This document shows positions 1 to 64,000 of a stretch of DNA of 64,000 nt, one piece after another. Position numbers and translations under genes: made by a program. The stretch spans positions 24,260,751 to 24,324,750 of the forward strand of contig NC_036460.1 of the NCBI RefSeq assembly GCF_002775205.1, in the 5' to 3' direction. The notes beneath the pieces were generated by a model. It saw only the letters and a list, made by a program, of their open reading frames with translations, had not been told where the DNA came from and did not search any database. This stretch comes from Xiphophorus maculatus (taxonomy: Eukaryota; Chordata; Actinopteri; Cyprinodontiformes; Poeciliidae). Every line of letters begins with the position of its first letter. The stretch's first letter is position 1.

Positions 1-3000
1 TTTATCTTTGCTCTGTTCATTTAACCTGATAGGTTCAGACATGTCAGAGTGAATACTCTCATGTTCTAAAACGGGTTTTTGTACATCTATATTTTTATTA
101 TTTATACAGCCCAAACTCTGTTTTTTTTTTAAAAAAAACACTACATGGAATATGATTTAATAAAGCAAATACACTTATTTATGAAAAAGAAATGTGTTCT
201 CTTTTTGACAAGACTTGAGTTTTTTGCTGTCCAAAAAAAGTCTTAAATACACCCATATTTTTTATTCACATTTACTTCTGGCTTTATTTTTTTTAAACTT
301 TGGATTCATTTTGTGTGTTTTTTTTTCCCACCAACTTTTATTCAGTTGTCACATTGCTGTGACAAAACCACATTTCTCATGATGTCGGACTAAATTCAGT
401 CTTTCCCATAAAACGTTTGAAAGAATTTTGCTCCCAAGGCTGGTTTATTGTATTTAAAATATTAGAACCAAATTATTGTTGTCATGTTATGGGAAAGCGT
501 ATAGTTAAAGGTTCTGACACAGCCTTGGAAACTCTGGGAAACCTTGAACGTAGCTTTGATCATTCATCCAGTCTGGATAAGAATAGAAAAAATAAACTCT
601 TTGGTTATTTTCTGTTTTTTTTTTTTAAAGGACAGAAATCTAATTATCAGTCAAGTGATGGAAATACAAGATTTTGTGGAGTTTATTCTTTCTATTTAAA
701 TGAAGTGCTTTTTATTTGTTTTGCCACATAACTATTTGATTTTAACATTTTACTCATCTGTTTTTTGGGGGTTTTTGAAATATCGAATGAAGACGTACTC
801 CAAAAATAAAGGTGCATTTTTCCTCCCCTTTTGTTCTCTTTACATTCAGGTGGAGCTACTTAGTTGTTTGATTTTATTCTATTTTGTTGGGGGGTTTTTT
901 AAGTTTGCCAATGTGCTTCACAGAATCTACATTTAGTTTTGGAAACCATTCCTTATATTCAAGACAAAGAGGCCTAGAATTCAAAATGATTATTATACAA
1001 GCTGTTGTGAGTTAAGGTTTTGTTGTAAAAAATATTTTGAATTTCATAAAATTTTCCGCAAATATCTAGAAATTTTAGGTCGCGAAGTCTGTCTTGATTC
1101 AAGCAGATGAATCAAGACAGACCTACAGACCTACAGAAACACCATGTTATCATTTTCTATAGTGCCTTGCACCTCAACAGAAATACTTCGCTTTGAATTC
1201 CTATCATGCGTCCTACACTGCTGTTATGTGAGCTGACTGCTTGCCATATAACTCCTTTCAGAAATCCGAGACGTTTCCAGCTTTGGGCCTTATCTCTGCC
1301 TCTCAGTCACCTACTTCCGTCTGCTGATGTTTTAAAGCTATCGATCTAGATAAAACAGTTTCAGAGCAAGCTTTGACATTAAATATTAAACATATAAAGC
1401 TATTAAAGATATTTATACTAAGATTTATAACTAAAGACTTGAATATCTTAAGTAGCAGTATTCAGAGAATGGCCAGACAACAAATCATTATTGCAAATTT
1501 TTCCTAACCAATATTTGTTACAAAAAATATGCATGCATGGTTTTTTTTAAATCTATATATTTAGAACCAAATTCTGCGCTACGATCTGAACGATGGGCCT
1601 CGTCTTCACAAGAGTGAAGATTATTTGGTTATTTTTAAACTGGTGCTCACACACTACTCAGACAGTCAAGAGATGCTGCTGGGATCTCATGTAAAATTTA
1701 TGAGGAGAACAAGCGTCATTGATTTGACCTTTTCTGTTCTTTTGTACAGTAAGCAATGGAGTAAATGGATTAAAGAAAAGAAAAAAAAACATGATTTGTG
1801 TACTGCATATGTTCCATAAGAACTATTTGTTTTTCTCTCGTTCTGTTTGTTTCTGCAAAAATATTACAGATCCTTTTGTTTGGTGACGGCTGCCTTCGAA
1901 GAAAACTGAAAAACAACCAGCGTTGTTGTGTTTTTTCTGGGGAAACATAAAGCATCTTTATCATAACGTCCTAGAAACCGGAGCTGACACACTGTGGTCC
2001 AGACAGAGCTGAGTTGCGTTTCACGTATCGCGCCTCCTGTACCCCTGCAGTCGGCTTTCGCTGCTCGGTTTGAATGCTTTTAAATGTCAGCCTCCTCTGG
2101 GCCGGAGAAGGAGAGCCGTCAGTGATCACTATCAGCTCGGCCATCGCAGTGTTGGGTTACAGAAGCGAACGGCAATCACTCCAGCCTCTTAGTTTCCGCA
2201 GAGTCGGTCAGAGAAGCTCCACGTTTGCCTTGTTAGGCTCGCAGAAAGAGATGTCTGAAAATATCAATGAAATGCGCTATACAAGCATAAATGTACTTCT
2301 CAGAACGCATTTGAAAGATTCTAGATTTGCAGTGGGATGATTATACATCTTCATTGAAGATGTCTGACTGTATTGTGGGTTTTCTCTTATACCGCAGGGT
2401 CAAATCTATACATGCAGACTGGAATGAATGCGTTTGCCGCATTTGGATAAATGTCCTTTAGCCCGTTGCAGAGATGCTACACTTTTCTTTTTGCGGGTGT
2501 CAGCAGTCATCTGGTGTAAACCTGGCTGGTGATTGGGCAATTCCAGTCAGAAATACCTAAAATAACATTTTCTTTAAGGCTGGAATATTATGGCTCAAAC
2601 ATAAAATCTCCGTTGTTGTTTTTTTTTTGTATGTTAAAATCAATTTCCAATTTTTAAACCCCCCCCCCCTCCCCCCTTTCTTTTCTTACAAAGGAATTAC
2701 AAATGACAAAATTATCTTTTTTTTAAAAAAAAGGCTTTTATTTCAACCATTCCTTCTATGAGTTGACCTGAAATCAAAAACCAAATAATTAGAAGTTGTA
2801 AAACAAGATGGCCGCCCTGGGCATTCTGACCTCATCTCTTGAACTATGTGGCTAAATGTGATGAGAGACATTTGACCACACATTAGTGAGCATGTTGGAT
2901 ACGTTTGAGGCTTTATGTGCAATTTTGACTTTGCATGAATTACAGAAAATGTATTCAAACCAGTGTATACTCAGTTTTAAAAGTCATTGGCATGTTTTGC

Positions 3001-4270
3001 ATACAGTCATTCCCCCTGGACAACACAAGCTTTTAAAAGCTGCAAAATAATATGATTCTCACGGCAGCTTGACGTATGTTCATCGCTACTGCATAATTTG
3101 AGAGAAAATGAATTTTTAACATGTATTTCTCACCGTAACAGAAATGAAAACATTGTTTAGAAAACATTCTTCTTTTGCTTAAAAAGAAACAGAAAAGAAA
3201 CACATGTTCTGGTTCCTCTTCTTCAAACATAAAGCGTTTCAAAGCATCCATCATGATACCTGATTGGTAAGTTGTCTTTCCACGTAGCTTTAAAATTCAC
3301 TATACAGTGGAGTATTCTTTTTTTTTTTAAGTTATCTTTTTCATAATTAAATGTTTCTGAAGCATTCGGTGTGTAAGGAATTCGACCATATATGTCTCTG
3401 AGCCAGAGTTTGACCCTGATGACCCCCAAAACCAAGACAGAGCTTGAAGCTGAAGCAAATGGTGATGATGGTGATCATCTTCAGGACAAATCTGTTCAAA
3501 TTCATGTAAACTAATTATGTCTGATTAGTTTCCATGCAATTTCACAACTCGCCAAGTTAGTTTTCAAGGTATTTGACTTGCATCATCTCAAATATTGACC
3601 ATATTTTCTATAATAGTTCCTTGATGCAGTCCGGACTCAAACTATTTTAGCTTACCAAGCATCTTCTCTCTCTCTGACTGCTGAGCAAAGACATTTTCCT
3701 ACTCCTTCCCAGTGAGGGAAATGATTCAGGTTGTCCTGGTAAAACAGGGCTCATTATATGGTGCATGCCGAAGGTTTACACAACCTTGTGAAATTGCGAT
3801 GTTTTTGTAAAAATGAGGCCGTAATAACTTTCCCCCCGCCCCCAATATGTTTTCAGTTTTGAGGTGAAAATTTCAACCTGTGTACGTCAAACAAGCAATT
3901 CTGTTAGATGGGAAAATGTCAAGCAAAGAGGAAAGCTGTGAAAATGCGCAGACCCTTCGGTACACACTCTGTTCCATCACACTTTGGTTCAGTTTTTACA
4001 TTCAGTGCTTACACGCCTTTTTCTGCTGTTCAATCGTTCGAATCCTTCAGCCAAAAGCCGAAGTTTGCAGAGAGGTGCCAAAGGAGCAAAATGGTCCTAC
4101 TGTCTAAACGTATCAGTCAGGGGAAGGACATAATAAAAACGTTTCCCATTGCATTAATGCGGCATATGGCGGCACAGTAAAAACAATCATTAGTAATGAG
4201 AGAAAATATGCAACAATAGTGGCATTACAAAAAGACAAACTGGTAGAGAAGGGCTGCTAGAGGCCGACAG
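1..4270. other. Intergenic, no gene recognised
   Basis: AT-rich non-coding DNA with homopolymer runs and a C-rich tract near 2658-2680. The short open frames here have no recognisable domain, no codon bias and no splice-linked partners. The only structured element I see is a perfect hairpin at 1087-1122, listed separately. Confidence 0.6.
1087..1122. repeat. Perfect 15-bp inverted repeat (hairpin)
   Basis: GTCTGTCTTGATTCA at 1087-1101 is exactly reverse-complemented at 1108-1122, around a 6-nt loop. There is no T-run or promoter context that would make it a functional terminator, and no second copy of this sequence was seen in the window. Confidence 0.8.
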
Positions 4271-4279
4271 CGACACTAA

Positions 4280-4530
4280 AAAAGCTGCAGGACCTTTTGG
4301 ATACACTGGCTGAGACTTAATTGTGATAACATTGTCCTGTGTTCATAGTTTGAAATAGTGTTCAAAACCAAAAGCCTTTCGTTTCCAAAGAAAACAGTCA
4401 AAGCTGGCTGAAACATTCTCAAACATTGTGCGTGGCACCATGACAAGAACGCCATAACCACAGTGAAACACGGCGGCAGCAGCATCATGATCTGGAGCTG
4501 CTTTTCTTTGCTTGGAAGTGTGGGATTTGT
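4280..4530 (+). mobile_element. Tc1-like transposase relic
   Basis: In the plus orientation the region around 4450-4515 encodes a stretch resembling the conserved Tc1 block TVKHGGGSIMLWGCFS (here roughly TVKHGGSSIMIWSCFS). The upstream sequence has the usual Tc1 wording but with frameshifts and stops. This is a short, dead fragment; no terminal repeats are visible. Confidence 0.65.
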
Positions 4531-4559
4531 TGAGGTGAAATTGTCTCATCGTTCTCGAT

Positions 4560-5830
4560 AGCTGTTACATTTTGACTGGTTTTCTGCTAGAAAGCTGAAG
4601 GTGAAGAGGTTTCGCGTTTTCGGCGTCATTAGAGAGTGCAAGTGTACATTTAAGTGGTCAGTAGAATTGGTTGTTCACTGGGAGAAAATGAAGGTTCTGG
4701 AATGAGTTCAGACACAAGGCTGATAGAAAACGAGAGCGATTGCCTGAAGAGAGCGGCGGGGCAAGAGGTGTGTTGGTGGAGCTTTTGTGTATTGCAGTGG
4801 GAAAATAGTCACATGCTGATGGATTTCGACGAAGGAAAAGAGAATGCTGGGGCATCTGCTGCATCTCCACCCCTTTTCCTTTCACTTCAACATTCAATAC
4901 AGCACTGTAGTGCCAAAACTTCCCACTAACAAATGTGTTTCTTCTTAGTTGAATTGTAACAAATATCTGTCGCATTAAAGTTGGGAGGGAAAAAAAGATT
5001 AAAGACATAATTTTTTTAATGGTATTATTGTTGTTTGCATGCCAAAACCTCTTTACCTCTACCACTTTAACAGTCATGTGACAGCCAAGTTTCTGACTGG
5101 TAATAATTAGCGATGGAAGTAGTGCGTGATGCGGCAGTTCTGCAGGAAACAACAATTGGACTTATAAATGATCAGGAAGGAACAAAGACTAACATACGAA
5201 ACATGCAACTAAAAATAAAAATCAAGCAAAAAGGAGATGTTTGAATAGATAATCAGTTGTCTTATGTGATGTCATCAGATGCATGTCAGAGGGAAAGCTT
5301 GTTTATTTTAAGGAGGGTATATTTAATCTTGATTGAAAACCAAGATAATTAAGCAAAAACTAACCCTGACCTGCTGCTTTATACGTGACAAATACATCTA
5401 ATGCGAGTTTGAGTCCCTTTTCAAAATTGTCTGGCTGGTTTGATGTAATGATTCCTGCACTGCTTGAATGTTGGACTAACCACGGTGTTAAGACAGTTGC
5501 CGGTGGTGATCAGCATGCAGGTCCATATGGAGATTTTCTTTGCTTGCATCCTCACTCACATTTGCAGAACAATGGAGTTTAATTTCTGCAGGCTTCCCGA
5601 GCAATGTGAATGTGCATCTCAATAAATTAGAATGTGATTTAAAAGTTGTTTTTTTAAACACCAGTAATAAAATTTAAATGGGAAAAGTCATATAGAGATT
5701 TATAAACAAAGAATATTTTTTAAGGTCCAATTTATTGTCATTTAGATGTTTGAGGTTTACAGCTCTTAAAATATTCTGCTCTTTGGAAAGTTTAGTTGTT
5801 TAAGACTGATTCTTTTTTTTTTTTTAGATA
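4560..5830. other. Intergenic, nothing recognised
   Basis: No gene or repeat family recognised. A 165-codon minus-strand open frame lies at 4658-5155, but it has no recognisable domain and looks like chance. Confidence 0.5.
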
Positions 5831-5832
5831 TA

Positions 5833-5965
5833 CAGTACAGACCAAAAGTTTGGACACAACAGTGTGTCCAAACTTTTGGTCTGTACTCAGTTCAGACTAA
5901 AGGTTTGGACACACTTTCTCATTGAATTCAATGAGAAAGTGTGTCCAAACTTTTGGTCTGTACTG
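5833..5965. mobile_element. Doubly palindromic Tc1/mariner-type MITE
   Basis: The element is flanked by TA dinucleotides (5831-5832 and 5966-5967) and starts and ends with CAGTACAGACC and its complement. It is two palindromes in a row. The first, 5834-5887, has 24-bp perfect arms and a 6-nt loop. The second, 5888-5965, has about 39-bp arms centred on GAATTC with three mismatches. Both carry the motif ACCAAAAGTTTGGACAC. TA flanks and an all-palindrome structure fit a non-autonomous Tc1/mariner element; the double structure suggests one copy folded back or inserted beside another. Confidence 0.75.
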
Positions 5966-5967
5966 TA

Positions 5968-7066
5968 AAGGTTGCAACTGAAAATGATGAAACAACCTGT
6001 GACCAGGCAACTTCATCAACAACAACCTCTTGAGTCTAACCCTCCGAGAGGAGACGAGTCTTCGCCAAGATTTGTATAATAAAACGTGTTAAAACACCTT
6101 TTTTACATTTTCTCAGAAACTCAACTTTAAGCTTTTAGTATTCGAGCTCATAACAATAAAGATTACGTGAAATATGCTGTATGTAATGAATCTATTTAAC
6201 ACATAATTCAGACCTATTTGAAAGACTGAAGTGAACTTTTACACCATATTCTAACTTATTAAAATGCTCCCTGCATTAGATCTGATTGCAGCATTTCTTG
6301 CCACCCATTGTCACATTTCCTGCCAACATGCACCTATCAGCCTGCAGGCTGCAACATCTGCCGCCCCCTGAATTCATGCAACTCCAGGCTACAAAATGCT
6401 GCTGGATTTGAGCTTTTTAAAAAAAAAAAATAAAAAAAAAAATCTATATCTATTGTGGCGGCTTATCTGTCAACAAACACATGAAACACGGTTCAGATTA
6501 CCCATAAAGCGCTTATCTATGGGCTACCATGTGAAAATGAACGGACTATTGCTTTCATGCTGATAAGATATCATTTAACTGAAAGTATCCCAGATGCAGA
6601 TGAATCCCTCACTTTAGTCCGTCCACATTCAACTTTGAGGAGAAAGTGTTTTTTTTTCCCCCCATGTGGTCGCAAACCCCCGAACCCCTAAATATTCAGA
6701 ATGTATGGAAATAAAAGGTCACATTTTCGAGAAAGTTTTCATGGTGCCACGAAAACCTAATGTGATTGTCCCGCAACCAAATTAGCTGTCCCGTCAACAC
6801 AATGAGCACCGGTTCAAGGCGCCTCTCTAATCCCCCCTGCCGAGGCGGCATTTGCATACAAAAAGGCGAGCAGACACGTTTTATCTTCCAAAACACGTTT
6901 ACATTCTCAGCCTCCTTTATTCTTTACAATCAGGATTATAATTGCACTTGAGTTTGTATCTCTGCGAAACCTCCTTCACCCCCCTCATGATGATGATGAT
7001 GATGATAATATAATAATAAATTAGCAATACTATCAGGCAGTTCATTGTCCGGTTCCTGCTCTCTTT
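5968..7066. other. Downstream flank of the C3orf80 homologue
   Basis: No gene seen. It contains A-rich runs (6418-6442), a microsatellite of ATG and ATA units (6986-7020), and on the minus strand an AATAAA at 6916-6921 (TTTATT on plus), about 150 bases past the stop of the adjacent minus-strand gene. That AATAAA is a plausible polyadenylation signal for it. Confidence 0.55.
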
Positions 7067-7687
7067 TCACACCGAGTTCCGAGCTGTCCTTGCGGGGCTC
7101 ACTCCCAGAACATCCAGCCCCTGCTCTCCGGACGCCGTCGCCGCCGGTTCCGCTCCGGACAACAGGTCATCGTCGGAGCGGTCCCGGTCCCGGTGCATCT
7201 CCTGCATGCTCTCCTCGTACGTCGGCAGGTACTTGACCTCGTCGTAGGCCGGCAGGTTCGGGGAGGCGAAGTCCCCCAGGGTGCACTCCGGGTAGGGCTC
7301 CAGGAGGAGATCCTGGGACGCCGACGTGGGTCCGTGGAAGAGGGAAGGCTCCTCGGCGTGCTCCTGGTTCTGGTTCCGGTGGCGGGGCCGCGGGCAGATG
7401 ATCCTCTGGATGAAGTAGCCCATGGCGAAGAGCAGCAGCAGGATCAAGATGCCCGACAGCTTCCGCGTGAACCAGCCGACGTTGTCGAAGAAGACGTGGA
7501 TGGGGAGCTTGCAGCAGCTCTCCGCGGAGCCGGAGCTGCCGTTCCCGGGGACGGGCAGCAGGCAGCACTGGTGGCCATCCACGCACTTGACTCCCCCGCA
7601 GCTGTGCAGGGCTTGGCACGCCGAGATGAGGCAAGCCGACAAAAGTCTCCTGGTTGTCCTGCCGCCGCCCAGAAGACGGGGCTTCAT
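7067..7687 (-). CDS. C3orf80: C3orf80 homologue, single-pass membrane protein
   Basis: Intronless frame of 206 residues in a GC-rich island. A hydrophobic leader (about residues 12-27) is followed by a Cys-rich ectodomain (about 29-60, with paired Cys in CC motifs), then a signature block CCKLPIHVFFDNVGWF and a transmembrane helix around residues 78-97. The cytoplasmic tail carries LPAYDEVKYLPTYEESM. These two blocks are what I recognise from the human uncharacterised membrane protein C3orf80, which has the same order; the tail motif resembles PPxY/YxxEE-type adaptor or ubiquitin-ligase docking sites, but no function is established. It is somewhat shorter than the human protein, mostly in the low-complexity middle of the tail. 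The start is the first ATG before the leader. A candidate AATAAA lies about 150 bases downstream. Overlapping GC-rich frames on both strands are shadows. Confidence 0.9.
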   Translation of the reverse strand: MKPRLLGGGRTTRRLLSACLISACQALHSCGGVKCVDGHQCCLLPVPGNGSSGSAESCCKLPIHVFFDNVGWFTRKLSGILILLLLFAMGYFIQRIICPRPRHRNQNQEHAEEPSLFHGPTSASQDLLLEPYPECTLGDFASPNLPAYDEVKYLPTYEESMQEMHRDRDRSDDDLLSGAEPAATASGEQGLDVLGVSPARTARNSV

Positions 7688-7689
7688 CT

Positions 7690-8665
7690 CTGCGCTGCGT
7701 CTTACCTTCGCTCGATCCTCTCAGGTGTTAACAAGTGTGGTCCTTTTTTCTTTCTTTCTTTCTCTTTTTAAATCTTCCCAGTCGGAACCCAGATGATGAG
7801 TTAACACGGGCTCCGCAGCGCCGAGTGGGACAGCAGCTGCAACACCCCCCCCACCCCACATACTCCCCCCACCCCCCTTTCAGACAACCTGTCTGCTGTG
7901 GTGCACACGAAGAGAGTGGGGCAGCATCAGAGAGCAGGATGAATGATCTTACATCATTATTACGTGAATACTTACTATTAGGCTCCCTGTGTGTCCTCAC
8001 TCAAGTGAAGTTTATTCATAATATCCCTTCCCTCTAATTAGATACATTTTTATGACCTAACAGAATCAGAATCCCGTTTTATTCATGTGGACAACCAGCA
8101 ACTATAGTGACAACTAAACAAAAGTATCAATAATATCGATATCAAGTCGGTATGAGTATCGCGGTGACACTGACGTGATAGGAACGATACTTCATCTTTG
8201 TTTTGTAGTTTCTCAACTGATTCACTCTCAGATATTTTTATTTACTTATTTATTTCGACACTTTTTTTTTATTTTAGAAAAAAATGCACACAAATATGTT
8301 TCGTTTTTCCATTGACTCTCTTCATCATGTACATTTGTCAATAATGTATTTTGTAGACACATATAGAGTTTATCCAGATTTTGTTCTTGGTTTTAGCAAA
8401 AACAATTCAAAGGAAAAACAGGAAAAACACAAAAATGCCTAAAGATCAGAAGTTTGACGATATGTTGGACTTAAGTTTTGGTATTGCTGTAGATACTGAC
8501 CCTGTAATTATCCCTGTAAAATCAGATTGATACAAAATATGCACTATTGCACACCTCTACACAAAAGCACATTCATAGATAGCAAATGATAATTATTAGA
8601 CTATAATGTTAGATTTATCGTAATTAAAAAAAATTGCTAATTCAGATTATGTTTTACAGCCTTTA
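7690..8665. other. Upstream flank of the C3orf80 homologue
   Basis: Promoter-proximal GC/C-rich DNA (C runs 7846-7880) and a CTTT microsatellite (7743-7765), becoming AT-rich after about 7950. Near 8062-8090 there is a CAGAATCAGAATC plus TTTTATT stretch resembling the 3' tail of fish LINEs. No other gene seen. Confidence 0.5.
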
Positions 8666-8669
8666 CAAT

Positions 8670-9240
8670 AAACATCTATCTTTTTCTGCAAACTGATGCA
8701 TTTTATTGGGATTTTATTTAACAAACCAACACAAAGTAGTACATAACTCATATAAATGGCTTCTTTTTGTTTTACAACTAAAAATCTGGAAAGTAAAGTT
8801 CACATTTTCTACTCGGCCTCCTATCTTCTGATGCGGTTACATCCCGTGTATATATACACCTAATAAAGAGGCATGGATGCAATTTCGGTGCAAAGCACAT
8901 CTATTCTGCGAAGGTCTCCAGGGGCTTGTTTGAAAACCTTACATCTTTTAGAAAAAGCTAATTCTATGGTATTCTAAGTTTTGGACATTTCACAGAGCAT
9001 TGTTAGAAGTTGGGAGGAGTGTGTCACAACTTCAAATCAACCAAGATATCTAGAAGCCACAGGCGGGGCAACGAGAGCTCCGCAGATCCGTCAAGAGGAA
9101 AACGATTAGTAACCCATTCCACAAATTATGTGGAGAAGAGAAATCTTACTTAAAGAACGCCGTGGGAAATCATGCTTGCAGTTTGCTGCATGTTGAAGAA
9201 GGTGCTCTGCAGATGAAAACAAAGTTGAACTCAGTTGTCT
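8670..9240 (+). mobile_element. Tc1-like element relic
   Basis: 8700-8760 carries the conserved end wording of a common teleost Tc1-like family (ATTGGGATTTTATTTAACA, then CAACACAAAGTAGTACATAA). 8900-9240 carries decayed sense-strand transposase text, including the segment before the first catalytic Asp (GAAGAAGGTGCTCTG near 9195). It has multiple stops and frameshifts. Related copies in this window lie at 11130-11830, 14040-14640 and 16960-17880. Confidence 0.6.
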
Positions 9241-11125
9241 ACACTGTGTGGAAAACCTGGTGGTGGGAGGGAGGGAGTGTTTTCTTTGTCTTTTTTTCCC
9301 CCCAGAAGGTTTATAGGGAAGTTGCTCAGAGATGATGAGCAGATGGATGCAGCTAAATGCAGGGCAGTCCAGTTAGAGCGACTTTTGAAGAATGAGCACA
9401 TATTTCAATCTCAGAACGTGTAAAAACAAAACAAAACAAAAAAACCCAACATAAAATCTTATGTAATTCTCAGTCTTCTTCAAATATGTGCTACTTCGCT
9501 GTAAGGCATTTAAAAAAAACTAATCTAAATAAAATAACTGAAGTCTCGGGTTGTAATTGTAAAAAATGGGCTGCATGGTACTTTCCAGGTACTCCAGCTT
9601 TCTTTGGAGGGATCAAAATATGAAAATATGAAATCTCTTGTGAGGAACTTCATACCTACAACTCTTGCTTGCGTTGAACCGGTCCCTTGGATCTGGCTGC
9701 CCTCTCGCTACAGGTCCACGTATCACCAGTGATAGCAAATGCCTCCGATAAGAGGCGCCAATAGCTCTGCACGTCTCATAAAAAATGAATAGTTCTTGCT
9801 GTGTGGGTATGTAATGGACCTTCATTAGAGCAGAAGCTTGATTCCCATTAGCTCAGCATCACCCAAGAGAGCCATGCGTCTGCAGCACTAAAAGGAACAT
9901 AACCATAAATCTATCTCCCCGCTTTAAATAGCGGTCCCCTTGAACAACAGGTTAATTTTACTCCAAAGATCTTCCCTTGGATATCATCCAAGAATGACAG
10001 ACGGCTCACAAAGTGGCTCTACAGAACGCAAACAGATTAATTACAACACTCTGCAGACTTTTTTTTTTTTTTTTTTTTGCAATGTAATGGTGCAGTAGCA
10101 TCAGTCATTTTGTGGCTACAGAAACCGGGCTGAGTATCTTTACAAAAACTAGCTCGAGTTCAATATGAAGTGAGGGTTTGGACTTTTGTGGCTCTGCTGG
10201 GGTTTACAGTCACTGACCTTCGTAAAGCCGGACTGGACCGATGAGAACCAACTTGTGTAAAGTCTTTTGAGGTCTAAATTCCCGCATTTCACCCCGTCCT
10301 GTCTGTTTGTGTTCCTGTTTGTGATCAACCCAAACAAAGCCCAGTGCAGCAAACGCGTGATCTAATTCTGTGAGCATTGTGACGTCGGATTCAGCACAAG
10401 CGGAGCGTTGTATTTCCTTCTCTAGTCTGCCTGGATTAGGGAAACCTGATCGTAGGTTTTGCTTGTAATCAAATAAGCAATCAATATTCTCTGGACAGTG
10501 ACTCTGAGAGTTCGCCGCTGCCGCAGACGACTCCCTTCTTCTGAGGCCAGTTTTCGATGACTTCACCAGCAGTTGTTTTACCTCATTGCTTTTTACTGAC
10601 AATACCAGCAATAATTGCTTTTAATCACAGTTTTCTCCCTGCAGGGCCTGGGAAGCAGAATAAAGATGCAGAACTTTTAGCATAAGGACGGTAAAAACTA
10701 CATAAATAAGGGCGTTGGGATTTTTTAGTCACCTAAATCCAACCCATAGAAACATCTAGATAAATAGAACAAGAAAAGCCTTTTTTATGAAGAGGTAGAA
10801 GGAAGGAATAAATTAAACAGTTCTGTATTCAATTAAAATTGTCACAGTGAAAATAAAACAACAAAGAAGTACGTTCTGTTCTTTTCTGCTCCTCTCCGTA
10901 TCGTTCTCTTACAATTTGCCCTCATCAAATCTTTTCGAACTGATCTTCGTCCCGTCGCCAAGTGTTGCTTTCATCTGAGTAAGCGCATGGAGTAAATTCT
11001 CCCTTTTTCAATCTTTTTTCCTCGTTCGTGGTGCCCATCTATCAAGGAGCAACCTTCAGATCAGCACAAAAACTAAGAGCCGCAATGCCAAAGGGAAAAC
11101 CGTACCTGGTTTTCAACAAGGACTG
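9241..11125. other. Intergenic, nothing recognised
   Basis: No gene recognised. There is a poly-T tract at 10060-10078 and an A/C-rich stretch at 9422-9450. A 133-codon minus-strand open frame at 10210-10611 has no recognisable domain and is treated as chance. Confidence 0.5.
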
Positions 11126-11129
11126 GTGC

Positions 11130-11830
11130 GCATTTGTATTAACCTCGCTCGAGTCAATACTTTGTTGAGCCACGCTTTGGAGTACAATAGCTCTCCTTGG
11201 AAACGGCCTCAAGCTTAGTCAGATTGGATGGAGAGCAACTATGAACATCAGTTTTGAAGACCGGGGCTGAAGTTGACCTCCCCGTCATCTTCAAATCAAA
11301 CAAAATTGGTGTCAAATGTTTGTGCTGCAAAATGTTTCATTTGTGCTGCTTTTGTTTTAAAGACGCTACCAAAAGTCCAAAGGTCCAGAGATCAACCCGC
11401 CCTTCCACATCACCCAAATCAAACAAAATTGTCAGTAAGCGTTTGTGCTGGAATATGTTAGCAGCACAAACCAGGACTATTGTAGCACAGTTGATTAAAA
11501 CCAAATATATTTGATTTTAAAAACGTGGGAGGAATTCATGTTGACCTTACATAACCTCCGGAAACTTTTATCGACATTCAAAAAAATGACGGCACCACAA
11601 ATGCAGCACAAACATTTGACACCAATTTAGTTTGATTTGAAGAAGGTGGTTTTTTTTGTGTGTGTTTGTTTTAAACCACTCCTCTGTATTTCTGTCTCCG
11701 CGTGTCGGGTGCTTGTCCAGCTGGAAGGTGAACCTCTGCCACGGTTTCAGGTCTTCCGTCATCATCTGAAAGGTTTCCTGTCATGATTGTCCTGTTTTTA
11801 GATTAACCCACTTTTCTTTGACATGCAGCA
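11130..11830 (-). mobile_element. Tc1-like relic interrupted by another insertion
   Basis: 11155-11260 (GTCAGATTGGATGGAGAGC region) and 11700-11820 (GTCCAGCTGGAAGGTGAACC region) are antisense Tc1 transposase text of the same family as 16960-17880. The intervening bases, about 11270-11650, are unrelated and hold an inverted-repeat element, so a second transposon landed inside the relic. Confidence 0.6.
11288..11643. mobile_element. Short element with 42-bp terminal inverted repeats
   Basis: The left arm, 11288-11329 (begins TCTTCAAATCAAAC), is the reverse complement of the right arm, 11602-11643, with one mismatch over 42 bp. A third, partial copy of the arm lies inside at about 11409-11450. 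There is no transposase, so this is a MITE-like insertion within an older Tc1 relic. The superfamily is not assignable because the target duplication is unclear. Confidence 0.65.
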
Positions 11831-11968
11831 GTCCCTGCAGCTCCTCCAGAGACACACTGAGTCTCTCAGGTTAGGTGGACAGACATGTCTTTTGGGTTTG
11901 TATGTTTCTATTTTCGGATGACACAAAGAAAAGTACTTAATTAGATTGTTCAGAAATGTCCTCTAACA

Positions 11969-12490
11969 CAGGGGTTCCCAAACTTCTCCATGCCCTGGCT
12001 CCCCAAAACAAGATTACCTTCTGTCCCTCTGCAAACCCACCGGCAATGCTGCAAAATATGTAAACAAGTATCTGCTTTTACAATTTTATTCTCACATTTA
12101 TTCGTTATCCAATAATTATGACATTTGTTTAGCATAAACACTGATTCATATATTCTGATTGTAGTTGGCCATGATTTTTTAGGGTTTTTTTTTCTTTCAG
12201 TTTTTGTTGGGGTTTTTTTATTGACAGAAATGTTTGCATTTTGTGCTTACCAAGCTAGTTTCAGGAACAGAGCAGCTTGATAAATTGGACAATCAGCCAT
12301 TTAGAAAAATGAGATTGGCAAATAACATTTCAATAAGTTTTTTTTTTTTACTTAAATACTTTATTAGACTCAATTTAATTTTTTTTTTTGCTGTTTTTCC
12401 CCTTTCGTCTTCCACCAATCTTTCTGAGGCCACCCTATCGCCTCCTGGCGGCCTCACGGGGTGGCTTGGCCCCCACTTTGAGAAACACTG
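11969..12490. mobile_element. hAT-type non-autonomous element with 8-bp target duplication
   Basis: The element starts CAGGGGTTCCCAAACTT and ends CCACTTTGAGAAACACTG; these ends are imperfect inverted repeats of the hAT type. It is flanked by a perfect 8-bp direct repeat CTCTAACA (11961-11968 and 12491-12498), the target-site length of hAT transposases. The interior is T-rich with no transposase. Perfect flanks suggest a fairly young insertion. Confidence 0.85.
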
Positions 12491-12498
12491 CTCTAACA

Positions 12499-13580
12499 AA
12501 CTTCTGAGGCTTTCACAGTACTTATACTAACATCATATTACACACAAGTCAACTCAGTTTACTAATTAGGTGTCTTCTGAAGTCATTTAATTTCTTTATT
12601 ATGATGGCATCAGAGTACAGAGGCCTGAAAACAACAGTGACCTTCACTTTCAGGCGTTTCTTTCTACACAATCTGACAGTTTTATGTAGTCGCTTACATC
12701 AAATCTCAATAAAATATGCATAAACATAGTATTTATGATGTGGCAAAACATAAAAAATGTTTGAGAGGCATTAACTGTTCATTACAGGAGACAGAAAATG
12801 CTTTATTACTTGCTGACAGATGTAAAATTAATTGATGTTCGCCTAAATCTGTTAACACAGCTGCTATGGCAACCGCGCTCTTGTTGCATTAGCCTATAAT
12901 AAGTAGCAGTTCCTCCTGTGTGGCCAACAATTAAAGCCGCAACACTCCGACTATTCTGTGTTGGTGTCATAAATTTGCCGTGCTCTCCGCTTTTATCAGT
13001 CTGGCACAAAGGTCCCCAGTGTTGTGCTCAGTAATGCAGTCTGACGGGGTCCATTAGCTCTCTGCACAGATGAATGGCAGCGTTCATTTTTACTTGTCGT
13101 AGACGCTGATGAACAGCTCGCCCAGCAGTCAGTGTCACGGTTATCACGTTTGCATTAATTATGAAACAAAGGCGACTCTGTCAGAACTCTGGACTTTTAA
13201 TGGGCCCACTGGAAGTTCTGGGTTTCACTTTGTCTGCTGCAGAGCAGAAGTCAAAAACCTCAAGGTTACACTGGACTCTTGACACAAACTTTAGCCTTAC
13301 TTTCTTTATTTGCAACATTTGAGACAAAAAAAAAGAAAGAAAAAGAAAACCTCGCTGTTGTTGCTTGTTGCATTTTAATATGCTGCTTCAGCACATCTGT
13401 CTGGTTTACCCTGGCACTTTGTACATGCTGTGCACGTTTGGGTCACTTGCAGTGTCATGAAAAAAATACTCAAATCCCTTTCACCATTTCATCCAGATAC
13501 AACCACACATTCCTACATAGTTTAATAAAGCAATTTTATAAGACAGAACAATCGTAAAGCGTAGCTGGAAATCCAATTTT
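12499..13580. other. Intergenic, nothing recognised
   Basis: AT-rich DNA without recognisable gene, RNA or repeat family. Confidence 0.5.
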
Positions 13581-13970
13581 AGTCAAATCACGTTTATTTG
13601 TAAAGCCAATTTCAGGCAACAAGGCAGTTTAAAACACGATGCAGTAGCAGCCCGTTATTAAAGAAGCAATGAACATCACATTTTGTCAAACGCCATCATC
13701 AAAATCATCCAGCATGTATACAGCAAATATGTTGATCAGTGTCACAGCTGTTATTAATCAAGTGCAACTCTAACCAGGTGGATGTTTAGCCTTGATTTAG
13801 AGGAACTCAGTGTTTCAGCTGTTTCGCTGTTTCCTGGAAGTTTGTTCCGGATTAGTGGAGCATAAAAATGCCAAATTCTAAAAGTTTCTATTGAGCTGAC
13901 TTTACTTTGATCCCGCTTAAATAGAAGTCTGTGCAAACAGGTTTGCCTTCGGGAGCCTGTGTTCAACTCA
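13581..13970 (-). mobile_element. L2-type LINE 3' fragment
   Basis: On the minus strand, 13754-13966 encodes a decayed version of the reverse-transcriptase protein C-terminus seen again at 34195-34401 (phrase NKLPGNSETAETL, compare NKLPENCKTAETL). The 13581-13660 part carries the matching 3' tail (TTTATTTGTAAAGCCAATTTC). 5'-truncated and dead. Confidence 0.7.
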
Positions 13971-14039
13971 GACTAGCGAGCAGAAAAGCAATAACTCTCA
14001 AAGGCTGCAGAAATGCTCGGCTCATCTGGGGAAAATCTG

Positions 14040-14640
14040 TCCATATAGTTGTTAGGTGTGCTCTTTCAAAAACTGATCTTTTTTGGAAGAGCAACAGTTA
14101 GGAAGCCATTGTTGAAAGAAACCCATAAGAGGTTCTGTTGAACTTTGCCTCTAGAATAAGTCATAGAGAGGACACGGCAAACCTGAAAGAAAGTCAGAAG
14201 AGACCCCAGCTGAGTAACGAGGCTACGCACTGTGCCACACAAAAATATTACATATTCTTTCTAGGATTGTGACTTAAACATGTTCATTTCAATTAATTAA
14301 TTACACACAATTTAATAAGTTTTGAGGCCAAAAGGCTATTTGAATTATAACGTTCCTTATTTCGTTGATTTTTTTCTTTTGTTTAAAATGCGATTAATTA
14401 ATTGCAGACCCTGCAATTAAGTTGATAAGAAATTTTAATCGAGTCCCACCACTATTCTTTCCTTAATTGTAAAACCAAATGCCATTTTCATTCTGGCTCA
14501 CAAGAATAAAGTGCTTTTTGTTGGTCTATGACATACAGGCCTCATGAAATAAATGAAAGTGCGTGGTTGCAGCAGGATGTTCAAAAGTTCAGGGGTCATA
14601 AATATTTAGTAGGGCATTGTGTGTAGGTGGAATTGGGTGT
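14040..14640 (+). mobile_element. Tc1-like relic
   Basis: 14080-14215 resembles sense-strand Tc1 transposase text (AAAGAAACCCATAAGAGGT), and 14505-14640 resembles the end of the same family (TTTTTGTTGGTCTATGACAT, then AAAAGTTCAGGGGTCATAAA). It is heavily decayed. Confidence 0.5.
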
Positions 14641-14644
14641 CTGT

Positions 14645-16950
14645 GAATTACCATCATCTTAAACTCCAATAAAAAATCGTGGCCTGTAGCCACTGTGGAT
14701 TGTGTGAATCCAGAAAGTCCCACACCGCAGCCATTTCACACCCACATACCTCCTCTAATCTTATCGCTCTGCTGGCTCTGGGGCCTCAAGGCGCACAGAC
14801 TGTGGCTCAGAGCATGCAGCGACCATGTTTACGTTTTAGTTTAGTTTCAATTGGGTGTTTTTGTACGGCTTCAATGCTTACCAGGTCCTATGACCTGGCC
14901 GAGCCCCTCCTGTCTAGTGGCACACAGAGATTCCTAATTTATGTTTTTACAAACAGGCTTTCCCAATAAAAATGGTGTCTGCAAAACAAAACAAAAAACA
15001 ACCAAAAAACTCTTTTGTTAATGTAGAATAAGTTAGTCTGATGTGTTTAAGAGAACCGCTGTTCAGTTTACAGCAAAAAATGCGAATGAGAAAATGTTAT
15101 TTTTTTGACATTAGCAGAATCTCAACAAAGTTTCACATTTGTAACGGACGACCGGACAGGGAAGACCGTGATTCTATAGAGCTGATCAAATATTCCCCAC
15201 ATTCCTTTGAAACATTTATAAAACAGCCTTTACATTTTCCACTGAACAGAAATTCTGCATCAGTGTTTTATGAACATATTTTTTTCATCCAGTCATTGTT
15301 ACCAGCAAGACACAAAGAAAATGAGGAAAATACCATTTGGACATAATAATAATAATAACAAATAATAATAAAAAAAGTTCTCCTTGAGGGTTAAAGACAT
15401 CCTGAGCAGAAGAGAAGAGGTAAAATCCCTCCCCTGTCCCATGGGATTTAGTCTGGGCGCTGTTAAGAGAACCAGATCACTGGGAGGTCTGCGCTGAGTC
15501 AGGCCTTTTGACTTCATGGAGACGATACATATATGATTCCCCTCATAAAGAGCTGCAGCCTTAATAGGCTGCTATCATTTATGGCGCTTTGATGGGTAAA
15601 AGCAGTAAGTGATTTGACTCAGCATTGTTGCTTCTGCTCGAACGGGAATGGCTCGAACGGGTGTCCTCGGAAAGTTTGACGATAGATGACTGTAAATTAG
15701 CCGCTGCCTCTCTGCGCTGCCATAACCACCCCCAGGTTTTTGTGCTAGCAGATACAGTTTTATAAATGACTCATTTAGGAAAGGTATTGTGTTTACAGTG
15801 TCTTAACACCGCCTTTAAAAAAGAAAAGAAAAGAAAAAGTTTTTAAATGCACATCTGCTTTTTCATGTGGCATATTCAAGCTGCCTGAGTTCAGAGTGCT
15901 GAAAGCGCTGACACATTGCTAAAAGTCCCCCGGCCAGCCCCATAAGGGAGCGGCCAGACTCATTTTTTGCTTATAGATAACCCATCCAGCAGCCAGCAGC
16001 CGGTGACTCAGTTCCTGACACACGCAAATGAACGCACCACACAGACACCTGGAGGTTAAATATAGGATAAAGTTTTCTCTTTCCCACATGCTGCGAGTCG
16101 GGGTGGAAGGCAGGGGGATTTTTTCCTGACCCCCACTGCCTTTGCATTTCAGGCGCTGAGTCACTCTGCAAGAGGATGGCGGCGGTGGTGGGGTTCTGTA
16201 TCTCACAGGGTTATGACACTATACATGTCTTCAAACGCCCACACTGTCCCAGGACTCCTTCTGCAGCTCCCCTAAGGCGCCGCACTCCATCAGGAGACGG
16301 GGAAAGTAATGCATCAGCAACACAGAAAAAGAAGCTGGAAGGATGGAAGATGTGGAAAAAAACCAGACTGTTGACAGAATTAGCATGATATGTGGAGGTA
16401 GGTTCAGGCCCGGGCCAAGGCAGGGCGAGTCCAGCGGCTGCTTAGTGCCCCCACACCACCAGGGGGCTCCCAAGAGCAAAAAGCTAGCGTGATACATAAA
16501 AGTTTTAGATTATTTTTACAGTTGGTACACATATAATAGGTAAATCTCGTACTGCTGTTGGCTGCTGCTGATGTTGGAGAAATATAAGATATTAAACTTG
16601 TTAACCTATTTACTATAAATTCAGTATTTGCCTAACTAGCGTAGTTCCTAGTAGCTAGGCTCCTAGCTAGAATGATGCTAGCAGGCTAACATCATTCCTA
16701 TTAGCTTTGTAGGCTACTAGGAATGATACTAGTATTCTTTAGCGTCATTTTGGCTCAAACTTTGGCCTTTTAGCCAAATCAAAATAAAAATCTGCTTATT
16801 GTCCCAAAAAGGCTTCTGCTAGCCCTGGTATGTTTATAAATTGTGTAAGAACTAATGTCTGTGTGAAGAGCAGAAGAGAAACGCTGAAATCAAAAACCTA
16901 TCCATGCTCCTTAGAGACACAGACAATGTGCTTTCCATATTTAATGTTTA
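14645..16950. other. Intergenic, nothing recognised
   Basis: No gene recognised. Contains an ATA/ATT microsatellite at 15345-15372 and a set of short TAGCTAGG-type direct and inverted units at 16640-16735. Open frames here lack domains. Confidence 0.5.
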
Positions 16951-16959
16951 CACAGTACC

Positions 16960-17880
16960 TTGCAAAAATATTTTATATGCTGCAATGCCACAATCACAAA
17001 CGTCTTTATATTTTAGTGGGATTTTATGTGTTAGATCAGCACAAAGTAGAGCATAATTCATGAAGTGAAAAGGTTAAGGATATTTGGGTTTATTTTTCTT
17101 TTCTTATTAGTAAAAATTTAGTTTTTGCATGCATTTGTGTTTGTGTCCAATGAGAAACATTTTTTTGCTGCAATTACAGCTGCAGCCCTTTAGAGTTATG
17201 TCTCTACCAGCTTTGTAACAAGAGAATGAGTTATGTTGAATATTTCTCTTATGAAAAAATTGCTAAAGCTCAGTCAGAGTGGATGGAGAGCTCTGGGAGC
17301 ATCACATTGTGCCATGGATAATAAATTGATATTATTTAATCTAACCGTAACTCAGGCTCAACGTTCAGGGACGAGGAACACTCACCTCAGTCTTTTTGCA
17401 GCGTCCAGTGAGTTTTCTTCTTGGAGTTTCCTGTACGTAACTCTAGTTTATGAAAGTAGACCTTTTGGAGTGCAGGGGGCGCTCCTGAAAACCTTTTTTT
17501 TCTCTCTTATTCTTAGATATATTTTTGTCCTTTTTGTGAATATGTATGATTCCATTTGCCTTTAACTTGCTGCTGATTACACAGATTCCCCCCACTGTAG
17601 GACAACAAAGTTTGTCTGTTTCATCCATTTTTGTTATTATCTCTGATTAGTTTTTATATTTCTGCTGAAGAGAACCATCCCCACAGCCTGATACTGCCAC
17701 CACCTTGCTTCAACATGGTAAGGAGAAGTCTTAGTAGTCGTTTGAACAGATGTTTGCTTGCGTGGCTTGTTGCCGTCTATTCAACAATGTGTTTCTTCTC
17801 GCCACTCTTCCATGAAGGCCAGATTTTCAGAGTTGCGTGACTTTATGTTTTTAAACACTTGCTTCCAGATCACGAGTGAA
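16960..17880 (-). mobile_element. Tc1-like relic, antisense
   Basis: Starts with the family end (AGTGGGATTTTATGTGTTAG near 17015). It runs through antisense transposase landmarks: CAGTCAGAGTGGATGGAGAG near 17270 and the complement of the TVKHGG block near 17670-17720 (CCTGATACTGCCACCACC). Stops and frameshifts throughout. This is the longest copy of this family here. Confidence 0.6.
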
Positions 17881-17884
17881 CAAG

Positions 17885-19800
17885 GAGAAGAGATGTGTGG
17901 TAGCACTACTAAATTAGATAACTAATCTAGCAGGATGAAAGTGCCCCAAAGATCAAACAAAATCAGACGTATCCAAACGGAAAGCAAAGAGAAACAGAAC
18001 CAGTACGGACGACAACATGAAAAGCTAAATATGTAAAGATCAAACAAATACAGGACCTAAATCATCAGAATGCAATCAGAGAAAATGAAGTCACAGGTTC
18101 AGCCACGAGACGTAAGGAACTGATCCCCGTCCAGGAGCAAATATTAAATCAAGATCAACCTTTTTTTTTTCCCCTTTCATTTTCCTATTTCTCTTTGGAT
18201 TGAGCATAACTCTCAGGGCCGCAGGATCCACGCTGAGCTGCTTTCTCGCTATGAGTAAGTCCACCTGATGGTGAAGCAGCCCATTGTTATCAACAGGAAA
18301 ACACCTTCCTCCCTCTGAGAGTGAAAAGAATCCCCAATAGATTTATAATGTTAAATGCACACATGTTTTCAGAGGTTAGGAACAGGCAGATATCTCATTG
18401 CAAACGAAAGTTAAACCTTCATTTGCAAATAAAACACAAAAGATGTGTCATGTTTCCTGCATATTTCTAATTTGTTCAAAGGCAGCGTTTAACAATTGAT
18501 ATTTAACCTTTAGAGCATAAAAACAAATCACGTCAGTCAGCTGCTGCTAATTAAAGGTATACTGAGATTTATTGATCACCATCACAAGTGAGCACTTTGA
18601 TCAAAGCAGAAGTGAGTTTTTCTTACAAGCAACATTGATTAAAGTTTATTAACAGAGACATCAGGAAATAATGACGAGTCGTTCATAAATTGTTCAAAGC
18701 CCACAAGTTTTCAGTAAAAATATATAAGAAAAATATAAGAAAATGGGGAAATCGCAGAAAATTCATTCATACATAGTGTACGATACAAGTACAGGCCACT
18801 AAAAGAGCTAAAAAAACACAACAACATAATATTCACTATAAAGCACATGGGTGGAAAGATCATGCTCTAGGCTTGTTGTGCGGCCACCTTGTAGTCACTG
18901 AGTCGACGATTAACTGTTTTATTTAATAGTTGATAATTAGAAGAGCTGCAGATGAAAACAACGCAGTAGTGTCTAAATGAGTGTTGGCAAAGCTGGAATA
19001 AAAGTCGTCTGGAAGAAGACTAGGAACTTATAGGAGAGGAAATGGTACTACTAAATAAGCACATTGATATTTATCTGAAGGTGTATTTTGCTGTTTTACT
19101 CCTACTTGTTTAAGCATTTTTGCAACACCGTATTCAATAAAACTTAATTTAGCTAAGGAAAACATGCTTTTTTTTATTACAATGTATGTTCTTACATGAC
19201 CCCTGCACTGCAGAGAATATTTACATATTTTAATGCAGGCAACCTTTCCAGTGCTGATTTAGGTGGTAGACTGGTTGAGTAGCGCCACCTCCAGGTCAGC
19301 ATTAGCATTTATTTTTGTGAAATACTGAACATGTCTTGAGATTAGAAATCGATACTCATGTTTTATGCTGATAACTCTGCTGATCTGATTCATGGATTAA
19401 ATTAATTTGACTTGTGAGGAAAAAAATAATACATAAACTGAATTTAACATTCAGTGTCATTCATTCCTTCATTCTGATTTGGCATTTTAACTGTTAGACT
19501 TATTGTTGCAGAAGTATTGAAAACAATGTCAGCTAAAAGTTAATAACAAAAGGTTAGCTGAGTAAATTTAAAATATTTCTGCTAGTTGAACATGATCTTA
19601 AAAAAGTTTTTATACATTGTAAACTTTCCCTTTCTGTAGGTTTGAAATTTGTCATGCATAAATTCCTCAAAGTCCCAACCTAAAAAAATCCCAAAATCAA
19701 TCATCTTTAATGAGATGTCAAAATTTATTTTTACAGACATTCTCTATTCAAGCCATTTATTTTAAAAATAAGTGCAAAGTTTTACTGTTTACGTGTGTGA
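17885..19800. other. Intergenic, nothing recognised
   Basis: AT-rich DNA without recognisable genes or repeat families. Confidence 0.5.
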
Positions 19801-19805
19801 ATCTG

Positions 19806-20310
19806 TTAGAGACGCACCATATAAGATGAGTCACTGTATTTGAAGTGAAAGCTGGTTTTATAAAGCGAAACGGAAATGTACTCAACAAGGTTATGCTTGA
19901 GTTTGAACTCACTGTAGCTGAGCCAACATCCATTTTTGTTAAATAGCTGACCCACCAGAAGGATTTTATTGTCGAACCATTTAGGATAAAATAAAGATTT
20001 ATTTTTGTGAAGGATGTATTGATTATTCCAGATGAAGAATTTATGGGGAGAAAAATTATGTTTGTATATAAGTGCCCATGAAAGAAGTGCTTGTTTGTGA
20101 AATGCAGAAAGTTTTACTGGTATTTTCTCCATATTATAATTACAGAGGAGGAGTTAAAGTTAAGACCCCAGAGAAAATGTAATTTTGGGAAAATATTCCA
20201 AATGGAGGATGGATTTGTTTTAGATACGACTTTAACCAATTTATTTTGAATGTATTATTTAGAGTTGTGAAATCTAGAAAATTCAACCCTCCTTTTTCAT
20301 AAGAATTCAT
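19806..20310 (-). mobile_element. L1-type LINE ORF2 C-terminal fragment
   Basis: On the minus strand, 19806-20132 is an open frame whose phrases (VKLSAFHKQALLSWALIY, FIWNN, KNKS, NILL-like LVGQLFN) match the C-terminal region of teleost L1 ORF2 as I know it. 20140-20310 continues upstream in other frames (EKGGLNFLDF, then NWLKSYLKQ), so it is frameshifted. 5' truncated, without target duplications that I can place. Confidence 0.7.
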
Positions 20311-20520
20311 TACCACTCATTTTCTTAAGTAATGTATACGATTTTTCCATAAGAAAAATCCCATATATGCGACATGTTAGTCAACACCTCCGCACAATAA
20401 TTCAGCGCAGCGAGTGACTTTTTTTTTACATCACAAATGCTTATGTGTCTCTGTACAGCTAGCTTTGCTAACATCACATCAACGGAGCTTACCTTTCTTT
20501 GAGCTTCTTTTCTAAGTGAC

Positions 20521-20665
20521 GAAAAGATAAGATAAGATAATTTTATTTTATTAGTCTCCCATAGGATGAATTTATCTTGGAAGCAAGGGCAAAACTGCAA
20601 CACAACAATAAAAGCCCATCCAAAACGACAGTAACCATGAATAAATACATAAAAACAGAAAAATA
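20521..20665. repeat. LINE-like 3' tail with GATAA repeats
   Basis: GATAAGATAAGATAA followed by TTTTATTTTATTAGTCTCCC resembles the 3' ends of several fish LINE families that carry short tandem tails. No coding remnant is attached. Confidence 0.4.
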
Positions 20666-21205
20666 CATAAAAGCAAAGTGTCAGATCGGCAGTACATCCC
20701 CATAACCATTCTCATTCACATACATACACACAAAATGAATCTACGTAGCTGAACGTAGGCAACAACATCAGGCTACTTGTTAACAAGCTTAAGGTACTGT
20801 ATTGTTATTAGCTAGTCATTTTTTAGTTAACATTACCTGCATCCAACCGCATTACTCAACTCAGTCGGTTAGTTTGGGGGGGAAACTGCAAGGTTCTCTG
20901 TGTTTTGCTGGTTTGCTGCATGATTCTAACACACACCTGCACAGCACTTTTCATATATTTTCAATTGTGTCCTTTAGGTGGCGCTTTTCTACAAAAGAAA
21001 CATACTAAAATAAAACCTTATTGCTAAGAAAATATCCAAATATGCAAAAAGCATACACAACAACAAACAATGTTCAAACTGACATTTTTGGCTCTTACAT
21101 ATCCGGCCCCATAATTGCATATGGAGGAAACATATCAATTATATAATAACTTTAGCAAGAGCAAAAATATAGAATATATTCTAAAAAGAAGTGTTGTAAA
21201 TGTCT

Positions 21206-22495
21206 TTATACAACGTCCTTCTTATGAATCAAGCACAACTTGCCAATGGGTCTTTCCAAGGTGTTGGTCATTGTTTTCACAAGAACTTTGCGAACAAGAC
21301 CCTTCTTATCTGGAAAAGTTTTTAGGACTCTTCCCATGACCCACGCATTCCTGGGAGCGGTTTCATCCATGATTAGGACCACATCATCAGTTGCGAGGTT
21401 TTCTTTGATTTGAAACCACTTTTGACGTTCTCGAAGTATGGGAAGATTCTCTTTCGTCCACCGTTTCCAAAATAGGTCAGCAATGTACTGAGACTGCCTC
21501 CATCTTCTGCGAACATAGAGATCTGCCCGATGAAATAGTCCAGCTGGTAACAGAGGTTGTTTTTTCAGTAACAGTAAATGGTTTGGAGCCAATGGTTCAA
21601 TGTCAGTAGGATCATCCGAAACACTTGTTATAGGTCTTGCATTAATGGTGGCTTCAACCTCACAGGGCACTGTTTGGAGACCTTCATCATCAAGCATCTG
21701 CTGTTTCAGCACAGAGCTCAGCACTTCCATTTTGTCTCAGTGTATCTTCAATTTTTGATTGGTTCCATTGCTCAATAGACTCGCGCAACTGTCTTTCGGC
21801 ACCAACAAAGTTAGTGCCGTTGTCTGAGCGAAGCACCAGGACTTGTCCTCTTCGACACATAAATCTCCGTATTGCATTTATACAAGAGTCTGTGTCCAGT
21901 GAATGAGCCACTTCTATATGCACAGCTCTGATTGCAAGACATGTAAATAGGACACCGTATCTTTCAACATTACTCTGTCCTCTCTTTATTTAGATTGGTC
22001 CAAAGAAATTGACACCTGTATTAGTGAAGGGTGGTGAATCAGGCAAAACTCGATCTTGTGGTACGTCAGACATTTTTTGTTCTCCTGGTTTTCCATGAAA
22101 CTTTCGACATACAGCACAGCTTGAAAGCAATTTCCTTACTGCTGAATGTGCCTTAGGAATCCAATATTTCTGTCATAGTTGAGACAGCACATAGTTTCTT
22201 CCACTGTGTCTTGATTGCTCATGAATATTCCTGAGAATGAGTCTTGATATGTGCATGTATTTTGAGAGAATAGCAGGTTGTACAGCCTCTTCAGGCATGG
22301 CTGAATTGCAAAGTCTGCCACCAACTCTCAGCGTGTTATCAATAAGGAGAGGATCTAATTTATAGATCTCACTGTTCCTTTTCACGCAAACATCTCTTTG
22401 CAGAGATGAGATTTCTTCTGGAAACTGTTGGCATTGACTATACTGAACAATTGCCCTTTCTGCATCTTGTAGGTCTTGTACTGACAGTGGATTCA
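21206..22495 (-). mobile_element. Degenerate BEL/Pao retrotransposon, integrase to C-terminus
   Basis: Read on the minus strand, fragments occur in the right order. 22173-22495 holds the integrase zinc-binding (H2C2) region. 21690-21923 holds part of the integrase core with the RSDNGTNFVGA signature. 21206-21730 holds the integrase end and the C-terminal domain typical of Pao elements (DUF5641-like, with LPAGLFHR-like and KEDVVLI-like phrases). The frame is broken by shifts and by a stop near 21990, so it is dead. A purine run on the minus strand near 21110 could be the polypurine tract, but the LTR could not be bounded. The 5' side is cut off at about 22500 by a Tc1 element. No gag, protease or polymerase is left. 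Confidence 0.8.
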
Positions 22496-22507
22496 GTACA
22501 AGACCTA
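22470..22507. repeat. Perfect 15-bp inverted repeat at a transposon junction
   Basis: TAGGTCTTGTACTGA (22470-22484) is reverse-complemented at 22493-22507, around an 8-nt loop. It sits where BEL/Pao coding sequence ends and Tc1 sequence begins. Confidence 0.8.
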
Positions 22508-23465
22508 GGATGGTATGAGGGCCCGACGTCCACAGATGGGGGTTGTGCTCACAGCCCAACACCGTGCAGGACGCTTGGCATTTGCCAGAGAACACCAGGA
22601 TTGGCAAATTCGCCACTGGCGCCTTGTGCTCTTCACAGATGAAAGCAGGTTCACACTGAGCATGTGACAGACGTGACAGAGTCTGGAGACACCGTGGAGA
22701 GCGGTCTGCTGCCTGCAACATCCTTCAGCATGACCGGTTTGGCAGTGGGTCAGTAATGGTGTGGGGTGGCATTTCTTTGGAGGGCCGCACAGCCCTCCAT
22801 GTGCTCGCCAGAGGTAGCCTGACTGCCATTAGGTACCGAGATGAGATCCTCAGACCCCTTGTGAGACCATATGCTGGTGCGGTTGGCCCTGGGTTCCTCC
22901 TAATGCAGGACAATGCTAGACCTCATGTGGCTGGAGTGTGTCAGCAGTTCCTGCAAGATGAAGGCATTGAAGCTATGGACTGGCCAGCCCGTTCCCCAGA
23001 CCTGAATCCGATTGAGCACATCTGGGACATCATGTCTCGCTCCATCCACCAACGTCACGTTGCACCACAGACTGTCCAGGAGTTGGCGGATGCTTTAGTC
23101 CAGGTCTGGGAGGAGATCCCTCAGGAGACCATCCGCCACCTCATCAGGAGCATGCCCAGGCGTTGTAGGGAGGTCATACAGGCACGTGGAGGCCACACAC
23201 AATACTGAGCTTCATTTTGACTTGTTTTAAGGACATTACATTAAAGCTGGATCAGCGTGTAGTGTTAGTTCACTTTAATTTTGTGTGTGGCTCCAAATCC
23301 AGGCCTCCATTGGTTAATAAATTTGATTTCCATTGATGATTTTTTTGTGATGTTGTTGTCAGCACATTCAACTTTGTACAGAACAAAGTATTCAATGAGA
23401 ATATTTCTTTCATTCAGATCTAGGATGTGTTATTTGAGTGTTCCCTTTATTTTTTTTGAGCAGTG
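22508..23465 (+). mobile_element. 5'-truncated Tc1-like transposon (DD34E)
   Basis: Encodes the catalytic half of a Tc1-family transposase. The first Asp is in VLFTDESRF (GAT 22638-22640), the second in LLMQDNARPH (GAC 22909-22911) and the Glu in NPIEHIWD (GAG 23014-23016). Thirty-four residues separate the last two, the DD34E spacing. The frame from 22756 to the stop at 23208 is open (150 codons), but a frameshift between the first Asp block and the next segment (near 22655) breaks it. The DNA-binding half and left terminal repeat are missing. The right end (TTCCCTTTATTTTTTTTGAG, then CAGTG at 23461-23465) looks like an intact Tc1 terminal repeat next to TA. Inserted into or fused with the BEL/Pao relic. 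Confidence 0.88.
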
Positions 23466-24510
23466 TATATATATATCTCCTTGATCTTGTGGCAATATAT
23501 ATATTTCTCTGGATTCGCCGCTGTGTAAAACTCAAACTTAAGACAACTTTTAAGGATTCAAAAAAAGTCTGACTCATTTGATGTTAATTATAAGTACAGT
23601 AGAAGTTGCTCAAAATGTTTACACGGTGCTGTCGGTTTAATAAGTTCACTTTATTTAATTTTTTCCTGCAATGACCTCTAGTGGCATTTAGAATTAATGC
23701 AGCCACAATATTTTCCCGCTCTTACTGACCTAGTTTAATACTTGAAGCAGAGTAAAACAACTTCCTGTTTTACTCTTATATGTTTTACTCGTATACAAAA
23801 GCCTAATGGGTGCGTTTCTTGGCAGCTTGCCGAGAAGGATCCGGCTTGAAGGGCGATGTGGGAGGAGTGTTCCTATAAATAAATGATTAAATAAATGAAT
23901 AAATAAATACATTTATTTATTACAAATAATAATAATAACAACAACAATAATAATAATATATTTATGATATTGATTGAATGAAAACGCGGTGAAGAACTAT
24001 GAATACAGAGAAATTACTTTCCAGTCATCAAAACAATGACAATAATGTACATTAAATAGCCCAAATAGATAGTAAGTCATTTATATTGGAATTGCAGATT
24101 GTAAACTGATTCATAAAAGCAAATATGGAAAACTAGGAGAATTTTAAATAGAAAATGAGAAATAGAGAAAAGAGGAACATTGTGTAAATAACGTTCCTCT
24201 TATTTACACATTATGCAAGTAAGAGAAATATTATACTAATGTTTATTTTTGTTTTCCAGTTTAGAAGAATGATTTTATTGCCTACAGTTAAGGCAACTAA
24301 AAGAAAAAACAGCCTTTGATTTTTCTTGCTGAAGTCAGATATGTCTAAAGAGAGTGGTGTAAAATACACATTTTCAGAAGAAACATGGCTCCCACTCACA
24401 GACTGACTTTGCATTACATTTATTTGGCTGTTCATTGCCCTTTGCACCACTCACCACCCAACACCTCTTGGCTAACAGTCTGGAATTCACCATGCAACTT
24501 TCCTTTCCTC
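23466..24510. other. Intergenic, simple repeats only
   Basis: TA-rich run at 23465-23478 beside the Tc1 end, an AAAT/AATA microsatellite at 23878-23925 and an AAT/AAC microsatellite at 23926-23955. No gene recognised. Confidence 0.5.
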
Positions 24511-24513
24511 TAC

Positions 24514-24693
24514 AGGTCTTCCTTCTGGTTCTGGTGGTCTGCTCGGCATCACCAGAACCAGAACCGAACGTGGAGAAGCAACATTAGGTTTTTATGCACC
24601 ACAAATCTGGAACAAACGTTCAGAAAACGGCAAAACAGCTGGAACACCGAGTTCATTCAAACCCATTTGTTTAGAGTTGCTTTTGAACCATAA
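24514..24693 (+). mobile_element. L2-type LINE 3' fragment, plus strand
   Basis: Carries the same protein C-terminus as 34195-34401 but decayed and on the opposite strand (TTNLEQTFRK, then QTHLFRVAFEP). About 180 bases survive. Confidence 0.65.
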
Positions 24694-24899
24694 GAGGTCT
24701 TGTTGGTGGATCACAGCGGGGCCATCCGTCTGCTGCGCCGTTTGAAATGATCTTTTGCTTGATTGCTTCACCGGCTGACAAATGGTGCGCACCCACTGAT
24801 TGCACATGAAGGCTCCCAGCTTAAAAGCAAAGGTGGTTTAATTGATTCCTGCTCATTTGCTCATAAGTTACAAACCTGGTTTATCCCAGACATTGTTTA

Positions 24900-25338
24900 A
24901 CAAGTCTGTAAATCATAAATATGACTTTAAAACAGTCCAGGAAAGGCGGGATGATGCTCTCCGCCTACGTCACTGCCCCTCCAAATGCTGCGCCTCAACT
25001 GCGCAGCGCTGCAGCTCTTTAAGGCAAAGTGCTGTGGCGAGACTTACGCAGTGGCGTATCTGCGATCTGGGTTTTATCCGCTGGAAGCGCGGGGCTCTGT
25101 TTGCGTGAAAAGAGACAGTGCCCCGATGTGTTTGGCTGCAAATCGACAATCGCCTGCCCCTGAAACGCATGTGCAGGTTTGGATTAACTGCTGTTATGTT
25201 TTAAGGCACGGTCAGTTTAAGCGCCTTTAATGTAAATGAGGTGATAACGTTGCCTTCCCTCAGGTCCTTTTTTTTTTTTTTTTTTTTTCTTCAGGTTAGG
25301 CTCAGCAGCCTGATCGAGGTTACATTACAGCCGAGGGG
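24900..25338 (+). promoter_or_regulatory. Putative promoter/5' UTR of gene A
   Basis: GC and CpG content rises sharply just upstream of the first coding exon. A CRE-like TACGTCA lies at 24966-24972, and the palindromic GC word CTGCGCAG lies near 24999. A long T tract ending TTCTTCAG at about 25296 looks like a splice acceptor, so a separate 5' UTR exon is possible. No transcript evidence. Confidence 0.4.
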
Positions 25339-28300
25339 ATGGTGGCGGAGATGGCGAGCTGTGGAGCGGCGTGCTACCTGGAAGACGGGTGAGTTTCTCC
25401 CCGCCATCGATTACCAAAGCAAAACAGATAAACGCGGAGGGTCTTTTGTCGCTTTGCGCACAGGAAGTGGGGATCTTTTGTTTTGTTGTCCAGCCGCGGC
25501 TCATCAGTTTGTGTAAAACAGACCAGCAAGCAGAAAACGCAAGTTGCGCTTCCTTGTTGTAATAATAATAATAATAAAATAAAAATAAAAACATGTAAAA
25601 CTGAAAGTAGTTTCAGACATAAAGGGGAAGGAAGTTCTGTCCGTTTGTTGGCGTCTCTGCGGAGCACGCTGTTGTGTTGTTACACTAGTTGGATGAGTCA
25701 CCGACAAAACCGTGTCATTCACGTTGTGCCAAAAAGAAAGTTAAATGATCAGCATAGTTCGCGACTCTTTAATAACACCGGAAAACACGCCAGCTTCATA
25801 TTTACAGTTTGGTATTGTTGTTATTTATTGTATATTTTAGACACTCCAGATGTGTTATAGTAAAAAAAAAACAAAAACAAAAAAAACCAAGTCATCAGTC
25901 ACTTCCTCTATCATTGTTACCCACTTTATGTTATTGTTGTACCAGCAGGTGAGCTGATACTCATGACTCATTCTGCTCAGTGACATACAACACCGCGCAG
26001 GTTCTGTTTGCGCCATCAACTGCATGGAAAAGTCCCCATATGAGCCCTGAGCATCACACCGGCTCAACACTGCGGTGTAATATTAAAAGCAAGTAGCTGC
26101 AAGTTTGAACTGAACAGCATGTATACATTTTCTGGAGAAATTTTAAAACAAAAGGTTTTGGTCCAACTTTTCTAAATGTGATTCATCTACAGTAGAAGCA
26201 GCTGTGGGTTTTGTTGACCCGCGCCTCTGCTTTTAACACTGCTGATCACAGTATGTGAATCAATAGGCTAAAGGCGTTGTTGAGTTTTTAAAAAAATGTT
26301 TTCCCGGATCAGATGGGAAGACGGATGCATCAAACTGCAGCCCTTTCTTTTGGGGTTCCTCAAGGCTATGTTCTTTTTCCGTCTGTGCTGCTTTCTTAGG
26401 CAGCTGAGATTCATAGCTGCTATGGAAAGAAATATCAGATTGACAATCACTTAAGGTTTATTAATATTATGATTTGAGAGCTCACAAAATCAGACACGGC
26501 TGTACAGGTTGAAGTGAACAGATGTGGTTTATATCCGAGGACAGAAAATTAAAGCAAAAAATAAAAGGCGCTCCATTGCGTATCTTTGGGAAAATATTGT
26601 GTGACGATTCACACAAGTTCATAAGCATTAAAAAATAAAGACATCAGATTGATAAAGTGAAAAGACATTAGCCGGTAATAAAAATTCCCACCACATAAAT
26701 GATCTATTTTAATTAAAGGTTGGATGCAATTTTTTTTCCCCACCCAAACTTTGAACATTGGCTTAATAAATGAGGTCAGTGAATGTTGCGTTACAAATTC
26801 ACGTTTCTTTAACGTTTCCTGCAAATCATCGGGATTTAGTCTAATCTGACATGTTGGTTTTATCCATTTCTATGTTTTGCATTTTGCTTTTTTTTTTTTT
26901 GTCTTGCTCTGAAACCGTCTGGGATTCTTGAGAAATGTTATTAAAAGAAACAAAAAAACTTCACAGACCTATAAACAGCAGCAACAACAACACATTTTCA
27001 GTTTAACGCTGATGATTAATTAGAAGCACAGATTTAAGCTTAGTATAAACACTAACCCAATGTTTGTTGGGAAAATATTGGTGGATGTTTATTATTATCA
27101 ATCACAGAAGGCACCGCCTTGTTGTCTATTGCAACTCTAGAGGTAAACCAGCACATGAAATAACAAATGTATTGTCATATAATTTTCAGTGCGTGCAATT
27201 TTTATATTATAAAGGACATTTTCAGTGCAGTAATTGTTGTGAAATGTATTCCAAGTGTTTGAATGTACATTTTACATGCTAAAATCAGCCAGTTGGACAC
27301 ATTTTCTTGGTTAGCAGATATTCACACCTGACACAAATGACACTGCTCGCATAGTGTAGTGAAGGTTGCATAGTGGAGTAAGCACAGATGAGAATGACGA
27401 GAAGTACAAAAAAAATAAAAAAATAGGCATATATCAGAACTGATACCATCACAAATGGTTAGCATTGTGGTGGCACGCTATAGGGATAAAACACGAACAG
27501 GGAAGCTGGTTGACGTTGGATAAAATTGAATACTGCATAATTCTGGCAGAAAACACGTTGAAGGCAACAAAAAGAAAACGTGCGGCTTGAGCCACAATCG
27601 AATGGTTTAGCTCGGTGCTTCTCAATGCTCTGCATGTTTTAGATGTGCCTCTATTCCAGAGCAGCTGATTCAAATGACTGCATGACCATCAAGTGCTACA
27701 GAAGCCTGTTAATCACCCACATATTCAATCCAGGTGTGTGGCGAAAGGGAAACGCCTAAAACATGCAGGGCGGGGAGGCCCGAGGACCGGAATTGAGAAA
27801 CGCTGGTTTAGCTCAAATAGTATTAATGTGTTGTTTGTGGCAGGTTTTGGTAATTGGTTTATAGAGTTCTCCATCCAATCAGGTTGAATTTGAGTCATTT
27901 TTGAAAGAACTTTAAGTTTGTAAGGACAGTAATTTATCGATATAGGGACTGAAAACAAATGCGCGCCATGTATTTCAGATTTTATTTGTAAAATACATTT
28001 AAAATATCTATGTAGGGGTTGGCGAAATGACTGACAAAGTATCACAAGAGTATTTCATATCAGTGTATATTGATAATTATTGATTAGTTTTTTGGTTTTG
28101 AATTTTGTTTTGAAATACTGCCAAAGTGGGGGCATGAACTTTTCCTCACAATTTACTCAATTTTCTCATGAAACTGCTGCTGCACGTTACTCAACAGGTT
28201 GTTGCTAGGTAACCAACGAGTGAATGAGTTGGTGCCACTAACCTTGTTTGTCGGGCCTAGAGAGGTTGAGCGGCTAAAGCATTTCCTCTGCCTACTGTAC

Positions 28301-31300
28301 ATCCCCCAGAATACTGGACCAGACTTCAACGAAATGATCAATATTGTATTGTGATACATATTGTTATTGTTTATTGCCCGTCCCTCTATCTGTTTCTTCT
28401 TCTTTCACATAGTACTTTGTGTCGCGCCATGACACGAAATTCCAATTAAATGCATTATAGATCGTGGCTGTAGCATGATTAAAAAAAAAAAGTGGAAAAG
28501 TTCAAGAGTTGTCAGTAAGACACCACGGTCCAGTGGCAGCTGGTTTGTAATCGAAGACGGCATCTTCGCAGTTTATCATATCTTATCTTAGACGTTGACC
28601 CAGGACGTCAAGCGACAACGACAACCCAAACAAAGGCAACCTGAAACTAATCTGGGTCGGGTTCGCTGTGGAATACTGTGGGGCGAGTTTCTGAAAGGAA
28701 TTAAAGCAGAGCAATCTAAAAACGCACACAGGGTGTTTGCTTGTCTGAAAACATTTAAACAACCCCAAAACCCACATGTCAGAGGAAGCGATCATTGCCA
28801 CGGCAACCAGCTAATGAGCGCCGTGCAGCAGTTGTGGTGTTTCTATTTGGGAAACGACCTTGAGAGAAAGAAAAAAAGAGGGAATGAAAACACAGTTTTT
28901 CCTGGACGTTTGTTGTAAAGAAAAAGGAAGCCGCCGCTCCTTATCAGGATAAACAGCTGCCAGATGACATATTCCTATTTCCTAATTCACCATTTGGCTC
29001 GTGTTTGGGGGAGTTTTAACGTTTTTACGGCCGACAGAGAGAAACAGGAAACAAGACAGATGAAGTGTTTCACCACGCCTCCCTGTGGGTATTTTGCACT
29101 CTGCCTCGTCCTCCTAATAGAAATCAGACATGTTGCCTCTTGTTGAAGCTCGCATTGTATCAGCAGGCTGTCGAGCTGCTCTTCTTAAAAATAATAATAA
29201 TAAAAAAATAAAACCTGTTTGAACCATTAAATAAATCAGACACTTTATGTTTAGATGAGCTATCAGGAGCAGAGAGCATACTCCTTTTACTCTTGTTTAA
29301 AACGTGACCAATATAATACCAATCTAACAAAATCATGTAAGAATACTTATTTGTTTTGACTTTGTTCCACAAGTTTAGGCCTCATACACATACAATCTGA
29401 TAGATATAGAGGGAAAAATTACAGTGACTGTCTGTGAGTCGTTCTATTTTGTCCTCCAAGTCGTGTAGGATAAAAATGTGGCCTGTGTTCCTTCAGGGCC
29501 TGGAGGTTTCGTGTTTTAGTAGCACTGCTGTTCCCTGGAGGCGCGACATAAAAGCAAAGTGTCGTCGTAACGGCGCTGTGCTGCCCAGAGATTCATTCTT
29601 TTCTTTTCTATTTGCTCCGTTTTATGCAGACGATGTGGTTCTGTTGTCTTCAATGGCCCACGGTCAAGTTGTACCCCGATTTCTTACCAATGCATTTCCA
29701 TTTGTTCCCTTTTTACTTCCATTTCATTTGTTTTGTGTCTATTTGAAGCATTACAAAGCCATTTATTTTTGCGTTTTGAACAATTGCGGAGATAAATGAT
29801 CCTAAAAAAAAAAAGCTCAAATCTTACAAAAAGCTTATTTTCGCAGTATATTGTTTTGTAAAAACTTTATAATCAAACCAATTTCTATTTATTTTATTTG
29901 TGATCCATGTTTATACTTATGAAATATGACAAATTGAAACAACCTGGAGTAACTGCCTGCTATTAGATTTTGTTAAATAGTCACATTTCCTCAGTTACGA
30001 GTAGTTTATGAGTAGATTATCCTAAACCAGAGGTGGTGAAAGCAGGTACAAAACATTTCTCCCACAGGTATGAATTGTTGCACCTTAGGAAGGGATGGAT
30101 CTCATACAGATCTGTCCCTTTTTCTAGGTTTTCAAACCTAGAAAAAGTCAAGTAAGAAATGACCAAAACCGGACAGGTACAAAACTGTGAAGGCATTTAA
30201 TAACCAATGTTAATCTATCACTAAGTGTCTTTAAGTCGTCATAAACCCTCTAACTCAAAGTTCATTAGACCCGCCATGTTTATTAAACATGGCGTTGCTG
30301 AAAGTGGTTAGCCCAGGCGTTCACTACAACAGCAGATTTTGCTCCATTTACAATCCATAAAAATTGACCTCAGCACTTAAATTAAGTCGATGTGTGCAAT
30401 TAAACACTCGGCAAAATGATTATTTTCCCCAGTTATGCTTTAATAAGCAGAATAATTTGCTCATTAAAAAAATGTGATGGTTTCATTCACACAGAAGATG
30501 ATATTTTGTTTTCTTATCTGAACTCTTTCTTGGTATTGCTTTTGATAAGTTTAAATTTTCATCCACTAATGTTAGACTTGAAGCTTTCTGGGAAAATTAA
30601 GTTCTTGACATTTCTAAAGTTTCCAAAGGATTTTATTTAACGCTTTCCACAGCTTGATTACTAGGTTCCTGTTTTTCTTACACGTCTCACAATTCTCACT
30701 AATGTTCACTGGCAGAATTTGAGACTAAGATAAACTAAGTCCAGCATCGTCATTATGTTCGTGAGTTTGATCTGTTTGAAATAATTTTGCGTTTATCTTT
30801 TCTGTCCTACAGAGACGGGGAGGTCCCTGCCCTGGTGAACAAAGGTACTCACTTTCGGTCTCTTTATTTTATTGCTGTGAGCTTCTCTGTTTACTTTCAT
30901 TTTGCCGGGAGGCTCATGCGACGCTACATCGTTTATGCGGTCTCTCTTCTCAGTGCTTTTCATATCATTTGCCTGAAAGGGCCGCAGTATGTTTGCAAAG
31001 TCATGTCAACACGTTTGTTTTCAGTGGTGTCACGTATGCTAGCACAAACTAAACCAAGAAGAAAATTACTTCAAATGATCGTGATTGAATCATTAACCAT
31101 TAAATTGTTACATATTTGTTAGTCCAGTTATATTTCAGAAATGGAAGCCTTCTTTTAAAAGATTCTCGTTTACACCCCTGAACATTTTAGCTCGTAAAAC
31201 ACCTTTGTGTAGTTTAATTTTCTTATAATTCCTATAAATAAAAACCTTAGAAGTTTGTTAGATAACTTCGGTGGAAAAAAAAACACCATCATAAGGAACC

Positions 31301-34300
31301 AGGAACCCAGCATACAGGCCAGGGATGAAGTTGTGGAGAAAGTTTAAAGCCGTTAGATTATTAATCATCCCTCAGATCTCTGTTCATGGAAACATGGCAC
31401 GTTTGTATGCTTCTATGTTTCCATGAACACATGGCACACTTTTCACTGCTGGAACTTGATCCTCACCTGAGGTTGCAGAATAACAGACCTGTAACACATC
31501 AGGCACCGAATACCAACTGGTGGTCACGTTTAGCTTCAAATGTTTTTATTTTTATTTTTTGAAGTTTACCTTTTTAAATTTTCACATCAATATCAGCATC
31601 TTTCTCAAGAAGTCAAAAAAATCTACACATTCTTCCAGTGCTGTAACCAGTTTGCATGCGGGTTCATCTATACAAACGCCTGCGTTCATGCAAATACTTT
31701 ATGCATCTGCAGCTGGGAGATAAACTATCTTCCCTACAGCAAACATCTTTGTTAACGTTTGGTTTTTAAATGTAAGTCTCCTTCCCTGCCTGAGATCATG
31801 GTCGCTCTGAGAAAGACTTTCCACTCTACACTGCGTTTGTGTTTTTTGTATCTCTGTCCTTTACGGCTTTACGTAAAGCTTTACGACTTCTGAACAATGA
31901 TCTGACTATAAAACTTCATAAACCATTAGTTTTCTTTCTGTTAATTGTGCTTCCCTATCTCCCTGAAATAAGTCTGACCATTGTCTTGGCGGTTTATGAC
32001 AAAGGCCTTTCATATCTGATTATTCATATCAGCACCCAGCTCTAGAAAGTTGTTTACCGACTGTGTGGCCTCTCCAAATCCCGCCTCGCAGGTTTACAGG
32101 CAACCTGTTTGTTCTCATCACTGAACTTCCAGACTCTGTCATCTTTGTCAACATGGACAAAGGCTTAGCAATTTCAACATCTAATAAAAGTACAGCACAA
32201 CTTTGCAATTTTGTGTTGTTAAAGTGTAAAATAGCACGTTGACTGATGAGAATTTTCATATTATCATTACATTCTTTTTCAGTTTTCATTCAACTCCAGA
32301 CAAAGTTCATATGAAAGAACAAAATGACTTGAATCATTGATTCTTAACATTTTGCCCCTCTAACACAAAATCTCTGGGTAAAAGGGAAATGTTTAATTTT
32401 TTATTTGACTTTTTTTTTTTCTTTCTTTTTTTTGCAACAAAAGAGCTGAACGTATAATATGATATGATGAGAAGATGGATGGAGCTACTGGAAGAAAGTT
32501 AATTATAGGCTGCAAAGACTTGAAACTGGAGTGGAGGTTCTTTTCCCAGCAGGATGACAATGAATGAATTTCATATCAAAGCATAATCGTATCTCACCGA
32601 CTCTGTCAAATCCAATTTAGACTCCGTCTCAACACCTGCGAATGAATGTTTGAATACATTTTTAAGCCGTCTGACTGATCTGGAGCAATTTAAAATGACC
32701 CGACATTTCAGTCTACAAGTGCACAATCGCACTTATCAGGATTATTCTAGGTTGGGCAATAAATCAATAACAATATATTTTATGATAGACGCATGATCAA
32801 TGTCGCTCCGATTCGGAAACGCATAGCATTCTGGGGGATGTAGGCAGAGGAATGGCTTCAGTTGCTCATCCTTTCATGGCGAGCTAAGCAAAGCTGGCAG
32901 CATCAACTAACTCACTCTTTGGTTACCTAGCAACAATCTGTTGAATGACTTGGGCAGCAGCAGTTTCATGTTCTGCCGTTGTGCCTCATAACTGCTTGAA
33001 AATAAAACGCACCATGGAGTGGAAGAAGAAAATAAGTAGAAACTGTAGATGGAAGAGGAAATGTTACGTCACCAGTTTGACAATATTTGAAGCAAACAGC
33101 TAAATTTGCTGTTTGCAAATCATTTGATTTGTTTAAAATCAAATGATATAAAACATCTATACCGTGATGCGTTTTTCAGTCATCGTAATTTCCCCTCCAA
33201 CTTCACAATTATGTGCTCATTTCTGTTCTATTAGACAAAATACAAATAAAACACAGTGACATTTGTAGTTTTGAAAAGGTTCAAGGGGCACTGCAGTCAC
33301 ACAGACGAGTTTCTCCTTTTTTCTTTTTTTTATTGTGATGTGTACTATGATGCTTTGACCAGCAGATGGCAGGCCACGTCCACACATTTGCAGCTTTGTC
33401 AAACTGCACAGTTGTACATGCAAGCATGCATTCTTAAGTGCACGTACGGCAACCACTCGGCTTGTTTGTTTTAACGGAGAAGAAAGAGACGGTCGGGTTA
33501 CAAAGAGGGATGGTTTCATGCGGAACCCGGGACCTACGAGGCATACGAGGACGGGAGGAAGGAAAGAGGGTGTGGGAGAGGTGAAGCAGGGAGGTTGATG
33601 AAGGTGGCGCACTGATGGCAGCATCTGCTTGTTAATTCAAAGATAAAACTCTATGGGCTGAAGAAGAGGATGGTGCTCCATCCGTTAGACAGCGAGGCAC
33701 TCAACCAGATGGCACTAACTGCTGGAACAGAGACTCCTCCGGACCCATCAATAAATATGTGCCAGCATGTTAATTCTCGGCACTTTGACATGCCTCTCCA
33801 CACAGTTCATTTGTGGTTAACGCTGCATATATAAAAGGTGATGATGTCATTTAGCCATGCATAGGGTTTTTTTTTTTTTGGTTTTTTTTTTAAGAGGGCG
33901 AAAATAAAACTCTTACGAAGGCTCTTTGACGAAGTCTCTCTGGGGCTGCACCTGTTGCGGCTTTTTTTTTTTTTTTTAGAAAAATTTCTTCTTAGTGTAG
34001 TTTTGTCAGAAAACTGTTTCGCAGCAACAAGAGTCAATCAATCAATCAATCAAATTTTATTTGTATAGCACATTTCAGCAGCAAGACATTTCAAAGTGCT
34101 TTACATCATTACAAACACAGAAACACAATGCAATATAGAATCAATAATCAAAACAAAGCATTAAGTCAAGTTCCATCCATAAATTTGTAATTGATTACAT
34201 TTCAAATACAATTCTAAAGAGGTGGGTTTTTAGTTGAGATTTAAAAGAAGTCAGTGTTTCAGCTGTTTTACAGTTTTCTGGAAGTTTGTTCCAAATTTGT

Positions 34301-37300
34301 GGTGCATAGAAGCTGAAAGCTGCTTCTCCTCGTTTGGTTCTGGTTCTGGGGATGCAGAGCAGAACCAGAACCGGAAGACCTGAGAGGTCTGGAAGGTTCA
34401 TACAACAACAACAGATCTTTAATGTATTGTGGTGCTAAGCCGTTCAGTGATTTATAAACTAACAACAGTATTTTAAAGTCTATTCTTTGAGCTACAGGGA
34501 GCCAGTGGAGGGACTTTAAAACTGGTGTTATGTGCTCCATCTTCCTGGTTTTAGTGAGAACGCCAGCAGCAGCATTCTGGATCAGCTGCAGCTGTTTAAT
34601 TGATTTGTTGGACAGACCTGTGAAGACGCTGTTGCAATAATCAATACGACTGAAGATGAATGCATGGATGAGTTTCTCTAGATCTGGCTGAGACATTAGT
34701 CCTTTAATCCTGGAAATGTTCTTCAGGTGATAGAAGGCCGATAGAGTCCTGAAACATTTGAGCAGCTGAGGTGTTTGCAGCTTTGAACAGACTTCGGTTT
34801 GTGAGAAAGTAGAAGAGGGATTAATTCACACATCCTGCTCCGTTTAGTACAAACGCCAATTTAAAATTGTGTACGTATGTACAACTGTAAAAGGCCTCAG
34901 TGAAAACATGTTTATATATTTTAAACTCTTCGGTGCAGAAACTGGTTGAAAATTGATCTGTTATTGTAGTCTATGGTTGGTTGTCTATGTTGGTCATCAA
35001 AAAGACACAACCAAATCTGTCAGATGACTTTATTACCCTGTGAATGTAACTCAGAAACAGTCCAAATAGTTAGAATTTTTCTTTTCTTTATTTCATTTCT
35101 TCTCAAATAGTTTCTGTTTCCGTTTCAGAGTAGGGAAGGAAAGCCCACTTTTGACCCGTTTTTGAAACCTATTTTGCACATAAGTTTGCGGTGCATTTTT
35201 ATCCCAAAGAAAAAGATTTTAAACTTCAAATATATCACAAACAAGATATTAACATATATGTAAAACCCTGACAGAAACCTTACATTGTAGCAGAAAGACT
35301 TTCAGAAAATGAGCAGCCGAGTACATTTTTGCGAGATGATGCAAATGTTTTTACACAACAAATAAATAACACAAAACGTGTGAATGTAAAAAGAAAACAA
35401 TCAAACCTTTTTAAAATGTTGCTTTTCTTTCCAAGTTGAATGTAATTGCAAGGTTATAGACATGTCATGATCGCTCAAGATTAATATTTTATTAAAATAT
35501 GAAGGTTTGGCACTAGTTAAATAAGGATAAAGCAGTTTTAACCGATTTGTTGTTTGCAGATAACCTGTCAGAGGGCGACAGCAGCAGTTCAGGTGAGCAG
35601 TCGGCTTTTAGTTTGAAGTTTTAAACCTTTGACTGTGGTAAACCTTTTTTTTTGTCTTTTGTTTGACCTGTCTGTAACAGAGGCTTCAGGGGCGTCCACT
35701 GAGGAGAGCTCAGATGAGGAAGATGAAGAAAATGATGACGAGCAGGAAACTTCTGGTGAGACGCTTTTCATCGTTCACTTAGATCGTCTGTCTCTATAGT
35801 AATACTCTGTCAAATTAGGAGGCACAATGATAATACAAAGTTTGAGAAGAAATGGTAGGAAAAGACACGTGCTTCGTTAGGCATAAGAAAATAGACAAAT
35901 GCATGATGCAAGAGTAAGTGTCAAGGCGTTGTACGTTGTTAGTTTTAAAATAAAAAAAAAAAGAAAAAGTGGTAAAACTAAAATAACAGCCCTGAAACCA
36001 ACGAGTTTTAACTTCCTCCAAATTAGTCATCCTTCCAGGAACAAATGCAAAAAACTCCAAATCTATATTTCAGAGATGCTGAGAAGCTGAGCTGTTTTTA
36101 TTTTTTTTGACCTTTTAGAAAGCTAGACAGACTCTCCCCTCGACTGCTTTTTGGTTTTTTAAAAACAATCCATGAACTTCTCACACTGACCTCAAAACCC
36201 AAATGAAAGGAGAACACAGACGGCTACTCTGAAGATGAACAATTGTGTGAAAATTGAACTGGAAACCACAAGACGGCGTGTTGCTTTGAAGCATTTAAAA
36301 TACAAATCAAATATTTCTTACATCTGTTTTTACATACAAACTGTCTATATGACCTTTGACCCTTTTGAGTGGCCATTGAATGTACAATGCCTCCTTATTT
36401 AAGTGCTTGCGAAGACCTTCGCTCTTATGTCTGCAGAACTGGCATTTTTGAAACGCGTACAACTTCTTAAAGGGACAGTAATAATCCTGATGATGATGAT
36501 TGTGGAGCTTTGATGAAGAGGACTTTGAGACCAACTATAGCAAATTGGATAACTACTTTACTTGTAAATTCAGTCTCTTTTGACTAAATCTTTCCAGTAA
36601 CTTCCTATGGTTTGAACTGTAATGTAATATATAATGGCCTGTTTCATAATGCAAAACATATTTTATTAGATTAAGGGTGGACTGGGCCGACCACTCCGTA
36701 ACGTTAACCTTGTTCCTAATCTTTCTGGTTTTGGTTTCTTTCTTAAAGCTTTTGGGATCATTTGAATACACAGTTTTTTTTCCCCTGTGCTACTTTAAGG
36801 TTTATCCGATCCACTTTTCTGATCCAGTCTTCTGAAAAATGTCTGCAACGACACATTTTACTCATATTTTGCATAGATAAGAGCCACCTGTTTGTTCAAA
36901 ATATAGTAAATGTCGTCACTGATTGAACCCCGCACTAATATTTGAATTAATCATGCACAGAATCATCATCAAATCTGGTGGGTTTCTATTACTCTGCTAC
37001 CCCAACTAGTAAATTATTTTCTATGTAGAAATTACATCTTTACTAAAAACTCTGATTTGATCTGGTTCGTGAATTAAACTGCTATATTTTTAAAATAATC
37101 ATATAAACTAGAATTGCATTTCTTAGTATCTTTTTCATCCTGTGTGACCTTTTTTTTTTATTGCATTCCAACTTTCATCAGAAGGGGGCGCTGAAGACGA
37201 TGAAAAGGGAGAAGGTAAGACTTTCACTCCATGTAAACAATGCAAGATTTATGTTGTGCCTGGAATTATTGTGAACAATTTTGCATTTATCTGCGTTTTT

Positions 37301-40300
37301 CTTACATTTTCTCTGCAGACGACAAAGAGGGACATAAAAACGGTAAGATATGTAATAAACCTGATCGTTTGCTCAAGCTGCTCCTCGGTTGTTTAGATGC
37401 TGATGGCCAAACTGTCTGAGCTGTTGCTACTTTACAGGCAGTTTTACATTTTCAGTTTTCCACAAGTTGCTAGATGAGTTTCATTTAGCGCTCAGCTGTG
37501 TCACTTTATAATAATACTTGTTGAAATAACTAAATGGAATCAGTAGACTTATTTCTTTATACATATAATGGAGAAGTGGGAAAATGTCTTGAGTACTACT
37601 ATAAGATGAGTTTAATATCACTTTGTCTTTAACGTAAGCTGGAGACATGCCTAAAGTCATTCATGCAGACATAAATAAAGATATACTTGTTGTATTTTTT
37701 CTGGTAAAATAAAGGTTTCATAAATCTTAAACTGTGCTTTAAAGAATCCCATGCTGCAGGATTACCCAGCTCCGCTTTGATCCGTTTTAGTGTTTTTAGA
37801 CTTTAAAACTGCTGATGATTAAATGCATTAAATATTTCTTAAATAAATATATAAATTAGAACTTTAGCGTAGCACTGAAACAGAAACTGCAAACCAGATG
37901 CAAAATGTAGCTTCATCAAAAAGCGGCAGCAATTTTTCTTACGGTGCCTTATTTATTTCAGTGCACAACTGAGATAAATATTCGTTCTTTTTTGAAAGCT
38001 TGTGCCTCCACTGGGAGGGAACGGTGCCATTTGGCCTTTATGTAACTCTGATTGATCTTTGATTTTAGACCAACCAGATTTTATGTTTTATCACCCGTCA
38101 AAAGTGGCTGTGTTTCTCGAATGAGCACTAATTACATTGTGTAGACAGTTCTTTACTTGAGCTTTGCTGTAGCGAAAGAGGAAAGACGCTGTATTGATGA
38201 ATTGGCAAACAGCACAGACTAGATGTTGCAGGGGGATTTTTATTCGCAGATTCTTTGATCGAGTTCAAAAATGAACCAGCTTGGTTGTAAATGTTTGTAA
38301 AGGAACATACATTGATCCTGGGGGACGTAGATTTTAATCTCGGCCTTTTGCAGCTGCTATATAGTGACATGTATCCTATGGAAAACAGGGAATTCTGGGT
38401 CTGAAGGAGCAGGAGCTGAGCCTCACGCTGCTGCTGTAAATGGGAGAGGTGAGCGAATCGTATGATGATGTAGCGTCGATGTTGCGCCACCGACTTTGTT
38501 TCAATGCTTTTGTTTATGTATCCTCCTGACAGATGAACGACTTAATTTATGCTGTGAAAAATGCAAATCCGTCCATCAGGTGAGCTCAGAAACCAGATGT
38601 GTTTTATATATAGTGTTTTGTTTTGCTGGTGCCGTGCTGTGACACTGCACCAGGTTAGAGGTTTCTTCAGTTTCAGCATTTTTGCCAAAGTCATATAAAA
38701 TATAGTTTCCAAATTTTATGTATTAAGGGGAACAAAAGCTATCTAAATTAACCTGGTCTGCAGCATAGTGTCATTTAACTGAGACCCATTGCCTGATGGC
38801 AGGACAGGTTTTGTGGTAGAGAAAATTTACGGTCCATAAATTAAGTCGTCCTGTGTCGCCTTGAAGAAGCAGAACGACCCCAGAAACATTGCCATTACAT
38901 CTGACTGTCACCGTATGATATTTTAAATTTCTTTTCCTCAAATGCTGGATTAAGTGATTTCCGGATTCCACGGGTCAAGCCTCGGTTTCAATGTGGTTAA
39001 AACAGTTAATTCATAATTTAACAAGAGGAAATTTACTTTTCCTCAAAGGGCTGGGTGGCTCTGCACCGCTTTTTTCCCCCTTAAAAATAACACTATTTTC
39101 GTATTTTCTCTGGTTACATTTTTTAAATTAAATTTATTACGGTCTGAAACATTTAGCTGTGACGAAAAAAGCTAATTGAGAAGAAATCTGAAAATACATC
39201 TAATCAGCAATCTGTATTTTGCAGATTACTTTTTTATAAGCCTAATTTCCTATTTTATTCATGTTATTTGTATTGCTGTTGTACTGTTAGGATGATGAGT
39301 TGTGTGTGTTTCTGACAGACTCACGGCACGGAGCTTGTTACTCCTCAGAGGATGTCTAAGGGACGTTTCCAGTGAGTGAGATGCGGCGTCTCTGCAGCAG
39401 ATTTCGACGCAGTAAAACGTGCCGCCACTCATTCTGTGAATGTTTGTAGGTTGGCGTTGGAAGGAGAAGGAACGTACGAGTGTTCGGTCACCGGTCTGGT
39501 CTTCCAAGCAAGCGAGCCGGTTCTGGTGCGGTATTCTATCCTATCTTGGTCCAAGTTTGGCTCCTTCCTGCCGAACTCCTGGAAGTTTGCCGGACCGATC
39601 TTCAACGTCGACACCGTCAACAAGGACGCGTCCGTCCTCACCTCTATCCAGTTCCCCCACTCCATCTGCTTAGCCCGTAAGAACATCGGCGCTTTCTTAA
39701 CGTCTTTTTAACAAGGCGCACGGTTTAAAAGAGCTGAAATGAAACTGGTGTGTTCCCAAAGATCCAGAGGAGGACCTGACCTTCAGCGTCCTGCACGTTA
39801 AAGACAACCGTCCCCTCATTGAGCCGACCGCAGACCACTCAGGAAGCCACGTGAAGTGGAACGTGACGTCCCTCTCGCCGGTCGGTCCCATCATTCAGAA
39901 GTCAGGGTCTGTGGAGCACCACGGGGTGGTTCTGGTCTACAAGCAGCTCGGCAGCGACGCCAACAACTACAGCTTCCACGTCTACCTAGCGACAAACAGC
40001 TCCTCCGACATTAAAGTAAGCACCGCGCAACTTAATGTCAGTCAGTCGTCTCTAGTGAGGAACCAGAGGCATTCTGGAGGAGTTTTGGCTGACAGCAGCT
40101 CTGCTGTTCCAGAGAGGAGTTTATATCCACTCCTTATCAGTAAGCATTTAATCACATGATAAATCAAAATGAGTTTGATAATTAATGATTAATTATCTAA
40201 TGACTAATATTATTTGAAAGGCAATTTTGCAATTGCAATTTTGCTCCAGACGTCATCATCCATTTTATTTATAGCTTCTGTTTAACATGGTTTCTACTTC

Positions 40301-43300
40301 CGTTTTATTTATTGTTTTTGGCTGTGTTTTATTTCGGATGTTTAAAATACCTTTGTTACAAAATTAATGTTTCTTGGTTTTTGAGAGAGTAAATTTACAT
40401 CATGATGACATTTTCAATATATTACCGGTACTTCAAAATGACAATATTATTGCTTATCGCAATAATTACTGGGACAATTTATTGTGACAGGCCTACTTAT
40501 AAAAATGAAAGGCTCATTTCTGGCATTTTAATGATAAATTTAAGTTATTCCTTCACCACAGTGAGATGGTGGTACAATAAACACTTTTAATGAATTTTCA
40601 TATCAGGTTTTCTGAAGCGTTCCCGGTAATAAATCTTAAGTCCACAAATATTCAGAAATGTTGAGGTCAAGAGTCTTAATTTCAGCCTTTTTTCCCTCTG
40701 TTTTAAAATCTCTCTTTTTCTAAAAGTTTGCAGCAGATTGCCAAGCGGCCTGGGTTTCAGACCAGGAACAGCTGCACTGATGACTGTAGCCGCGGCTCTA
40801 ACATTGAGCCATGTCCTAAAACCAGCTTTGATACAAGTTTAGGATTATTCTCTTGTTAAACACATAATTGAGTCCAAATTTAACTATCTGTTAATTTCAG
40901 GTGAAGATAAAAATTGAGCAGGTAGTTTTTTTTTCTTGTTTGTTATTGTGCTATGCACCAGTACAACGGCAGTATGCACAATAGCTTAAATGTGTTAAAT
41001 GAGTTTAAACACATACAAATGGATACCTTCCATTTTTGCCAAATCGCACATCTCTTTTAATAATTTATTTGAAAATTACCTCCTTCAAGTCTGCTGTTTA
41101 TCATTGTGACTAAATAGCGTAATCGTTGAGACAGTACAAGTTTTCTCCATGAAATAATTGGGAGATTTTAGGTGGCTTTTTCATTTGATGAAAAACTCAC
41201 ACCTTTTGCTATTTGTATGTAAATTTCACCTTAGGAAAATCCCAGTTCAAGTAAAGGATTACTGGTAAGACGATGAATGAAATTCATACACGTAATGGGA
41301 ATATGCACAGAAATTGTAGCTGTGCTGTTATTGGCAGCATCTTGCAGCTGTGAAACAAAAGTAGTTCTAAAATTAGGTCAGATTTTTAAAAAAACATTCT
41401 GTAGTTTCAGGATCCTGTTTTATTCGTGATTTCAGTACCTGACTGTCACCAAACTGCCCGCTTAAAAACCCTTTTTAGAAAAAAAAAAACCTTTCTTATC
41501 TAACAACTATCCACAAAATTTCAGTGGTGATGCGAAGAAAATGTTTCCGTTACATAATTAGATACTGTACATGTGCAATTACTGTTTAAACTTAATTACG
41601 TAAAATCCCTTGAAAAGCCCTTGTGAATGGAAAATGTGAAATAATTACGGTATTTTGGGGGCAGTTTTGTCATAAAATTGACTGTTAGAAACTGTTGGGT
41701 TTCCAACATCTTCCACAAATAAAAATCTAAAAGGTGTGCCATGCCTTTTTATGCAACCCCTTTTACTTTGATGCCCCTAAATCTGCTACTTATTCCATTT
41801 AAAAGTCACCCAATTAGTAAATGGAGTCCACCTGTGTGTTATTTAAGTTTAGTAAAAATCTCTGACAAATTATATAAATTTCTCTGTATTTTTCTAGCCT
41901 TTTACTTAACTTAATATATTTCCCTTCAACTTAATAGTTGTGCATCACCTTGTTTGACAGATGTTGGTACAATTAGCATCGAGGTTTGTGGTTGTAATTG
42001 GACAAACTGTGTTAAAGTCTTGAGGGGGGTGAAGGCAGGTTTACACAGTTCCTGTGTCCAGTGATTTCTATTAATTTACAACTTTTTAAAAATATTCCTG
42101 AGTGACTAAATGGGTGTTTAGATTCAGGATTTTTTTCCCCCCTTTTGTGTGCAAGCACAACCAAAACAGGAGAGGGAAAAACAGCCAAAACAAAACAAAA
42201 CAAAACAAAAAAAAATATTCCGTCTCTACAGGGAGAAATATTCAACTCATCTCACACTTTTGATCAGCTCAACTGTCCGAGGCTAAAACTCCAGCAAAAT
42301 GCCTCACCTTTGAAACCGCGTGTGGAAACCCTAAGAACAGGCGTAGAGCTAGAGGTGACTTTCACTTCTGTTCCTGTTTGCGGCCGTGATTGCTTTGATT
42401 TCATCATGCTTCACATTTCCAAACTTGCTTAACACAGTGGTCACTAGCATTACTCCCTGCCTGATGGTAATATTGAGCTTTTTTTGTGAGGAGGTAAAAA
42501 AGTCAGAATACATTTTTAAAAAAGCCAGAGAGCGCCACACACACGCCTTTGGACGGCTGCATCACGGGAAGCAGAGCAGCTGTGATGTCATTCGGGAAGT
42601 GTGAATGTGGCTGCATGAACATGAACGTGTGGGCCTGGGAGGATCCAGCTGATGAATAATAAAACCAGATGAGAGATGCCAGTTCTTTAAATATGTTTGC
42701 AGTCAGTTTTTCCCTGCGGTTTCTCAGCTTTCGTGATTCTTTTGTTCACCAGGCTGAACTTGGAGTGACCTCTTCCTGCAAAACACCGTCGTTGGGGTTA
42801 TTTTTATCCCACCTGTTGTTGTTGCTGAGAAACCAAGCCTCTTCTTCATCTTGTTTTCTCTCTGTGCTGCTGCCATTTCAGGATATAGGCAAACAAGTCC
42901 GGGGCTACAAGAATCGATACATGAAGATCGATAAGCCTCCCACGTGTAAATTGGACGAGGGGACGTATCGCCTCGTGAGCGAACCGGAGGGGGAGATCAA
43001 ACCTGAGGTGTGTCTCTTTGCGTGTGGATAAGTCATGTTCATAAAGCATAATTTAGACTGGGTCATGGTCTATGCAGTAAAAATTATGTCAAACATCTTG
43101 GGGAAACTCTTTGAGCATTCTCAACCTGAAACATTGAAAATTGTTTAAAACTGTTAGATTTTAAACAATTAAAAACAGATCACTTGTGATCTGTTTTTTT
43201 TTTTTTTTTTACTTATTTATGTCTTTATAAGATTCTCCCAATCAGTGGGATCATTTTGTACCTCTTTGAAAAACATAAACAGTTTTTACCCAGCCTCATT

Positions 43301-46300
43301 TTAGCAGTATTTGAGAAACATATAGAATGTCCATTGCCTTCCTATACAATTCTGCTCGATTCTCATCTCTTCAGTGCTCCATCTGGGCTTTCTGCCATTG
43401 AACTCGATTTGTCCGGTAGAATTTCAGTCGAGCCAATCAGTGAACGGCAGGAGAAGTTGTGACTGCTTGCCGTTTATTTTCTGTGATGTTTTAGCAACGG
43501 CAGTGGAGGAAGTGAACGAAGCCCTTCAGTCCCTGTTTTCCACGCTTCCAAATGCTGAGCGATTGAAGTCGGAGAAAGAGGAACGTTTAATACATTTCAT
43601 AAGATCTCTGCGAACCAAAGAGTAGCACAAGGCGCTGATTGTTATGGTTGCTAAGAAAAGTTTATTGAAAATGATTCATGTGGTGCATAAGAGATTTTAT
43701 CAAGACTGTAGACAAAATTAACGTAATGTTTTACTCTACAGGTTATGTTTTAGAGTTAATACAGTATTTATTATTAAAAAAATGTTTAGATGTTTGTCAG
43801 TTCCATTTTTAATGTGAATGAGCCTACTCTGCTTTTAAATTGATCTGTGACGAGTGACTACCACTTCTGGAGGTTATTATGAACCTGTAGCTACTGTGAG
43901 CCATGATGAGTGTGAGGTGGTGATTCAGTGACACAAAGCATAGACAGCTGCTGAAGATGCAGGAGTTCACGGTACGCACAGGCTGAATGGCAGCTCCAGA
44001 GACACACTTCAGTTTATTGAGAGGTGACCAAAGACCCAGGCCAAAGTACGCCATTTTGTCTTCCAGGTAGGGCTTATGGGAAGCTGGCGGACCAAAGTTA
44101 AATCTTTGGGATTCAAAGGTTTAGCATCTGAATCCCAAACTTGGATACTTTTCTCTGTTCGAAAGGTTCCAAAAAACAGTTAAGTCAAATGAAATAAGTC
44201 CAAATTCTGTGGAAAATCCTTGACTTTAAACTTCGAAGAGAGACGTTTGATAGAACTTCAGATAAAAATAGATTTTAATCAGCTTAACTAATACTTTCAT
44301 TTACCCTAAAACTATCTCTACATACAAGTTGTGCTGGTTTTATGTTTGTCCAGATGTGTTGCGAAAGATTTCCATTTTCCATTTTTAATTGCATGTGTTT
44401 GGTATTTTGTTTTGATCAACATTTCCGCAGACTTTCTGAAGGCCTTTCATTTGGCTGCCTTGCACCTCTTGGTTGACGTGGAGAAAATAGTCATTACCTT
44501 ACAAAAACCTTTAGGTTTTGTGTCTCACGGCTACTAAACCATGTTTGTGTCTCATTAAAGGAGCTGAAGTTCACGCTCGCTGTGACCAAGATGAAAGGCT
44601 ACTTTGAAGCTTTCTTTGAGGAGCGGCCTCCTTTCAAACTGTCTCTAATAGAGATTAACACGGACGAGACTGTCTGGTCTGCCACCATCAGAGAAGGTGC
44701 CAGCGTGTTTATTCTCCTGCTAACATGTTTATGATGCTACACTGGCTTGAAAAAAAAATCTTTATTCTTCCATTTCAAATAGTAGCGTTAAATTGTGCCT
44801 CAAAATCTGGATCACATTTAATATCCATGTTGTGTTTTTTAAACTTTATAATAGAAATGCTTCCCAATTTATAGGATATTTTTGATAACATTGGTTGTGT
44901 AACAATGTAAATCGATATGTTTAGTAGAGTTATTAAAATCAGAATTCGGTTACTCCATTCAGTGTATCGGTAGGTGGAGCATAATCAACACATTTTGATC
45001 ATATCACAGCGATCTGTTAGGATTTAGGTGGAATTAATTGTATTCGTCAATATTTAATCACATGGGAGTCCGATAGCTCCTCGTGTCGTTTTGTTGAAAG
45101 CCGGTTTCGGCCGTCTGCTGAGATTTATAGTGGATGTTTTACTTTGATTATATTCTGTGTCGTGTGATTGATGTCCGTTTTTTTTTTTTTTTTTTTCTTT
45201 CAGGCGACTGTGTGGACAACTCAGAAAAAAAGCCAAGGAAAAGGACAATCTGTACGCTCCTTATTCGGTCTTCGGTGGGAGACAGATATTCCTTCGTGCT
45301 TTTGGCCTCTGCAGTTTGACTCGAATCAATCTGTTTCTTGCAGCTGGCAGACAGGGAAGCAGCAGCCACTCGGAAGAAGAAACGGCCTGTAAAAGACCAA
45401 AGTGGCACGACGAGTCAGGTGAATCATCATCCGTTTAATTGGATTACATTGAATTCAGTTTAATTAATGTGGCTCCGATTCAAAACAGATTATATACAGA
45501 AGTATGTGATCAGCTCAGTCTAATCATATTGAAATATTATCAGTTGCATATGTTCCAGTGCTAGAAATTAATGTTGACAAGCCGACTATTTAAGATTTCT
45601 AAAGAAACATAGCTTACTGTCCCACAACAGTGGAGAGTTGGTTGCATTGAGTTTAATTTTGATTTGATCCCTTATAATGAACATGCTGGGACTTTAGAGA
45701 ACTGAAGTGAATAGAGACACTGGTTTAGGAAAACTTTTTACATAAAAGAAAAAGTAAATAGTCAATAGCAGCTCCTTTAGTGGCTTCATCTAGAAGAACA
45801 ACACATCTAAATAATGAGCTGTGAGATAATTGTAAAATCCATGGGATGAAAAACAGAGTAGGTATTGCTGGTCGTGCCAATAGCTTCTTTAATTGCTTTG
45901 TCTAGGAGATGAACAGACGTCTCACTGCAACTTGCAGGATAAGCTGAAGGCTTTTAGCTAAACTTTTTAGGTTTCTTTATGGTAAAATGAACAACAGTTC
46001 TACCTGGTACTGTCGGGGATAAGATATTCTTCATTTTAGTAATTTTGTGAAGGTGAAAAAAAAAATCCTGAAAACCTGCTAAACATGGGATTACATTGTG
46101 TAAAACGAGCATATCCAAAACATCTGAGGTTAAAATAAATAGCTTTTTTTTATTGCGTTTTTTTTTTTTTTTTTCTCAGATGGAGTGAAAGCAGGGAAGA
46201 CTCAGGGTCAGGACTTGTCAGAGAAGCAGCTCCTGAAGATCGCCCGTCAACTTGGAAAAGAGTGGAAGGAGGTGGCCATCTTTCTGGGCATAGAGAGTAA

Positions 46301-47261
46301 ATATGTGGATGACCTCCAGGTTGCGGAAAACTGTGTGAGCATGCAAAAGCTGAAAATGCTGTTGGAGTGGAAAAAAAGGCAATCAGGAAAAGCTACAGCA
46401 TACCACCTGTTGTACAGTTTGAATGATTTGGACTCCTTGTCGATCGAGGTTCGTAAGGTACTGAAAGGTATGACCAAAGAATACACACATTCTTGTCTTT
46501 TTTCCCCCTTCCTAACATAAAGTCTTTTTTGTGCACAGCTAAAATAGTTCTTGATCAGTAGTTCCTTGAGCTTTCTTAAGGTTTTTGCGATTTGAATGCT
46601 TTTTTACTAACTTTCCTGACCATTATTGCATTTTAGCCAACTTCACCAAGCCTGTGCCAGAGGCCAGATAGATATTTTTTTCTTTTTTTTTGTAGCTATA
46701 GTTGGGTTGAGCGACAAACCTGACTCTGATTCAAGCAAAATTAAATAACAAAGTATGAACATGATTATTTAAAGTTTTGATTTTCTTGGTTTGGAGCTGA
46801 AGAGGCTCCTCTGCCACAATGTTGTCTGCTGAAAGGTGCTAGCTAACGACGAGCTAACGACCAAAAGCCCATATTTGATTACCAAGCTCTGGGGTGTTTT
46901 AATAAAACTACGACCTACTTACATTAAGAGAAAGAAGGTTGTACTTTCTATCAATGACAAGGAAACTGAAGCATCACGTCATGTGGCACAAAACAGGTAA
47001 ACCCCGCAAGATCAGTCAAACATGTATTAATGGAAGATGAGGCATAGAAAAAAAACCATTAATGAAATGTTTGTGTGGGGCGGTGCAGTTGTCACAAGCA
47101 GGACTTTCAGTCAGTTTTCTTATTGGTTTTGCGTGTCTCTCATTACATTTACTGCTTTATGGAAAAAAAAGAATACTTTTTCAAGACTGAACTGAATCAA
47201 ATTTATATGTTTTTTTTTTCTTCTGTTTTTAGGTATGATGGACAACCGAGCTGATAAGTAA
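25339..47261 (+). CDS. Gene A: acidic region - FIIND (ZU5-UPA) - Death domain protein
   Basis: Coding exons, all with GT-AG ends and consistent phase: 25339-25388, 30813-30844, 35560-35592, 35681-35755, 37182-37214, 37319-37342, 38389-38448, 38533-38579, 39319-39371, 39450-39676, 39762-40015, 42882-43007, 44561-44696, 45204-45251, 45344-45418, 46180-46467, 47233-47261; 1590 bases, about 529 residues. Residues 28-100 are Ser/Glu/Asp-rich low complexity. CCEKCKS (about 109-115) is a short Cys motif. Residues about 135-383 form a FIIND of the NLRP1/CARD8/PIDD type, with catalytic-pair candidates His223 and Ser250 exactly 27 apart, the spacing known in NLRP1 and CARD8. Residues about 433-520 form a Death domain (EWKEVAIFLG, MLLEWKKRQ). 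There is no NACHT, LRR or caspase. AATAAA at 47413-47418. UNC5CL and PIDD1 share ZU5-UPA-Death order, but the FIIND text looks closer to NLRP1. Exon 7 has the weakest acceptor. It may act as a self-cleaving cell-death adaptor (inference). Confidence 0.8.
26205..26425 (+). mobile_element. L2/CR1-type reverse transcriptase relic
   Basis: Decayed frames give SAFNTADHS (compare the SAAFDTVDH box of these LINEs), then INRLKAL, then FGVPQGYVL (compare GVPQGSVLGP). The order and spacing fit an RT core; stops and shifts show it is dead. Confidence 0.55.
27613..27805. mobile_element. Short hAT-like element with 8-bp target duplication
   Basis: The ends CGGTGCTTCTCAAT and ATTGAGAAACGCTG are imperfect inverted repeats. 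The flanks are an identical 8-bp repeat GTTTAGCT (27605-27612 and 27806-27813). Subterminal CTGCATGTTTTAG is repeated inverted as CTAAAACATGCAG. About 193 bases, no transposase. Confidence 0.82.
28167..28380 (-). repeat. Dispersed repeat, copy 1 (inverted relative to 32751-32970)
   Basis: The reverse complement of this segment aligns along its length with 32751-32970; shared blocks include TTCTGGGGGATGTA, GGCAGAGGAA, GGTTACCTAGCAACAA and GCAGCAGCAGTTTCATG. The family name is not known to me; one end (GGGCAATAAA with AT-rich follow-on) resembles common teleost short DNA elements. Confidence 0.75.
29608..29665 (+). mobile_element. Possible LINE reverse-transcriptase YADD fragment
   Basis: A plus frame reads APFYADDVVLLSS, the catalytic box of non-LTR reverse transcriptases (usual form FADDVVLLASS). 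Surrounding similarity is weak, so this may be a small remnant or coincidence. Confidence 0.35.
30118..30147. repeat. Perfect 14-bp hairpin
   Basis: CTTTTTCTAGGTTT (30118-30131) with a 2-nt loop and an exact reverse complement at 30134-30147, in gene A intron 1. Confidence 0.75.
31381..31429. repeat. Perfect 15-bp inverted repeat
   Basis: TGTTCATGGAAACAT (31381-31395) is reverse-complemented at 31415-31429, with a 19-nt loop. A partial extra copy of the ACATGGCAC unit follows at 31431-31438. Confidence 0.7.
32751..32970 (+). repeat. Dispersed repeat, copy 2
   Basis: Inverted partner of 28167-28380 (see that entry). The two copies lie in introns 2 and 1 of gene A, either side of exon 2. Confidence 0.75.
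34033..34780 (-). mobile_element. L2-type LINE, 3' end with RT C-terminus
   Basis: The minus strand encodes about 170 residues of the RT C-terminal region in two frames: 34268-34696 (HAFIFSRIDYCNSVFTGL, SLHWLPVAQRIDFKILLLVY) and then 34195-34401 (NKLPENCKTAETLTSFK). One frameshift separates them; 34697-34780 extends the frame upstream (AFYHLKNISRI). The 3' tail is TTTATTTGTATAGCACATTT next to a TCAA microsatellite at 34034-34053, the tail type of this LINE group. Best-preserved of the three copies here; 5' truncated. Confidence 0.8.
35593..38532 (+). other. Gene A introns around small acidic exons
   Basis: Introns separating exons of 75, 33, 24 and 60 bases. No repeats or RNA genes recognised. 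The exons are so short that the model depends on their shared phase 1, their acidic coding and their splice sites. Confidence 0.5.
39450..40015 (+). CDS. Gene A exons 10-11: ZU5 half of FIIND with autoproteolysis site
   Basis: Exon 10 (39450-39676, 227 bases) gives the YECSVTGLVF start of the ZU5 fold and ends at the FPHSICLA strand. Exon 11 (39762-40015, 254 bases) carries VLHVKDNRP with the candidate catalytic His223, then WNVTSLSPVGPII with Ser250, then FHVYLATNSSSDIK, which aligns with the FHLYLIP strand of NLRP1. In NLRP1 and CARD8 the bond cut is Phe-Ser; here it is Leu249-Ser250. Confidence 0.85.
40016..42881 (+). other. Gene A intron 11
   Basis: A 2.9-kb intron. 40380-40500 resembles a common teleost short repeat (GACAATATTATTGCTTATCG, then TTATTGTGACAGGCC). 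42183-42210 is a CAAAA microsatellite. 42289-42720 is similar to the equivalent intron of gene B (see findings). Confidence 0.55.
42882..44696 (+). CDS. Gene A exons 12-13: UPA half of FIIND
   Basis: Exon 12 (42882-43007) encodes KIDKPPTCKLDEGTYRLVS, matching the KPPP..L..G.RY pattern of NLRP1 after the cleavage site. Exon 13 (44561-44696) encodes the last UPA strands, ending DETVWSATIREG, compare DETLVWEALVKPGD of NLRP1. This part would stay with the Death domain after self-cleavage. Confidence 0.8.
43008..44560 (+). other. Gene A intron 12
   Basis: Non-coding except a hairpin at 43171-43198 (13-bp perfect arms AAAAACAGATCAC, 2-nt loop, then a T run). An open stretch at 43374-43625 has no recognisable domain and no parallel in gene B. 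Confidence 0.5.
43171..43198. repeat. Perfect 13-bp hairpin followed by T run
   Basis: AAAAACAGATCAC, loop TT, GTGATCTGTTTTT, then more T. It resembles an intrinsic terminator in shape only; it lies inside a Pol II intron, so no terminator function is claimed. Confidence 0.7.
44697..46179 (+). other. Gene A introns 13-15
   Basis: Non-coding apart from exons 14 (45204-45251) and 15 (45344-45418), which encode a charged linker between UPA and Death. Long T tracts precede exons 14 and 16 as polypyrimidine tracts. Nothing else recognised. Confidence 0.5.
46180..46467 (+). CDS. Gene A exon 16: Death domain
   Basis: 288-base exon, phase 1 on both sides. The pattern LSEKQLLKIARQLGKEWKEV, then a short helix, then MQKLKMLLEWKKRQ and a final Leu-rich helix is a standard Death domain with the core Trp residues. 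A CARD, as in NLRP1/CARD8, fits less well. The last exon (47233-47261) adds nine residues. Confidence 0.85.
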
Positions 47262-49350
47262 AGAAGAAATGTGTTCAAAAACTGAAATATCTGTTGCTTC
47301 ATCAAATGAACGCAACGAGGAGCTCAGGTGTGCAATGAAGCAGCGTCGACCTGTGGACCAAACTTCAACTTTTTCCTTTTTGTTTCCAGTAACATTTTAA
47401 AATCTCCATGTGAATAAATTCAGATGTGCGCCTTTGTTTTCTGTGAAAAGTACAGACTAATGATGACGTCTTTGAGTAACTATGTTTATGAATGACGCAG
47501 AGGTCGTTGAGAGGTTTGGTAGCTATTTATGTTGCCCATAGCAAACGACAACGTAGGTGCTACAGTCCTGGTACTGCAAAAATCATGAACAGTTTATTTT
47601 GTAACATATAATGTTTCAGTTTAAGGTGAAACCTTGTGAAATACTTAGTGAAAACAACCAGGCATTAGAACAGATCTGTGCTTCTGTTTAAAGATTTACA
47701 GACTGAATTTGTGTATTAGAAGCTTTTATACTCATTTTCTTCCTGTCCTGTACATATCATTTTTTTTAAACCAAGATCTTTTTTTTCCAAATTGTGGTTT
47801 ATTTTTCTACATCTGTTTAGACTGTATGTCTATTAGTGTCTTATTTTATATTTGCTATATTTGTCAGAAACTATACAGAAATGCAACATGTCCAAAATGT
47901 CATGTTTTAATGTGGCTCAGGAGTTATTTCCTTTTGTCTTCAGTCGAGAATAATGCATATTGTTTGTAAAGCTTAAACTAATTTGTGTATTTCAAATGGA
48001 TACTGTAAAAAAAAAAAAAAACTTCTTCTACTTGTTCTTGATTTAAGTCTGGACTTGAGTATAAATCTGGGAAATGTTTTTCTGAAACTGCTTTGGAAAT
48101 TTGTTGCACATATTTAGAACCACTAAGGTCAGTAAAACAAACTTGACTGGACCAAACTCTGGGAGATACATTAAGTTAAATTACTTGAAACATTGTTTTG
48201 TCAACACTTTTACAGAGTAACTGACGCAGCCATATTTTTTACAACTGAATCATTTCTTATGACGTCCAGATATTGATTAGCATTCAGAAAAGCAGCTTTA
48301 CAGAAGTTACAGCTGATGTTTTTATTTGTCCTTATTTTCGTCAGGTCTGAATCCCTCCAACAATTTTATAAAAATAAAAGTTGACTCTTAAAATGAATAA
48401 AACTTGAGATGGAGTTATGTTTTAATTTATTTTGTGTGATTATAGCCCTGTTTCTAAAAAAATAAAATAAAATTGGGACAATGTACCAAATGAGAATTCA
48501 TTTGGTACAGTTTTCTTGTTTTGTAGTTGATTCTCATGTGAAAGGTGTGATTTGACCTTTTTATTTGTTCTTTTCCTGTTAAATCTGTTAAAAGAGTGAC
48601 AGCTCTGGCTACTACATAAGAGAGATGTTTTTGGTCAGTTTTCTGCTAAAACTGAAGAGGTTTTATGTATTAAGCCATTTATTAATGGATGTATCCTGCA
48701 ACTACTGCAAACATCAGTAAAATATTGTTACACTGAAAGGTGTGGTGTGGAAGGAAAAAAAAAAAGTTGATTCTAGTTGACACGCAGTTTCTAGTTGATG
48801 CTCATCTGGAAGGTGTGATTTGGCCTTTTTTTTATTTTTTTGCCTGTTAAATCTCTTCCAAGAGTGACAGCTCTAACGCATAGCAGATATTTTGGGACAG
48901 TTTTCTGTTAAAACAAGAGAGGTATCAATGAATGTATCCTCCACTGCAAATTTCGGTAAAATACACTCAATATTAAATTTTAAACTCTCTCTTTTGTTAA
49001 GAAAGAGTTTACTAACGTTAGTAAATTTAACATTTACCAATGTAAAATTATTTCTCCTGTTTATCTTAAAATTTCTGTTGTCATGATTTAAAAAGAGTAA
49101 ACAGTGTTGGATTCACCCAACCACTAACTGTGAAAATATATATATATATTTTTTGCTTATCATTCAAATTCTTTGAAAAATTGTCAGCTTATAGGTAAAA
49201 CTTTCAATCCTTTACCATTACTTAATAATACTAATAATAAATACAGCATAATCGTTATTAAATTGAGGTCAGTTTAATGTTTTTCTCTCAGCAATCGTCA
49301 TTATTTTTAGCGAAACTTTCTATAACTTCATATAATCATCTGTATGAAAA
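47262..49350 (+). other. Gene A 3' UTR and spacer to gene B
   Basis: AATAAA at 47413-47418 is the first good polyadenylation signal, 152 bases past the stop; others follow near 48370-48410. A perfect 12-bp hairpin lies at 48482-48509. A direct duplication of about 190-210 bases follows (48523-48735 and 48790-48970). No gene recognised. Confidence 0.55.
48523..48970. repeat. Direct duplication of about 200 bases, diverged
   Basis: 48523-48735 and 48790-48970 share ordered blocks: AAGGTGTGATTTG, CCTGTTAAATCT, AGAGTGACAGCTCT, CAGTTTTCTG, AATGTATCCT and GGTAAAATA-like ends. Roughly 75-80 percent similar by eye, with indels. Function unknown. Confidence 0.7.
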
Positions 49351-49564
49351 TACTTGCATTGGTTTTCCAGAACAACATCCCACTGGCAATATGGCGACCG
49401 CGCTGACGCCTCCCTTCTAATGGACTCAACGTCTACAGGAAGTGACATCAGAAATTCACCAACGCCTCATTGGGTGCGTCACGCACATCCTGAAAGCTTT
49501 CCAGTTGTGTATTTTCTTCGTTTTGTTTTTGCCGGACGAAGTTTGGAAACTTCAGAGTCGAACA
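49351..49564 (+). promoter_or_regulatory. Putative promoter/5' UTR of gene B
   Basis: Local GC rise. Contains an inverted CCAAT box with a CRE-like neighbour (CATTGGGTGCGTCACGC, about 49469-49485) and an ETS-like AGGAAGTGACATC (about 49439-49451). The ATG lies at 49565, close to these. No transcript evidence. Confidence 0.4.
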
Positions 49565-52500
49565 ATGACAGGTCAGAGAACCAACTTTGAAATTTAAAGA
49601 TGGTACTTATCCTGTGTTGTATTCAGAATTAGAATAAACTTTATTCGTCAAATTTGTACACAAAAACACGGATTTTGATGTTGGTTACGCTTTTCTCTGA
49701 ATCCGGGGACAAGCGTAAAACATCCAGCCGTCCATTTTCTTTCGGGACGGGTTCTGGTGCTCATCTCCAGCTGCCGGTCCGGGCGAGAGGCGCCATCTGT
49801 GGGATATATTTTTTCGGATCCTTTGAGTTATTTAAGGGCGACTCCACCCAATTTTGCCACTACCTTCAACATTTTTAATCTACTTTAGTTAAAAAAAACT
49901 ATAACACCCAGATTCTTCAAACCTGGTCTAGATTATTGTCAGCTAATAGCAGACTATTTAAAAGCAAGTTTGTGAAACATTGATCTGATTTGTAAAACTT
50001 CTGTAACGGGCTGTTTGAGCCAGTGGCTGATGCATCTGGATCACACTGGATCTGCTCCAGCTGCAACACCTGGACACTTCAAAGGGGGACGAGATTACTC
50101 TATTTTATTGGATAAATAATTTGACCAGAATGAAAAGAAAAGTAAAAACAGGCAAGTGCTTGTTATTAGGACTAGTCCTAGTTAAAACCATGAAAAGAAT
50201 GCTCAACTTCAACCTTTTAAACATTTTTATGTCACAGCTTTTCTTTGGCTTTAGAAATATGAACATCTATTTCTGCTCAGAGTTACATGAGAAGCTCTTC
50301 TCTCTCACTGCAAAAAGAGACATTCGGTTATGAATCACTTGAATTATTATTTTATTTTTTTGTGCATGATTACGTTTTGACACTCATATTGTTTCAGCCA
50401 GTTTAAATTCTCTTACCTCTCCTCCTTTTGGCCAATGTTCAGTTTGTTCCACTGCCTCAGCCCTCGTTAGTGGTTTTGTGATTTCCAGTGGATGCCTGTG
50501 TTGCATACAAAAAGACAATGTTAAGAACTGTTTCCTAAAAATACAAATATTTACTTTACATTTTAATAAAGATGATTTACAAAACTTTCCTTTTTCTTTA
50601 TGCTTGCCTGTTTCGTTATTCAATACCCCGTTTTCTCCTCACCTGTTTCTATTTATCTTTGTTCTGACCAATGGACTTTGAAAGAACAAATTTCTTTTCA
50701 AATTTACTTAAATGTCATCTCGAGGAACTTTACCGAAATCATTCCAATTCAATCATACATGCATTCCATCTGATTCTATCAAAAAAAATGCATTTTATCT
50801 GGATTTGCATATGTCTAAGTATATGCATACATACATCCATGCCCACACTAACTCATATGCTTTAGCCCCAATTTGCATATTTTTTAAAAATTTTTTCTAT
50901 TAGCCAATTCACCGTTGCCACATCTGTTTGCACCACCTGCATTTTGTTTGATGAGCAGTAAATTTTCTTAATCAGATATCATAGATCTATTTAAGAATTA
51001 ATGTACTATTTTTTTAAATCTAATGATTTAAGATTGGAAAATTACCAAAAGTTTAAAAAACATAATTCATCTGGTCCGGCACAACCTTGCTATCGAATGT
51101 TTAAACTAGAAATCTTATAAGTAATAAAATGCATATAAAAACGTTAAAATGGAAATGTCTAGTAATGCAACCTAAGCTACGTCAATGACTTTTTACTGAA
51201 AAAGCCAGTAATCTTCTGATACTGCAAACTGTAACAGCTTTCACTGCAGTACAGTTTTAGGATTAGAGAATAGGATACTCAGTTTTTTTTGACTCAATAA
51301 CAGTATTTAAATAATGATGATGACTATTTTTTCCCATGTCTTTGCAATTACAGGTTTGGTACTTCAGAAAGTGAAATATCGATTTGTGTACAAGGTGTCC
51401 AGACATGTACTTCGTCGTCTCGTGGACCTCCTTTTAAAAGACCATGTTTTGAATGGAGAAGAAGAGGATATAATATGTGAGGGAAGGTATAGTAGGGCCG
51501 ATCAGGCACGTAGTCTCATTGACTATGTGATCAGAAAAGGAGAAAGAGCCAGCACAAGGCTGATTTATCACCTACAGAACATAGACCCAGTTCTTCACAG
51601 TGAGTTGGGTCTGTCCAGTGATCAACCTGGTCTGTCAGGTAAGAGGAAAAAATGTTAGTTTAAAAAGCATAAAAATTGATGGATTTTTCTTTATTAAGAA
51701 GTATAGCATTCTTGTAAACTCAAAAGTTTAGCACAATCAAATCTTCAATCCCTAAATCTTTGAGGGTTTATATAGAAATATTACCTAATAGACACAAGCT
51801 CAGCAAGGCTTTTCGTCCGGTGCGCCAATGCCTGACCCCGGCCGAAGGGCCTTCAGTGCATTGTTGGGCTTTGGGAGATTAACATCTTATGTGTTCTGGT
51901 CCAAATGTTGGGGTGTTTGTAGGTTTTATTCTGGGGTGAGACTGGCGAACGGCTGGGTGGTTCAGGATTATATTCCAGTTCAAGTAGACTTTGTGTCAAA
52001 CTTAGTGTTATTGTACCCTGCCATAAAGTTCCAGTTTGCAGGTGTTACAGCTTGCAGTTATTATTTTCATGTTTAGTGAAACATTGCTCAGCCGAAATGG
52101 ATTATTTATCATTGGAAGGTAACCAAAAAAATAACAAGTTAAACTCAGTTTTTCATATTTAAGCTGATGCTTTGATGAGTAGCTCTTTGTCTTACATGGA
52201 TATATGACATTATAAACTGTCTATTTGAGAAAACACTTAAAAGGCATCTCTAGCGGTGCTCCTTTGACATCCACTTTCACTTAAGAAAGAGCAAACCAAT
52301 TCTTTAAACACGGTTGCTCTCCTCATTGTAAGCTGATGTCTTTTATTTCTGTTCTTTTTTTTTTTTTTTGTTATTTGTAACGACAAAACATGTAAAGCTG
52401 AAGCTTAATGCTCTGGTGTGTTGCATGCCTCCACATATATAAATAATCATGGTGGACCACCATTTCTTTTGGTCCCAGTCCAGCCATGACTCGGTCACAG

Positions 52501-55500
52501 GGGTCTGTGACCGAGTCATAAACGATAAATCAATTAGTCGTACAATAAATGAAAACTATCGACATCATTTTAATTATCGGCTTTATCGTTTCTTCCAGCC
52601 TTTTTCTCTTTCTGTTGATGACACTGAATGAAAACAGGCTCAACTCTGTGTGTGACTGTGTGTGATAATCTCACACAGTCAACCCCGCTCTCTTGGAGAA
52701 AAACTGGGCTACAAATCGACACTCTTGTCTTTTTTCTTTCTCCTTTTGAAAACTTGACTTTATTATGACATAGTAACTGCCACAGTCGTTTTCCTCTTCT
52801 ACTGACTGCTGCTGAACACCGTCGCCGCTAAGCAGGAAGGAACCATTTCATGCAGATTCAAAGGAGGGTTCAGTGTAAATTTGAATGTTTGCGTTTTGGT
52901 CTGGGAGTGCTAACATTTATTTGTTATTGATAAAAACAGTTTTAAAAAACACGATAAAGTTTAATTTGTAATTGACAAGGCTCCAGTTTTTTTCTATTTC
53001 CATGAAGAAAAAAAACAAAAACAAAACTATTTTGTGGAGGGCCCCCAGTCGGTCAGGAGTTGTCCTGACTTTTTCCCCCCTTTACCAATGCATGCATCCC
53101 TACCCAGAACCCTCAATGTCTATATTCAACTTCTTAAAGACTCTGTTTATTTTGCTAAAACAGAAAAAAGCTTCAGTTATATATTAATAATCCTACAGGT
53201 AAGAAAAACATGTCCTGAGTCCTTCGTTAGTCCACATTGAATATAGTTGCGAAAAGAAAGTTTTCAACTAACATTCAAGCTATTAAAAAAACTATATTTA
53301 TTTTTTTAGTCCAATTAACTCCATCTGTGCCAACTGTGGAAGACTTCTTGAAAACCATAAGGACTAACCCAGAGGTCAGTAATTAAATTAAGTTATAAAA
53401 TATCCTTAGTTTAATAGATCAGGTTGAACTTTAGCAACACGTTAGTGAATTTAATGGAAGAGAATCATCTTATGCATACCATGTGTGTAAACAAAATTAA
53501 TCAATCTCACATTCAGCAGTTAAAACATTTACACTTTTGTCTCCCTTGGCTCTTTATTCGTCTCTCAGGTCTATCCTGTGACCCAAACTTCCTTGAAGAA
53601 CCGCGTAGCTCTGCTGATCACTAATATCAAGTTTTCTGAGGAATCAATGAACAGAAGGGGAGCAGAGAAAGACGAGGAGAACATGGAGAGACTGCTTTCA
53701 TATCTGGGGTATGAGGTGGTGAAATACACAAACCTCACTGGAAAGGTACTTTATTCTAGATGAGAGACTAAATGAAACAGATTCTCATCTGATTGATTAT
53801 TTAATTTAATAACTGGTGACATGATTTTCTGTCTTCTTTCAGGCGATTGATGAGGCTTTAATTGACTTCACTAAACATCCCAAACTAAAACACACTGACA
53901 GTGTGTTTGTGGTTCTCATGTCTCATGGGAAGCTGGGGAAAATTCTTGGGGTTGACTGGAAAGAGGACAAACCAGATGAATTTCCAATCAACAACATTTT
54001 CAAACACTTGGGCTCCAAGAGTTGTCCAGAGCTAAGAGATAAACCAAAGGTCATCATCATTCAGGCCTGCAGAGGAGGTGATTCAAATCTGCTGCTGCAG
54101 ATACTAAAGCTCACTGTGAGTTAATATAATGGTCTCACCTGTTTGCCTTTTTTATGCTTCAGGACACAGTGCAGGTTATGTTCTACAATCTGAGAACCAT
54201 GCAGCAGACATGCTTCATCATTTAATTTTGGAAAAAGACTTCATTTACCTTTCATCTTGTATTCCTGGTGGGTTGAAAGCGACACTTTAGATGAACTTAT
54301 TGTAGTGGTTGTAACTTCATTGCTTTTTATTCCCTGCTCATCTTCCTTCAGACAATGTGTCGTACAGACAACGAGATCGTGGGTCTCTCCTCATCCAGAA
54401 CATTGTGGAGGTTTTCAGTCCAGAGTCGTATCAGGAAGATATTTATGGACTTTTTGAGAAGATAGAAATGGTAAGCAAGAAATGTTGAGTGTGAGTTTAA
54501 AAAATATATATATATATTTTTAAAATATTAGCTTAAATATAATCACTACAGATAAGCAGAAAAATAGCTTGTTACTGATTGATGCTGATTTAATCTTACA
54601 ATCTTTTTTTAATTGTTTCGTCCCAACAGGAGACACAACAATACTCTTTTGATCAACAAATGATGTCAGAGATGACTAGAAACACACTGACAAAGCATTT
54701 TTACCCCTTAACAGGAATCAGGTAAGGTGCATCTTGTTGAAACTCCTACTTTATCAACAACTCGCTTCAATCCTAGGCTTAGAAAAATGCCCAGTAATTA
54801 GATTAATATGGTTAAAATGATATATCCTATTTTACTTACCTTCAACATCATGCAACATGTTTATTTGTCTTTTTAAAAAAATATGTAATTAAAGAACAGC
54901 TTCACATTAGCTGCATTTCTATAATTTGCAATTGCAGTGTTTCAGTTAAATAAGAAATTAAATTAAAATCGCATGTGAATAAGCTTGTTCAAGTGATAAG
55001 TCAGTAGAAATCACAGCAGTGACGAATGTAAACGGTTCCATTAGATATATTAGTATTTCAGCCATGCCGCTAGCGCTCATCATCTATCAGAGGTCTCACT
55101 CAGGCGTTGCAATGAGAAATACTTGGGAGTAACTTTGCATGCAGCGTTTTGGGGAAATTGTAGTCTGAAGTTTTACAGAAGATGGATTCAACGTGTTTGA
55201 ACGACACAACTTCTTATGAACAGTGCGATGCAGTGAGATCTCTGGTGGAGCACGTCGTCCTAAAATGCCCCCAAAACAAATCTACTACTATTTCCTGTCC
55301 TAGAAACTGAACTTGAAGTGGGATTATTTCAGTGCTTTTGTAAAACTAGAAAATACAGCTGTCGACAAAATGAAGTTGTTTCAAAGTAGTGGATTTTACA
55401 AATACATGCTTTTAAGCTTGTATTTATAATTGCTTAAATTTACTTAATACGAGTCTGACTCAAAATATAGTAAAATATATCAAAATTTTAATATACTCAC

Positions 55501-58500
55501 TACACTTTTTCCACTGGGGTTGTGTCTTTATCTTTCAGAAAAATGAGTGTCTTGGTGAAGGAAGACAAAGGTAAGGTAATTTTCAGTCACTCCTTCTTTG
55601 TGTCCTTTTAGCTGCTCATCTTCTTTCATCAGAGGGCAAATGCTTTTCTTCATCTAAACTACAGAACTTACTAACATTTATAATAAATCGTTTTTTTTTT
55701 TTGCAATACTCTGCCTCTCGCTTCACTTCTTTCTACATAATTTAGAAATGGCTCTAGTCTATCTGCTCTGTCATGACAACACACTAGATTAACACAAATT
55801 GTGATTGTATTGTGCAGCTTTACTGATGGCTTAAGCAAAAATACAGTATAACAGCTTTAATTGAGATTTAACAGAGATTCTTTATTATTGGGGTGATCAC
55901 ATATACTTTTCTTGAAATATTTAATTTTTTTTCTAATGTTGAAAACGTATAATAATTGCATCTTATTTGTATAGACACAGTTACAGATGCATTCTCAGAA
56001 AGTGAGGGCTGTAGCTATGGTAAGCACAAATATCACATCACTTTGAAGGTTTAATGCTTGGATTAGATTAAACTATTTAATTGTCTGCTACATGTCAATT
56101 TATTGAACAAACAGGAACATCCACTAAGGTCAGCTCACACGAGAAGGAGGAGCAGGAGGAGCGAGAGGAGGATGAAGAAGATGAGCAGGAGGAGGAAGAT
56201 GAAGAGTCTGGTGAGAAACACACTTTAAACTACCTGATCACACCATTGGAACACATTCCTCATTTGTGGTGCCTAATGGGAAGTTTTAAAACCAGTTTGA
56301 AGTTATTGTGGGTTATAATAACGCTTCTGATATATTTTTTTCTTCCTTTTCCTCCAATGTGGTGAAGAGACGAGCAGCAAATCATGTGATCAAGCAGGAT
56401 GTTTAACCTGCCGCTTGGCTGCAGTCAAACTTAGTACATATAGGCAGATGGGCTTGTGCCCGACCCAAAAAACAAAACAAAACAAACCATCAAATGGAAA
56501 ACAAAAATGAAAAATTTGTTTTTGCACGTTTTCACTGGTATTTTGTATACTTGCACAAAAATCTGTTTGGTACCGTCACTGAATACATTTTTATATGCAT
56601 TTGTCTATATGTGTTTTTCTGAAATATAAATCCAAACTAAAACAAATTAACAAGCAAAATTGTTTGCAAACTTTTTCTTTAACAAACTCAAATTCTTTGA
56701 CAGCATAAGGAAGTCCCTAGCGGTTTCTTTTTGTTGCAGAAATAGACAGCCAAACTAAACCGATTCATTTTGATCATAGTGATTTCTACAGGTCATAAAA
56801 CAAACCAAAGTAGATTTTGCTCATCCAATGATATAATGTTTGTAGATAAGACAATTAGGGCCACTGGAACGTTTAGTTTCTTTTTTTGTTTTCAGTGGCT
56901 CTAAACCTCTTCTGTATCATCTGAACTTTTTCTAAAGGATCACTGCTTGGTTTTAAAAAAAAAATGTTTATTTTTACAGCTCACACATTCAAGTTCTGCT
57001 GTGAAAAATGTAAAAGCATCACTCAGGTGAGGTCTGAAACCTGATTGTAATTTCACTCCAACTTGCAAATAAATTAAGAAGCCTAATTTTTCCCTCTCTC
57101 ATCCATCTTTATTTTACTGTTAATATTTATAATTGTGCAAATAAATTACTGGATGTTCTCTCCACAGACCCACGGCACAAAGCTTGTTACTCCCCAGAGG
57201 ATTTCAAACGGACGTTTCCAGTGAGTGAGACACACCGTCTATGCGGTAGAAATGTACCCGTTAATCAGTGCCGTCACTCACACTGTGTGTCTGTGTTTAA
57301 AGAATGCAGCTGGAAGGAGAAGGCTCATACGAGTGTTCGGTCACCGGTCTGGTTTTTGAAGCAAGCGAGTCGGTTCTGGTGCGGTATTCGGTCTTATCCT
57401 GGTCCAAGTTTGGCTCGTTCTTACCCAACTCCTGGAAATTTGCTGGACCAATCTTCGACATCGACGCTGTCAACAAGGAGGCGTCTGTGCTCACATCCAT
57501 CCACCTCCCCCACTCTGTTTGCTTAGGCCGTAAGAGCAATTAATGTCTTTAATATTGAGCATCTTCTAAAAGAGTCGCCATAAAACTTTCATGTCTGATA
57601 TTTTCTAGAGACTCTTGACAATGCCGTGTCATTCAAGATCTTGCATGTTGTCGATGAGGATTTCAGTGAGGCTTTCATTGAGCCACCTTCAGGCTACTCA
57701 GGTAGCCACGTTAAGTGGAGCGTGAGGTCCCTGTCCCCCGTGTGTCCCATCATTCCAGCTGATGAACAGGCTGAATATCATGGCATGGTTATGATCTACA
57801 AACAGATGAACACCAACAACATCTTCCATGTGTACCTGGTCCTAAATAACGTCTCTGCCATTAAAGTAGGTATTATTTACCTTGGTATCGTTATGGAAAC
57901 TGAGTGATTTCTGTGAAGTTTTAACTGACATTGGTTTTGTGATTTTTGCTGTTTACTGACTGAAGGGAAAACTGTTTTTGTTTTTTAAAGTCAGACACTT
58001 TAGAGTAGGCGTGTTTTCAACATGTAGCCTTATAGCATTAACTTTTCTCTCTGACAGTTTTCAATACAGAGTAAATATTTCACTAATTTCCCCCCAAACA
58101 AACACAATTGTTTCTAATTATAAGAAGCAATTAGTCTATTTGAAGTTATTTGTTTCCACTAGTGTGCACACAAAAACAAACTCCATCCTCACACAGAGAA
58201 ATATTCCATTCATGAAATAATGATCATTGCAGACATGAAATCAGCTCAAATGTTCATGATTAAAACTCCAGCAAAATGCCTCACTTTTGAAACCGTGAGG
58301 AAACAGTAAGAACAGAATTAGAGCCCAAAGTAACTTTCACTTCTGCCCGTGTTTGCTTCCATTGTGGTTTTGACATTATCACGGTTCGCATTTCTATTGT
58401 TTTATATCACCGTGGTCACTGCTTTTATTAGATACATGAATATCTGATAGTAACATTGAGCAGGAGGAAATAAGTGAATGTTTATATTTAAAACCAACCA

Positions 58501-60868
58501 AAAATCAGCCGTGATGCCATTCTGGAAGTGTGACTGTGGTTGCAGGAACATGTGGGTCTGGGAGGATCCAGCTGGTGAATAACGACACAAAATGAAAGAT
58601 GCCAGTTCTTTAAATATGTTGCAGTTAGTTTTCCCATTTCTGCCGTCATCGTGTTTTCATTTTAATTCTCCTGGTTGTTGTTTCCAGGAACCCGATTAAC
58701 CCTCTACTTTGTTTTTCATCCTGCTTTACTGTTTACATTCAGGATGTATGCGAACAGGTTCAGAGCTACCAAAATAAATACGTCAGGGTGACTAAATCCT
58801 CCATGTGCAGACTGGTTGAGGGGATATTTCGCTTTTCGAGTGAGCCGGTGGGAGTGGTCAGACCTCAGGTGTGCATACCTCCATGTTCATGAATTATGAG
58901 CGTCATTAGGATTGGCTCATGCTCCCAAGTGTAAAATTACTAAAGCATCAAGTTGTGTGCAGGACTTTTGTGGAACTAGACGATCTTGGAATATCTTTTG
59001 TCAATATATCTGCAGGACTTATTTTTATCTTGCTGTAACTTTTGTTACAACAGCAAGAATAAATTTCCCTGTCTTTTTGCAGGAGCTGGAATTTACACTA
59101 GCTGAGATAGCGGTAAAAGGCTTTTTCGAGGTCTTCTTTGACAAGCAGCCTCCGTTTGAATGGTCTCTACGAAAGAGGAGAACGGATGAGGTCGTCTGGT
59201 CTGCCGCCATCAGAGCAGGTACCAGTGAATTTAACTAAAGAGGAGTTCCACACTTTGACATTGAAAGGAATCTTACAGGACTGTGGTTTATGACTTATTT
59301 TTTGACTTATTCTGTTAAATACATTAGTATATTTTCCAGGACATATTTATGTCGTATTCATTATCTTGTTAACAATACAGACAGCACATGTAACTACATT
59401 CTTTATTTTTAAGTAACTTAAAATGTGGTGTTTATTGCCACAGCTCCTCTGATGCTAGTTTACTTGTTTTACCCTTGAAATGGGTATTTGTCATTTTTCT
59501 ATTTGTCCATTGCTGCTAAAGCAATTTTATCAACATACAATTAAAAAAAAACAAAAGTTACAAAAATAAATCTCATCAAGTTTTACAAAAATAAACTTAA
59601 TCAATTTCTACTTGTATGTCCCTTTTTTGATCTACATGACATTTTACATCTGACCAATGATTTCATCCCTCCTAAAAATGTCTTAAGTTTCTACTTTTTA
59701 CTCATATTTCATTGTGGCCAAAAGGGTTACCAATCACACAGCAACGTTAAATTGCCCATAGGGATTTTATGCTGGTTTGTAGTTTGATTTTTTTAGAACA
59801 TGGATGATGTCAGTCATTTTCTTTTCTTTTTCTTTTTCTCCAGACGACTGGCAAGCTGCATTAAAAGAAAACCCAAGGAAAAGAGCCAGATGTATGCTTC
59901 TGTTTAGCTTTTAGTTAGACAGATTTTCCATCATATTTTTCAGGTTTTGTCGTGTTACTAACATTCACATCTCTGTCCCACAGGTGACGGTGAGAGTGTC
60001 CTTACGGTGTTCATCTTTTGATGACTTACTGGACAAAAGATGGATTTAGTTACTAAACAAAGATTTTCTAGTTAACTTGTGTCATTTTTCCAGATGAATT
60101 GAGAGCAAAGAGCCATCGGGGTCAGGACCTGTCAGAGAAGCAGCTCCTGCGGGTCGCCAGTAAGTTTGGGTCAGAGTGGAAGGAGGCAGCCATCTACTTA
60201 GACTTACTGAGCAAAGATCTGGATGACATCCTGGAGAAAGAGAATGATGTGACCATGCAGAAGCATAGGATGCTGGTAATGTGGAAGAACAGAAGGAGGC
60301 AAGGAGAAGCTACTGCGTCTGCCCTGTTGGAAAGTTTGAAAGATATGGATAAGTTGTCCACGTAAGTTCGCGACATTCTGCAAGGTACGGTCTACAGATT
60401 TCCTCCACTACAGTTTTCTAAAGGTTTCAAAGTTGTACTTTAAACTTTGACTTATTTATTATTAGTGTTGAGGCATTTAATCTGTTTGCAGCAATGCATT
60501 GTGCAAAGTCTGCTCAAAAATTCATAATATTCCAGTGGTAAATTATTGTTGCTGTAATATGATGAATTATTATGCTGCCATGTTTACAGCTTTCCCAGTG
60601 TTGCCCTCCTTCTCTGCCCCCTCTCATTTACTTTAGCCTAATATTGGATTATTTATCTATCCAATTCATACTTTTGTTGTTTATTCCTCCAGCAAAAGTC
60701 CAAGTCAGTGTACAAAATATTTAACAAATGTCCACAAAATATTGAAAAGAGACATGTATCTTTTGCCCCTCCCAGCAGCTAAAGCCAAATGATTAAATGT
60801 TGTTTTCTTTTCTGTTGCGTCTGCTTTCAGATTTAATGACGGCAGACGATGAACGCATGGACGAATAA
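49565..60868 (+). CDS. Gene B: CARD - caspase-1-like - acidic linker - FIIND - Death fusion
   Basis: Coding exons: 49565-49571, 51354-51638, 53310-53374, 53569-53745, 53843-54077, 54163-54267, 54352-54470, 54630-54721, 55539-55570, 55975-56019, 56115-56210, 56980-57026, 57168-57220, 57303-57529, 57609-57865, 58743-58868, 59083-59218, 59844-59891, possibly 59984-59989, 60094-60365. All ends are GT-AG and in phase. About 809 residues to an in-frame TAA at 60363-60365; the paralogue-equivalent last exon would be 60831-60868. Domains: CARD 1-95; p20/p10 caspase about 120-361 with His206 and Cys254; acidic linker 385-420; FIIND about 435-701 with candidate His541 and Ser571; Death about 730-809. 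Exons 9, 12-14 and 16-18 have exactly the lengths of gene A exons 2, 8-10 and 12-14. Each half is secure; that they form one transcript rests on phase and splice sites, and two overlapping transcripts (caspase-1, and FIIND-Death from ATG 55543) are possible. AATAAA 61013-61018. Confidence 0.7.
49572..51353 (+). other. Gene B intron 1
   Basis: A 1.8-kb intron after a seven-base coding first exon. Near 49625-49660 is a LINE-tail-like AGAATTAGAATAAACTTTAT stretch. Nothing else recognised. Confidence 0.5.
51354..51638 (+). CDS. Gene B exon 2: CARD
   Basis: With the seven-base first exon (ATG ACA G) this gives MTGLVLQKVKYRFVYKVS onward. The helices RRLVDLLLKDHVLNGEE, ADQARSLIDYVIRKGERAS and the ending LGLSSDQPG match caspase-1 CARDs (VLNKEE, TRALIDSVIPKGAQA, LGLSADQ). 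This indicates a caspase-1-type CARD rather than the PYD of zebrafish caspa/caspb. Confidence 0.88.
51639..53309 (+). other. Gene B intron 2
   Basis: A 1.7-kb intron between the CARD and linker exons. Contains the 15-bp hairpin at 52486-52519, then AT-rich text with ACGATAAATCAATTAGTCG (52522-52540) and its partial complement near 52575-52590, suggestive of an old short DNA element. Confidence 0.5.
52486..52519. repeat. Perfect 15-bp hairpin, 4-nt loop
   Basis: ATGACTCGGTCACAG (52486-52500), loop GGGT, and the exact reverse complement at 52505-52519. GC-richer than its surroundings. Confidence 0.8.
53569..54077 (+). CDS. Gene B exons 4-5: caspase large subunit (p20)
   Basis: NRRGAEKDEENM aligns with the S1-pocket Arg region RRTGAEVD of caspase-1. 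VVLMSHGKLGKILG carries the catalytic His (206) and IIIQACRGG the catalytic Cys (254). All residues needed for cysteine-protease activity are present. Exon 3 (53310-53374) supplies the CARD-to-protease linker. Confidence 0.9.
54163..54721 (+). CDS. Gene B exons 6-8: caspase small subunit (p10)
   Basis: Exon 6 gives a short interdomain linker and EKDFIYLSSCIPD. Exon 7 gives DNVSYRQRDRGSLLIQNI, with the substrate-binding Arg of the DNVSWR motif kept (Trp to Tyr). Exon 8 ends NTLTKHFYPLTGI, matching the natural caspase C-terminus (LTRCFYLFPG). The linker between Cys254 and DFIYL is shorter than in mammalian caspase-1 and offers few Asp processing sites. Confidence 0.88.
54722..55538 (+). other. 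Gene B intron 8, between caspase and FIIND halves
   Basis: 817 bases, donor GTAAGG at 54722 and acceptor TCTTTCAG ending at 55538. ATTAAA-type signals occur near 54889 and 54950, so a short caspase-only mRNA could end here. No CpG-rich promoter is seen, but a weak internal promoter cannot be excluded. No exon resembling gene A exon 1 was found. Confidence 0.5.
55539..56210 (+). CDS. Gene B exons 9-11: acidic linker joining protease to FIIND
   Basis: Exon 9 (55539-55570) is 32 bases, as is gene A exon 2, and similar (LVKEDK versus LVNK). Exon 10 (55975-56019) parallels gene A exon 3. Exon 11 (56115-56210) is a Glu-rich block with EEDEEDEQEEEDEES. Exon 9 holds an ATG (55543) that could start a separate FIIND-Death protein. 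Exons matching gene A exons 5-7 were not found. Confidence 0.7.
56211..56979 (+). other. Gene B intron 11
   Basis: Non-coding, with a CAAAA run at 56466-56486. No counterparts of gene A exons 5-7 recognised. Confidence 0.5.
57303..57865 (+). CDS. Gene B exons 14-15: ZU5 half of FIIND with autoproteolysis site
   Basis: Exon 14 has 227 bases, as in gene A, and starts QMQLEGEGSYECSVTGLVF. Exon 15 (257 bases, one codon longer than gene A) holds ILHVVDEDF with His541 and VRSLSPVCPII with Ser571, 30 residues apart. The bond would be Leu570-Ser571. Confidence 0.85.
57866..58742 (+). other. Gene B intron 15, with paralogue-conserved block
   Basis: 58258-58640 aligns with gene A intron 11 at 42289-42720 (shared CTCCAGCAAAATGCCTCAC, GGGAGGATCCAGCTG and GATGCCAGTTCTTTAAATAT). 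The intron is otherwise unrelated and 2 kb shorter than in gene A. Confidence 0.7.
58743..59218 (+). CDS. Gene B exons 16-17: UPA half of FIIND
   Basis: Exons of 126 and 136 bases, identical in length to gene A. The conserved ends are DEVVWSAAIRAG and the LELTF-like start ELEFTLAEI. The KPP motif is reduced to TKSSMC. Confidence 0.8.
59219..60093 (+). other. Gene B introns 17-19
   Basis: Non-coding apart from exon 18 (59844-59891, 48 bases as in gene A) and a possible six-base exon GTGACG at 59984-59989 bounded by CCCACAG and GTGAGA. Skipping the six bases also keeps the frame. Gene A has a 75-base exon at this point. Confidence 0.45.
60094..60365 (+). CDS. Gene B exon 20: Death domain, ends at early TAA
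   Basis: LSEKQLLRVASKFGSEWKEA, MQKHRMLVMWKNRRR and ALLESLKDMDKLST form a Death domain like gene A. The frame then meets TAA at 60363-60365, where gene A continues for 17 more residues. That TAA lies inside GTAAGT (60362-60367), a consensus splice donor. The older donor, equivalent to gene A, survives at 60385. Confidence 0.82.
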
Positions 60869-60884
60869 GAAAATCCATAAAAAT

Positions 60885-61220
60885 GGATTCAGTTACACCC
60901 ACTCAGAGACGATATCAAAGAAACGGGGACGCCTGCTGGAGACTTTGTGGATCTAAAGGAGCCGACCACTTCTATGTTGTACTTGGGCAAGCTACAGTTG
61001 GACACATGGACCAATAAAGACAAAAAACTGCTGGCTATAGTAAGAAAGCCATCACAAGGAAATGGCTAAAACCAGATCCACCCACTATCGATGAATGGAT
61101 TGAAATTGTTTACCAGAATTATGCTATGGAAAAGATTTCTTTTTCCCTCCAAGTTGAAAGAGGAACATTTTATACCAAATGAACTGAGTATGTAAAACCA
61201 ATTAGATCTGACTTCATTTG
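60885..61220 (+). mobile_element. L1-type LINE ORF2 C-terminal fragment in gene B 3' region
   Basis: Plus-strand frames read NGDACWRLCGSKGADHFYV, then KKAITRKWLKPDPPTIDEWI and EKISFSLQVE, then EYVKPIRSDFI. This is the familiar C-terminus of teleost L1 ORF2 (CWR-C-ADH, KKxITRKW...EWI). It has a few stops and is 5' truncated. It begins within about 20 bases of the gene B last-exon stop, and the likely polyadenylation signal (61013-61018) lies inside it. Confidence 0.75.
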
Positions 61221-61224
61221 ATTG

Positions 61225-62099
61225 TTCTTGTGAATGATGTGTCCTGCCCTTTTTATCTTCTTGTGCTTTTTATTGCTCGAGGCGGTGCAATCCCCATTTT
61301 TGTTAAAGTTTCTTCATTTTTCTTATCGTTCACAACTAAAATTTGTAATAGTCTGTAAAAGAAAATACCAGAAAGGCGGTATGGACAAAATCACTTGGAC
61401 TCTCTGTGTCCTGTGACATGTTCATGAAGGTTCCCCTTGTGAAGCTGCTGGACAGTGTATGAATGTGTGTTTACCATTTTAGGTCAAATCCTGTAGAATA
61501 TTTAGTAAAGCAGCATTAAAACAGATTCATATTCTTGAGGTGAATTATGCCATCGTTTACTCATCATGTGAGTGTGACTCAGTGGAAAGATGAATGCAAT
61601 TGGGTGAATCTGGGTGTGTAAAGTGGTTTGTGTGGTCAGTATAATTGAAAAAGTGCTATGCAGAAATTGGATCTAATTACCATTTATGTTCACCATGTTC
61701 TTTATATATCGTTTTATCTATTACAATTTATTTTTTTTACTCGTGGTCAAATTTTATACACCTATTTAACTGCATGTAATAGGTTTTCTATTGTGTACCA
61801 GACAAGAATAAATATGTTGTATTTGTAAAATAAACCTGTCTGATGTATTCATTAGGCGACGGTCTAAAAACAACATTTTTAGGCTGTGAGTTTTCGTTTT
61901 GCCAGTGCAGCTAAACCACACTGGCAAAGTCTGAGCACATTTTGGAAACTTCATTTGGAAAATCTAACGGACAGATTTGCAATAACTGTTAATTAGAAAA
62001 AGTAAACACTACTGTAAACACTGCTGTTTTAGTTAACTAATCTGAAATAATGTTATTCTCCTATGTGTAAACACTGGTACAAAAGAGCTAAAGATGAAA
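61225..62099. other. Spacer, nothing recognised
   Basis: AT-rich. Further AATAAA signals at about 61806 and 61829. No gene or repeat family recognised. Confidence 0.5.
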
Positions 62100-62101
62100 T
62101 A

Positions 62102-62726
62102 CAGTGAACCGTCGCTATATCGCGGTTCACCTTTCACCGTCTCGCTGCTTCGCGGATTTGCATCGTGCGTTGTGTTCTGCATTCTGATTGGCTAAACGGT
62201 CTCTCCGCTTCTTCTCTACCTGTGTGTCAACAACGTTGCGGTTTAATATGTACATGTACGTAAAACAGCTTGCCAATTTTAACATAATCGATGAATTATA
62301 AGAATCTTTTTGCCCAGAAGAAAAGAGCGCGACAACAACTACCGATAACTATGTTCGAGCGGAGTCAGGCTGCAGCGGCTCAGTCAGAAGAGCAGTGAAA
62401 TACACGTGGGTCACTATTTGTCCTACTGTACTTTGTTTTTTTTCATAATATTTTTTTATTTTCTAATCCAATGACTCAGGTCGCGGTGGGGCGGCGCTGA
62501 TCTCCGCAATTCGTGCACTGGAATCCACCTTCAGTTTGTATTAAAATTATTATTTTACAGTACAGTAGTTATTTGTAAAAAAAAAAAAATTTTTTTTTTT
62601 TACACAGTACCTTTTATTTGTTAGACAAATGCTTGGGCCTGTAAAAAAGTTTTGTTCTTTGGTTTCAATGTATTATGGAGCATTTTATTGTATAATAATT
62701 GTAAAAAAAAAAAAAAGGGTTCACTG
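62102..62726. mobile_element. Pogo/Tigger-like non-autonomous DNA element
   Basis: TA-flanked, with inverted ends CAGTGAACC and GGTTCACTG. The left subterminal text (GTCGCTATATCGCGGTTCAC, then TCGCTGCTTCGCGGATTT) is the typical end of a widespread pogo/Tigger-type family. No transposase. A-rich and T-rich runs at 62577-62602 and 62703-62716. Confidence 0.7.
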
Positions 62727-63010
62727 TAATAATACTGTAATAAGTTAATACAAATAAATAATAAATAAATAAATTAAATCGAATACTGGAATACATTCAT
62801 AAACTGACACCGGGCCAATATGACCGTTCTTAACAGACTGGCGGACCCTTGGCTCTTACAAAGAGAAGAGGGTCCACGGATAGCTTATGCCTGAGCAGCT
62901 TCGTTTGGCGCTAAGCACCACACGTTCAGTAGCTTGTGACGACAGCGAGGGACAGTTGCGGGTTTGGTGCGGTGAATCATATGGAGGGAAGACAGGAAGC
63001 TTCGGTGTGT
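62727..63010. other. 3' flank of il12a
   Basis: AAAT/AATA microsatellite at 62750-62775; nothing else recognised. Confidence 0.45.
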
Positions 63011-63758
63011 CTACTTCCTGTGGTCCCCCGAGGAGATGTAGCCCACGGCTCGGTTGATGGTGACGGCGCGAACGTGGAAGCCTCTCATCATCTTACACAT
63101 CTTCTGTCGGTTCACGTAGGAGGCGTTTCCCCACCGACCGGGCGCGTCCTAAATGCAGGACAGACGGAAGAATGACCATCGTGCTAACAACAGAAATGCC
63201 CCATTAAAAATAATTACAGGAAAACACTAATCTCCCTGTAAGGATTAGATGAAAAACAAAACCAAAAATAAACAGTGGTGTAAATGGGGAACAAACACAA
63301 AAAGACTAGAAAAAAAAATACCTCAGAAGAGTTGTGCTCTCCTGTTTCCATCGAGGAGCAGTTCTGTGCAAACCAAGAAAAAGATTTTATCATGCAACTT
63401 CCATTTTCCAAATTTCCCTACCGATTCCTTCAGCATCACATGTCCAGCAGCTCTCACTGACCTTCCTCAGGTCCCGAAGGATTCCCAGAGTCGGACTCAG
63501 AAGTGGAATTTCCGTCTCTGGCCTGTGGAGTGGGGACTTGAGGTACGTTTCAATGGCGGTATGGTAGAAGGCCAAATCCCTCATGATGTTCATCACACAC
63601 TCATTCTGTCAGGATGAGAATAACAAAAGAAAACGTGACTTTAAGGTTTACTTTATTGAGTCCAAAAATCAACCTTTTAAAAGCGACTCGCAGCAACAAC
63701 GTACCTCACTGAAGGACGAATTGGAGGACGAATTGCTCAGCATCCCGCAGCCGGAGTT
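63011..63758 (-). CDS. il12a: Interleukin-12 subunit p35 (il12a), last four exons, partial
   Basis: Minus-strand coding exons, all phase 0 with GT-AG ends: 63705-63758 (18 codons), 63462-63605 (48), 63322-63363 (14), 63011-63148 (45 plus stop TAG at 63011-63013). Exon two encodes NECVMNIMRDLAFYHTAIET, matching the CLSSIYEDLKMYQVEFKTM helix of human IL12A; the last exon encodes CKMMRGFHVRAVTINRAVGY, matching CILLHAFRIRAVTIDRVMSY. Several N-x-S/T sites are present (NSS, NASY). p35 is the four-helix cytokine that pairs with p40 to form IL-12, driving Th1/NK responses. The signal-peptide and first-helix exons lie beyond 64000. Teleosts may have more than one il12a; which copy this is cannot be told here. 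Confidence 0.87.
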
Positions 63759-64000
63759 CTGAGGGGAAAGTACAAGTTTCTTGAGGTTTTGTTGTTGCTG
63801 TTGTGGAGTTTACATTCCTGGTCAACACAGATACCACAGTATCAATGGAAACTGTAAACAAAGCTGAAACCAGCTTCATGTGTCTGTTTTTATTGTAATG
63901 CAAGACATTTGGTAGAAACTGATTCCGAAACTTATTTATCCAGTCTTTTAATGCTGAACGGTATTAAGTAACAAAGAATTGCCGTGTTGTTTATTTTATT
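63759..64000 (-). other. il12a intron, continues past window
   Basis: No further il12a exon is visible up to the window end; this should be intron sequence upstream of the exon at 63705-63758. Confidence 0.5.

Follow-up and report, generated by a model that had tools for sequence, protein, structure and literature searches.

We analyzed a stretch of 64,000 nucleotides from Xiphophorus maculatus (C18:24260751-24324750, hereafter the window) and searched the genome (704.3 Mb, 101 contigs) for relatives of its genes. Two tandem genes on the plus strand are the subject of this report: gene B, a fusion gene modelled from 49565 to 60852, whose product of 813 amino acids contains, in this order, a CARD, a caspase, an acidic linker, a FIIND (ZU5 and UPA) and a Death domain, and, just upstream of it, paralog A (30813..47261; 16 exons modelled), a FIIND-UPA-Death gene in which no caspase was found. 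The window also contains transposon remains with a DDE_3 transposase (22660-23205, plus strand), what we take from its appearance to be a BEL/Pao-type integrase (21209-22828, minus strand), and a minus-strand open frame (7070-7720), perhaps a small membrane protein gene, whose product has a single hydrophobic stretch along with PY-like motifs.

Gene B was modelled as 20 exons forming a single open frame without a stop, all 19 introns being of the GT-AG type and consistent in phase. The start proposed by an earlier reading of the sequence was kept, and the end was moved from 60868 to 60852, where the stop codon of the model ends. Exon 1 (49565..49571, ATGACAG) resembles the ATGGCAG/GT first exon of paralog P, a related caspase gene described below (32 bp, 84%, E 0.006). 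The CARD is encoded by exon 2 (51354..51638) and is linked to the caspase by exon 3 (53310..53374), which aligns to a retrocopy, also described below, at 81% and to paralog P at 72%. Exon 4 (53569..53745) encodes the large caspase subunit, exon 5 (53843..54077) carries His206 and Cys254, exon 6 (54163..54267) is a short interdomain linker, exon 7 (54352..54470) encodes the small subunit, and exon 8 (54630..54721) completes the caspase and ends in a phase-2 donor, CAG/GTAAGG. Beyond intron 8 (54722..55538) follow exon 9 (55539..55570; 32 nt, including an ATG), exon 10 (55975..56019), the acidic linker of exon 11 (56115..56210) and exon 12 (56980..57026), which carries a CCEKCK motif. Exons 13-15 (57168-57220, 57303-57529, 57609-57865) encode the FIIND/ZU5 part, exons 16-17 (58743-58868, 59083-59218) the UPA, exon 18 (59844..59891) a linker and exon 19 (60094..60361) the Death domain. 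The terminal exon 20 (60831..60852) is tentative: by eye it resembles the terminal exons of paralog A and of gene X, a CARD-Death gene presented below, and both of these have coding sequence at the corresponding place beyond exon 19. The last donor, at 60361, is uncertain; if it is unused, an in-frame TAA at 60363-60365 ends the protein in LST, still past the Death domain.

Five Pfam families scored above their gathering thresholds: CARD (residues 6-89, E 7e-16), Peptidase_C14 (131-356, E 1.4e-45), FIIND (PF13553; 450-578, E 1.7e-30), UPA-FIIND (PF23679; 586-698, E 6.5e-20) and Death (733-804, E 1.6e-7). A sixth listed family, MIF4G_like_2, was dropped, its score being under its own gathering cut-off. 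Sequence searches of the PDB matched the front half to caspase-1 (E 4e-47), the middle to NLRP1 and CARD8 (E 4e-12 to 2e-6) and the end, weakly, to the death domains of THOC1, PIDD and ankyrin-2 (E 3e-4 to 1e-3). An AlphaFold model of the Death exon, built from three sequences, was of low confidence (pLDDT 59) and is left out of the argument. The Pfam matches bear out the complete CARD and caspase-1-like protease of the sequence-only reading, and the catalytic His206 and Cys254 stand at the positions it had claimed, with their surrounding sequence kept and the CARD preceding Peptidase_C14. Its placement of the FIIND and Death domains on the same strand and in the same phase as the caspase holds as well, as seen from the 813-residue open frame and the Pfam scan.

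The integrity of this model hinges on the junction between exons 8 and 9. Reading through exon 8 meets a TAA at 54723-54725, and retention of intron 8 would then yield a caspase of 362 amino acids. Any phase-2 donor of the form AG/GTAA reads AGG TAA, however, and thus the TAA behind exon 8 is no sign of a genuine gene end. The donor at 54721 lies at percentile 99.9 of the 3691 plus-strand GT sites and is the second best among the 19 donors of the model; counting both strands, the window contains a single copy of CAGGTAAGG. Intron 8 contains three ATTAAA signals and no AATAAA. Its core (about 54923-55251) is a dispersed repeat, for which the search returned 44 matches including the window itself; 40 of 1504 candidates were scored, and 39 further copies were found among these. 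A unique promoter filling the intron was rejected on account of this repetitive core.

The most direct evidence on the junction comes from a retrocopy on C15. A genome search with the back half of gene B found there matches to exons 9-11 beside Peptidase_C14 and CARD matches on the same strand, the latter two containing stop codons. The locus is intronless: its alignment to the spliced message, which covers exons 3 to 11, has 84% identity over 959 columns, including 47 gap columns, and crosses eight junctions (3/4 to 10/11) without introns, the longest gaps being due to additional exon 6 sequence in the retrocopy. Nine junctions were examined in ungapped windows of 30 nt, each against 200 shuffles. 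Seven of them (3/4, 4/5, 6/7, 7/8, 8/9, 9/10 and 10/11) beat every shuffle, with 25 against a best shuffle of 20 at junction 8/9; junction 5/6 tied (21 and 21), junction 2/3 failed (18 against 19 for the best of its 200 shuffles), and exons 1 and 20 receive no support from the retrocopy. At 8/9 it reads CTTAACAGGAATCAG and then passes directly into the equivalent of exon 9. Intron sequence matched the retrocopy at chance level only (best E 0.054). The genome search found no further retrocopy of this kind, the C15 copy being the sole one. Direct repeats of 84 nt, 92% alike, flank it at positions 6668-6751 and 8011-8094 of the fetched C15 locus; they are members of a dispersed family that has 37 matches across the genome, and it looks as though a mobile element had captured a mosaic message after splicing.

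The mosaic character of that message emerges from exon-by-exon identities to paralog P and gene B, respectively: 93% and 74% in exon 2, 90% and 81% in exon 3, 93% and 94% in exon 4, 93% and 93% in exon 5, 91% and 80% in exon 6, 87% and 96% in exon 7, and 76% (with 29 gap columns) and 86% in exon 8. Exons 9, 10 and 11, compared with gene B only, are 78, 93 and 90% identical. The retrocopy is thus P-like in exons 2, 3 and 6 and gene-B-like in exons 7-11, while exons 4-5 are not assignable to either because B and P are nearly alike there. Either a template switch between two messages produced it or it was copied from an earlier form of gene B, and its parent therefore need not have been gene B in its present form. 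Whichever the origin, the alignment indicates that exons 7-8-9-10-11 of the type seen in the window once stood in one message, and that exons 8-9-10-11 were spliced in a message of gene B or a close relative. The retrocopy ends inside exon 11, with the FIIND and Death domains outside its span, so the join to the FIIND-Death part rests on homology to a paralog.

That paralog is gene A. At the places of exons 9, 12, 13, 14, 16, 17 and 18 of gene B, it has exons of identical length (32, 47, 53, 227, 126, 136 and 48 nt) and phase, including the CCEKCK motif in the 47-nt exon. An acidic exon (35681-35755) precedes the CCEKCK exon in A too, and this links exons 9-11 with the FIIND-Death gene. The 32-nt exon of A and exon 9 agree in length, phase and place but share only a few letters, a slight likeness. 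The exon of A lacks an ATG and is entered through its acceptor in phase 2, which suggests that exon 9 was already internal before the fusion. Paralog A further differs by an additional linker exon and in that several of its exons are acidic; its predicted cleavage position reads L/S, as in B.

Upstream of A, no caspase match better than E 3.4 was found within the window, and the 30 kb before the window gave no match to the fusion protein at E 1. A first exon of A had no candidate under a strict donor rule, and at E 0.01 the plus strand at 21-31 kb yielded only transposase domains. The FIIND matches of the genome (11) fall into seven loci, among which gene B alone has a Peptidase_C14 match upstream on the same strand within 25 kb, in a scan made exon by exon with at least 47 Peptidase_C14 matches, a count that is a lower bound; a second caspase-FIIND gene was rejected on this basis. 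Near a FIIND on C3, a caspase lies 24 kb off on the opposite strand. A cluster of 22 of the 58 CARD matches was seen at C24:12.5-14.2 Mb, perhaps a receptor expansion.

Could the window hold two neighbouring genes, the first an ordinary CARD-caspase that the TAA of 54723-54725 terminates, the second a FIIND-Death gene whose start is either the ATG of exon 9 or a first exon missing from the model? The in-frame stop directly at the exon 8 donor, the three ATTAAA signals inside intron 8 and the ATG of exon 9, which has an A at -3 and hence a fair context, would all suit such an arrangement, and each part stands alone elsewhere, paralog P as a plain caspase that ends in a normal stop and paralog A as a FIIND-Death gene in which no caspase was found. 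Against this, the retrocopy fuses exon 8 to exon 9 exactly, a stop after an AG/GTAA phase-2 donor is expected anyway, and intron 8 has a dispersed repeat as its core and no AATAAA. A conserved gene start at the ATG of exon 9 was rejected as well, the counterpart in A being entered in phase 2 and lacking it, and the retrocopy having none at that position, although another in-frame ATG follows five codons later. Two separate genes are, on this evidence, very improbable. A single locus with two products, in which intron 8 retention or early polyadenylation would give a bare CARD-caspase, splicing would give the fusion, and both would be used, is a possibility that we take more seriously while leaning against it. 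The stop directly behind the donor and the ATTAAA signals are compatible with it, and all that the retrocopy proves is the past existence of the spliced form; but with so strong a donor at 54721, retention should be minor. The bare isoform of 362 residues is accordingly possible. The best reading of the locus is one gene with caspase, FIIND and Death, as had been proposed, with the retrocopy covering exons 8-11 and the exon structure of paralog A assigning exons 9-11 to a FIIND-Death gene. The retrocopy joins exons 8 and 9 at exactly the predicted sites; in standing in for cDNA, it partly answers the earlier suggestion to look for a read joining 54721 to 55539. That the observation goes beyond chance follows from the existence of both the spliced retrocopy and a paralog whose exons match in length.

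The caspase half resembles paralog P, which belongs to a caspase cluster on the opposite strand at a distance of about 270 kb. P is an ordinary CARD-caspase with a normal stop, whose product ends in ...FYHFQGLLHNDH and has neither FIIND nor Death. Identity between B and P is 99.4% (exon 4), 97.9% (intron 4), 97.4% (exon 5) and 98.8% (intron 5). It falls to 74.3% in exon 6 (with 41 gap columns), rises again to 94.0% in intron 6 and stands at 85.5% for exon 7, while introns 3 and 7 and exon 8 share about 77-78%; exons 2, 3, 6, 7 and 8 span 71-87%. The high-identity tract extends over 53569-54351 of the window and corresponds to C18:24039000-24040000 (minus strand). From this pattern, exons and introns 4-5 are read as a recent conversion tract, within or next to which lies exon 6 with its markedly higher divergence (Fisher p 9e-8 in comparison with introns 5 and 6). 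In gene B, exon 6 is shorter than in P by a missing stretch, and one Asp is left in the linker proper. Pairwise dN/dS, which does not distinguish the constrained copy of each pair, was 0.31 for the FIIND of B and A (bootstrap 0.20-0.45), 0.53 for exons 2, 7 and 8 together of B and P (0.34-0.81) and 0.50 for the Death domains of B and A (a point estimate without interval). The intervals of single exons include 1 (CARD 0.23-1.02, exon 7 0.17-1.88, exon 8 0.24-1.86), with which neutrality stays compatible. Taken as wholes, both halves of gene B look maintained by selection.

The next question is whether the FIIND cuts itself. By phmmer alignment, H541, E553 and S571 of gene B correspond to H1186, E1195 and S1213 of NLRP1, the residues named as a triad in the excerpts of PMC9700037. 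The spacing from His to Ser is 30 in gene B, and 27 in paralog A and the four other FIINDs measured in the genome; the two spacings of paralog A (27 and 18) are those of NLRP1, and the FIINDs of C21 and C5 have no Glu at -18 by ungapped count. At the cleavage site itself, both window genes read S-L/S in place of S-F/S. Among the other five FIIND genes, which include one on C24 and four whose sites were read, F/S occurs in three (C21 and two on C3) and L/S in that of C5. The C21 gene (C21:25619666-25620736, plus strand) carries FIIND-UPA-CARD in one intronless frame of 796 amino acids. Adhesion GPCRs cleave at L/S or L/T, and UNC5b is not known to be cleaved. The excerpted text of PMC3210808 gives UNC5b a Leu at the cleavage position, and describes a buried Phe as straining the bond and the F296H substitution as crippling the cleavage of CARD8. 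The claim of a self-cleaving FIIND with candidate catalytic residues is thereby weakened to a likelihood, the NLRP1-aligned H/E/S being present and Leu standing in place of Phe: self-cleavage at Leu570-Ser571 is predicted as likely.

A possible partner for the Death domain is encoded in the caspase-1 cluster of the same chromosome. Gene X (about C18:24034660-24036000, minus strand) has a CARD followed by a Death domain; the latter is 56-57% identical to that of gene B, the best PDB matches of the CARD are caspase-1-type CARDs, and a weak match to RAIDD runs via the Death domain (E 0.003). Gene X is a plausible candidate adaptor for the Death domain of gene B, and the set of FIIND-Death, CARD-Death and CARD-caspase mirrors PIDD1, RAIDD and caspase-2 with inflammatory parts.

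With these elements, a course of events can be proposed. A caspase-1-like gene would have been placed in front of a tandem FIIND-Death copy, its terminal exon then gaining a phase-2 donor and becoming spliced to an internal exon of the FIIND-Death gene. The resulting protein would cut itself at Leu570-Ser571 into a non-covalent pair of CARD-caspase-ZU5 and UPA-Death, in the manner of NLRP1 and CARD8. For these two, functional degradation, in which loss of the N-terminal part sets the C-terminal part free, is described in the excerpts of PMC11760013. Removal or unfolding of the N-terminal part of the gene B protein would similarly free UPA-Death, which would cluster and recruit Death-domain partners, the most plausible being the CARD-Death protein of gene X; this in turn would gather CARD-caspases, P and the intact gene B protein among them. 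The scheme as a whole, in which a single CARD-caspase-acidic linker-ZU5-UPA-Death gene born by fusion makes a self-cut protein whose freed UPA-Death signals through a CARD-Death adaptor, is in our view a little more probable than not. The working mechanism, from the self-cut pair through the clustering of freed UPA-Death to the gathering of CARD-caspases by X, we infer only tentatively and hold somewhat short of probable.

Two other roles for the caspase half have to be weighed against this scheme. The sequence-only reading had proposed that loss of one part or clustering through Death could switch the protease on without a separate adaptor. In such a self-contained switch, clustering through Death or CARD would activate the protein's own caspase by proximity, with the FIIND serving only as a brake. 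The preserved catalytic residues and their neighbouring sequence would fit, as would the presence of Death and CARD on one chain. Yet under the rule known for the FIIND of NLRP1 and CARD8 the N-terminal part is destroyed, here together with the caspase, and a natural adaptor for the Death domain, the CARD-Death gene, lies on the same chromosome, which argues against adaptor-free activation. Caspase-1 is normally cut in the interdomain linker, and the linker of gene B is shorter than that of paralog P. We consider such a switch rather unlikely. Alternatively, the caspase half might be bait, an integrated copy of caspase-1 through which the FIIND sensor would report an attack on caspase-1. Pathogen enzymes do attack the N-terminal part of NLRP1, according to the excerpts of PMC11760013, and the likeness to P of exons and introns 4-5 (97-99%, against 71-87% in exons 2, 3, 6, 7 and 8) looks as if a surface had been kept alike. 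But gene conversion can produce such likeness without this cause, intron 6 (94%) is similar too, the intact catalytic residues speak against a pure decoy, and no attacker is known; this role appears unlikely, a little more so than the self-contained switch. A combination of bait and adaptor, in which a parasite factor destroying the caspase part would release UPA-Death to act through the CARD-Death protein on ordinary CARD-caspases, as a PIDDosome-shaped inflammasome guarding caspase-1, is slightly less probable still. The scheme of a fusion protein signalling through its freed UPA-Death and a CARD-Death adaptor is thus the one that we retain.

Gene B shares features with several known systems. 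NLRP1 shares with it a FIIND (ZU5-UPA) with aligned H/E/S followed by a death-fold domain, but has NACHT-LRR in front and a CARD behind, where gene B has CARD-caspase in front and Death behind. CARD8 likewise has a short N-terminal part, a FIIND and a death-fold domain (phmmer, 7jkq, E 1.1e-6); it ends in a CARD and has no protease, and the C-terminal CARD of the NLRP1/CARD8 type is absent from gene B, whose last domain is Death. PIDD1 has its domains in the order ZU5-UPA-Death, the PDB search ranked its Death domain with the best matches (E 5e-4), and gene X parallels the CARD-Death order of RAIDD in this genome; however, PIDD1 consists of LRR, two ZU5, UPA and Death, whereas gene B lacks LRR, has one ZU5, of the FIIND type, and bears the caspase on its chain. 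The teleost caspase-1-like CARD caspases, represented by P, provide the CARD-caspase order, the active-site residues and a DNA identity of 97-99% in exons 4-5.

To our knowledge, the order caspase-FIIND-Death occurs nowhere else, the modules themselves being known, and we know of no system in which the inflammasome sensor and the caspase that it switches on are not separate proteins. The open-access literature, as represented by the excerpts retrieved, yielded no caspase-FIIND or FIIND-Death protein, and automatic annotation or other papers may have it. Fish FIINDs are described there in NACHT-LRR-FIIND-CARD proteins and beside GBP domains. In a figure legend of PMC4932187, FIIND and CARD appear together with GBP domains in fish. 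The enzyme of zebrafish Gbp3 and Gbp4 is a GTPase and not a caspase, and Gbp4, according to a separate abstract, ends in a CARD and not in Death.

Gene B provides a clean case of exon phase letting two neighbouring immune genes fuse. Its combination of a caspase, a predicted self-cleaving release module and a Death domain in a single protein would make it possible to test whether sensor, bait and effector can be one molecule, and whether the parts of the PIDDosome, ZU5-UPA-Death, CARD-Death and CARD-caspase, were reused for inflammation in fish.
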